Shown here in pieces: positions 1 through 34,514 of a DNA stretch of 34,514 nt. This stretch comes from a virus. How positions within the stretch are numbered: the first letter of the stretch is position 1; the number at the start of each line of letters is the position of its first letter. Where the stretch lies: positions 1 through 34,514 of the IMG/VR virus record IMGVR_UViG_3300044630_001269. One strand, given 5' to 3'. Below the pieces are notes generated by a model. It was given only the letters and a program-made list of their open reading frames with translations, was not told the origin of the DNA and did not search any database. The translations under genes were made by a program, and so were the position numbers.

Positions 1-519
1 ACTGCTGTGCTTGATGTCCTCGGTTTGCTATCAGCCCGGGCGAGCCGGGTTCATGTCGTCAAAGGCACGGAATGCCACACCCGCAATGATGAGATCCGCA
101 TCGGCTCAGCACTAGGTGGCACCCGCGATCCACAGACAGGTCAACACGCATGGGATCGCCTTGACCTCGATGTGAACGGATGCCTCGTTTCATTCGCTCA
201 CCACATCAGCACAACCTCGCGGCCCTACCTTGAGGCGGCACAACACAGCATCAATCTTGGCGTGGAAATCCACGAAGCGGCACGCATGGGCAGACCGATC
301 CCCAAAGTGATCTGCCGGGCGCACAGGCATCGGCATGGCGTGTGGTCTGACGGAAATTCAATGTCGATCGTTACTGGAGCATGGCAGGGAATTACACGAT
401 TCGGGCGCAAAGTTGTCCCGGCTGCAATCCCTCAGCCTAGTGCTGTGATTCTCGATTGGCGATCGGTTGAGAAAGGCGAACTACCGATTGTCCATCCGCG
501 AGTTTATACTGCAAAATAA
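1..519 (+). CDS. Calcineurin-like metallophosphoesterase, C-terminal part (continues from 34514)
   Basis: This is the C-terminal 172 residues of a phosphoesterase whose first 84 residues lie at 34263-34514. The frame is open from base 1 without a start codon, and the first codons (act gct gtg) follow on directly from the last codon of the window. The expected metallophosphoesterase blocks are visible: VKGTECHT in the place of the family's GNHE motif, a His pair in SFAHH, and CRAHRHRHG matching the terminal GHxH block. The family hydrolyses phosphodiesters or phosphomonoesters with two metal ions. In phages such proteins are often found near lysis or nucleic acid genes and their substrate is usually unknown. 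It is the last large gene of the late block. The GTG at 7 is an internal codon and not a start. Confidence in the family is high, in the substrate nil. Confidence 0.85.
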   Translation, partial: TAVLDVLGLLSARASRVHVVKGTECHTRNDEIRIGSALGGTRDPQTGQHAWDRLDLDVNGCLVSFAHHISTTSRPYLEAAQHSINLGVEIHEAARMGRPIPKVICRAHRHRHGVWSDGNSMSIVTGAWQGITRFGRKVVPAAIPQPSAVILDWRSVEKGELPIVHPRVYTAK

Positions 520-520
520 C

Positions 521-763
521 ATGGCTAAGAAAATCGGAAACCTGTCGAGTCTGCAATTTGCTCTTTCACAATTAGTTGATGAGCCGCAGCAAGATGATGA
601 ATTTAGCGTGAGGGATTTTGTGGATGAGGCACAAAAAATTGATCCGAAAATGACTTACACCATAGCTAAAAACAGAATTGGTTCGATGTGTGAAAACAAC
701 ACCCTAACAAAAAGGTCGATCCGTCGAAATGGGACAATGATAAATATCTACAAAAAAGCGTGA
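521..763 (+). CDS. Small winged-helix-like phage protein
   Basis: This 80-residue protein begins at an ATG one base after the phosphoesterase stop codon, so the two genes are almost certainly co-translated. An in-frame ATG at 467 would start inside the phosphoesterase gene and is less likely. The sequence has the order seen in short winged-helix domains: an acidic N-terminal helix (DEFSVRDFVDEAQ), a middle helix with repeated Ile/Ala/Arg (YTIAKNRIGSM) and a basic C-terminal hairpin (LTKRSIRRNGTMINIYKK). That arrangement suggests nucleic acid binding, but no specific family was recognised. It lies at the end of the late transcript, just before the terminator. A role in late regulation is inference only. 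Confidence 0.6.
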   Translation: MAKKIGNLSSLQFALSQLVDEPQQDDEFSVRDFVDEAQKIDPKMTYTIAKNRIGSMCENNTLTKRSIRRNGTMINIYKKA

Positions 764-1002
764 TCGACCAAGAGCAAATCACATGGGAATCACAATTTGC
801 AATCGTTTATTTCCGCTCAAAAGCGATCCCATGCCAGACATGCGGGAAACAACCTGATCACGATTACCAACCCGGTAGCAGGTTGATTTGGTGCGGTGGA
901 AAATCCTGCAAGCGATCAGTAACCGATTCGGGTTTAGTTGATGGATTTAGCGACTGGAACACCATGCAAAATAACCTTGCAATGCATAAACGAAAATCTT
1001 AA
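760..1002 (+). CDS. Small zinc-ribbon protein, Lar-like
   Basis: This 80-residue protein starts at a GTG that overlaps the preceding stop codon (GTGA), a typical translational coupling. It has a CQTC pair near residue 25, a second cysteine pair in WCGGKSC near residue 50, and then FSDWNTM. The spacing of two Cys pairs followed by a Trp-Asn in an amphipathic helix matches the pattern of the Lar restriction-alleviation-like zinc ribbons common in phages. In Rac prophage, Lar relieves type I restriction by modulating the host enzyme, but many proteins with this fold have no tested function. The assignment rests on the Cys/WN pattern alone. It is the last gene before the strong terminator hairpin. 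Confidence 0.5.
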   Translation: MIDQEQITWESQFAIVYFRSKAIPCQTCGKQPDHDYQPGSRLIWCGGKSCKRSVTDSGLVDGFSDWNTMQNNLAMHKRKS

Positions 1003-1044
1003 TCTCCCGGCGGGGCGTTTGGTTCGCGTTCCTGTTTCATGTTT

Positions 1045-1080
1045 CCGCCCCGGGGTTTGATTCCCCGGGGCGGTTTTGTT
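1045..1080 (+). terminator. Rho-independent terminator of the rightward (late) transcript
   Basis: A perfect 11-bp GC-rich stem (CCGCCCCGGGG at 1045-1055, CCCCGGGGCGG at 1063-1073) with a 7-base loop is followed by TTTTGTTT on the plus strand. The T-rich tail lies only on the right, so it best terminates rightward transcription. It sits exactly between the convergent ends of the late and early blocks. In the other direction the hairpin has no U tract. Confidence 0.9.
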
Positions 1081-3638
1081 TAGATTGGGATCCAAACGCA
1101 ACGCTGGCGAATCTGTGAACCGAATGCCATTACCCCCATGCGCTTTGCTCCGGTCACTCGCTCAAGTTGATGTTTCCACTTGCTCGCGCCCCATGCTGTT
1201 GGGCTGAATATCTGCTCAAGAGCGGGATGGTTATTCGCCACGAATATTCCCCGGCTATCTGCGCAGAACCTAACCCCATGGCGTTGCAGCGCATCCATGC
1301 GGTCTTTCCGGCGCATCATTGTTCCAGCATCATCGGCGGAAAGCGGATCGCTTTGAATGTCTGCGATAACCTCAGAAATCGTGCGCTGATAATTTACCCC
1401 GGCAACATCGAACCTGATCGAGCTTGCCGCAAGATGAGCGAGGCATTGGTTTTCGTCATTATCAACATCCTCAGACTTAAATCCGGCCCAATCTTGCCGC
1501 TGCATGAATTCAAGAGCGATGGAATTCGTCACCTGCTTATTTGTGGTTAGTGAATATGCCCCGGCTAGCAATGCCCCGATCTGATCTGCGCTGCGTTTAT
1601 CCCCGGTGAAATCAACCGCAACACGTGAAAAGATTTCGCAATTCTCTCGGATGATTTTTGCATTCTTGATGCATCGGGCGCGGAATTTGCTGCAATAGCT
1701 ATCATTTGAAACAGTAGATTTCCATAATGCTACCACCTTGTCGAAATGATCGGCGGCATACCGCCCAAGGTTTTTGCGAAGTTGAAGGATTGAAATGCGG
1801 CTCACATCGGACTTTTTAACTGCCGCAACACCGATGGATGCAAAGCAGAATGCGGATCGGATCAGATATGTCACCGATCCGCCCTGTGCCGTGCCTTTGA
1901 CGATCCCTGCCCCGGTTTCGGTAGATGATTGCCGGGCTAGGGTTAGGATCGATTCAAACCTTGCTTGTGATGCCTTATCCTCAGACTCCGCTTCATCAAA
2001 TACCACCGGAAGAGAATCAGAACCAAGCATCCCGCGAATGCCTGCCTCGGATGTCGCGCCCTGAACATGCAATGCAGCATCACCAACAATCGGCTGGATG
2101 ATGTTTGAGACGATCCATGATTTCCCTGACCCGCTCGGCCCGGTCACCCACATATGGGGCCGCCAACGCAATGCCCCGCCGATTGGGGCGAGGGCAAGCC
2201 ATCCGGCGAGCAATTTGCCGTATAGCGGACGCTCCCATGACAGCATCTCGCATAGGTCGATCAATTTAGCTGAATCAGCATTGGTCAAAATTGAATCAGT
2301 CTCGGCATCAATCCGTAATGCGCCATGATAAATCGCCCGGCGTGATGAATTATATTTCGGTATCGGCACATCACCGCCATTGATCAGCAGCCGATCGCCG
2401 GCATGGTAAACGATATCCCCGCCATCGATCCAGCACCCCCGGCCCCGGATCCTCCGGGAGTCAAACATCGGCATTGATTGTGACCGCTGGATTAGCGCGT
2501 TGATTGCTGCATCCCAACCGACTCCCTGATTGCTGCCGGGGAACACGATCTCCCACATTTGCAGCGGGGCAAGACGCATCAGGTTGTTTTTGCTGTGCGC
2601 CGATGCGGCAAGGCTCACGATCTGCTGGCTTTTATCCGGCATGTAGTAAAATAATTCGCCATCCGCCCCAAGCAAACGGAACGGAAGATCAGCAATCCTG
2701 TCCGACTGGATCGGGTCTGCATCCTCGCCCGGTTCTGGCGCGATCGATGCCCTAGCCTCGGCATGATCGATCAGTTGGCGCATCTGCTCTGGGGTGGCAT
2801 CTGCTGCATCCCATCCTGCCTCTGCATCAACTGGAGGCACAACCATGCTTATTTGCGCACAGATCGATTCTAGACGCTTTGCGATAGCCTCGGCGGCAAT
2901 CATGCCCGGAGAGTCATTGTCGGGCCAAATGACGCAATCTCGGTCACGCAGCGGCTCCCAGTAAGATTTACCATGTGCCGATGACCCGCCTGACCATGTG
3001 GTGGCATTAAATCCTGCGGCGATCAGAGCAGAGGCAGCTTTTTCACCCTCAGCAATGATGATCGGGTCTGAATTCCTAATGATTTCCGGCAAATTGAACA
3101 ATGGCCTCGGCTCCGCCATTGCCTTCCATTTCCAACCTGTCGCGCCGGAGGTCGATTTGCACCATGTTAGAGGCAAAACCTCTTTTCCTGTCGGGTTATC
3201 GAACCTTGCGATATATCCGCGAATTTCCTTATCTTTGCCTAAATACTCCCAGACCGCTGTGGGGTTTCTGCCCTTATTCATTAGCACAAACTCATTTGCT
3301 GGCTCGGGAGCAAATGGCATCGAAACCCATGTGTCGGATTTCGATGACGTAGGGGCTGGGGTGGATCCGATTTTACCCGCAAGCCAATCGGCTGCTTCCC
3401 GGATGGATACCTCCCGGGAAAGTTGGACTAATTTTAGAATTCCGCCTTTATCCCCGGTTGCAAAATCAGACCATACGCCAGTCTGCGTATTGATCGACAT
3501 TGATGTTCCCGATTCGCCACTTATTGATCCAATCTTCCATTCTTTTCCTGATTTCTTCCCGTTTGGGAACAATTCTCGGACAATGGACTCAATATGGGGT
3601 AATGCTTGCTGGTTTAGTTCCTGAAAATCATGGTTCAT
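1080..3638 (-). CDS. Phage DNA primase-helicase (Toprim plus P-loop ATPase)
   Basis: This 852-residue protein combines a primase-like N terminus with a helicase-like ATPase. Residues about 30-90 resemble the N-terminal domain of phage primases (SINTQTGVWSDFATGDKGG) but lack the zinc-binding cysteines. Residues about 190-260 form a Toprim domain with EGEKAA and WPDNDSPG as acidic motifs. A Walker A motif, GPSGSGKS, lies near residue 498 and a Walker B-like motif, VVFDEAESED, near 545. The family makes RNA primers and unwinds DNA at the phage fork. It is the last gene of the leftward operon and its ATG overlaps the stop of the upstream gene by 4 bases (ATGA at 3635-3638). The remaining C terminus (about 700-852) is not recognised. 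Confidence in the general role is high; which sub-family it belongs to is open. Confidence 0.85.
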   Translation of the reverse strand: MNHDFQELNQQALPHIESIVRELFPNGKKSGKEWKIGSISGESGTSMSINTQTGVWSDFATGDKGGILKLVQLSREVSIREAADWLAGKIGSTPAPTSSKSDTWVSMPFAPEPANEFVLMNKGRNPTAVWEYLGKDKEIRGYIARFDNPTGKEVLPLTWCKSTSGATGWKWKAMAEPRPLFNLPEIIRNSDPIIIAEGEKAASALIAAGFNATTWSGGSSAHGKSYWEPLRDRDCVIWPDNDSPGMIAAEAIAKRLESICAQISMVVPPVDAEAGWDAADATPEQMRQLIDHAEARASIAPEPGEDADPIQSDRIADLPFRLLGADGELFYYMPDKSQQIVSLAASAHSKNNLMRLAPLQMWEIVFPGSNQGVGWDAAINALIQRSQSMPMFDSRRIRGRGCWIDGGDIVYHAGDRLLINGGDVPIPKYNSSRRAIYHGALRIDAETDSILTNADSAKLIDLCEMLSWERPLYGKLLAGWLALAPIGGALRWRPHMWVTGPSGSGKSWIVSNIIQPIVGDAALHVQGATSEAGIRGMLGSDSLPVVFDEAESEDKASQARFESILTLARQSSTETGAGIVKGTAQGGSVTYLIRSAFCFASIGVAAVKKSDVSRISILQLRKNLGRYAADHFDKVVALWKSTVSNDSYCSKFRARCIKNAKIIRENCEIFSRVAVDFTGDKRSADQIGALLAGAYSLTTNKQVTNSIALEFMQRQDWAGFKSEDVDNDENQCLAHLAASSIRFDVAGVNYQRTISEVIADIQSDPLSADDAGTMMRRKDRMDALQRHGVRFCADSRGIFVANNHPALEQIFSPTAWGASKWKHQLERVTGAKRMGVMAFGSQIRQRCVWIPI

Positions 3639-3940
3639 TTTTTTATAATTCCTGCTTGGTTCGCTGCTAAAAATATCGCCCGTAATTGTTCCACGGGCAG
3701 GGATTTGAATACTGATAGAATAACCTCCTTCTCGTCAAGCCTCCGATCAGTATCGATTACTGTGCATCGGTATTTTTCCGGGGTGGCCTTGGTAATATGA
3801 AGCCTAATCCCGTATTTATCCGCTGATGCCCTAGCTGATTTGGAGGCTGACTCGCCAAGGGTGAATGAATCGCCCCTGACGAGTTTAGAGAAGAATTGAC
3901 GCCAATTAACCCGTTTAGAAGGGGCAGTTGCTGTCTTCAT
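3635..3940 (-). CDS. Hypothetical protein between SSB-like protein and primase
   Basis: A 101-residue basic protein, not recognised. I place the start at the ATG at 3940 (MKTATAPSKRVNW), which overlaps the end of the upstream SSB-like gene by 26 bases. Earlier in-frame starts at 4102 would run through most of that gene. The N terminus is rich in Lys, Arg and Ser; the middle (YGIRLHITKATPEKYRCTVI) looks like beta strands and the C terminus is helical. Its position between a putative single-strand binding protein and the primase-helicase suggests a replication accessory role, which is inference from context only. Confidence 0.7.
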   Translation of the reverse strand: MKTATAPSKRVNWRQFFSKLVRGDSFTLGESASKSARASADKYGIRLHITKATPEKYRCTVIDTDRRLDEKEVILSVFKSLPVEQLRAIFLAANQAGIIKK

Positions 3941-4208
3941 TTGATGGTTGCAATTGGATGGCGGCTGTTGGCGGCATCGCTGGCTTTTGCCCGACGATCT
4001 TGCCATTACCCAAGATCGGGCCTTTCTCGCCAGCTTCCCGGCGGGTCTGCCCCAGATCCTGAACGACCATGTAATGGTTGCCGAATCGATCTTCTCCATC
4101 ACGATTGCCCAACAGAGTGATGTCGATGTATTTTCCTTTTTCGCCGTGATGAATTGCGGATTTATCGATTTTCATCACATCCAGTTTAACTCTAATTATG
4201 TTGCTCAT
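3915..4208 (-). CDS. Putative single-stranded DNA-binding protein (SSB-like C-terminal tip)
   Basis: This 97-residue protein begins with alternating hydrophobic beta-strand patterns (IIRVKLDVMKI, KYIDITLLGN, HYMVVQDLGQ), as expected for a small OB-type fold. It then has a low-complexity linker rich in Pro, Gln and Ala. It ends in NEDSNCPF, an acidic stretch closing with Pro-Phe, like the tip by which bacterial SSB proteins recruit partners. The size, the flexible linker, the tip and the position beside primase and nuclease genes all fit an SSB. No full-length family match can be asserted from sequence reading alone. Another possibility is a conserved phage protein of unknown function with a chance PF end. 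Confidence 0.5.
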   Translation of the reverse strand: MSNIIRVKLDVMKIDKSAIHHGEKGKYIDITLLGNRDGEDRFGNHYMVVQDLGQTRREAGEKGPILGNGKIVGQKPAMPPTAAIQLQPSNEDSNCPF

Positions 4209-4226
4209 GTTATTTATTTTTTAGTG

Positions 4227-4571
4227 TTATTTGGGGGAGATTATCTTTTCGGCATCCTCGACCGACCGGGCAATCCCGGCACGACCACCTGCCTGATTTA
4301 CAATGTTCTGCCAAGCAATTTGATCGGGCCTTGGCTTCCCGGTTGGTGATTTTACCTCGATCGATACGAATTGGGCAATGTTTTCTCCGACATCCTCCGG
4401 GGTTATTTCGCGGGATACCCATCCAATCAAGTCGGCTGATCCCTTGGCTAATCCGAATCTAACCAATCGCCCGGCTGCATCCTTGGTTGCGCCAACATTG
4501 TTACGGAACAATCGAACCGGGCCATTGCCGACCTGCTGCCGGATTAGTGATTGGATGTCGGATTCAGTCAT
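4227..4571 (-). CDS. VRR-NUC domain nuclease
   Basis: This 114-residue protein matches the stand-alone VRR-NUC nucleases of phages. The restriction-like catalytic elements appear in order: an N-terminal helix with a conserved Gln (SLIRQQVG), the strand LFRNNVGATKD, the acidic GSADLIGW near residue 45, and VSIEVKSPTGKPRPDQ around residues 69-84 carrying the E-x-K pair. VRR-NUC enzymes of the PD-(D/E)XK superfamily cleave branched DNA such as flaps or Holliday junctions. Here it would resolve replication or recombination intermediates before packaging. Its start overlaps the upstream coiled-coil gene by 4 bases (ATGA). Confidence in the family is high. Confidence 0.88.
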   Translation of the reverse strand: MTESDIQSLIRQQVGNGPVRLFRNNVGATKDAAGRLVRFGLAKGSADLIGWVSREITPEDVGENIAQFVSIEVKSPTGKPRPDQIAWQNIVNQAGGRAGIARSVEDAEKIISPK

Positions 4572-5035
4572 TGCAGTTCACGGATGCCGGATTCGATTTT
4601 TCGCATCCTGTGCTCAAGTTTTGCCATTATCGTTTCAATCTGCGCGTCTTGTAGCAGTGCAACCTCGCGCCACCGATCGGCCTCCGCTTTCCAGTATTCG
4701 GATTCAGATTGCGCCTTGTTACATTCATCTCTTACACTATTTAGTTGTTGCTCTTGAAGCTTGAAAAGGTCACGCCGAAATTCTAGATCCGCACAAGCCT
4801 CGTCGCGCTCAGCTTTAGCCTTGGCTGCCATGTCAACCGCGCATTCCCATTTGTTTTGCCAGCCTGTGATCGCCCCACGATGGAGTCTAGCTTCCTCCTC
4901 CATGTCGCCAATGGCCATTAGCACATCGTCAATGGCTTCTCCGATTTCCCGTGGGTCTGGTTGCTCCATATCCTCATTGCCCCTGCGCCATAGGTTAAAA
5001 TCACGCAGCACTTGAATTGCTTTTTCTGTTTTCAT
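4568..5035 (-). CDS. Coiled-coil protein with LRDFNLWRRG N-terminal module
   Basis: A 155-residue protein in two parts. Residues 8-40 (LRDFNLWRRGNEDMEQPDP and following) are a short conserved helical module that occurs again in the protein at 5515-5784. The rest, from about residue 60 onward, is highly charged and helical with many Glu, Lys, Arg and Ala heptads, most likely a coiled coil. No enzyme motif is visible. Similar short modules occur in phage early regions, but their role is not established. The start overlaps the stop of the upstream gene (ATGA at 5032-5035). Confidence 0.75.
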   Translation of the reverse strand: MKTEKAIQVLRDFNLWRRGNEDMEQPDPREIGEAIDDVLMAIGDMEEEARLHRGAITGWQNKWECAVDMAAKAKAERDEACADLEFRRDLFKLQEQQLNSVRDECNKAQSESEYWKAEADRWREVALLQDAQIETIMAKLEHRMRKIESGIRELQ

Positions 5036-5268
5036 AGCTTCTCCTCCAGCTTCTCGATTTCTTGGATGATCTTATCAATGGCGTTCTCAACGAATGGCCA
5101 TTCCTCAACATTGAACTTAATGGATTGTTCATCCCCCTCTTGAGGGAATTGCTTTATTTCAATAAATGGCCCGGCAGCTTCGTCTATGATACTGATCTCT
5201 GTGGCTTGATGGCTGAAGATAGGCTCGCCTTTTGGTAGTACGGTTATTCTTGATGTTATCGTATTCAT
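5032..5268 (-). CDS. Small acidic hypothetical phage protein
   Basis: A 78-residue acidic protein, not assigned to a family. It has alternating beta-type stretches (SRITVLPKGEPIF, ISIIDEAAGPFIEIKQ) followed by FNVEEWPFVENAID and a Lys/Glu-rich C-terminal helix. The general pattern, two short beta hairpins and an acidic helix, recurs in small phage early proteins of unknown role. It is coupled to the next gene downstream by a 4-base overlap. About 58 bases separate it from the zinc-ribbon gene upstream, one of the wider gaps in this part of the operon. Confidence 0.7.
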   Translation of the reverse strand: MNTITSRITVLPKGEPIFSHQATEISIIDEAAGPFIEIKQFPQEGDEQSIKFNVEEWPFVENAIDKIIQEIEKLEEKL

Positions 5269-5326
5269 GGCTGTTATAGTTTCACGGCAGCAAGCGCATC
5301 TCCTTTTCCTGCTTGGTTATGATTGC

Positions 5327-5518
5327 TCATGCGCGTTCTTTTCCGCAGTCGGGGCAATAATCCCCCATCGGCTCAATTCTCGAGAAGAATGGATCTTTGT
5401 CGCTGCCGCAATGCGGGCAGACAATATCGTCGGTATCTTTCCTGAAGATCTCGTCGTAATTATCGCGGTAAGCATCGCCGTTGACCGACCTTGGGCTGTC
5501 GCCTTTACCTGCGCTCAC
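5327..5518 (-). CDS. Small zinc-ribbon protein (GKGDSPRS type)
   Basis: A 63-residue protein with the N-terminal signature SAGKGDSPRSVNGDAYRDNY, which resembles a short conserved phage protein of unknown role. It ends in a zinc ribbon with CPHCGS and CPDCGK as the two metal-binding knuckles. The spacing between the Cys pairs (about 17 residues) suits a structural zinc site. The start overlaps the upstream stop by 4 bases. The N-terminal part is usually found alone in phage genomes. The C-terminal ribbon may add nucleic acid or protein binding. Function unknown. Confidence 0.75.
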   Translation of the reverse strand: MSAGKGDSPRSVNGDAYRDNYDEIFRKDTDDIVCPHCGSDKDPFFSRIEPMGDYCPDCGKERA

Positions 5519-5784
5519 TGCGGGCCTCCTTCCACTTCCTCGACCGCTTTGCGTAGCGCGTCAATATAATGGTATTGGCCGACCTCATCCCAGTATGGCG
5601 CTTTCCAGCGATCAACAACGGCAAGCGCAGCGTCTGTTAGTCTCCCCAGCTTTTCCATGGCCTCAATCGCTTCGTCGATGGCTTCTCCTATTCCCCACGG
5701 ATCGGGTTGTTCCATTGCGTCGTCACCCTTGCGCCATAAGTTGAAATCACGCAGGGTTTGGATGGTTTTTTGAATGTCACTCAT
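5515..5784 (-). CDS. LRDFNLWRKG-module phage protein (paralogue of 4568-5035)
   Basis: An 89-residue protein whose first 45 residues (LRDFNLWRKGDDAMEQPDP, then GIGEAIDEAI) closely repeat the N terminus of the coiled-coil protein at 4568-5035. The C-terminal half (AALAVVDRWKAPYWDEVGQ and following) differs. It resembles short phage proteins often placed among early genes next to recombination and replication functions. The function is unknown. It overlaps both neighbours, so translation is likely coupled. Confidence 0.75.
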   Translation of the reverse strand: MSDIQKTIQTLRDFNLWRKGDDAMEQPDPWGIGEAIDEAIEAMEKLGRLTDAALAVVDRWKAPYWDEVGQYHYIDALRKAVEEVEGGPQ

Positions 5785-5989
5785 CGCTCCCTCCTTCCAT
5801 GCCGGCGAGGGCTTCGTGTATTTCCGTTCGCGTGTATCCAGTTGGGCTGAAACATTGAGCTTCCAATGTCATGTCTAACTTGCGCAATAGTTCCGCCAGC
5901 CTGTCGCGTTGCTCAGTCACGGCGGTGAGTTCAGCCTCAAGCCGATCCAGATCGAACGCGCTGATTGTTACATCATGTGTCCTGCCCAT
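5777..5989 (-). CDS. Small coiled-coil hypothetical protein
   Basis: A 70-residue protein, beginning MGRTHDVTISAFDLDRLEAE. I chose the ATG at 5989 because a purine run (GGAAGGGGGG) lies just upstream, one of the few Shine-Dalgarno-like sites in this operon. The alternative at 6013 is a TTG. Residues about 12-40 form a short amphipathic coiled coil (LEAELTAVTEQRDRLAELL), and the remainder (SPTGYTRTEIHEALAG) is a small helical tail. It overlaps the upstream gene by 17 bases and the downstream gene by 8. No family recognised. Confidence 0.65.
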   Translation of the reverse strand: MGRTHDVTISAFDLDRLEAELTAVTEQRDRLAELLRKLDMTLEAQCFSPTGYTRTEIHEALAGMEGGSDE

Positions 5990-6386
5990 GACTGCCCCCC
6001 TTCCATGCTGCAAGTGCTAATGCCGATTCCTTCGCCTCATCAGTGTTGATCCAATGTTTGAATGTCAGCAACAATGCCTCTGCAAGCCGGGTTGCGATCG
6101 CATGATCAAGATCCCGCTTGCGTTGCAGTTGTTCCAATCTTCCGCGCAAAACGCATTCACGCTCAGATGATTTTCCAAGCAGCAAGCATTGCTCGTTCAC
6201 TTCATCCTGCAATTCTCGATTTGCCACAATCAAGGCAGATTCCCGATTGCTTACAGCACGTAGCACTTTGCACATGGATGTTATGCTAATATGCTCGCTT
6301 GCCATCACCCCGCATGTCGCGCATTCGTAATCATGCTCGCTCAGCATTAGCCTTGAGCATGTTGGGCAGTCCGATAGATCACTCAT
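5973..6386 (-). CDS. Zinc-ribbon and coiled-coil hypothetical protein
   Basis: A 137-residue protein with an N-terminal zinc-binding unit (CPTCSR near residue 7 and CATCG near residue 22). A long charged helix follows (about 45-100, ESALIVANRELQDEVNEQ and following), probably a coiled coil. The C terminus (ALLLTFKHWINTDEAKESA) is amphipathic. The Cys pairs are the only specific signature. It may bind nucleic acid or a host protein, but this cannot be shown. Its start overlaps the preceding stop by 4 bases and its end overlaps the next gene. Confidence 0.65.
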   Translation of the reverse strand: MSDLSDCPTCSRLMLSEHDYECATCGVMASEHISITSMCKVLRAVSNRESALIVANRELQDEVNEQCLLLGKSSERECVLRGRLEQLQRKRDLDHAIATRLAEALLLTFKHWINTDEAKESALALAAWKGGSHGQDT

Positions 6387-6571
6387 AGCAGCACCTCCGG
6401 TTTGATCTCAAAATCGAAAACCTCATCGATTTCGTTCCAGATTTCAGTTTCGATGGATTCAATGATCCTTGACGTATCTGGCGAGTCCGTGTGCTTGTGC
6501 GCTCGGCTCCACCCATAATCGATTCCCCGCTCGATTGCTTGCGTTAGTATTGTTCGTATGTTTGGTTTCAT
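6383..6571 (-). CDS. Small hypothetical phage protein
   Basis: A 62-residue protein with the N-terminal pattern ILTQAIERGIDYGWSRAHKH, which I recognise as a pattern seen in small phage early proteins, followed by an acidic C terminus (IETEIWNEIDEVFDFEI). No functional motif. It lies 6 bases downstream of the helicase gene stop and is coupled to the next gene by a 4-base overlap. The function is unknown. Confidence 0.65.
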   Translation of the reverse strand: MKPNIRTILTQAIERGIDYGWSRAHKHTDSPDTSRIIESIETEIWNEIDEVFDFEIKPEVLL

Positions 6572-6577
6572 GTTGAT

Positions 6578-8032
6578 TCATTTACTTCCCTGCCGGGCAT
6601 TCCATGTGTGTCGCGCCCATCCGTAGGGATTTGCGTATCCTCTTCTCTTGCCCAACTCGACCAACTCGTCAAGAGTTTGCGCCCGGCCTTGCTCTTTTTT
6701 CCTAGCCCTGACCGGATCATGTACCATGCCGCATTTCGGGCAGCTTGCATCCCACCGGGAATGGACGTGCTGGCATCCGGGGCATTGCTGGAATCGGGTG
6801 TCGATTGCCACAAGATCCCCGCTGACAACCTCGATCCGCCGCCCATCCGTGACATATTCATTGCCGCATTCAGGGCAGGATGCCGCCCATGGGTGACAGG
6901 CAAAACATCCCGGGCATTGCCGGGTCTTGATCGTATCCTCTGCCTTGGCTTTCTTTTTTCTCTTCTCCGCGCCATCCAGCGACCAATCCCGGACATCCTC
7001 GGCTAGTCCATGCCGGGCGAGGTTGCCGGCGTGGTCTAGGATCACCGCCCGATCCTTCCCCGGGGCTGGGCGCAATACCCGTCCGATCTGCTGCAGGTGC
7101 AATCCCAGCGACTGGGTGGGGCGCAGTAGGATCCCAACCGATACGATTGGAAGGTCGAACCCCTCGTTTATGATCTCGCAGCTTGTCAGCACCTGTAGGC
7201 GACCGTTACCTAGCGACCGCACTCTGTCCCGGCGATCCTCTGGTGACAGCGTGCCATCGATCGTGGCTGCACGGAATCCGGCCCGGCGGAATTCCTCAGC
7301 GACATGCTCGGCATGGGCGATTGACACGCAGAACACCACCGCTGGTTTCCCCGCGCAGATCCTGCGGTAATGGTCAACTGCATCCCCGGTAATTTTCGGC
7401 GCATCCATGACCGATTCCAGCCCTTTCTGGTCATAATCACCCCGGCGCAATTGCACCGATGCCATGTCGATGTGCTGTGGTGGGGCATAATAAACCGGGG
7501 CAGACAGATGCCCATCCCGGACAAGGTCGCGCACCTCGGGGCCGCGAATCAGATCAGAGAATACATTCCTCAAACCCTTGCCGTCCAGTCGCTCCGGGGT
7601 GGCCGTTACGCCAAGCACCCGGGCGGCAGCGAATCGCTCAACTACTTTGCGCCATGATCCGGCAATTGCGTGGTGTGCCTCATCAATCACGATAAGATCT
7701 GGATCCATGACCCGATCAATCCGGCGAATCAGCGTCTGAACCGATGCCACTTGGATAAGCTCGGATCCGTCCGATGTCCGCCCGGCGGCAATTACGCCAT
7801 GAGGAACATCAAACCCAGTCAAAGTCCGACTTGTCTGGTCAACCAATTCCTGTCGATGCACAAGGATGACCGTGCGCTTTTGATTATCCCGGGCCTTTTG
7901 CGCAATGTAGCAAAAAACCACAGTTTTCCCGGATCCGGTGGGACTGACAACCAGCACTCGCTGGTTGCCGTCCCGGTAGGAATTCCGCACGGAATCAATC
8001 ATGGATTCCTGATATGGTCGCAACGATATCAT
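6578..8032 (-). CDS. SF2 DEAH-box helicase with two C-terminal zinc knuckles
   Basis: A 484-residue superfamily 2 helicase. The motifs appear in order: Walker A PTGSGKT at 31-37, DEAH at 117-120, TAT at 143-145 and the motif VI sequence QIGRVLRP at 315-322. Two cysteine clusters follow: CPGC...CPECG at 373-389 and CPGC...CPKCG at 417-434, each consistent with a zinc ribbon. Such phage helicases resemble the RecG/UvsW-like and DEAD-type restriction-helicase groups and remodel replication or recombination intermediates. The neighbouring RecE-like nuclease and VRR-NUC protein suggest a shared recombination-dependent replication role. Its ATG overlaps the winged-helix gene (ATGA at 8029-8032). 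The zinc pair at the end may direct it to DNA or a partner. Confidence 0.9.
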   Translation of the reverse strand: MISLRPYQESMIDSVRNSYRDGNQRVLVVSPTGSGKTVVFCYIAQKARDNQKRTVILVHRQELVDQTSRTLTGFDVPHGVIAAGRTSDGSELIQVASVQTLIRRIDRVMDPDLIVIDEAHHAIAGSWRKVVERFAAARVLGVTATPERLDGKGLRNVFSDLIRGPEVRDLVRDGHLSAPVYYAPPQHIDMASVQLRRGDYDQKGLESVMDAPKITGDAVDHYRRICAGKPAVVFCVSIAHAEHVAEEFRRAGFRAATIDGTLSPEDRRDRVRSLGNGRLQVLTSCEIINEGFDLPIVSVGILLRPTQSLGLHLQQIGRVLRPAPGKDRAVILDHAGNLARHGLAEDVRDWSLDGAEKRKKKAKAEDTIKTRQCPGCFACHPWAASCPECGNEYVTDGRRIEVVSGDLVAIDTRFQQCPGCQHVHSRWDASCPKCGMVHDPVRARKKEQGRAQTLDELVELGKRRGYANPYGWARHTWNARQGSK

Positions 8033-8283
8033 AATCCCGCGCGATTCATCACATCATTGCCGAGATCAGTGCGAACCCATCGGGCCGCTCCATCAAATCG
8101 AACCCGCTCGATCAAACCCTTGCGAGTAAGCGTATTGAGCCGGGTTGACATGCAGTGGTTCTCGGATCCAACCGCTTTCGCGATCTCTGCCGATGTTTGG
8201 CCGTCGATGATGACGAATGCTGCCGCTTCTCGGATTCCAATCCCAGCCTTTGCAAGTTCAATTAGTGCGTTTTTCAGTTCCAT
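8029..8283 (-). CDS. Winged-helix (MarR-like) DNA-binding protein
   Basis: An 84-residue protein with a clear winged-helix pattern: GIREAAAFVIIDGQTSAEIA, then MSTRLNTLTRKGLIERVR as the recognition helix, followed by a wing and RWVRTDLGND. This is the layout of MarR/ArsR-type domains without an effector domain. It probably binds DNA and may regulate the phage operon. Its start lies 16 bases from a pair of tandem 21-bp-spaced leader repeats (8299-8336). It is translationally coupled to the helicase. The exact family and target are unknown. Confidence 0.75.
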   Translation of the reverse strand: MELKNALIELAKAGIGIREAAAFVIIDGQTSAEIAKAVGSENHCMSTRLNTLTRKGLIERVRFDGAARWVRTDLGNDVMNRAGL

Positions 8284-8411
8284 ATGCTTTTCTTCTTATT
8301 CATGCCCTTGACGGGTGTATTCATGCCCTTGACGGGGGTGTTTAGCGCCCGAATCAGGGCAATTGTGATGACCGGATCCCGGCCAATGATTACATCGCGT
8401 TTGATTCTCAT
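8274..8411 (-). CDS. Possible 45-residue small protein carrying the leader repeats
   Basis: A short open frame starting at an ATG that overlaps the stop of the 135-residue gene (ATGA at 8408-8411) and ending 10 bases inside the winged-helix gene. The product is basic (MRIKRDVIIGRDPVITIALI at its start), with the heptad NTPVKGM encoded twice by the tandem repeats and a KKKSIWN tail. The 4-base overlap and the lack of any other gene in this gap favour a real gene. The repeat-encoded, low-complexity tail argues for a leader or non-coding regulatory stretch. Both readings remain possible. Confidence 0.4.
   Translation of the reverse strand: MRIKRDVIIGRDPVITIALIRALNTPVKGMNTPVKGMNKKKSIWN
8299..8336. 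repeat. Tandem pair of the 17-bp leader repeat (copies F and G)
   Basis: Two exact copies of TTCATGCCCTTGACGGG at 8299-8315 and 8320-8336, spaced 21 bp. They lie just upstream of the winged-helix gene on the minus strand. The core CCCNTGANGGG is a short dyad (CCC/GGG around a 4-5 bp centre). The same motif recurs at 10470-10518, 11034-11047 and 11201-11238. Confidence 0.8.
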
Positions 8412-8815
8412 CCGATGTCCTCCATGATGTCCGCCGCGCTCGGCAGGGGTTTGGCCTCACCTGATGCAATCCGTAATCCGGTGCATGTTTCTCCTGCTCG
8501 TCCGCCCGGCTTCCTGACACCATCCTGAACGAACAGCGTCACAGTCTTGCCGATCCAAGCTTTGGTGTCAGCGCCGAATAGCTTGGACAAAGCCTTGCGA
8601 TTGGTGGCGTTCAGAATCATCTGCTTTGGGATTTTCTCAAATCCGATCGCAAACAATAGCTTCTCCTTCCGCCCGCCATCCATCGGCACATCCTCATGCT
8701 TGTAAACCCCGGCGATGACAACTTGCTGCGGGCTGATGCCAAGCAAATCCTCACTTGCCAGCCATGGGCTGGTTTTCATCCCCGATACTTTCCCTGTATA
8801 TGTTTCTGTTTTCAT
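8408..8815 (-). CDS. Conserved phage protein beside the exonuclease, function unknown
   Basis: A 135-residue protein beginning MKTETYTGKVSGMKTSPWLA. The middle (MILNATNRKALSKLFGADTK, then AWIGKTVTLFVQDGVRKPGG and TCTGLRI) resembles a phage family in which a helix ending in a W-I-G-K strand precedes a short beta domain, which could be OB-like. It sits directly downstream of the RecE-like exonuclease, where a single-strand annealing or binding partner would be expected. No annealing-protein signature is clear. I leave the function open. Confidence 0.75.
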   Translation of the reverse strand: MKTETYTGKVSGMKTSPWLASEDLLGISPQQVVIAGVYKHEDVPMDGGRKEKLLFAIGFEKIPKQMILNATNRKALSKLFGADTKAWIGKTVTLFVQDGVRKPGGRAGETCTGLRIASGEAKPLPSAADIMEDIG

Positions 8816-8857
8816 GTTCCTGTTCGGTATTATTTTCTGTTCATTTACTTAATTTAC

Positions 8858-9625
8858 TTACTCAAGTTCCCAATCGGGAAGATTTATCGTCTGGATCGCA
8901 TCCGAGTATCCCGGCCAAATACCCGACTCCACACATTTGGCGTAGGTATCCAGATTCCTGCGATATGCCTCACGACCAGCGACAAGCGAGTCGGGGCCGA
9001 TAATGTTGCAACTCACCAGATACGGCGCTTCTGTCTCAACCGCAATGAAGACCATTGGACGCACTTCCATGCCTCCTAATCCATCGCCGTAAAATGCAGC
9101 CTGAACATGGTAGCGATATTGCCGCACAGATCGCTCAAACCCCGGCCCGGCATCCCGAGTGGTCTTTAGGTCGATCAGCATTCCATTGTCTAGCTCGGCA
9201 TCCGGGCGGCATCGGCATTCGATGCCACTGATAGGGTCTTTCCAAAATGTTGATACCTCAACTTCTGCGATCCGATCCATCAGCTTCCGCGCCATTGGGT
9301 GCGCCCGGACTGCATCCCGGATTGACATGATCCGGGTATGCTCATCCGATGTGAGCAACTCCTGATCCGGGTGGTTGGCTTGGAATTCCTCCCAGCGCAA
9401 CTTCCCATCTTTAGTGCGCCTGTCCAATGTCGGCATCACGATACACTCCGAATTAAACCTATCCGGCTCAAGTGTAGCCAGATGAGTGAGTGTGCCGATC
9501 CGCATTGCTGGGGTTGGATCTGATGGGTTGTCCTGCGCCCATCGGTAATGGGCCGGGCTGCGGTTGATAAGATCGAGGCCGGACTTGGAAATCCCGGGCG
9601 ATTGGTGGTATTCAGCGTTGGTCAT
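8858..9625 (-). CDS. RecE-like PD-(D/E)XK exonuclease
   Basis: A 255-residue nuclease. The start at 9625 (MTNAEYHQSPGISKSGLDLI) is preferred over the upstream TTG/ATG options because AAAGGAACAAG precedes it at a suitable distance and the family N terminus begins there. The family blocks are visible: MRIGTLTHLATLEP with H48, RPDAEL with D142, IDLKTT with D152 and K154, and the helix QYRYHVQAAFYG at 169-180. This is the pattern of the C-terminal domain of RecE (exonuclease VIII) and related phage enzymes. They degrade one strand of dsDNA 5' to 3' to prepare ends for annealing. It lies in the early block with helicase and VRR-NUC genes. No RecT protein is recognised nearby. Confidence 0.88.
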   Translation of the reverse strand: MTNAEYHQSPGISKSGLDLINRSPAHYRWAQDNPSDPTPAMRIGTLTHLATLEPDRFNSECIVMPTLDRRTKDGKLRWEEFQANHPDQELLTSDEHTRIMSIRDAVRAHPMARKLMDRIAEVEVSTFWKDPISGIECRCRPDAELDNGMLIDLKTTRDAGPGFERSVRQYRYHVQAAFYGDGLGGMEVRPMVFIAVETEAPYLVSCNIIGPDSLVAGREAYRRNLDTYAKCVESGIWPGYSDAIQTINLPDWELE

Positions 9626-9845
9626 TTTTCTTGTTCCTTTCGTTTTTTCTATGTTGGCGGAGACGCTCCGCAAATTTGTTCCGATCAATGTTGATCGAGT
9701 CGTATCCAAATTCCTTAAGATGCAGGGATGCTTGTTTGACATACGGCCCGCCCGATGTGCAAACGGACTGCCATCCCCCTGATGTGTTTTTGCCGATTTC
9801 GTAGATCCGGCCCCATATTTGGTTGCGGCGTGATGTGATCATCAT
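9612..9845 (-). CDS. Small basic hypothetical protein
   Basis: A 77-residue basic protein. I use the ATG at 9845, whose overlap with the upstream stop (ATGA at 9842-9845) indicates coupling; a TTG at 9851 is possible. It has WGRIYEIGKNTSGGWQSVCT, a beta-rich centre, and a strongly basic C terminus (RLRQHRKNERNKKNDQR). The basic tail suggests binding to nucleic acid. Its end overlaps the exonuclease start by 14 bases. The family is not recognised. Confidence 0.65.
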   Translation of the reverse strand: MMITSRRNQIWGRIYEIGKNTSGGWQSVCTSGGPYVKQASLHLKEFGYDSINIDRNKFAERLRQHRKNERNKKNDQR

Positions 9846-10129
9846 GTCCAATACAACCTCCCTTCTTCATTCCAGATTTCAGAATGTCTGTGCTGGTCAG
9901 CGAATTGTTGCGCCCGGTCAATAGCTGATGAAATATCCCTGCGGCGGACTTGTTCCCGGTAATTTGGTGAACGCATGCCAGCACCACCTTTTGCAATCCA
10001 AGTGTCACGTTCGGTCTTGGTTTCAAATCTCCATGGAATGCAATATTCAACCGATCTGCCGGATTGCAATTGCCTCATGCAATAGCCCATTGGCCATTGT
10101 AGCGCGTAGTAGTATTTGGTTGGTTTCAT
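9842..10129 (-). CDS. Hypothetical early phage protein
   Basis: A 95-residue protein rich in aromatic and basic residues. It begins MKPTKYYYALQWPMGYCMRQ and contains SVEYCIPWRFETKTERDTWI, a stretch like that of small phage proteins which seem to form a mixed alpha/beta domain. The C-terminal part is helical (SSAIDRAQQFADQHRHSEI). No catalytic motif. It follows the tiny membrane protein at 10134-10229 with only four bases between. The function is unknown. Confidence 0.65.
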   Translation of the reverse strand: MKPTKYYYALQWPMGYCMRQLQSGRSVEYCIPWRFETKTERDTWIAKGGAGMRSPNYREQVRRRDISSAIDRAQQFADQHRHSEIWNEEGRLYWT

Positions 10130-10133
10130 GTTC

Positions 10134-10229
10134 TTAGCGGGTGAGATAATGCAGCGCGATGATTGCGCCGATGAATACGGCTCCGATCAGAGCGGCAAGG
10201 CATACGCCGAGCCAAATTGGTGGTTCCAT
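10134..10229 (-). CDS. Tiny single-helix membrane protein (31 residues)
   Basis: A 31-residue open frame beginning MEPPIWLGVCLAALIGAVF and ending in a short polar tail (HYLTR). Residues 5-26 are almost entirely hydrophobic, enough for one transmembrane helix. Its ATG overlaps the stop of the upstream gene by one base (TGATG), and its stop falls four bases before the next gene, so it fits exactly into the operon. It would be an early inner-membrane protein. Superinfection exclusion or host modification are possible roles but cannot be inferred from sequence. Confidence 0.65.
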   Translation of the reverse strand: MEPPIWLGVCLAALIGAVFIGAIIALHYLTR

Positions 10230-10444
10230 CAGTGGGAAATTTCCACTCCCTTCCATTCAAGTTTACTGATCACTTCCGAGACAATAAAGTCACGATCGAT
10301 TCCTTCGTCATAATGCAATTCCATAACGGCCTCGCATATCCGGGCGATCACATTGTATGCAGTATAATCGGCGGAGTGGTTGATTCCGTCATATGCAGCA
10401 ATGCACAGACGGATGATTTTCTGTTCTGTTTTGTTCGCTTTCAT
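10229..10444 (-). CDS. Small hypothetical protein
   Basis: A 71-residue protein. I place the start at the ATG at 10444 (MKANKTEQKIIRLCIAAYDG) because it follows an A-rich leader (CAGAACCAAA) like that of the gene at 11175. An upstream in-frame ATG at 10474 lies inside a copy of the leader repeat. The protein is mostly helical with an acidic C-terminal half (HYDEGIDRDFIVSEVISKLE). No family recognised. It is coupled to the tiny membrane protein downstream. Confidence 0.6.
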   Translation of the reverse strand: MKANKTEQKIIRLCIAAYDGINHSADYTAYNVIARICEAVMELHYDEGIDRDFIVSEVISKLEWKGVEISH

Positions 10445-10469
10445 TTTGGTTCTGGTTCTGTCAGAGGCT

Positions 10470-10518
10470 TTCATGCCCCTGACGGGTTGTTTCTATAGGC
10501 GTTGCCCCTGATGGGTCA
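10470..10518. repeat. Two further copies of the leader repeat (D and E)
   Basis: Copy D, TTCATGCCCCTGACGGG, spans 10470-10486. Copy E, which has lost the CA of the first part (GTTGCCCCTGATGGGTCAA), spans about 10501-10519. They lie between the genes at 10229 and 10493 and reach into the 3' end of the latter, which therefore ends in a repeat-encoded peptide (LLTHQGQRL). Confidence 0.75.
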
Positions 10519-10699
10519 ATAATTTTTTATTGTTTGTTTCTTCTTCGATCCAAACGAAGTCCTTTTCGTTCGGATCCACTGGTTTCAGGTTCCACCTGTA
10601 AAATGTCCGATTCCCAGCCCTGCATTTGATGAGGGTGTTTCGCGGGGTCTTGTTTGGCGATGCGTCCACCCACTCGCGCAATGCTTCCTGAATCGTCAT
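10493..10699 (-). CDS. Small hypothetical protein
   Basis: A 68-residue protein starting MTIQEALREWVDASPNKTPR. The sequence IKCRAGNRTFYRWNLKPV is a short beta-hairpin region also seen in small phage proteins, and the C terminus (TNNKKLLTHQGQRL) is encoded by the repeat region. Its start overlaps the stop of the upstream gene (10696-10699). The true C terminus could have been extended by repeat expansion. The function is unknown. Confidence 0.55.
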   Translation of the reverse strand: MTIQEALREWVDASPNKTPRNTLIKCRAGNRTFYRWNLKPVDPNEKDFVWIEEETNNKKLLTHQGQRL

Positions 10700-11175
10700 G
10701 CCTCCCTCCCTTCCGCCTTAGCAATCGCAGCCCTTGCAGCCTCAATTCCGGCAATTTGTGACTTTCCATCGGGCGCATTGGTAGGAACCCTCGCAATAAG
10801 CCACAGACACGCTTCCAGCAAATCAGGCGCTGCAGCGATCAGGCGAGCATTTGCCCCAGCCTCATCCCAGCCACTGCCATGGATTCCAGTCGAATCCGGA
10901 AGTTCACTGTCACAAATAACCGGGTGCAACTCCCGGTTTCCTTCGCAATAGGTGCATCCGAGCATAATTTCGCCAGCGTAAACCGTGCAGCCCGATACCG
11001 TCCATGGCCCCGGGGTGTGAGCCGCAAGCGTAACCCCTGATGGGTCAGCTTCAGGCCTATCCAGTGCCGCGAATTCAACATCCGCCACAGATTGAGCATC
11101 GGATGTGCAAAGTCCCTCGTTTTCAAGTTCAGCAACTCGTTTTTCGTATTGTTTCCAGTCAATTTTTGTTTTCAT
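10696..11175 (-). CDS. Conserved phage protein with HTPGPW...NARLIAAAPDLLEA signature
   Basis: A 159-residue protein. I place its start at the ATG at 11175 (MKTKIDWKQYEKRVAELENE). Upstream in-frame ATGs at 11226 and 11205 lie inside the leader repeats. The signature AAHTPGPWTV, followed by GANARLIAAAPDLLEACLWL and a C-terminal AIAKAEG, marks a very common phage protein of unknown function. In other phages it also sits among early small genes. One copy of the repeat core (CCCCTGATGGGTCA, 11034-11047) lies inside this coding sequence. Confidence 0.8.
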   Translation of the reverse strand: MKTKIDWKQYEKRVAELENEGLCTSDAQSVADVEFAALDRPEADPSGVTLAAHTPGPWTVSGCTVYAGEIMLGCTYCEGNRELHPVICDSELPDSTGIHGSGWDEAGANARLIAAAPDLLEACLWLIARVPTNAPDGKSQIAGIEAARAAIAKAEGREA

Positions 11176-11200
11176 GTGATGTATTTGGTTCTGTTTGTCT

Positions 11201-11238
11201 TTCATGCCCCTGATGGGGTCTTTCATGCCCCTGATGGG
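11201..11238. repeat. Tandem pair of the leader repeat (copies A and B)
   Basis: Two copies of TTCATGCCCCTGATGGG at 11201-11217 and 11222-11238, spaced 21 bp as in the pair at 8299-8336. They lie upstream of the gene starting at 11175 and are in frame with it as MKDPIRG-type heptads if translated. Confidence 0.8.
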
Positions 11239-11279
11239 TCATTTTTGGCCGTTTTTATTGCAATTTTTATGCAATTGCA

Positions 11280-11309
11280 TGATTTTCGGTCATTTTCGGT
11301 CATTTTCGG
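11280..11309. repeat. Short tandem repeat, period 10 bp (ATTTTCGGTC)
   Basis: Three units of ATTTTCGGTC, the last incomplete, lie just left of the 16-bp array. The AT-rich stretch before them (11241-11280, including an ATGCAATTGCAT-type palindrome) also lacks coding potential. Confidence 0.7.
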
Positions 11310-11316
11310 ATTGGAT

Positions 11317-11396
11317 CCTGCAGAGCCTCAACCCTGCAGAGCTTCAACCCTGCAGAGCCTCAACCCTGCAGAGCCTCAAACCTGCAGGGTTGAAGC
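11317..11396. repeat. 16-bp tandem array ending in an inverted copy
   Basis: Four consecutive 16-bp units of CCTGCAGAGCCTCAAC (one C-to-T change in unit 2, one C-to-A in unit 4) at 11317-11380. A fifth unit follows (CCTGCAGGGTTGAAGC, 11381-11396) whose last 15 bases are the perfect reverse complement of 11341-11355. The tandem array can therefore fold into a hairpin with a 15-bp stem. It lies between the stop of the gene at 11417 and the leader repeats. Confidence 0.9.
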
Positions 11397-11416
11397 CCCG
11401 CCCGGTCAACCTAGCT

Positions 11417-11554
11417 TCACCTAGCCAAAGGCAAGCTTGCCCGGATCCGCATTTCTGCATCACTTGGCCCGCCTGAATAAGCCCAAACAATCCCGCCAAC
11501 AATCACGGACAAGTAAAGCCCTGCAATGAATGCCTTGTGAATGATTGCAATCAT
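11417..11554 (-). CDS. Small single-helix membrane protein (45 residues)
   Basis: A 45-residue open frame beginning MIAIIHKAFIAGLYLSVIVG. The hydrophobic stretch (residues 8-26) is long enough for one membrane-spanning helix, and the C terminus (EMRIRASLPLAR) is basic. Its ATG overlaps the stop of the upstream gene (ATGA at 11551-11554), which supports it as a real gene although it is short. It is the second small membrane protein in the early operon. No family is recognised. Confidence 0.65.
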   Translation of the reverse strand: MIAIIHKAFIAGLYLSVIVGGIVWAYSGGPSDAEMRIRASLPLAR

Positions 11555-11826
11555 GCACCCGCCCTTTCCATTGTTGGAACAAGACGCGATTGCACGAATT
11601 CCCGACGATCAAGTTGGCGCTGTAGGATCCGAACGAGCGCGTTCACGGCCCGGTTATGCTCTCCAGTGTCCGGCGCTTGTAACTCAACAATCACGGCATT
11701 TTCCGTGATGGAAAAAATGCGGATTGGATAGGCCCGGCGATATATCCAACGAGAAACCGACAAGCGGGCCGATGGGATATCCAAGGCGATTCCCGTGCAT
11801 TCAAATTTGAATTGTGATATTCTCAT
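11551..11826 (-). CDS. Hypothetical protein
   Basis: A 91-residue protein starting at 11826 (MRISQFKFECTGIALDIPSA), after an A-rich leader (ACACAAAAAAC). A longer frame upstream would overlap the Cys-rich gene at 11847 and is rejected. The N-terminal half appears beta-rich and the C-terminal half (AVNALVRILQRQLDRREF) helical and basic. No family recognised. It is coupled to the small membrane protein by a 4-base overlap. Confidence 0.6.
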   Translation of the reverse strand: MRISQFKFECTGIALDIPSARLSVSRWIYRRAYPIRIFSITENAVIVELQAPDTGEHNRAVNALVRILQRQLDRREFVQSRLVPTMERAGA

Positions 11827-11846
11827 GTTTTTTGTGTTTGTGTAGT

Positions 11847-12593
11847 TCAAGCCATAGCTGCAGCGATTGCACGGCCCTTCTTTGCGCCGTGAGGGTTTAT
11901 CCAAATAGAAGGTTGACGGCCCTTGGATAGTCCGGCGCAAAGCTTGCATTGCGCGCAAGTCAATCCCTTTGCGTCCGAAAGGCACTCAATCGCATCGGCA
12001 GGCTTTTCAGGGGAGACATGGAAAGTTCTAAATCCGATCGCGTTGGCGAGCTTGCGTGAGTCTTCCGTTTCCGTTGACGCCATGAAATATGCAGAATAAG
12101 CGTGCGCAAGTGGATTCTCCCTCCAGTCATGGAAGTATCCAGTCCAGCCCTTCGAAGCTTCCGCAATCGCTTTTACCTTCGCAATAGGCAGCAAGGTTGG
12201 GTTGCCATACGCGCCGAAACGAACCTTTCGCCCGGCGAACGCGCGGGAGTATTCAAACGGATTTAAATCGGGATAAATCCCGCGCTGCAATCCGCGAAAC
12301 ACGGCAAGCGGGGCTTGCCCAACGTTAACGTAGCATCCACGCCCCGATGCGAATGGGCAGCCCCGACAAATCGTTTCCGCATCGATGCCGAGCGCGACTG
12401 CATCAACCGGGTGAATTTCCTCGAGCACGAACCAAATTTGAACCATGTTCCCGGTTTTCCGGTTGTCGGTTTTCATGGTTGCCACTGCAGCGTATCGCTG
12501 ACCGTTTACTGTACCGCGATGCAGGATGTATCCACCGGGGCGCTTGCGGGGTTTGATTGCGCCCGCTCCCGTGCTTGTGATGTCTTGAATCAT
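11847..12593 (-). CDS. Cys-rich phage protein (DUF7227-like, tentative)
   Basis: A 248-residue protein with two cysteine clusters: CRGCPFASGRGCYVNVGQ at about residues 88-106, and CAQCKLC near residue 219. The first cluster, a C-x2-C-P followed by a G-C-Y, resembles a family of phage proteins of unknown function, and I give the family name only tentatively. The protein has a conserved N-terminal strand (PGGYILHRGTVNGQRYAAVA) and an internal region (VRFGAYGNPTLLPIAKVKAI). The cysteines could bind a metal or an iron-sulfur cluster. It is the second gene from the divergent region, so it is expressed early. Confidence 0.55.
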   Translation of the reverse strand: MIQDITSTGAGAIKPRKRPGGYILHRGTVNGQRYAAVATMKTDNRKTGNMVQIWFVLEEIHPVDAVALGIDAETICRGCPFASGRGCYVNVGQAPLAVFRGLQRGIYPDLNPFEYSRAFAGRKVRFGAYGNPTLLPIAKVKAIAEASKGWTGYFHDWRENPLAHAYSAYFMASTETEDSRKLANAIGFRTFHVSPEKPADAIECLSDAKGLTCAQCKLCAGLSKGRQPSIWINPHGAKKGRAIAAAMA

Positions 12594-12619
12594 GTTTTTT
12601 AGTTCTAATTGGGTTAAGG

Positions 12620-12931
12620 TTAGCGCACGGAAACGAATACATGCTCGCCGCTTGGCAAGACTCCCATTGCATAATCACTCAAGTTTCCCCATCCGTCATG
12701 GCTAGCTCGTCCAAACGTCTTCCGATCATCATCGCGCACGCTTTCCAAATACTTCGCAACGCAATGCGAAAACACTTCATCGCGGGAATACTCATATGGA
12801 TATGGATACGTCTTGGATCCGCGCTGGCTTGTGACTTTGATTCGTGAGCCACGCATTTCGGTTGCGCCGATATATTTGGCAGTGATTGCAGCAAAGGCTT
12901 GCGGATTTATTGTCTGATTTTCTTGTTTCAT
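12620..12931 (-). CDS. First gene of the leftward operon, conserved phage protein of unknown function
   Basis: A 103-residue protein beginning MKQENQTINPQAFAAITAKY. The block MRGSRIKVTSQRGSKTYPYP followed by a His and an Ala-Lys-Tyr helix resembles a phage family with a T-x-x-R-G-S/A-R-I-K pattern, found among early genes of many phages. It is the gene nearest to the divergent regulatory region and so probably the first to be transcribed. The role is unknown. The start codon is embedded in the repeated ACAAGAAAAT sequence that also occurs upstream. Confidence 0.7.
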   Translation of the reverse strand: MKQENQTINPQAFAAITAKYIGATEMRGSRIKVTSQRGSKTYPYPYEYSRDEVFSHCVAKYLESVRDDDRKTFGRASHDGWGNLSDYAMGVLPSGEHVFVSVR

Positions 12932-12956
12932 GATGTATGATTTTCTTGTTGGATTG

Positions 12957-13025
12957 TGTCGCTTGTTTCGTGCGACAAGAAAAATTGACCATATCCAACC
13001 CCGATCGACAAGAAAAAATGTCGAT
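12957..13025. promoter_or_regulatory. Cluster of four TGTCG/CGACA half-sites (operator candidate)
   Basis: Two dyads share the same half-site: TGTCGC at 12957-12962 with GCGACA at 12972-12977, and ATCGACA at 13004-13010 with TGTCGAT at 13019-13025. CGACAAGAAAAA occurs twice, 33 bp apart (12973-12984, 13006-13017). A -35-like TTGACT follows on the minus strand at about 13033-13028. The cluster lies just upstream of the first early gene, where a regulator would act. Confidence 0.55.
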
Positions 13026-13087
13026 TGAGCGAAATAAAGTCAATTTTCCTTGTTTCCATGCGGGCTGCAGCCTCAAGAAAAAATGCG

Positions 13088-13140
13088 GAAATCCGCCCCG
13101 GGGCGCTTAAATCCGCCCCGTATCGACTAAATCCGCCCGG
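13088..13140. repeat. Three iterons, 20-bp period, core AAATCCGCCC
   Basis: Three copies of (T)AAATCCGCCCCG begin at about 13088, 13108 and 13128, each 20 bp apart, with the third reading CCCGG at its end. They lie on one side of an AT-rich stretch. The phasing of about two helical turns would place all copies on one face of the DNA. Confidence 0.8.
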
Positions 13141-13236
13141 ATTGGTAACGCATGAAACACGCCCTGTTATGGCGCAACTTATTCATTTTTAACGACTTGC
13201 GACAAAATAACAAAGTAACGCAAAAAAAATATACAG

Positions 13237-13285
<49 letters not shown>

Positions 13286-13402
13286 TATATATATAAATAT
13301 GTTATTATGTTATTTATTTATTTAAGGGCCGCCAAACCCCTTATTTTAAAGTGTTTTGATCGGTAACGCATGACCGTTGCCCGCGCGTAACCAAGTTACA
13401 TG

Positions 13403-13431
13403 TTGAGCTTTCAACCTTTCCGCTTTATAAA
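13403..13431 (+). promoter_or_regulatory. Sigma70-like promoter of the rightward block
   Basis: TTGAGC at 13403-13408, a 17-base spacer, then TATAAA at 13426-13431 on the plus strand. Transcription would start near 13438. It follows the dyad GTAACCAAGTTAC (13387-13399), which could be an operator. The position means the first gene must start downstream of 13438. The match was made by eye only. Confidence 0.6.
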
Positions 13432-13438
13432 ACCGGAA

Positions 13439-13621
13439 ACTTGCACGCTTTCCGCCCAACTCCGTACGCCTTGCAACTCATTGCCAAACATGAGGAAAGG
13501 AAACGCGCGCAACAATCCGCCCCGCATCGGATCCGCCCGCTCAAACCTCGCCCCGTGCAATCCGTGCCGGGTCTTGCGTGCGATGCTTTTGATGCAATCC
13601 AAACCCAAACCACCGGACGCC
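13439..13621 (+). other. Leader between promoter and first late gene
   Basis: About 180 bases that may be untranslated, or the N-terminal extension of the first gene (in-frame ATG at 13490, also 13583 and 13592). A competing frame of 65 codons from a TTG at 13441 ends at 13638; its product is Pro/Arg-rich and unconvincing. I see no clear ribosome-binding site in this stretch. Confidence 0.4.
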
Positions 13622-14506
13622 ATGCAGACCTACCTTAACGCGCTCAAATACATCGCCCGGAGGAAAGTTGCGCCGGGGCCGTTCGATTCGCAAGCGTGGC
13701 AATCCGTTGCGCCTGCAATCCGGCAGCGCGCGTTTTTCAGCGCCACAATCAACAGCGCTCGAGTACTGCATCGCTTTCGTTCCATGCTCTTGGACTGGCA
13801 ATCCGGGGCCGTTGAATCGATCGTGACGCCATCCGGGGCCGTTGAGACTGCATTCAAGCAAACCGGGCTTGCGAGCTTCCGGGAGCGGGCCGCTGAGTTG
13901 CTTGTTTCCGAGGGACTGGCCAGCCCGGCTGACATGCGAAACGATAGCATCCGAAACATTGCCGGAAATGCTCGCTTGAAACTAGTGTTTCAAACCAACA
14001 TCGCGCAAGCGCAAGACTTTGCGATATACCAACAGCGCGCATCGGATCCGGCCCGCCTTGCTCGCTTCCCGGCCTTGGAATTCGTGCGCACTCCCGGCGC
14101 TAAGATTCCCCGCCCGCTGCATGTCTCAAACGAGGGACAAATCCGGCGCTTTGATGATATCGACTTCTGGCTGGCGATGAATTCCCCGGCAATCGGCGGA
14201 TTTGGCGTGCCGTGGGGGCCGTGGGGCTTTAACTCGTACATGACAACCTTCCCCGTATCACGCAAGCGGGCGGAAAGGCTTGGCCTTGTACGGCCCGGCG
14301 AGCGGATCCTGCCATTGGATTTAACTCGCTTTGGCGTCACGCTTCCCGCCCGGTTCAATCATGGCGTCACGGCAAGCCTCGAGGATATCACGCCGGAAAT
14401 ACGCCAGCAAGCGGTCAACGCAATCACGGCACGCCTTGGCCCGCAAGCCGTCACGCCGGACGGCAAGGTTACGCTTTCGGCCTTGCTTGCTTTAAGAGGA
14501 AACTAG
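13622..14506 (+). CDS. Phage minor head / head morphogenesis protein (Mu gpF, SPP1 gp7-like)
   Basis: A 294-residue protein (if it starts at 13622). The N-terminal helical part (ALKYIARRKVAPGPFDSQAW, RQRAFFSATINSARVLHRFR) and the middle block RLKLVFQTNIAQAQDFAIYQ followed by LEFVRTPGAKIPRPLHVSNE are the pattern of gpF/gp7-like minor head proteins, which bind the portal and help capsid assembly or DNA ejection. The promoter at 13403-13431 rules out a start at 13400; the ATG at 13490 would give a longer protein with an unconserved Arg/Asn/Cys-rich extension. It is the first gene of the rightward block, ahead of the terminase, whereas in Mu it follows the portal gene. The stop lies two bases before the next ATG. 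Confidence 0.7.
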   Translation: MQTYLNALKYIARRKVAPGPFDSQAWQSVAPAIRQRAFFSATINSARVLHRFRSMLLDWQSGAVESIVTPSGAVETAFKQTGLASFRERAAELLVSEGLASPADMRNDSIRNIAGNARLKLVFQTNIAQAQDFAIYQQRASDPARLARFPALEFVRTPGAKIPRPLHVSNEGQIRRFDDIDFWLAMNSPAIGGFGVPWGPWGFNSYMTTFPVSRKRAERLGLVRPGERILPLDLTRFGVTLPARFNHGVTASLEDITPEIRQQAVNAITARLGPQAVTPDGKVTLSALLALRGN

Positions 14507-14508
14507 TC

Positions 14509-14883
14509 ATGTCAGCACATAAGCCAAAAAAGGAAAACGCAAGCCTGATTCGCAACCTTGCCGGGATTGGAGTCCCGTTGAAGATGATTGCGTCCCAAAT
14601 CGGCATCGATGAAAAGACGCTGCGAAAGTATTACGACGAAGACATCGACATCGGCCAAGCCAAGGCTACCACCGAGGTTGCACGCAGACTTTACGATATC
14701 GCCATGGGAGACACGAAGGAATCTTTGACCGCATGCATTTTCTGGCTGAAATGCCGGGCGCGATGGTCAACCCTCGACGGCCCGGAGGTTCAAGTTAATG
14801 TCCAAAACAATTCAATCACAACAATTGCCGACAGTGAAGAAGTTAAACGATTCAAAAAGCAATGGGAAGCAATTGACGCCTAG
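14509..14883 (+). CDS. Terminase small subunit
   Basis: A 124-residue protein with an N-terminal helix-turn-helix: LIRNLAGIGVPLKMIASQIG followed by IDEKTLRKYY. Then come KATTEVARRLYDIAMGD and ACIFWLKCRARW, the pattern of small terminase subunits. These bind the packaging start site on the concatemer and regulate the large subunit. The gene overlaps the large subunit by 86 bases if the latter starts at 14798, or by 11 bases if it starts at the TTG at 14873. It follows the minor head gene by two bases, so both are probably one transcript. Confidence 0.82.
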   Translation: MSAHKPKKENASLIRNLAGIGVPLKMIASQIGIDEKTLRKYYDEDIDIGQAKATTEVARRLYDIAMGDTKESLTACIFWLKCRARWSTLDGPEVQVNVQNNSITTIADSEEVKRFKKQWEAIDA

Positions 14884-16228
14884 CATCGAGCTAGGCCCGT
14901 TTGCGTTTGGCGTGCTTGGCTTGCGTCCGTATGACTGGCAGGTTAGGGCGTTTAAGGGCATCAACGATCATCAGCGAACATCGCTTGTTGCGGCGAATGG
15001 ATCCGGCAAGACCGCTGCGGTGATTGCCCCGGCGATTTTGTGGTGGTTGTCGGTATTTCCCAAAGGGCGCGTTCCGGTGACAAGTGGGTCATGGAGGCAG
15101 GTATTGCTGCAGCTATGGCCTGCGATGGAAAAATACCGGGGCAATCCTTTGTTTCAGGGTTGGACATGGAATCAGGCGGAAATCAAAACCCCGCAAGGCG
15201 GATGGGCATCGGGATTTTCTACTGACAGTCCGGGGCGGGCTGAGGGATATCACGCGACTGTAGATAGTCCGGTTTTGTATGTATTGGACGAGGCCAAGAC
15301 AATCCCGGACGGCATCAAGTCTGCGGTTGACCGATGCACAGCAAACCGGATCCTTGCGGCATCATCTCCGGGCGCTCCGGTGGGTTGGTTTTACAGGTCG
15401 CAGCATGAGGAGGCGGATTATTGGTATCGGGTGAAAGCTCGATCGGATGAATGCCCGCATATTGACCCGGAGAAGCGGCGGAGGGATTTGGAGGTTTACG
15501 GTGAGAAGCATCCGATATTTCGATCCATGCACCTTGCGGAATTTGCCGAGGATGTTGACCGCTTGATTTTGTCGAGTGATGCGTTGCGTGATGCGATTGA
15601 CAACCCGCCTGACAGGGAAAGCGGCCCGATTGTTGCATTTTGTGACTTTGCGGCTGGGCGTGACGAGAATGTGTTGGCGGTTCGCCGTGGGAATTACGCT
15701 CGGGTTGTTAAGTCATGGGCGGAGAAGGACACGATGCAAGGTGTGCGGCAGTTCGTGAGGTTGTTTGAGTCCGAGAAGTTGAAAGCGTCACAGATTTGGG
15801 GTGATGCTGACGGATTGGGGACTGTGATGATTGACGCATTGGCCGAGCATGGTTGGAGGATCAATCGGTTCCATGGTGGGGCTCGAAGTCGAGAGCCGAA
15901 CGAGTACATGAATTTGATTGGCGAAGTCTGGCATGTTGGATGTCGTGAGATTGCGCGGGGGCGGATAAGGTTGGGTGATTTGGATCCTGTTACATTCAAG
16001 CAATTGACTAGCCGGAGAACCGAGTGGAGTGAGAATGGGAAGTTGCGGATTGAGTCGAAGGAAACGATGCGTGCTGGAGGTGTGAAATCCCCTGACCGAG
16101 CGGATGCGTTGCTTGGTTGTATTGTCTGTGGCCCTGCAATGCAGGGGATGATGACTGGAGATGCACCTGTTAGGACTAGGCGATCGGAGTTTTCATCGCC
16201 TAAACAATCAGGGTTCAATGCTATGTGA
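14798..16228 (+). CDS. Terminase large subunit (ATPase and nuclease)
   Basis: A 476-residue packaging motor protein. The ATPase part has the P loop AANGSGKT at residues 65-72 and the Walker B VLDEA at 162-166. The nuclease part shows the acidic residues in FCDFAAGRDE (D283), WGDADGLG (D336/D338) and SPDRADALLG near residue 435. Together they match the TerL architecture in which an N-terminal motor drives DNA into the prohead and an RNase H-like nuclease cuts the concatemer. The start at 14798 overlaps the small subunit by 86 bases; a TTG at 14873 would give a shorter protein. It follows the small subunit in the usual order. The family is clear, but the packaging strategy (headful or cohesive ends) cannot be deduced. 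Confidence 0.9.
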   Translation: MSKTIQSQQLPTVKKLNDSKSNGKQLTPSIELGPFAFGVLGLRPYDWQVRAFKGINDHQRTSLVAANGSGKTAAVIAPAILWWLSVFPKGRVPVTSGSWRQVLLQLWPAMEKYRGNPLFQGWTWNQAEIKTPQGGWASGFSTDSPGRAEGYHATVDSPVLYVLDEAKTIPDGIKSAVDRCTANRILAASSPGAPVGWFYRSQHEEADYWYRVKARSDECPHIDPEKRRRDLEVYGEKHPIFRSMHLAEFAEDVDRLILSSDALRDAIDNPPDRESGPIVAFCDFAAGRDENVLAVRRGNYARVVKSWAEKDTMQGVRQFVRLFESEKLKASQIWGDADGLGTVMIDALAEHGWRINRFHGGARSREPNEYMNLIGEVWHVGCREIARGRIRLGDLDPVTFKQLTSRRTEWSENGKLRIESKETMRAGGVKSPDRADALLGCIVCGPAMQGMMTGDAPVRTRRSEFSSPKQSGFNAM

Positions 16229-16275
16229 ACTATGGCTTGCCAATTGGAATTTAATATGTTAATCGAAAACTTCAC

Positions 16276-17964
16276 ATGACTATCGACGAGCGCAAAGGTG
16301 TTGTTTGGCCAATCCCTGCACAATACCGAACCAATGATTACGATCTGGCAAATGTAACCCCGGATCAGGTTCGTACGATCCTGCGCGGCGTCCGTACTGG
16401 CAAGCTAGAGGATCAAGATCGCCTGTTCCGCTTGATGCTCGATACATGGCCTCGTTTGCGTAAGGCATTGAACGAGGTTGCTGGGTCTGTGGCTAGGCTG
16501 GAACTTGAGATCAAGCCGGCGATCCGGGAGGATGCTGAGGAACCAACCCCGGCGGCAGTGAATATCTACGAGACAGTCGAGCGCGCATTGGAGTCATATT
16601 CTCCCCGCCCGGGATATTGGGAGTTAGACCTTTCCGGCATGGTTAGGGCATTGATCGATGCATACGCCAAGGGGATTTCTGTACTGGAGATCGTATGGCA
16701 ATCCGAGAATGGCGTCATTAGCCCAAGGTGCTATGCCCCGGTTCCTGCTAAGTATCTCGCCTATCCGTCCGCATCGAATGATGTTGATCGGCTCATGATT
16801 GCCCCAAGCGGCGTCAATTACGCATCGCTGGTTGATTTCCCGCCTGATCGGTTCTTGATCGGTATTTGGTCGCAAGGTGGAACACATCCGATCCATGCGG
16901 CGAACTTGCGGACGCTGACGAAGTATTGGTTGGCGTCTGTCTATGGTCTTGGTTGGCTGATGCAATTCTCGCAGCTATTCGGTATTCCGATGCGGACAGC
17001 AAAGACCGATGGAACCGAGGATGCGTTGAACAAGGCTGAGGATATGCTGGAGTCGATCGGATCATCCGGTTGGGCCGCTACCGGGCCGGGTGTTGATTTC
17101 GAGATCCATTCTGCTGTGACTGGCGGCGATAGCCTCCCGCAGTCTCACATGATGGATGTTGCTGATCGGGCTTGTGATATCTTGTTGCTAGGTCAAACGC
17201 TCACAACCGATAACACCGGGACAGGATCCAGAGCATTGGGCGATGTCCACTCCGGTATCCGGTCTGAGGTTCTGCAATCTGTGTCCTCATGGGTGGCATC
17301 GATTATCACAACTCAATTGATCCCGGCAATCGTGCGGATGAATTTCGGCAAGGTGGCTTCCGAGGACATGCCATATTGTGAGCTTGAGATTCCAGTTCCA
17401 AAGGATGAGAAGGCAATTGCCGAGCGGGTTAAGATTTACAACGAGATCGGGGTCAAGATGCCTCGTGCTTGGGTTTATGAGGAATTGGGTATCCCGATGC
17501 CGATCGAGGGTGAAGAGGTTTTCGGTGATGATGACCTGCCTGAGCTACCGGAGCTGGAGCCGGACGCTGAGGATGCGCCTCAGCCGGAACCGGAAGATGC
17601 TCCCGATCTGTCTGATATCGATGAGGTTGAGTCAGCCGCATCGGTTGACTTGCGTCCGACTGAAGAGATGGCACGTAACGCAATAAATGCCCTAGAAATT
17701 CGTCGGGCAAAGCCGCAATCTGAGCGTGGCATGACATCAGTCGGCCTCGCCCGGGCGCGTGATATCTCCAACCGGGCGGAATTGTCCGAGGATACTGTCC
17801 GCCGGATGGTTTCCTACTTCCAGCGTCATGAGGTTGATAAGAAAGGATCCACTTGGGATGAGCAGGGTAAAGGTTGGCAAGCATGGAATGGATGGGGTGG
17901 TGATGCCGGATTTGCATGGGCAAAGCGGATTGTTGATAAGCTAGATTCCGGCAATGACCGATGA
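16276..17964 (+). CDS. Portal protein, DUF935 (Mu gp29-like) with C-terminal extension
   Basis: A 562-residue protein whose first 400 residues follow the DUF935 portal family: an N-terminal region (NVTPDQVRTILRGVRTGKLE), the core LDLSGMVRALIDAYAKGISV and LEIVWQSENG, and the domain around MMDVADRACDILLLGQTLTT. Portals form the dodecameric channel through which DNA enters and leaves the head. From about residue 415 a Pro/Glu/Asp-rich linker leads to an extra domain (MTSVGLARARDISN, then MVSYFQRHEVDKKG and WNGWGGDAGFAW) known from phage head or protease proteins. The ATG at 16276 has no Shine-Dalgarno. The end overlaps the next gene by 11 bases. Confidence 0.88.
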   Translation: MTIDERKGVVWPIPAQYRTNDYDLANVTPDQVRTILRGVRTGKLEDQDRLFRLMLDTWPRLRKALNEVAGSVARLELEIKPAIREDAEEPTPAAVNIYETVERALESYSPRPGYWELDLSGMVRALIDAYAKGISVLEIVWQSENGVISPRCYAPVPAKYLAYPSASNDVDRLMIAPSGVNYASLVDFPPDRFLIGIWSQGGTHPIHAANLRTLTKYWLASVYGLGWLMQFSQLFGIPMRTAKTDGTEDALNKAEDMLESIGSSGWAATGPGVDFEIHSAVTGGDSLPQSHMMDVADRACDILLLGQTLTTDNTGTGSRALGDVHSGIRSEVLQSVSSWVASIITTQLIPAIVRMNFGKVASEDMPYCELEIPVPKDEKAIAERVKIYNEIGVKMPRAWVYEELGIPMPIEGEEVFGDDDLPELPELEPDAEDAPQPEPEDAPDLSDIDEVESAASVDLRPTEEMARNAINALEIRRAKPQSERGMTSVGLARARDISNRAELSEDTVRRMVSYFQRHEVDKKGSTWDEQGKGWQAWNGWGGDAGFAWAKRIVDKLDSGNDR

Positions 17965-18202
17965 GCAATTGAGAGATGTGGCGGGTGAATGGCTCGCCCC
18001 GGTTGATCAGGTTTTAGCCGATCTGATGGATAAGTCGCAGCGCATGACTATCGGCGCATTTGTCCGGGAGGTCGAGCAGGTGATCGAGCGCATCCCGCAG
18101 ATGTATGGGATGCTTAATGCTCAGGCGCTGACATCGGCGCTTGAGGATGAAATTGGCAAGGCGATGCTGAAAGGAATTGAGGATGGCATTGAAGACAGGT
18201 AA
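17954..18202 (+). CDS. Small head-associated protein following the portal
   Basis: An 82-residue, mostly helical, acidic protein (QLRDVAGEWLAPVDQVLADL, VEQVIERIPQMYGMLNAQAL). Its sequence resembles the tail segment found at the end of some DUF935-type portals, as if a portal C-terminal domain were encoded by a separate frame. It overlaps the portal by 11 bases and the next gene by 20 bases. It could form part of the portal or portal-adaptor interface. This is inference from sequence similarity by eye and context. Confidence 0.5.
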   Translation: MTDEQLRDVAGEWLAPVDQVLADLMDKSQRMTIGAFVREVEQVIERIPQMYGMLNAQALTSALEDEIGKAMLKGIEDGIEDR

Positions 18203-18800
18203 ATCATTCATCACGATTGAGGCGACTGGTCTGGATGAGGCTAAGTTAGCGGCATTGAAGTTGGCTACCCCAGCTGTCCGCCGGGCCGCTGTATTACAGG
18301 GTGGTGAGGATGCTATCGAAGAGATTCGCAAGTATTACGCCATGGCTGGGCGGACAAAGTGGGTTAATCCGTCCCTGCCGACTCATGGCCCGGGGCGTGA
18401 GATGACAAGGTGGTGGGAGGGAACTGCTCGAGGTTGGAGTTTATCGCAGCCGAATAATAACAAGGTCACATTCAGTAATTCGACAATTGGTTTCGCCCAT
18501 AAGGTTACGGGTGGCGTGATTCGGGCAAAGCGAAAGCGATCGCTGACGATACCAATCGTTCCTGAAGCTCACGGAAAAACCGCGAAGGAATACTCAAACC
18601 GGGTTAGTCCTTTGTTCCGGGTCAAAGGTGTGTTGGCCGAAGCGGATCCAAATGCACCTAACGGAATCCGCGCAATCTATGCTCTCAAGAAATCAGTAAC
18701 CCATTCGCCATGGAAGAATGCCCTGCCGCCTGAGCAGTCATATACCGATGCATTTTTGAATGGTGCGCTTGATTACCTTATATCTCAATTCGATAGTTGA
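18183..18800 (+). CDS. Phage virion morphogenesis protein (Mu gpG-like)
   Basis: A 205-residue protein. I place the start at the ATG at 18183 (MALKTGKSFITIEATGLDE); the TTG at 18177 is an alternative. The blocks RRAAVLQGGEDAIEEIRKYY, EMTRWWEGTARGWSL, GFAHKVTGGVIRAKRKRSLT and PIVPEAHGK follow the pattern of phage virion morphogenesis proteins of the gpG (tail completion) family, which act at the head-tail joint or in tail completion. The location between portal and protease genes fits this. It is followed by the protease with a short gap. The family call is moderate. Confidence 0.65.
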   Translation: MALKTGKSFITIEATGLDEAKLAALKLATPAVRRAAVLQGGEDAIEEIRKYYAMAGRTKWVNPSLPTHGPGREMTRWWEGTARGWSLSQPNNNKVTFSNSTIGFAHKVTGGVIRAKRKRSLTIPIVPEAHGKTAKEYSNRVSPLFRVKGVLAEADPNAPNGIRAIYALKKSVTHSPWKNALPPEQSYTDAFLNGALDYLISQFDS

Positions 18801-18805
18801 CATTT

Positions 18806-19819
18806 ATGGCTTTATATGATTATCTCCCCTCGATGTTTCGCAGTTCCGAGATCGTAACCGCTGCAATCCAGTCTGAGCTATCAGACTTGGCCGGATCGAT
18901 TGTCTATCTCCCCGAGGGGCAGCATCGGATCAATGCGACTGTCGGAGGTAAGGCTAAATCAGTTGATGTCCTAGTTGATTCCCGAGTTGCTGCTTCATTC
19001 TCTGAAGACCTCAACAAACGATTTGAATCTAATGTCCGCCCATTCGCCGGATTCGACCACAAGCAAGGCGCTGCATCATTCATCCCCAAGGAATTCCGCT
19101 ACGAAGATGGCGTTGGTCTTGTGCTTGATGTCGAATGGACTGAAGCCGGACGCAAGGCTGTTGAAGGCCGCGATTACTCATATTTTTCCCCTACTTTCCT
19201 TCTCTCCAAAGATGGCGTTCCGATCGGCCTCGCAAAGCGTGGTGAAATTGGTTCTCTGGTAAATGATCCAGCATTTGAGGAAATCCCGCGCATTGCCGCA
19301 TCTCACAACGAACAAATTGATATGACCGAACAACTGATCGAATTGGGTCTGGTTGAGGCGAGCGAATCGCCCGATACCGCACTCGAAACCGCAAAGGCAA
19401 ATCTTGCCGCTCTCCGTGAGTCGGCATCGATGGCCGAACAAGTCGAAGCCGCCAATGTCGAAAAGAAATCCGCCGAGGATAAACTTGCTGACATGGAAGC
19501 TGCATACGCCAAACTGAAATCGGAATACGAAGACATGAAGAAGCAACTTGGTGACAAGGCCATGGCTTCCGCTGATCTCGTAATCGATGAAGCAATCAAA
19601 GCCGGACGCATCGCTCCTCAAGATGAGGATGCCAAATCGTTCTGGAAAACCGCAATTCTCGCTGATGAAAAAGCTGCCAAGGTTCTCGCATCGCTCCCGG
19701 GCAATGAAGCCATTAACGGAGCTACGATCCTTGCTGGTCGCATCGAAGAAACCCCTGCTGTTGAACTGACCGGGCTTGCTCGCGTCGAGGCAGCATTCAA
19801 AGCACAACAATCCAAATAA
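18806..19819 (+). CDS. Prohead protease with internal scaffold (Mu I-like)
   Basis: A 337-residue protein in two parts. Residues 1-170 have the layout of the Mu I-type protease (RPFAGFDHKQGAASFIPKEF, followed by GRDYSYFSPTFLLS and the AKRGEIGSLVNDPAF block). From residue 173 an acidic, coiled-coil-rich segment (EAANVEKKSAEDKLADMEA and following) resembles a scaffold. An in-frame ATG at 19322 could start a separate 165-residue scaffold product, as Mu does with gpZ. The start at 18806 is chosen over a TTG at 18797. The protein should assemble and then mature the capsid shell. Codon use becomes C-ending from here to about 21.2 kb, as in highly expressed genes. Confidence 0.75.
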   Translation: MALYDYLPSMFRSSEIVTAAIQSELSDLAGSIVYLPEGQHRINATVGGKAKSVDVLVDSRVAASFSEDLNKRFESNVRPFAGFDHKQGAASFIPKEFRYEDGVGLVLDVEWTEAGRKAVEGRDYSYFSPTFLLSKDGVPIGLAKRGEIGSLVNDPAFEEIPRIAASHNEQIDMTEQLIELGLVEASESPDTALETAKANLAALRESASMAEQVEAANVEKKSAEDKLADMEAAYAKLKSEYEDMKKQLGDKAMASADLVIDEAIKAGRIAPQDEDAKSFWKTAILADEKAAKVLASLPGNEAINGATILAGRIEETPAVELTGLARVEAAFKAQQSK

Positions 19820-19828
19820 CACAAATAT

Positions 19829-20767
19829 ATGCCTAATAACACTACGCTACTCGATCTCGCCAAATTGAATGGTGCTGATCCTGTTGTCGGTCTGATCGAG
19901 GAAGTGGCTACCGCTTCTCCTGAAGTTGTGACCATCCCCGCCCGCACGATTCGCGGAACCAGTTACAAGACTGTCGTTCGCAACTCGCGCCCAACCGTTG
20001 CATTCCGTTCCGCTAACGAAGGAACTGCCGCAACCAAATCCAACTTTGCTGAGCGTCTCGTCGAAGCATTCATCCTCTCCGCTCGCATCGAAGTCGATAA
20101 GGCTGTTGCTCGCGGTTACGAGGACGGCCCAGAAGCTCTCCAAGCAATCGAAGGCGCAGGCGTCATGCGTGCCGCTCTCTCGACTGTCGGCTCGCAAACC
20201 ATCTATGGTCGCAGCGCAGGCGCAAAGGGATTCATCGGCCTCCAAGAATTTATCACTACTTTCGGTGACGAACTTGTGGTTGATGCTGGTGGTACGACTT
20301 CTGGAACTGGTTCATCGGTTTACGCCATCAAGGCCGGCGCTCAAGGCGTTCAGTACGTCTACGGCAACGGCACTAGCTTTGACCTCTCGCCATTCCGCGA
20401 AGGTGACGCAACAGACGCATCCGGTAATCGCTTTGCCGCTTACATCGCTGACCTTACCGCTTGGGTTGGTCTTCAGTGCGTCAACAAGTACGCGATTGGC
20501 CGCTTGAAGGATTGCACCGCTGACTCCGGCAAGGGCGTGTCCGATGCCAAGATCGCTGAGCTTCTTTCGAAGTTCCCAGTTGGTGAGCGCCCAACCCATC
20601 TCTTGATGAGCCGCCGTTCCGCATTCCAACTCCAGACGAGCCGCACTATGACTCCAAGCACCAAGCAGGAAGCCTTTACTGGTATCCTCCCCGGTGTCCC
20701 AACCGAATCGTTCGGCATCCCGATCATCATCACCGACTCGATCGCTGATAACGAGGCATTGAGCTAA
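19829..20767 (+). CDS. Major capsid protein (HK97-fold type, tentative fold)
   Basis: A 312-residue protein beginning MPNNTTLLDLAKLNGADPVV. The block TIPARTIRGTSYKTVVRNSR, then PTVAFRSANEGTAATKSNFA and ARGYEDGPEALQAIEGAGVM, followed by KGFIGLQEFI, is the pattern of phage major capsid proteins related to the P2-like/GP17 groups. The position directly after the protease/scaffold gene is the classic one for the shell subunit. The codon bias and the terminator-like hairpin after the next gene suggest high expression. The fold is inferred from the gene's place and pattern, not modelled. Confidence 0.85.
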   Translation: MPNNTTLLDLAKLNGADPVVGLIEEVATASPEVVTIPARTIRGTSYKTVVRNSRPTVAFRSANEGTAATKSNFAERLVEAFILSARIEVDKAVARGYEDGPEALQAIEGAGVMRAALSTVGSQTIYGRSAGAKGFIGLQEFITTFGDELVVDAGGTTSGTGSSVYAIKAGAQGVQYVYGNGTSFDLSPFREGDATDASGNRFAAYIADLTAWVGLQCVNKYAIGRLKDCTADSGKGVSDAKIAELLSKFPVGERPTHLLMSRRSAFQLQTSRTMTPSTKQEAFTGILPGVPTESFGIPIIITDSIADNEALS

Positions 20768-20795
20768 TCCTAACCTCTAAATAGATAATACGACA

Positions 20796-21194
20796 ATGGC
20801 CTTTGAATTCAATCGCAATCAACAAGATGCCACCTACACCTCGTCGGTGGCAATCGCCCAAGCTGGTGCTAACTCCGCAGTCTTTGACCTTGAACAGGTT
20901 TTCGCTGGTGACATCGAAGAGGTTGTAGTGGAAGTATCTGCTCCAGCCGCATCTGGCATTACCAGCACTAAGGTTCTTACCTACACCTTCAAAGACAGCG
21001 CTGATGGCGTGACCTTTGCCGCTCTTGATCCAGCAGTCGCAACCACCCAAACCGCTACCGGATCTGGCGTTGCCGCCAAGTCGGTTCGCTTTCGCCTTAA
21101 CCCGGCCTGCCGCCGCTATGTGCGAGTCGAACAGACATCGGATGCGACCGCTGGAACCTTTAGTGGTTCCTTTGTGACCAAGCTCCTCTTCTAA
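20796..21194 (+). CDS. Putative head decoration protein
   Basis: A 132-residue protein rich in Ala, Thr and Ser, beginning MAFEFNRNQQDATYTSSVAI. It reads as a beta-sandwich: alternating strands (DIEEVVVEVSAPAA, VLTYTFKDSADG, SVRFRLNPACRRYVRVEQ) and a hydrophobic end (FVTKLLF). It shares the C-rich codon use of the capsid gene, which suggests high copy number. It sits between capsid and connector, typical of a decoration or stabilising protein. The family is not recognised, so the role is inference from context. Confidence 0.6.
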   Translation: MAFEFNRNQQDATYTSSVAIAQAGANSAVFDLEQVFAGDIEEVVVEVSAPAASGITSTKVLTYTFKDSADGVTFAALDPAVATTQTATGSGVAAKSVRFRLNPACRRYVRVEQTSDATAGTFSGSFVTKLLF

Positions 21195-21211
21195 TAGTGG
21201 GTTGCTAATCG

Positions 21212-21261
21212 TGCCGCTGGTCTGGGGTTTGTTCATTTCCCTCGGATCAGCGGCAATTTTC
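21212..21261 (+). terminator. Terminator-like hairpin after the capsid genes
   Basis: A 16-bp stem with three G-U wobbles (TGCCGCTGGTCTGGGG at 21212-21227 with 21239-21255), an 11-base loop, and ATTTTCTAAAT as a weak T-rich tail. It may terminate or attenuate transcription after the most highly expressed genes, or protect the mRNA 3' end. Confidence 0.65.
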
Positions 21262-21271
21262 TAAATATAAT

Positions 21272-21724
21272 ATGGCATGGGCTGAACTGACATTTGCAGG
21301 ATTACAGGGCCGACTTGGTTCTGATGAAATCGCTGCATTGCTCGCTGAATCTGCTGCACCTGAAGCAAAGGTGACGGAGGTTCTGACCCATGTTGCATTG
21401 GACATTGCCAGCCGGGTCAATACTGGGCGCAGGAAGCGAGGATTGCCGCCTGTGGTCAATTCTAGTGTCTATGTGCCACCCGGGGCGCAACGTCATGCCT
21501 ATGCCCTTGCAAGGCGTTTGCTGTCCGATGCTTTTCCTTCCTTGGCTGAATTCAATGGCGATGATCGCAAATCATCCATTGAGGAAGCCGAAAACTACTT
21601 GGATGACCTAGCCAAGAATGATGTTGATTCGGATGATCCCGGGGCATCTTCTTTCTCATATTCCAGCAATTCCTCATTCCGCTACGGAGGATCCCGGGTT
21701 ATGGATTTCTCCACCTCACCATGA
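21272..21724 (+). CDS. Head-tail connector protein (DUF1320 / Mu gp36-like)
   Basis: A 150-residue protein. The N-terminal helical part (WAELTFAGLQGRLGSDEIAA, LTHVALDIASRVNTGRRKRG) and YVPPGAQRHAYALARRLLSD resemble the DUF1320 family of Mu gp36, which binds between portal and tail. The C terminus is a Ser-rich flexible tail (SSFSYSSNSSFRYGGSR). The ATG follows a TAAATATAAT sequence and no Shine-Dalgarno. The end overlaps the next gene by 4 bases (ATGA). Confidence 0.75.
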   Translation: MAWAELTFAGLQGRLGSDEIAALLAESAAPEAKVTEVLTHVALDIASRVNTGRRKRGLPPVVNSSVYVPPGAQRHAYALARRLLSDAFPSLAEFNGDDRKSSIEEAENYLDDLAKNDVDSDDPGASSFSYSSNSSFRYGGSRVMDFSTSP

Positions 21725-22200
21725 GCATCATTCGTCAGATTGTGGAAAGCATAGCCAAGAGATTGGCGGATCATGATTATTTTCGCACCGTGCCGAAGAT
21801 TCCTGTTCTGGTTGAGGATCAAAAGGATGTGGAGAAATCCATTCTTAATGCAATGCAGACCGCTGGCGCGTTTGTATTGATCAATTTCGATTCCGCAGAT
21901 ACCGACTCCCCGGATACACCCGGCCCATATCTTAACAATTCCTCATTTAAAGTCACCATATCTGAGATTCCATCATTGTGGCGATCACGTGGAAATCACC
22001 AACCATCTTGCACTGAAATCGCTGAAGCGGTTTGCAGGCTTATTCACCATCATCAACCGCTGGATACCGAAGGGCTTGCGTTGTCCGGCGGGGTTTTATT
22101 GTTCGATTCAATGTCTCAACAGGCGAATGAGTCGATGCTTCAGCAAGTCATCACATTCACAATACCAATCGGTTTAACCAATACTGATCCAGAAAGATAA
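21721..22200 (+). CDS. Tail terminator-like protein
   Basis: A 159-residue protein with the order of a tail terminator or head-tail joining protein: SIIRQIVESIAKRLADHDYF, FVLINFDSADTDSPDTPGPY, SFKVTISEIPSLW and QQVITFTIPIGL. Its place after the connector and before the tube protein fits. In this group of phages such proteins cap the tail tube and join it to the head. The call is based on secondary structure pattern and synteny rather than on clear sequence similarity. Confidence 0.5.
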   Translation: MSIIRQIVESIAKRLADHDYFRTVPKIPVLVEDQKDVEKSILNAMQTAGAFVLINFDSADTDSPDTPGPYLNNSSFKVTISEIPSLWRSRGNHQPSCTEIAEAVCRLIHHHQPLDTEGLALSGGVLLFDSMSQQANESMLQQVITFTIPIGLTNTDPER

Positions 22201-22206
22201 TATATT

Positions 22207-23118
22207 ATGGCAACATTTGATCGCACCACCATTGTTCGCGGCCCATGTAAGATTACTTACGACTCGCAGGTATTTTATAGCAAAGCTGGAGTAACTCTTA
22301 AAATGGTTAATTCCACATTTGATAAGGCTGCCGATGCATTCGGTCTTCTTTCAAAGGCAAAAACTGATTTTCAAGTCATCATTGAATTTGAACCAGTCGG
22401 TGAGATTGAGTCATTCGCTGTTCTTTTCCCTTATGGTAATTTAGCAATGGGATCATCAATTTATGGTACAACTGATAAATCTCTTACAATTACAGCACCC
22501 GATCATACTTATGTTATAAATAATGCGGCAGTCACTCAAATGCCGAATATTCGTTTTACTTCTAATAATACAGCATTCGGCCCGGTTCAATTTACGGGGA
22601 TACTTGACAAGGGAGGAAATCCTAGTGCGCTTGCGGATTATTATTCGGTTGGGGCTGGTGGATCAATTGGGACTAATTTTGATGCCAACAAATTGGTAAC
22701 AGCGCCATATACTGGAAGACTTGGATCATCATTAACATTCTATTCAGTATCAGGATTCGAGGTTTCATTCGATCTTGGTCTGGATCCGGTTATGGTTGAT
22801 GGAATCGGAACTGTTGACATGAGGCTTAATAGTATTGGTTGTAACATTAGTTGCACTCCGGTTGGAGTCGATAGCGAGTCTTTTGACACATATTTTAGTT
22901 CTCTCGATACCGGAGAAAACTTAGCTTCTTCTACCCTTGATATTAGTACAACTACTGTTGGTGGTCTTAATTTCGATTGCCTAGGCGTTGAGGTAATTGA
23001 TGTTGAAAAGGACTTTAGCCCAAGTTCAAACAGAATTGGCCAACTTAATTTGACAGCGAAGCGAACATTCGCATCTGGCGTTCCTGCCGCATTGTTCACC
23101 GTTGCCGTTGTCGCATAA
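22207..23118 (+). CDS. Major tail tube protein
   Basis: A 303-residue protein, all beta in appearance: KITYDSQVFYSKAGVTLKMV, QVIIEFEPVGEIESFAVLFP, IRFTSNNTAFGPVQFTGIL and the C-terminal TAKRTFASGVPAALFTVAVV. The size, the GP-Phe-Thr-G block and the position before the tape measure fit a tail tube subunit that forms the channel for DNA. From here the base composition falls and AT-ending codons dominate. The stop overlaps the next start by one base (23118). Confidence 0.75.
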   Translation: MATFDRTTIVRGPCKITYDSQVFYSKAGVTLKMVNSTFDKAADAFGLLSKAKTDFQVIIEFEPVGEIESFAVLFPYGNLAMGSSIYGTTDKSLTITAPDHTYVINNAAVTQMPNIRFTSNNTAFGPVQFTGILDKGGNPSALADYYSVGAGGSIGTNFDANKLVTAPYTGRLGSSLTFYSVSGFEVSFDLGLDPVMVDGIGTVDMRLNSIGCNISCTPVGVDSESFDTYFSSLDTGENLASSTLDISTTTVGGLNFDCLGVEVIDVEKDFSPSSNRIGQLNLTAKRTFASGVPAALFTVAVVA

Positions 23119-23915
23119 TGTACGCCGCCGCATTCATAGGCAATAAGATCATCGATCTTGCCGGATGGGATCAAGGCCCGGGTGCTGAGACATCGAATCT
23201 TAATATTTCATACAGCAACCAGTTCCAATCCGTCTCGTATGTAGGTGGGACTTGGGGGCGTCAATTCTGGCGTCCCGGCACAATGGCGACCGTGTCGTTT
23301 GATAGCCGGCTTGATTTTAAGGACTTTTCCTCCAGCGATTACCAAAGGCAAGTCACTCAATTCCTGCTAAAGCTTCCGGGTTATTTCTCAAATCAATCAA
23401 ATTGCACATTCAAAATATGCCAACCATTTGGGTATGGAAACGGCATAAGAGACAGGCAGATTGAAAGAGCAGTTGCGGTTGGAACTGTAACAACCGCAGG
23501 AACTGCAAATCTTGTTGTTACATATAATGGACTGGATGGAAGCCCAGATACAGTGTCTTTTTCTGTTGCAGCCGGGGATACTGCTTCGGATTGGGCTGAA
23601 AGGGCTAGGAGTGCGCTATCAAGAGATTACAATATAGCGTCATATTTTAGTGTATCAGGCACAGGAACTGACATAAAGCTAACAAGAAGAAGTTCATTTG
23701 CGGAGCAAGATAATACTTTTAATATAGCTATAAATAAAGGTACTTCAGTTGGCATTGTTGATGATCCAACATCGGTAAATTCTCAAGCAACTGGATCGTG
23801 GTCACTAATGTCACAAATCACATTCTATGACGCAAATGTATCCGTTGCCGCATCGCAAATTGGCACATCTGTATTGCTTAATACATCCGTAACCGGACGA
23901 TTAGTCGCCCCATAA
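23118..23915 (+). CDS. Tail protein with an inserted middle domain
   Basis: A 265-residue protein. The N-terminal 110 residues (WDQGPGAETSNLNISYSNQF, WGRQFWRPGTMATVSFDSRL) and the C-terminal 50 (QITFYDANVSVAASQIGTSV) look like one beta-rich unit. Between them, residues about 115-220 form a second domain: VGTVTTAGTANLVVTYNGLD and the block GDTASDWAERARSAL, then SVSGTGTDIKLTRRS. This inner unit resembles a small beta domain found in tail proteins. It probably belongs to the tail tube or its tip. It overlaps the tube gene by one base and ends two bases before the tape measure. Confidence 0.55.
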   Translation: MYAAAFIGNKIIDLAGWDQGPGAETSNLNISYSNQFQSVSYVGGTWGRQFWRPGTMATVSFDSRLDFKDFSSSDYQRQVTQFLLKLPGYFSNQSNCTFKICQPFGYGNGIRDRQIERAVAVGTVTTAGTANLVVTYNGLDGSPDTVSFSVAAGDTASDWAERARSALSRDYNIASYFSVSGTGTDIKLTRRSSFAEQDNTFNIAINKGTSVGIVDDPTSVNSQATGSWSLMSQITFYDANVSVAASQIGTSVLLNTSVTGRLVAP

Positions 23916-23916
23916 T

Positions 23917-25428
23917 ATGGCATCAAAAAAGGTCAACATTGACATCAGCACAACGGCTAATACGGCTGGTGCTACGCAAGCTGCTGCCGCGATGGATAAG
24001 CTGGAAACCTCCAGTACAAAAGCTGCAGCAGCATCTACGGTTGCATCTACGGCGACAAGAAGGGCTGGAGATGTAGCACTTCAAGCAGGATATCAGGTTC
24101 AAGACTTTGCAGTACAGGTTGGTGCTGGAACCAGTGCATTTACAGCATTTGCCCAAAACGCTCCGCAGTTCTTGAGTGTATTTGGCCCCAAAGGTGCTGT
24201 CGTTGGTGCATTGGTTGCAGTCGGAGCGGTTGCAGCCAAGGTGTTCTTGGATATGGGGAATGATGCCAAATCGGCATCGGAGAAAGCTGAAGAATTAGCT
24301 GATACGATCGACCAGATCGGCAAGAATGCCGCCGCTGCAATTCGTGAGGATATTGATTTTGGCAAATCCAAATTAGAACAAGCCAAGACAGCCGCACAGA
24401 ATTTTGCTGATGAGGTAAGCAATGCGGCACAAAATCAAATAGATTACAACGCGACCGTTCTGGAATCGTTCAATAACCTACTTACCGCAGAGAGAACGCT
24501 CCGTGATGTAAAGGGAGAAACAATCAGCAAGGTAAAGGATCTAGCTGCCGAGGAAAAAGCGGCGGCGGAGGCTAGAGCAGCACAGGTTCAGCTTCAGATT
24601 CAATCCGAACAATTAAAGCTGCAGGCCGCAGAGGATTCCGTAGAGATCGAAAAGCAAGCACTAGCCGAGGCGCGTGTTCAGAAAGCAGAGAAAGAAGCAT
24701 TGCTTCAAACTGAACGGAATAGTTTACAGGTTTTGCGTGATCAGCGTGATGCGCTGGAAGAGCAGGCGAAGCAGAGGATGGGTATATTGCAAGCTGCCGC
24801 TTCATCATTTGCTGGTGAGGGTGGATTTCCGGGGCAGGCAACCGCTGGAGCTAAAGCCGCTCAAGCGCAATTGGATACTGGCGCGGTAGCTGGGCAGATG
24901 TCGGTAATCGAAAACCGCATCAGCGAGCTTGAAAAGGCCGTATCTTCAACTGGTGAGTTAAGCCAAGCGGTAGAAACTGCAACTCAAAGCCTCCAACAAT
25001 CCGAGTCTGCATTACGCCAGACGCAATCTGATGTCTCAACATCCATCGCATCCATTGCTGAAATTGCGGCATCTGAGGATGTAAAAGCTCAGGCTAAAGC
25101 CGCAGAGGAAAAGGCGAAAGCATTTGCGACTGAGGTTGAGGGAATGATCGCTGGCATTGAGCCAGCAAATCAGCAACAGGCAACGGCTCTCAGCAGTCTT
25201 AATACGGCCTTACAAGATCAGCGCATCACTCAGAATGAAATATCTACGACTACTGCATCTCTTGCGACATTATCTCCATTGATCCGGCAATCGATCACAA
25301 ATAATACCACTAGCGTAACTGAATTGATTTCGATTATGAATTCGTTTCAGAATCAGACAAATGCTATTCAAAGACAAATCTCCGACTTGCGTTCTCGCGT
25401 AAATAGCCTAGCATTGCCGCAAAGATAA
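23917..25428 (+). CDS. Tail tape measure protein
   Basis: A 503-residue protein, almost entirely helical. The N-terminal block LQAGYQVQDFAVQVGAGTSA and FTAFAQNAPQFLSVFGPKGA is typical of tape measure proteins, and a hydrophobic stretch (VVGALVAVGAVAAKVFLDM) could enter the membrane at DNA ejection. From about residue 115 to 500 it is a long Ala/Gln/Glu-rich coiled coil. By the usual rule of about 0.15 nm per residue this predicts a tail of roughly 75 nm. It determines tail length during assembly. The gene follows the tail protein by one base. Confidence 0.85.
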   Translation: MASKKVNIDISTTANTAGATQAAAAMDKLETSSTKAAAASTVASTATRRAGDVALQAGYQVQDFAVQVGAGTSAFTAFAQNAPQFLSVFGPKGAVVGALVAVGAVAAKVFLDMGNDAKSASEKAEELADTIDQIGKNAAAAIREDIDFGKSKLEQAKTAAQNFADEVSNAAQNQIDYNATVLESFNNLLTAERTLRDVKGETISKVKDLAAEEKAAAEARAAQVQLQIQSEQLKLQAAEDSVEIEKQALAEARVQKAEKEALLQTERNSLQVLRDQRDALEEQAKQRMGILQAAASSFAGEGGFPGQATAGAKAAQAQLDTGAVAGQMSVIENRISELEKAVSSTGELSQAVETATQSLQQSESALRQTQSDVSTSIASIAEIAASEDVKAQAKAAEEKAKAFATEVEGMIAGIEPANQQQATALSSLNTALQDQRITQNEISTTTASLATLSPLIRQSITNNTTSVTELISIMNSFQNQTNAIQRQISDLRSRVNSLALPQR

Positions 25429-25432
25429 AAAC

Positions 25433-28195
25433 ATGCCAGTAAATTGGACAATAGCAGGCGAAGCGGGACAGGGTTGGAATGAAAACCCAACAGATTTGGC
25501 ATTTCGTAATATCAGTTCTGCCAAGCTCGACTTCAAGAGCCTTGATGCCGATCAACTGACATTTAATGTTGTTGTTGAAGATGCCACAACGGAGTCATTT
25601 GTTGCTACCCCTACTATTACGCCGGATTCATCTGTTCGCATTTCATCTCCATTAACTGTCACGGTTTCATGCGAAACCGCAGGCGCAACGCTGCATTACA
25701 CTACAAATGGAACAAACCCGGATACCTTAAGCCCAACCGTTGCAAATGGAGGAAACTTGACATTCTCCATACCAAGAACCCTAAAGGTTCTGGCTGTTAA
25801 ACCCGGATTGCTCGATAGCGACATCAATGTCGCTGAATACAAACTTGAGGATATTGTAGCCACTGGTGGAACCACAAGCGATGCGGGTGGATTTAGAACA
25901 CACACATTTCTATCATCCGGCAGCTTGGTTGTGACCAATGGGGGTGTCATTGAATACCTAGTTGTTGCTGGCGGCGGATCCGGTGGCGAAAATTCCTCGA
26001 ACAGATCCGGTGGAGGCGGTGGCGCTGGCGGATTCAAGACCGGAACGATGACAATAAACCCCGGCACATACGCTATTAGCGTTGGAGCCGGGGGGATGGC
26101 GTTAGCTCCACAGACTTCCGCATCGAATGGCGGCGGATCATCGATCGGCACATTGGTAACGACAACTGGCGGTGGAGGTGGCGCAAGCGTATCAGGAACA
26201 ACCGCAGTAGCTGGTCGCACAGGTGGATCCGGCGGCGGCGGAACTTGTGGCGGAGCAGGTGGGACTGGATCCTCTAGTCAGGGTAATAATGGCGGCGGAT
26301 CGGCATCAACTACATCCGGCACTGGCGGCGGTGCGGGTGCGGCTGGAACTACTGTCAGCGTGGTAACTTCAAATGGCGGGGGCGGAACGGCATCGAGCAT
26401 GACCGGGGTTTCCGTGACATATTCAGTTGGTGGTGGGGTTAGGGATCCATTAGCTACTGGAAGCAGTTCGATTGATAGATCTGTTATAGCAAATACCGGG
26501 CGCGGCGGGGCAGGGGCGTTTAAGAGTTCAACAATCAGAATCGGCGCAAACGGATCGTCTGGAATTGTAGTTATAAAATATGCGCTGGTTCAACCATCAA
26601 AACCAAAGAATATACAATCCACGGCATCAACTCTTCCTACATTAAGGCAACAAATTGTTTTATATAGAGAACTTGATATTTTCTTCTATGGATGGGTCAC
26701 AAATATCCGCAGTATAATTTCAAATGGATCCCATGAGCATCAAGTTACAGTATCTGGGCCATGGTGGTTCTTGGAGAAAGTTCCTTTTACATCAGACATA
26801 CAGGACGGATCAGGAAAAATTGGAGAGCGGATTTCATATGTTTTCGGGACGCCATCATCTGGTCAGCAATTAAAAACTAGCATTGAACAAGCGATCAATC
26901 GAGCAAATCAGATAGGATGCCCGATTGCACCAACTAGCGGAGGTTCATCCGTTGCAGCGATGCACACATTCCCGCGCATTACATTGAATCAATCGACATG
27001 CGGTCAAGTTATTGCCGAACTTGTGCGATTGGTTCCAGATGCGATGACATATTTTGATTATTCAGTATATCCACCAGCATTGAAGGTTGTTAGAAGGCCA
27101 ACATGCGCCACAACCACATTCAATCAAGACACATCACCGATCACATCGATTGATATTAACCCGATGATTGAGCTTGAAGTTGAGCAGGTGACGCTTCCAT
27201 CCGTAACGAGAAATACAATTGGTTCAACGGTATTTAATGTACAGGAATCTGGATCTGATCTATCTGGTACAGATATAACAAAACGGCAGGTAATTACAAT
27301 ATCCGGCCCGGAGCTAGATACATTCTTGCCGAATGATTTGTTTGACTCGCAGACTATTACGACAAGCGGAAGCATTTCTAATTTGGCGCATGATTCTGAT
27401 GAGGCCTGTAAATTGGCCGCAAGGAAATATGGCCGTAGCAGATTGCCAATTGCAATATATGCCCAAGGAGTAACGCTTTATAGCGCAAGACAAGGCTCAT
27501 ATAGCCTGCCACCAAGCTATTATACAACAGACGCATTTACCATTGGAGGTTATTCTATTAAAGACACATCTGGTAATTCTTTGGATGGATGGTCTATTTT
27601 AACATCTGGTGTCCCGGCTGATTGGACTGGTATTACATATAAGCCATGTATTGTTAGCGGTACTATGTGGATAAAAGCTACTCGCGATGAAGGCTCATAT
27701 GGTACAGCATCATCATTTCCCTTACCGGATTACATATACGAAGCAGATTTTAAATTTTTAACATCTGGATACACAGAGATCACCTCCTTTGGTGATTACG
27801 TCGAATACTATACAAAACCATTTAAATTTTCAGGATTCGCAACACCGGGAAATGCAGGATCACAAACTGTTTACAAACCCGCCGATTACTCATTCATCAA
27901 CCCACCCACCGGACTTGCTGAATTTCTTCGTTCAACACAGAACTGGGTTCCGTATGAAGGATCAATCCAGCTTGAACAAGAAGATGTTGGCGCGACTCGG
28001 TATGTCGGGAAAAAGATTAACATAATTAACTCACTCCCTGCATTCTCGACCATGGGCGCATTGGTGTCCGGTGAATCGCTGGAGATTGAATCCGGGCGAA
28101 CAACTATTAACCTTGGCGCTCCGGCCCGGAATGATTACCGAACGCTGGTGGACAAAATCCGCAAGACATCGCAAGATAACATTGTTTACGTCTAA
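25433..28195 (+). CDS. Tail hub/baseplate protein with inserted CHB_HEX_C-like and glycine-rich adhesin module
   Basis: A 920-residue protein. Residues 1-55 and about 385-920 form a tail-hub-like protein (QLTFNVVVEDAT; LRQQIVLYRELDIFFYGWVT and NGSHEHQVTVSGPWWFLEKV). Between them lies an insert with two domains. Residues about 57-140 (SSVRISSPLTVTVSCETAGA, LHYTTNGTNPDTLSP) match the chitobiase/beta-hexosaminidase C-terminal type. Residues about 145-385 are glycine-rich (VVAGGGSGGENSS, NGGGSS, GGGGGAGG), ending in GANGSSGIVVIKYAL, which resembles phage receptor-binding polyglycine sandwiches. The insert splits the hub sequence between a beta strand and the loop before the next, so the surface loop probably displays the adhesin at the tip. 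It is the largest gene of the window. Confidence 0.75.
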   Translation: MPVNWTIAGEAGQGWNENPTDLAFRNISSAKLDFKSLDADQLTFNVVVEDATTESFVATPTITPDSSVRISSPLTVTVSCETAGATLHYTTNGTNPDTLSPTVANGGNLTFSIPRTLKVLAVKPGLLDSDINVAEYKLEDIVATGGTTSDAGGFRTHTFLSSGSLVVTNGGVIEYLVVAGGGSGGENSSNRSGGGGGAGGFKTGTMTINPGTYAISVGAGGMALAPQTSASNGGGSSIGTLVTTTGGGGGASVSGTTAVAGRTGGSGGGGTCGGAGGTGSSSQGNNGGGSASTTSGTGGGAGAAGTTVSVVTSNGGGGTASSMTGVSVTYSVGGGVRDPLATGSSSIDRSVIANTGRGGAGAFKSSTIRIGANGSSGIVVIKYALVQPSKPKNIQSTASTLPTLRQQIVLYRELDIFFYGWVTNIRSIISNGSHEHQVTVSGPWWFLEKVPFTSDIQDGSGKIGERISYVFGTPSSGQQLKTSIEQAINRANQIGCPIAPTSGGSSVAAMHTFPRITLNQSTCGQVIAELVRLVPDAMTYFDYSVYPPALKVVRRPTCATTTFNQDTSPITSIDINPMIELEVEQVTLPSVTRNTIGSTVFNVQESGSDLSGTDITKRQVITISGPELDTFLPNDLFDSQTITTSGSISNLAHDSDEACKLAARKYGRSRLPIAIYAQGVTLYSARQGSYSLPPSYYTTDAFTIGGYSIKDTSGNSLDGWSILTSGVPADWTGITYKPCIVSGTMWIKATRDEGSYGTASSFPLPDYIYEADFKFLTSGYTEITSFGDYVEYYTKPFKFSGFATPGNAGSQTVYKPADYSFINPPTGLAEFLRSTQNWVPYEGSIQLEQEDVGATRYVGKKINIINSLPAFSTMGALVSGESLEIESGRTTINLGAPARNDYRTLVDKIRKTSQDNIVYV

Positions 28196-28200
28196 AAGTC

Positions 28201-29484
28201 ATGGCCCAATTTTCAACCAACAAAGATGCATTTGGAAATGTCACCGCTGAAACTGGCGCGGTTATTGATATCTCACAATCCACGACATTTTACAAATATA
28301 TCGGCGATACGGGAACCGCTGCTGTATTAGTGGATCCAGTATCGAATACCGCAAGATTCGCCCCAAGGTTCGCTGGCGGGTCAGGTCGAAACATCCTCAT
28401 TCGGAACAATGTCGTTCCGGGATCAACCCCATATGGTTGGATGTTTCCAGACGCATCCGAATCATGGTTGGCTGAGGATGGGGTTTTCTTCGCGAGCGTG
28501 AATGGATCCGGTGAAATTGAATTCTCCGATGACACAGACATCATTGCGGTTTCCGATCCATATCCATTCCCGACATCTGGATATAATATCGGTGCAGCAA
28601 ATCAAACTTACGGGTGGGGTGGTACTTTCCCTCCGGGCGGCGGGCCGGGAACTAGGACAATTACGCTAGGATCGGGAATTGGTGAGGTTGCATTCAAATC
28701 TGATGGGTTTATTTCTGGAGCATCAACATTCCGCTTTGAGGTTGTATGGAATGGAACAACTGTGATCGATACCGGGAGCCTTGCAAGCGGATCATCTTTC
28801 TCCCATTCATTCATCAAAACAACAGCATCCCCGGCAACAATATCGGTGACGCTTACTAGTGCATCAACAACTGGATCCGGTGATGTGGAAATCGGCAGCA
28901 ATGAAGCCAGAACTGATTTCACGGCAGACTCAACTTCATATGGTGATGGGTTGAATGGAGGAACACCATTTACTCTGAACTGCACTTACGAGAATGGCGG
29001 CGGAGAAATCTCGGCACAGATCACGTCCTACACGTTATTCGGTGATGATGATCCTGTGGTATTTACGCAGTCGAAATATGACTGGCAGAATTGGACTGAT
29101 CCGACCTCAACGTATTTCGTCAATATCGACGCGACCGGGCTGGCTTCAATCAGCGATGCAACAGACGTGATTGCTGAGCGAGTAGAGTTGCTGAATTTGG
29201 ATCCCACCGGATCATATGCAGCTACCGCATATGGCAAGACAACTTACAATGTTGGCGAGGATTTCAATATCTCAATTCTCCCAATTGAAAAAAACTCACA
29301 GACGCTCGTGACGTATCTTGCAATGGATGTCACCGGGACTGTGTTGGATGACGTGCGCGGCCCATTCTCTGACCCTGCGCTTCCGGCTAATACGTCCACT
29401 GTGAAATACCTGCCAATTTCGACATCTGATGTTACAACTGGGGTGATTACGCAGCTTTTAGAGGGAACCTTGGTATTGAGATAA
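28201..29484 (+). CDS. Structural tail/baseplate protein, beta-rich
   Basis: A 427-residue protein, mainly beta strands with many Ser, Thr and Gly. It includes WLAEDGVFFASVNGSGEIEF, TRTITLGSGIGEVAFKSDGF, TFRFEVVWNGTTVIDTGSLA and SYAATAYGKTTYNVGEDFNI. The inner part resembles carbohydrate-binding-like or Ig-like tail modules. Its position between hub and fibre genes places it at the tail tip. No enzyme motif. The start at 28201 follows the hub gene by five bases. Confidence 0.55.
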   Translation: MAQFSTNKDAFGNVTAETGAVIDISQSTTFYKYIGDTGTAAVLVDPVSNTARFAPRFAGGSGRNILIRNNVVPGSTPYGWMFPDASESWLAEDGVFFASVNGSGEIEFSDDTDIIAVSDPYPFPTSGYNIGAANQTYGWGGTFPPGGGPGTRTITLGSGIGEVAFKSDGFISGASTFRFEVVWNGTTVIDTGSLASGSSFSHSFIKTTASPATISVTLTSASTTGSGDVEIGSNEARTDFTADSTSYGDGLNGGTPFTLNCTYENGGGEISAQITSYTLFGDDDPVVFTQSKYDWQNWTDPTSTYFVNIDATGLASISDATDVIAERVELLNLDPTGSYAATAYGKTTYNVGEDFNISILPIEKNSQTLVTYLAMDVTGTVLDDVRGPFSDPALPANTSTVKYLPISTSDVTTGVITQLLEGTLVLR

Positions 29485-29511
29485 TCCTTGCCAAATCGCA
29501 TCGGTTATGGT

Positions 29512-29862
29512 ATGCAAATCGGCGCAATGGCGGGAACAAATCTTAATGCCTATTCCGGCGAAACATTGAGCTTATCCTTTTCCTGCAAGGACGAGGCTGG
29601 CGCGGCATTCAACCTCACCGGATATTCCGCCCGGGCCAAGGTTCGTTCCACAATCGCATCCAGCGTTGTGGTGATCGATCTCGCCCCGGCTATCCCAACT
29701 CCGGCTAATGGTATCATTTTGGTAAGCAAGACCGATGAGCAGACCGCAGCGGTTGCACCGGGAACCTATTACTGGGATCTCGTCCTAGATACCCCGACTG
29801 GCGGGGTGATTTTCATTTCTGGCGGAACCATTAAATTTCGTCAAATCGCATCCCGATCATGA
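29512..29862 (+). CDS. Baseplate-associated protein (BppU-like domain, tentative)
   Basis: A 116-residue protein, starting at the ATG at 29512 (an in-frame TTG at 29488 would give 124 residues). The segment FNLTGYSARAKVRSTIASSV, then GTYYWDLVLDTPTGGVIFIS and GGTIKFRQIASRS, matches small tail proteins whose N-terminal unit resembles BppU baseplate domains and which anchor fibres. It overlaps the fibre gene by 4 bases (ATGA). The exact family is not certain. Confidence 0.6.
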   Translation: MQIGAMAGTNLNAYSGETLSLSFSCKDEAGAAFNLTGYSARAKVRSTIASSVVVIDLAPAIPTPANGIILVSKTDEQTAAVAPGTYYWDLVLDTPTGGVIFISGGTIKFRQIASRS

Positions 29863-31163
29863 GCCTAGAAATCGTCGAAATCAGATCATTTTCAGGCCCA
29901 TCCGTTGTGGAGGTTCAGGGCAGCGATGAACCATCGGTTGTCCTGATCAATCAAGGCCCGGCTGGTGACTCTTCTACCGCCCCGATCTCGACCGCTACCG
30001 ATACCGCCCTGATCGGGTACATTTACGGAAATGGAACAAAGATTGCTGGCGCGACTGCTGCCACTTCAGAAGGAACGCCTAATACTTTGATGCTTCGCAG
30101 TGCCGCTGGTACTGTTTCAATAAACGGAACAACAGGCGATACCTTTGGTCTTGCCGTCTCATCTCCTTCCATTTATGCAATTCTTGGAAATGGAACTGGT
30201 AGCGCAGAAGGAGTGAGGGCATTATCAGTATCAGGAACCGGAGTGAATGCTTCTTCAAGCTCCGGAACAGGATCGCTTTCACAATCTGGCATGGGGGCGG
30301 GGTCAAGAAGTGTTACATTTTCTGGTTCTTATCATCATCAATTCGGCGGGAATCCGGGAGGCTTTATTGGCGATGACCGATCCGCTGTCGAGCGTATTCG
30401 CGGCTGGTTCGTCTGGTTCTTTGGGTCTTTCACTGGTCGCCTGAAGACCGCTGACATCACTGCTAACCGTGAGTGGACGCTACCTAACGCATCGGGATTT
30501 GTTGCGCTCACGCAAAATGCAAATGGCGCTGTAACCAATACGGAATTCTACGCTAAAGCAGCGGTTCCGATTACTGCTGGACAGGCGGTTTATATTTCCG
30601 GCGCATCCGGGGCGAACAAGATCATCACGCTTGCTCAGGCTAATACTGAAGCGACATCCAGCAAGACGATCGGCCTAGCATTGCAGAATCTTGCAACCAA
30701 TGGCTTTGGCTATGTTGTGAGCGAGGGCGATGTCACCGGGTTGACAATTAACCTTGGCTCCGGGCATGGCGTATCGGAGGGGGATCCGATTTGGCTGTCC
30801 CCGACTACCCCGGGCGGATTGGTTTTCGGCTTGGCCAACAAACCATCAGCACCGAATCATTTGGTGTTCTTGGGTTATGTCACCCGAATCAATGGCAATA
30901 CGCTTACAGAGATTTTTGTTAAGGTTCAGAATGGCTTTGAGCTAGGAGAACTGCATAATGTTGCCATCAATGGCGTTGCGGATGGCCAAGTCTTGACATA
31001 TGAATCCTCGACCGGGCTATGGAAGAATAAGCCAACAACAACCACCAAAGCGACAACTGGCAACCCCGCATCCGGCATCGAGGGGCAAATCTGCATCAAT
31101 ACTTTCGACAATAATGTTAAAATATACGCTGAAGGAAGCTGGCGTCAAATAGCTTCTTGGTAA
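29859..31163 (+). CDS. Tail fibre protein
   Basis: A 434-residue protein with an N-terminal anchor (PSVVEVQGSDEPSVVLINQG, PAGDSSTAP), beta-repeat-rich middle segments (SLSQSGMGAGSRSVTFSGS; RLKTADITANREWTLPNASG) and a C-terminal region typical of fibres: FELGELHNVAINGVADGQVL, then a knob GQICINTFDNNVKIYAEGSW. The N-terminal GPAG-type element often precedes fibre shafts. It should be the main or a secondary receptor-binding fibre. It shares overlapping ends with the baseplate-associated gene. Confidence 0.75.
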   Translation: MSLEIVEIRSFSGPSVVEVQGSDEPSVVLINQGPAGDSSTAPISTATDTALIGYIYGNGTKIAGATAATSEGTPNTLMLRSAAGTVSINGTTGDTFGLAVSSPSIYAILGNGTGSAEGVRALSVSGTGVNASSSSGTGSLSQSGMGAGSRSVTFSGSYHHQFGGNPGGFIGDDRSAVERIRGWFVWFFGSFTGRLKTADITANREWTLPNASGFVALTQNANGAVTNTEFYAKAAVPITAGQAVYISGASGANKIITLAQANTEATSSKTIGLALQNLATNGFGYVVSEGDVTGLTINLGSGHGVSEGDPIWLSPTTPGGLVFGLANKPSAPNHLVFLGYVTRINGNTLTEIFVKVQNGFELGELHNVAINGVADGQVLTYESSTGLWKNKPTTTTKATTGNPASGIEGQICINTFDNNVKIYAEGSWRQIASW

Positions 31164-31173
31164 TACTAAATAT

Positions 31174-31437
31174 ATGGATCCAATCGAATCTAATCCAATT
31201 GCAACTGCTGAATTCGGTCAGCGTGGCGTGATTGTTGAAACTGGCACAACCGCTCTTACTGGTCTTGATGCCTACGCAATCCAAATGCTTGCCGATACGA
31301 CATTCGCAACGCTGACTGAGGATAACCGGACTGGTGATGCCATGACGGGATTTTCAATCCCGGCTGGCGTTGTGATGTTCGGTAACTTCCGCGCAGTCAC
31401 GCTTACGAGCGGTGCAATTCGGATTTATCTCAAATGA
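31174..31437 (+). CDS. Small tail-fibre-associated protein
   Basis: An 87-residue protein. Residues such as ATLTEDNRTGDAMTGFSIPA followed by GVVMFGNFRAVTLTSGAIRI form a compact beta unit that occurs in small tail proteins next to fibres. It may cap or trimerise the neighbouring fibre. Its end overlaps the lectin-like gene by 4 bases (ATGA). No motif for enzyme activity. Confidence 0.6.
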   Translation: MDPIESNPIATAEFGQRGVIVETGTTALTGLDAYAIQMLADTTFATLTEDNRTGDAMTGFSIPAGVVMFGNFRAVTLTSGAIRIYLK

Positions 31438-32966
31438 AGCTAGGATTGCTCAATACCCTGACTGATGGGCGCGGTGGAGGCATTAGTGGCGATGGCCTCG
31501 CCCTCGACCTCCAGTTCGCGGCTGACAAGACTCTGACCGCGAGGCGTGGGCCGACACCTGTCTTTACACGGTCGAGCGGAGATAATGGCGGGACAACATA
31601 TTTTGGGCCGCTAGTAGATTTTGACGTGGTAACCGCATTCTCAACAACAGGAATTTCTAATGGGCGGGCTTCGTGGTTCAAATCATATGAAGGCACAGAT
31701 ATAACGATATCTTACACCGGAGCTAGATGGAGCGTTGTGACTGTAGACAACGGAGACGAGGTCACATACCTAGCTGCGCCCGGTGGCGAGTGGCGACCAG
31801 ACCAAGCCGACTGGAGTGGTGAGGCTTTCTCAGTAACAACTAGCAGCACCTTCGGCATTGTAAAGGCAGCGAACAACGAACCCCGTTTCGACCACAACCC
31901 CGTGTCACCATTTGCGTGCCGTGGCTTGCTGATCGAGGAGTCGAGGACTAATGCGATTACTGGTTCTAACGCGTTTAATACTTGGACGCTAGGAAACTCT
32001 ACTGTTGCGGCATCATCTGTAGTAACTCCAGAAGGGACGGCAGACGCATGGAAAGTTGTAGAAGACTCGCTTTTAAATATTCACACAGTAACACGTGGTT
32101 TTACTGCTGTATCAGGAACTACTTACACCGCATCAGTGTGGTTGAAGTCGGCAGAAAACGGGTTTGCATTTGTTGGACTTTCTGGTGGCGGATTCTTTCC
32201 AACATTCATTTCCGTTAATCTTTCCACTGGGGCGGTTTCCACTGCATTAGGGACACCTATTGGAGCCTCATCAGTGAGTCACTCCAACGGATGGTGGAGA
32301 GTTTCATTCTCATTGGCAGCTACAGCGTCTCTGTCATCAAGCATAGACATCAGACTATCGCGTGATGGCAACTGGGCGAACCGCTCATATTTAGGGAATG
32401 GAGTGAACGGAATGTATGTTTACGGTGCACAAGTAGAAGCAGGTTCCTTCCCCACCTCCTACATCCCGACGACGACTGGCACATTGGCTCGCGGCGCGGA
32501 TGTGTGTACGATTACAGCAGCGGATTTTAATAGATTCTACAATTCCACATCTGGAACACTGTTGAGCGAGGCATCAATTTCCAACTTGATTGGTAATAAC
32601 CGAGGGATTGTTCAGATAGACAATGGCACGAATGAATCTATTCTACGTCATGTGTACTCGTTTGGTGATGGTGGATTCAGAAGTATTATTAGAGCAGGTG
32701 GTGACACCCCAACAGTACTTTCAACTATTTTGGGTACAGCGTCCACGATTCAAAAAAGGATCATAGCCTACGAAGGAACAAGTTTTGCATCCGTAACAAA
32801 TGGAGGCGTAGTTGCTACAGCAACACGCACTATGCCAACTGGATTAAACGCGATGAGAATTGGGAACCTTACTGATGGTTCATTCTACCTAAGTGGTCAC
32901 ATTGCCGCCATCCGCTTTTACAAGAAACGCCTGCCCAACGCAAAAATTCAAGCACTCACGGTATGA
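31434..32966 (+). CDS. Tail adhesin with concanavalin/CBM-like domain
   Basis: A 510-residue protein. The block PRFDHNPVSPFACRGLLIEE followed by SRTNAI is a common linker in phage tail adhesins. After it comes a carbohydrate-binding-like beta domain (TPEGTADAWKVVEDSLLNIH, GTTYTASVWLKSAENGFAFV, then SFPTSYIPTTTGTLARGADV) and a C-terminal LamG/ConA-like unit (SGHIAAIRFYKKRLPNAKIQ). An extra unit around residues 65-135 (GTDITISYTGARWSVVTVDN) is inserted in the N-terminal part. It probably binds a surface glycan. It overlaps the neighbouring gene on both sides by 4 bases. Confidence 0.75.
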   Translation: MKLGLLNTLTDGRGGGISGDGLALDLQFAADKTLTARRGPTPVFTRSSGDNGGTTYFGPLVDFDVVTAFSTTGISNGRASWFKSYEGTDITISYTGARWSVVTVDNGDEVTYLAAPGGEWRPDQADWSGEAFSVTTSSTFGIVKAANNEPRFDHNPVSPFACRGLLIEESRTNAITGSNAFNTWTLGNSTVAASSVVTPEGTADAWKVVEDSLLNIHTVTRGFTAVSGTTYTASVWLKSAENGFAFVGLSGGGFFPTFISVNLSTGAVSTALGTPIGASSVSHSNGWWRVSFSLAATASLSSSIDIRLSRDGNWANRSYLGNGVNGMYVYGAQVEAGSFPTSYIPTTTGTLARGADVCTITAADFNRFYNSTSGTLLSEASISNLIGNNRGIVQIDNGTNESILRHVYSFGDGGFRSIIRAGGDTPTVLSTILGTASTIQKRIIAYEGTSFASVTNGGVVATATRTMPTGLNAMRIGNLTDGSFYLSGHIAAIRFYKKRLPNAKIQALTV

Positions 32967-33283
32967 CCGACTATCTGCTTAAATTCCCCGACCGCACCAC
33001 CGCCGTCATGTTCGGACTGGCGAATGGCTTTGCGACCATCGACGAGGACGGCAACGAGCAGATCACGCTTGCGTCACATGAATACGCACTCCACATCATC
33101 GGTGAGCATAACGGCTCGGACTGGTGGGTGCTATTCAGAGATCTCGTCGGCATCCCGATTCCAGAGGGTGGCGAACAGTTTATCTATTGGTCATCCGACT
33201 GGACAGTCGAGGATGAAGCTGGAAACGACATCAGGATTCCCCGCCCAGAATCAGAAGATGTCCCAAATGTCTTTTGGGCATAA
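32963..33283 (+). CDS. Hypothetical protein downstream of adhesin
   Basis: A 106-residue acidic protein (MTDYLLKFPDRTTAVMFGLA, GEHNGSDWWVLFRDLVGIPI, EGGEQFIYWSSDWTVEDEAG). Similar small proteins follow tail adhesins in other phages and may help their assembly or attach to their tip. Function unknown. The start overlaps the adhesin stop by 4 bases (ATGA). Confidence 0.65.
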   Translation: MTDYLLKFPDRTTAVMFGLANGFATIDEDGNEQITLASHEYALHIIGEHNGSDWWVLFRDLVGIPIPEGGEQFIYWSSDWTVEDEAGNDIRIPRPESEDVPNVFWA

Positions 33284-33306
33284 TAATCTCAACACATAAT
33301 ACACAT

Positions 33307-33462
33307 ATGAAAACTACCGCACTAGGCATCTTAACAATCGTTGCAACGCTCGCTAATGTGGGTGTTCAAGTCCTCAAAGGTGGCGCACCAGACTTCATGG
33401 GTGCTATCGCTGCACTCACCGCAGGTTTCGGACTTGTTAAAGCGCAAGACAGCCGCCGCTAA
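33307..33462 (+). CDS. Small membrane protein, holin-like
   Basis: A 51-residue protein starting at 33307 (MKTTALGILTIVATLANVGV). It has two hydrophobic segments (residues about 5-22 and 30-45) separated by KGGAPDFMG, and a basic tail (KAQDSRR). The size, two possible membrane helices and the place before the lysin fit a small holin or membrane accessory. The start has no Shine-Dalgarno. The stop overlaps the next start (TAATG at 33460-33464). Confidence 0.6.
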   Translation: MKTTALGILTIVATLANVGVQVLKGGAPDFMGAIAALTAGFGLVKAQDSRR

Positions 33463-33662
33463 TGACTATCCCTGTTGAATGGATCCTCGGTGTCTTGATC
33501 GGCCTTGGTAGCGTAATTGCCACCTTGGCCGGGTTGCTCTGGCGCACCATGAACAATCGGCTTGAAGCGCAAGACCGGATCATTAGCAATTTGCAAAATG
33601 AAGTTGCTAGGCTATCCAAAGGATGCGGCATGGATTCCTGCATCTGGAGGCGGATTGCTTGA
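33462..33662 (+). CDS. Small membrane protein with coiled coil, holin- or spanin-like
   Basis: A 66-residue protein: an N-terminal hydrophobic helix (WILGVLIGLGSVIATLAGLL, residues 7-26), a coiled-coil segment (NNRLEAQDRIISNLQNEVAR) and a conserved end (KGCGMDSCIWRR). This layout of one membrane helix plus a periplasmic or cytosolic coiled coil is seen in small phage lysis proteins. Whether it is a holin, pinholin regulator or i-spanin cannot be decided. It is coupled to the preceding gene by a one-base overlap. Confidence 0.6.
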   Translation: MTIPVEWILGVLIGLGSVIATLAGLLWRTMNNRLEAQDRIISNLQNEVARLSKGCGMDSCIWRRIA

Positions 33663-33676
33663 CTTATGAACAATAG

Positions 33677-33693
33677 GTCAAGCCCAACTTGAC
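33677..33693. promoter_or_regulatory. Small dyad upstream of the endolysin gene
   Basis: GTCAAG-CCCAA-CTTGAC forms a perfect 6-bp inverted repeat 10 bases upstream of the endolysin ATG. TTGAC also occurs at 33659-33663. It may be a weak mRNA hairpin that limits lysin translation, or an operator. Both are speculative. Confidence 0.35.
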
Positions 33694-33702
33694 ATATCAA
33701 GC

Positions 33703-34266
33703 ATGACCTATACGGAAATTTACCATCTGCAAAAACGGATCGGAACCACCCCTGATGGATTCTGGGGGCGCAAGTCAATTGCTGCATGTCAGACGCATCT
33801 TAAATCCTTGATGCCATTGCAAAATCCATGGCCTCGATCGGATCAGGCGAGTCTAACTGAGTTTTATGGCAATGCCGGCGATGAGAACAAACTGGAATCA
33901 ATTGACGTATCCGGCCTTGGCGTGAGATATGATGGGCAAAAAATCAAATCTATCCGCTGCCATCGCAAAGTTGCTGATTCCCTCCATCGAGTCCTAGTGG
34001 CAATCAATGGCGGATCATGCGGATGGATCCTCGAGCAATACGCTGGATGTTATAACAACCGCCCGATGCGCGGCGGATCGCTTCCATCGCTTCACGCTCG
34101 GGGCGCGGCAATTGATCTGGATCCTGCGCCAAATGGCAATCATCGAGCTTGGCCGATTAACGCGACCATGCCGATTCAGGTCATGGAAGAATTCGCCAAA
34201 GAGGGGTGGTTAGCTGCCGGGGCATTCTGGGGGCGTGACGCAATGCATTTTCAAGCAACGAGATGA
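33703..34266 (+). CDS. Endolysin, M15 family peptidase (D,D-carboxypeptidase type)
   Basis: A 187-residue lysin. The N-terminal 35 residues (IYHLQKRIGTTPDGFWGRKS) resemble a peptidoglycan-binding fold. The catalytic part has SLHARGAAIDLD at 129-140 with H131 and D138 as zinc ligands (the HxxGxAxD pattern) and WGRDAMHFQ with H182 as the third ligand. This is the VanY-type M15 peptidase arrangement, which cleaves D-Ala bonds or peptide cross-links of the cell wall. It lies directly after two small membrane proteins, a lysis cassette order, and before the phosphoesterase, whose start overlaps its stop by 4 bases. The signal for export is absent, so a holin should release it. Confidence 0.85.
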   Translation: MTYTEIYHLQKRIGTTPDGFWGRKSIAACQTHLKSLMPLQNPWPRSDQASLTEFYGNAGDENKLESIDVSGLGVRYDGQKIKSIRCHRKVADSLHRVLVAINGGSCGWILEQYAGCYNNRPMRGGSLPSLHARGAAIDLDPAPNGNHRAWPINATMPIQVMEEFAKEGWLAAGAFWGRDAMHFQATR

Positions 34267-34514
34267 AAACAAAATCAAAGGCAATCCTTCTTCTCTCTGA
34301 TCTCCACATCGGATCCACTGTCGGCCTTTGGCCTGAAGGGTTCATCTGCAATGAAGGATTCCCGATCGGGCAGAACAAATTTCAAGAATGGCTTTGGGCC
34401 TGCTGGCAAGACATGCTCGGATGGGCAAAGACCACCATCGGCAAGGACGATTTTGAGTTGGTGTTAAATGGTGACCTCGTTGAGGGGATCCACCATCGAA
34501 CGCTTCAGGTCATG
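34263..34514 (+). CDS. Calcineurin-like metallophosphoesterase, N-terminal part (continues at base 1)
   Basis: The first 84 residues of the phosphoesterase interrupted by the ends of the window. The ATG at 34263 overlaps the stop of the endolysin gene (ATGA). The metal-binding blocks LSDLHIG (D-x-H) near residue 12 and NGDLVEG (GD-x2-x-G) near residue 72 are visible. The frame ends exactly at the last complete codon of the window and resumes at base 1. The full protein is 256 residues. Confidence 0.85.
   Translation, partial: MKTKSKAILLLSDLHIGSTVGLWPEGFICNEGFPIGQNKFQEWLWACWQDMLGWAKTTIGKDDFELVLNGDLVEGIHHRTLQVM

Follow-up and report, generated by a model that had tools for sequence, protein, structure and literature searches.

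The window, meaning the whole 34,514-nucleotide stretch of viral DNA analysed here, carries a 920-aa open reading frame at positions 25433 to 28195 (+), which begins 5 nt after the end of the tape measure gene, in a gene order common to the relatives of this phage. The features of the locus were assigned as follows.

23917 to 25428, plus strand: tape measure protein (PHROG 1538, tail length tape measure); its 3' end is the 5' breakpoint of an allele swap with the near-sister phage L005
25433 to 28195, plus strand: predicted gp27/gp44-type tail hub gene with an inserted module, 920 aa (open reading frame; hub fold of an insertless homologue; 5 nt after the tape measure gene)
25433 to 25588, plus strand: N-terminal strands of the hub core, residues 1 to 52 (alignment to insertless hubs)
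25589 to 26632, plus strand: inserted module with linkers, residues 53 to 400 (missing at the same point in about 50 of 63 distinct homologues)
25601 to 25852, plus strand: chitobiase-C/Fn3-associated-like domain, residues 57 to 140, Pfam match 70 to 131 (PF13290, E 5.7e-9; PF13287, E 1.3e-5; BT0459, Z 8.0)
25865 to 26587, plus strand: glycine-rich domain, residues 145 to 385, Pfam match 170 to 383 (PF21722, E 1.2e-14; Pam3 fibre, Z 8.3; 30% glycine)
26633 to 27382, plus strand: resumption of the hub core, residues 401 to 650, conserved (alignment; conservation between relatives)
27383 to 27862, plus strand: hypervariable hub domain, residues 651 to 810 (53% aa identity to L001, with flanks at 97%; drop in nucleotide identity)
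27863 to 28192, plus strand: conserved hub C terminus, residues 811 to 920 (alignment); includes the 3' breakpoint of the L005 allele swap near codon 870

Relatives were gathered through the upstream gene at 23118 to 23915 and then with a hub profile in IMG/VR, giving a 28-row alignment; a wider survey, in which a conserved 303-aa upstream protein (independent of the hub) served as a second route beside the hub profile, yielded 63 distinct hubs. An AlphaFold2 model of the insertless homologue from L005 (pLDDT 82.7) matched contractile injection system hubs (Pvc8/Afp8), the MuSo2 43-kDa protein, Mu gp44, VgrG, and T4 gp27 in the PDB, with a best Foldseek E value of 6e-10 and VIA Z scores of 20.7 (9gtr_q), 17.3 (Mu gp44, 1wru), and 15.5 (T4 gp27, 1k28). 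Given these fold matches and the position of the gene directly after the tape measure gene, the model-based assignment of the product as a gp27/gp44-type tail hub is sound. No match was obtained when the hub was compared with cultured phages by tblastn or when genome contigs were searched with the hub profile, and the hub core alone returned nothing useful from PHROG and Pfam.

The insert comprises about 345 residues (approximately residues 53 to 397 in the window) between two strands of the hub core. Insertless homologues read LTFTITPESLTSAVIPDLRQEMILYRDGV at this point, and the window reads LTFNVVVEDAT, then the insert, and then TLPTLRQQIVLYRELD; in the nearest insertless group (561 to 570 aa), LTFTITPESLTSA joins VIPDLRQEMILYRDGV directly where the window has the extra residues. 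Positions 1 to 54 and 52 to 575 of a core HMM fell on window residues 1 to 54 and 397 to 920, respectively, and the insertion point in the L005 model was a loop between strands 41 to 46 and 62 to 67, in the first part of the hub. Within the insert, the matches to CHB_HEX_C_1 (PF13290) and Gly_rich_2 (PF21722) reached 36.2 and 55.3 bits against curated Pfam cut-offs of 22 and 24.3, and the latter match spanned family positions 14 to 225 of 226. PHROG 2295 (unknown function) covered residues 60 to 388 in one unbroken stretch (E 5e-46), which suggests that the same two-domain pairing is present in other phage proteins. The glycine content of the glycine-rich stretch was 30%, versus 8% in the hub core; the glycine positions of this domain were invariant across unrelated proteins, and some loops of the insert varied by indels between relatives.

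The insert was present in 10 of the 63 distinct hubs (the window, L001, L006, L011, L013, L022, L026, L028, L044, and L046) and clearly missing at the site in about 50; the two most remote hubs, L053 and L054, did not align across the site. Because most relatives lack the insert, the hub does not need it. The original prediction, which was made from the letters of the window, had described a tail hub split at this point by a chitobiase-C-like and a glycine-rich domain; it was right about the hub (Z 20.7 for the L005 model, and the gene follows that for the tape measure), the split point (insertless alignment and core HMM), and both domains, and homologous hubs clearly do not all carry the same segments. 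The 10 insert-bearing hubs came from different metagenomes, and a 910-aa UniProt protein, A0A6J5N658 ("Chitobiase/beta-hexosaminidase C-terminal domain containing protein"), appears to carry the insert too, so the insert is not an assembly artefact. The same architecture thus seems to be in UniProt already, under a name that gives only a domain; no description of this architecture was found in the open-access literature searched.

In a tree of core sequences stripped of the insert, the seven hubs with a complete insert lay on one side of a branch with 100/100 support, which was present in 100% of the bootstrap trees, and the insert label needed a single change. The module tree agreed with the core tree on every starred branch. 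By parsimony, because the remote hubs are without the insert, the simplest account is a single gain of the module followed by its inheritance together with the core. Among 43 records searched whole, PF21722 was limited to insert-bearing hubs, and PF13290, present in these hubs, also occurred in two remote records. Elsewhere among viral contigs, Gly_rich_2 was mostly the C-terminal domain of other proteins.

The window and L005 belong to near-sister phages, with 97 to 99% identity in the portal and most capsid-region proteins and nucleotide identities of 90.4% over positions 15116 to 24014 and 91.5% over positions 27859 to 29889. From the tape measure stop codon to about codon 870 of the hub gene, a single piece of 634 nt aligned, at 65.6%; L005 has no insert and has an extra 169-aa gene. 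Since the flanks in L005 are about 90% identical in nucleotide sequence to those of the window while its hub is diverged and insertless, and since L011, also close to the window, has the insert as the window does, hub alleles with and without the insert replace each other at the same locus in near-sister phages. The domain shuffling that had been suggested therefore stands for whole hub alleles, whereas the insertion itself looks like one event that descended with the core. A second exchange was seen inside the hub: compared with L001, nucleotide identity was 92 to 100% up to about residue 630, 48 to 64% over approximately residues 661 to 810, and 86 to 98% thereafter. The hypervariable domain at 27383 to 27862 looks exchanged by recombination, with 53% aa identity between the window and L001 and about 97% in both flanks. 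Tape measure alleles have been exchanged separately from the hub, the window protein being 83% identical to that of L005 and 36% identical to that of L003, the hub of which is 90% identical. The 169-aa gene lies between the tape measure and hub genes (L005, 10483 to 10992) in one group of insertless phages (L005 and also L004, L008, L009, L010, L014, L019, and L020) and had no Pfam or PHROG match. An early pattern, in which all insertless loci had this gene and insert-bearing loci did not, had made it a candidate complement of the insert; this was refuted in the wider set, where most insertless relatives have neither.

Conservation differed sharply along the hub. Amino acid identity between the window and L001 was 100% in the chitobiase-C domain, 97% in the glycine-rich domain, 97% in the core, and 53% in residues 651 to 810; for L011/L013, the insert was at 94 to 95%, the core at 98%, and the variable domain at 82%. 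The dN/dS values for the window versus L001 and L011 were 0.12 to 0.14 for the insert and 0.09 to 0.12 for the core. Across pairs, the glycine-rich domain exceeded core residues 401 to 650 in dN/dS by a factor of about 1.1 to 6 and stayed below the variable domain wherever both were measured, these ratios being rough because several dS values were near saturation. The downstream genes at 29859 to 31163 and 31434 to 32966 were divergent or were not found in the examined stretches of the relatives. Being far more divergent than the conserved insert, the variable hub domain and the downstream tail genes are the better specificity candidates, and fine host specificity more likely lies there than in the insert.

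The terminase was 47% identical to that of Akkermansia phage Chambord, and the portal was 37% identical to that of Akkermansia phage Chantilly; by the terminase and Mu-type portal (PF06074) genes at 14798 to 17964, the nearest cultured relatives are Akkermansia phages. The sole genome match of the conserved 303-aa upstream protein was to a Verrucomicrobiaceae pond MAG (37%). A Verrucomicrobiota host is therefore suspected, and we regard it as a reasonable lead from these sequence relationships. A weak match in phage Chambord (E 0.07) was discarded, as it was short and lay in a gene upstream of the tape measure gene. A probable endolysin is encoded at 33703 to 34266 (Peptidase_M15_4 match, E 2e-6).

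The full-length AlphaFold2 model of the window hub was poor (pLDDT 53, falling to about 25 for residues 220 to 374), which makes any fold assigned to the glycine-rich part tentative; a plain alternative cause of the low values in this stretch is that only nine complete inserts informed the alignment. Foldseek with the full-length model returned nothing at E ≤ 0.001. In VIA, where the typical best Z for unmatched models is 7 to 8, the top match of this pLDDT 53 model for residues 152 to 387 was the Pam3 fibre (7yfw; Z 8.3, rmsd 2.8, 131 aligned residues, 25% identity), and the next was BT0459, which matched residues 53 to 138 (Z 8.0, 26% identity); ALK/LTK glycine-rich domain entries (7nx1, 7lrz, and others) matched the glycine-rich stretch at Z 6 to 7.7. 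When the insert profile was compared with PDB sequences, only chance-level matches were obtained, that to Pam3 (E 5.6) not being significant. These matches are suggestive, not proof, of a resemblance between the glycine-rich part and a receptor-binding fibre domain, that of Pam3 gp24 and then that of ALK/LTK. In Pam3, this class of glycine-rich domain is reported to belong to the head that recognises the receptor (PMC9608196).

We favour, with slightly better than even confidence, the reading of this protein as an "evolved" tail hub with a putative surface-binding module on its side. A gp27/gp44-type hub, presumably a trimer, would lie at the tail end and would carry the two-domain module within its first tube-like subdomain, in one of the loops. 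The glycine-rich domain, of the Pam3 gp24 or ALK/LTK type, would be the binding head, and the chitobiase-C (Ig/Fn3-like) domain would either act as a spacer or bind glycans weakly. With three copies of the module pointing sideways, the hub would gain an accessory contact, probably of low affinity, with the envelope of the host or its glycan coat, made before hub opening. The module would have been acquired once, and hub alleles with and without it have since replaced each other in near-sisters. This reading departs from the original prediction at three points. A position at the tail axis is unlikely, because the hub must let DNA pass and a loop insert in a trimeric hub should accordingly sit outside the tube and project sideways; for streptococcal Tals, an insert within the gp27-like domain has been described as extending far from the trimerisation axis (PMC9437275). 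A host-range role of the insert fits poorly with its 97 to 100% conservation between the window and L001, where residues 651 to 810 fall to 53%. The likeness of the glycine-rich part to a receptor-binding fibre domain was kept, on a low-confidence model, with Pam3 gp24 as the closest analogue found instead of T-even gp38; gp38 was not among the matches listed and is not thereby excluded.

The main rival, which we judge unlikely, is a purely structural role: the module would stabilise the tail tip or serve as a docking site for another tail protein, such as a side fibre, and would make no contact with the host surface. Such a role would suit the purifying selection on the module, which is nearly like that on the core (dN/dS 0.12 to 0.14 versus 0.09 to 0.12), and chitobiase-C and Fn3-associated domains are common in proteins as spacers. 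However, in the near-sister L005, which has neither the insert nor a second copy of the module in the stretch examined, the next gene downstream is retained with 96% aa identity, so the product of that gene does not require the module, and in the model the glycine-rich part resembles a fibre head. It also seems quite unlikely that the module attaches to some widespread polymer (mucus, chitin, or extracellular polysaccharide) and keeps the virion near the host with no host selection; its conservation across lineages, its chitobiase-C homology, and the remote hub with a terminal CBM5/12 chitin-type module all speak for general adhesion of this kind, but the tail-tip position favours host contact instead.

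Less probable still is the version first proposed, which makes the insert the main receptor-binding tip, by which the hub itself would determine host range. The resemblance to receptor-binding glycine-rich fibre heads (PMC9608196), the exchange of hub alleles with and without the insert between near-sister phages, and the excess of glycine-rich over core dN/dS in several pairs (up to about 6-fold) point that way, yet the insert is conserved, is missing from most relatives, and has no hypervariability of the sort expected of a specificity determinant, and residues 651 to 810 and the downstream tail genes vary much more. We consider it very unlikely that the glycine-rich part is a low-complexity stretch that links hub segments without a structure of its own: the very low pLDDT of residues 220 to 374 would agree with a linker, but the full-length match to a curated family (PF21722), the invariant glycines across unrelated proteins, the purifying selection on this part, and the predicted structural match over residues 152 to 387 all argue against it.

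The evolved-hub reading gains breadth from the hubs of L041 (2417 to 5281) and L045 (2420 to 5263), which carry an unrelated module, a DUF5122 beta-propeller of about 370 aa (E 9e-33 and 2e-29, respectively), in a different loop, at core position ~160. The remote hub of L054 (3734 to 7819), of at least 1361 aa, has collagen-like repeats and a CBM family 5/12 domain at its end. It is a tentative and rather doubtful proposal that the tail hub serves this freshwater-type phage group as a plug-in platform, in which different surface-binding modules would occupy different loops and alleles exchanged between near-sisters would switch host or surface range via the hub. The near-sister phages with and without the insert constitute a natural experiment on the role of hub decoration.

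Modules inserted in the gp27-like domain of Tal are known (PMC9437275, PMC7291167), and in the papers considered here, the inserts in tail-tip proteins come from phages of Gram-positive bacteria (PMC9437275, PMC7291167, PMC6669499, PMC10688798). The evolved Tals (PMC9437275, PMC7291167) resemble the window hub in having a gp27-like core with modules inserted inside and insertless relatives; their inserts, however, consist of two lysin domains that separate subdomain 3 from subdomain 4, whereas the window hub has a chitobiase-C and glycine-rich pair between strands of the first subdomain, and the nearest cultured relatives of its phage, unlike the evolved-Tal phages, infect Akkermansia. The evolved Dits of Lactobacillus, lactococcal 936, and streptococcal phages (PMC6669499, PMC10688798, PMC7291167) likewise are conserved tail-tip proteins with a binding-type module in one loop, but Dit is a hexameric ring protein with modules in its galectin domain, and the window protein is a hub for which carbohydrate binding is suggested by domain names. 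The Pam3 tail fibre gp24 (7yfw; PMC9608196), which has been compared with Salmonella S16 gp38 (PMC9608196), also has a glycine-rich domain, and the window domain may have the stacked glycine-rich lattice fold of these adhesins (Z 8.3 and 25% identity to Pam3 over 131 residues, with the pLDDT 53 model); gp24 and S16 gp38 are separate fibre proteins for which a hypervariable tip has been described, whereas the window domain forms an internal part of the hub and the insert as a whole is conserved. The glycine-rich extracellular domain of ALK/LTK, a weak structural match of the glycine-rich stretch (Z 6 to 7.7), belongs to an animal receptor and shares at most a fold class with the window insert. 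As in evolved Dit and Tal proteins, the module lies inside a conserved tail-tip core and is absent from homologues (10 of 63 carry it). The kind of arrangement is thus known from these proteins, and this variant of it is set apart by its fibre-head-type module, by the position of that module in the gp27-like hub, and by the phage group, which is uncultured.

Follow-up and report, generated by a model that had tools for sequence, protein, structure and literature searches.

A phage contig opened inside a phosphoesterase gene akin to the archaeal PolD small subunit: very probably a circular map with a 24-nt hole at the join

The window analysed here, which is the entire 34,514-bp virus record IMGVR_UViG_3300044630_001269, begins and ends within a single putative phosphoesterase gene, and the locus therefore raises the question of whether the two ends meet exactly. 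When bases 34263-34514 are joined directly to bases 1-519, the ends read as one frame in phase, with 84 codons followed by 173 including the stop, giving 256 codons before the stop and a joined product of 256 residues. The four motifs quoted in a sequence-only reading of this DNA (LSDLHIG, NGDLVEG, VKGTECHT, and CRAHRHRHG) are all present in the joined protein. That reading took the window for a circular or circularly permuted phage genome opened inside a calcineurin-like phosphoesterase gene, and concluded from the smooth frame that no gene is missing and that nothing precedes base 1. The start of the phosphoesterase overlaps the stop codon of the upstream endolysin (ATGA); the genes around the junction, together with the packaging genes, are given in Table 1. 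A megablast of the window, in two parts (1-20000 and 20001-34514), found nothing among 50,697 phage records.

Table 1. Genes at the junction and packaging genes of the window
Feature	Position	Strand	Evidence
Endolysin (M15-type peptidase), directly upstream of the phosphoesterase	33703..34266	+	PF13539 2.4e-6; phrog_17001 2.3e-20; syntenic in relatives
Phosphoesterase, 5' part, 84 codons, runs off the contig end	34263..34514	+	ORF, ATG start
Phosphoesterase, 3' part, 172 codons and stop	1..519	+	frame open from the first base
80-aa ORF directly downstream of the phosphoesterase	521..763	+	synteny
Second 80-aa ORF, last of the rightward operon over the junction	760..1002	+	68-98% identity in 6 close relatives
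Primase-helicase-like protein of 852 aa, opening the convergent early arm	1080..3638	-	phrog_35358 1.5e-106; syntenic past the junction
Terminase large subunit	14798..16228	+	phrog_2 1.6e-24
Portal protein	16276..17964	+	phrog_113 6.1e-64

When viral contigs were scanned for the joined protein, relatives were retrieved on 54 contigs at 60-94% identity, nearly all of them full-length, which bears out the view that the junction is not a product of chance. Nearly all of these relatives align with the joined protein from end to end, as expected of a single phosphoesterase, but the alignment is interrupted by 8 extra residues exactly at the join in all 52 relatives that span it, the other two (L054 and L055) beginning after the join. 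The extra residues are placed between residues 84 and 85 in 31 relatives, slid by one in 20, and split 7+1 in the last, and the 54 show no deletion and no further insertion when set against the joined protein. DNA alignments with ten close records put base 34514 and base 1 at a distance of 24 nt in nine cases; in the tenth, G002, the alignment begins at base 52 and the same 24 nt follow by arithmetic. A search of viral contigs for a near-identical contig across the join, by exact pattern with a gap of 0-30 nt, found none, and it is from relatives at this level of identity that we infer the absence of 24 nt.

In the closest relatives, the segment absent from the window reads S-A-D-V-(S/G)-D-Q-T. 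It holds the residues D87, D90, and Q91, which are invariant in all 24 rows of alignment A1, and D87 and D90 are still invariant in all 37 rows of alignment A2. In the hhalign comparison with the archaeal polymerase small subunit DP1, the segment falls on a DP1 stretch containing D-I-F-D-Q. The frame remains unbroken across the join because a hole of 24 nt is a multiple of three, which is a one-in-three accident, and the relatives thus contradict the claim that nothing is missing: phase was kept by luck, and closure does not follow from it. It is very improbable that the record is exactly closed and encodes a genuine 256-residue protein with an 8-residue deletion. Such a reading has the open frame over the join on its side, but the deletion is found in none of the 52 spanning relatives, and a real one would need to lie precisely at the contig ends and take out D87, D90, and Q91, so that an assembly gap is far likelier. 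The full phosphoesterase most likely comprises 264 residues, not 256. A smooth open frame over two contig ends, then, does not prove closure; only relatives reveal a hole whose length is a multiple of three, here invariant residues are lost with it, and whoever takes the 256-residue protein as real has a damaged enzyme under study.

The circular map itself, the other half of the earlier claim, holds up well, since relatives pass through the junction and open elsewhere. The order endolysin, phosphoesterase, two 80-aa ORFs, and convergent primase is contiguous in six loci (L002, L004, L009, L010, L011, and L012), and relatives carry the gene intact between these same neighbours, from which circularity follows. 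Among the close relatives, G001 and G003 open near window position 13.2 kb, and G010 opens between 29.9 and 32.4 kb. The ends of 20 relative records were compared, of which seven overlap exactly (G003 by 55 bp, G010 by 75, G020 by 87, and G007, G014, G017, and G024 by 127 each), three overlap inexactly (G001 by 205 bp at 97.6%, and G019 and G023 by shared 15-mers), and ten show no overlap. In eight overlap-ended records, namely G001 and the seven exact ones, the phosphoesterase starts between 1.0 and 34.4 kb from the left end, so these records were opened at different places; the starts in G001, G003, G007, and G014 cluster at 21.6-22.3 kb. In the tail gene region at about 29.9-32.4 kb of the window, where G010 opens, the DNA is poorly conserved among several close relatives.

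Compared with these overlap-ended circular IMG/VR contigs, whose exact overlaps measure 55-127 bp, the window differs in that no terminal overlap or repeat was found between its two ends, and a 24-nt hole stands in its place. The closed ends of a complete circular contig are thus not seen, and the gene order across the junction in six relatives argues for the circle. Natural fixed termini of a linear genome within the phosphoesterase gene, which the missing overlap would allow, are scarcely credible, given that the ends lie mid-gene, that 52 relatives carry the gene unbroken there, and that close relatives open at other points. A circular map with a 24-nt hole in the record is therefore very probably the correct reading. 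The assembler would have begun and ended inside one gene, and about 24 nt separating the last base from the first would have escaped assembly. Phage contigs that fall just short of closure are common, and this one, nearly complete but not closed, is otherwise ordinary.

How the virion DNA is packaged is a separate matter. The nearest GenBank terminase is that of the Akkermansia phage Chambord (47.2% identity over 96%), and the nearest portal is that of the Akkermansia phage Chantilly (36.7%), followed by Mu-type portals. Both Akkermansia phages are listed as COS 5' by PhageTermVirome in Table 2 of PMC10197239.

Headful packaging of a circularly permuted genome, which would also yield a circular map, is an alternative account of that map and is doubtful. 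The relatives open at several different points and the more distant portal matches are Mu-type, Mu being a headful phage, and both facts would suit it. A circular map, however, needs no such mechanism, as cos phages or circular intracellular DNA also give one, and the origin of the nearest terminase in a COS 5' phage speaks against headful packaging without settling the matter. Judged from that terminase, and with low confidence, a fixed cos site is the more probable place of cutting for the virion DNA, although no cos site was located. That it might lie near 13.2 kb, where both G001 and G003 open, was considered and rejected as unproven, because an (AG)n(AT)n tract at this opening could itself break the assembler. 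The terminase and portal matches also suggest, without proving it, a host among the relatives of Akkermansia. The phosphoesterase gene did not lead to a host, since no relative was found in plasmids, and none of the 408 pattern matches in genome contigs was confirmed. In the relative G001, the terminase gene (G001:C1:28325-29743) contains one internal TAA, either a sequencing error or a real interruption.

The assignment to the calcineurin-like phosphoesterases stands in part. The Pfam profile PF00149 matches neither the 256-residue joined protein nor the window's own frames, so the profile search suggested as a check on the assignment came back empty; yet 8 of 24 relatives are hit by PF00149, at a best E of 3.6e-5, and the predicted structure clearly has the fold of a metallophosphoesterase. 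Against PHROGs there is a weak match to the exonuclease family phrog_284 (6e-4). The structure model was built for the L002 protein, with a mean pLDDT of 80 and with residues 76-85, 161-168, and 225-234 poorly modelled. It matched 93 PDB chains at E up to 0.001, and the best 50 of these 93 are entries that we take to belong to the calcineurin-like metallophosphoesterase superfamily. The first six rows of the fold ranking are all DP1 chains of the archaeal polymerase PolD, with Z of 15.4-16.4 over 216-223 residues, followed by VPS29 (Z 14.8) and LpxH (Z 14.2).

Profile comparisons point in the same direction as the fold. All 24 members of A1 are matched by the NCBIfam model for the small subunit of DNA polymerase II (PolD), as are 35 of the 37 members of A2 at E up to 0.1, with a best E of 1.5e-8. 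With the A2 profile, a search of PDB sequences up to E 10 gives six matches, all of them DP1 and weak (E 0.012-0.053); PDB sequence searches with single proteins or with A1 gave nothing. In hhalign, A2 against an alignment of archaeal DP1 reaches 96.4% probability with E 1.4e-9 over 212 columns. The DP1 alignment derives from 80 genome-contig loci, of which 25 reading frames were taken and 24 kept, the 132-residue L227 being dropped. Against six single DP1 sequences the probability is 18-87%, and the controls, E. coli LpxH, SbcD, and CpdA, which were single sequences rather than profiles, remain at 0.4-1.2%. By profile and predicted fold, the protein stands nearest to DP1, the small subunit of archaeal PolD with 3'-5' exonuclease activity. 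The L002 protein scores 22 bits against the NCBIfam DP1 model, far under the curated cut-off of 445, and on this score the phosphoesterase is not a member of the DP1 equivalog.

The phage protein shares with archaeal DP1 the fold, over 216 residues at Z 16.4, and in hhalign the stretches DxH, GDxVdGi, D-x-x-D-Q, HxH, and G-x-WQ-x-x-T. The two also differ. The phage protein, of 264 aa, aligns only to the C-terminal positions 278-530 of the 545 of the DP1 profile, and its motif III is GTxCH instead of GNHD. Across the alignments of the relatives, D13, H15, D71, H160, H200, and H202 are invariant. Motif III has the form GTxxH, as against GNH in the superfamily, and in the hhalign columns T115 falls on N450 and E116 on H451 of DP1, described as the metal ligand and the catalytic residue, respectively, in PMC10721889. 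The histidine that closes the altered motif, H118, is invariant in all 37 rows of A2. With N replaced by T and the catalytic H by E, the nuclease activity may be altered. Judged from sequence profiles and the structure model, the protein is DP1-like, a metallophosphoesterase that stands alone and has a changed motif III. As regards the OB domain and the partner subunit DP2, the alignment is confined to the C-terminal part of DP1, and no DP2 was found among the 27 window ORFs scanned.

Phage proteins with a PolD-small-subunit label are already known. In BFVD, the label "DNA polymerase II small subunit" is carried by phage proteins of the same fold (e.g., from Siphoviridae sp. ctBCr48), but the four BFVD proteins of that name are longer (391-474 aa) and only 10-16% identical to the phosphoesterase. 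Escherichia phage fBC-Eco01 Gp27c also carries this annotation in PMC9825357, a likeness by label only. A single GenBank phage record reaches E 1e-5 or better, MW202647.1, Caudoviricetes sp. ctMEh928, in which an ORF (L076, 5300-6094) is 41.5% identical over 99% of the protein. This ORF has H at position 116, differs in its gene neighbourhood, and is unannotated in the record. In most of the literature searched, judged by title and the opening of the abstract, no work on the phosphoesterase family was found. What is added here is one correction, that of the closure, the phage protein and the near-closed contig being otherwise of known kinds; through this gene, a set of phages not yet cultivated is linked with the exonuclease of the replicative polymerase of archaea.

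Around the junction, the phosphoesterase follows the endolysin, and two more genes complete the rightward operon. A homologue of the ORF directly downstream lies within 60 nt after the phosphoesterase in 43 of the 48 loci with room for it; in the window, this ORF (521..763) matches nothing in PHROG or Pfam. A scan of 27 window ORFs against PHROGs and/or Pfam recognised no DNA polymerase; the set leaves the joined phosphoesterase uncounted and does not cover every small ORF. By homology, the phosphoesterase would most likely bind two metals and hydrolyse DNA phosphodiester bonds, and such hydrolysis is, with somewhat better than even confidence, its likeliest activity. Its role may lie in repair, in packaging, or in attack on host DNA.

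A bolder and rather unlikely picture is that stand-alone PolD-small-subunit-like nucleases, in which motif III has been rebuilt as GTxxH and which go with a conserved partner gene of 80 aa, form a family widespread in uncultivated tailed phages, here in one without a recognised phage DNA polymerase; the enzyme would act late in infection on DNA ends or host DNA and not in proofreading. Another possibility, also rather unlikely, is an anti-defence or host-DNA-degrading phosphoesterase like Gp48 of mycobacteriophage A10ZJ24, as opposed to an exonuclease of repair or replication. Gp48, the product of an early gene, is described in PMC12287305 as a phosphoesterase that attacks host DNA, which illustrates that phage metallophosphoesterases can have this target, and the lack of a recognised polymerase among the scanned ORFs would be in keeping with such a role. 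The phage gene, however, follows the endolysin where the late operon ends, in contrast to the early Gp48, and Gp48 is likened to it by description only.

Several further features of the window were observed. Between the divergent arms, positions 13085-13445 form an AT-rich non-coding block with the repeated words GGTAACGC and AAATCCGCCC and the (AG)n(AT)n tract; parts of the block are conserved in G001, G003, G008, G010, and G011. The cumulative GC skew has its minimum at 13-15 kb. The block is a candidate replication origin. On the minus strand, a 137-aa ORF at 5973-6386 shows a sub-threshold Pfam PCNA_N match (E 0.023) that is probably due to chance. A resolvase-like ORF lies at 4227-4571 (phrog_93 and phrog_5702), and a RecE/exonuclease VIII-like nuclease is encoded on the minus strand at 8858-9742 (phrog_412 1.9e-93; DUF3799 2.3e-27).
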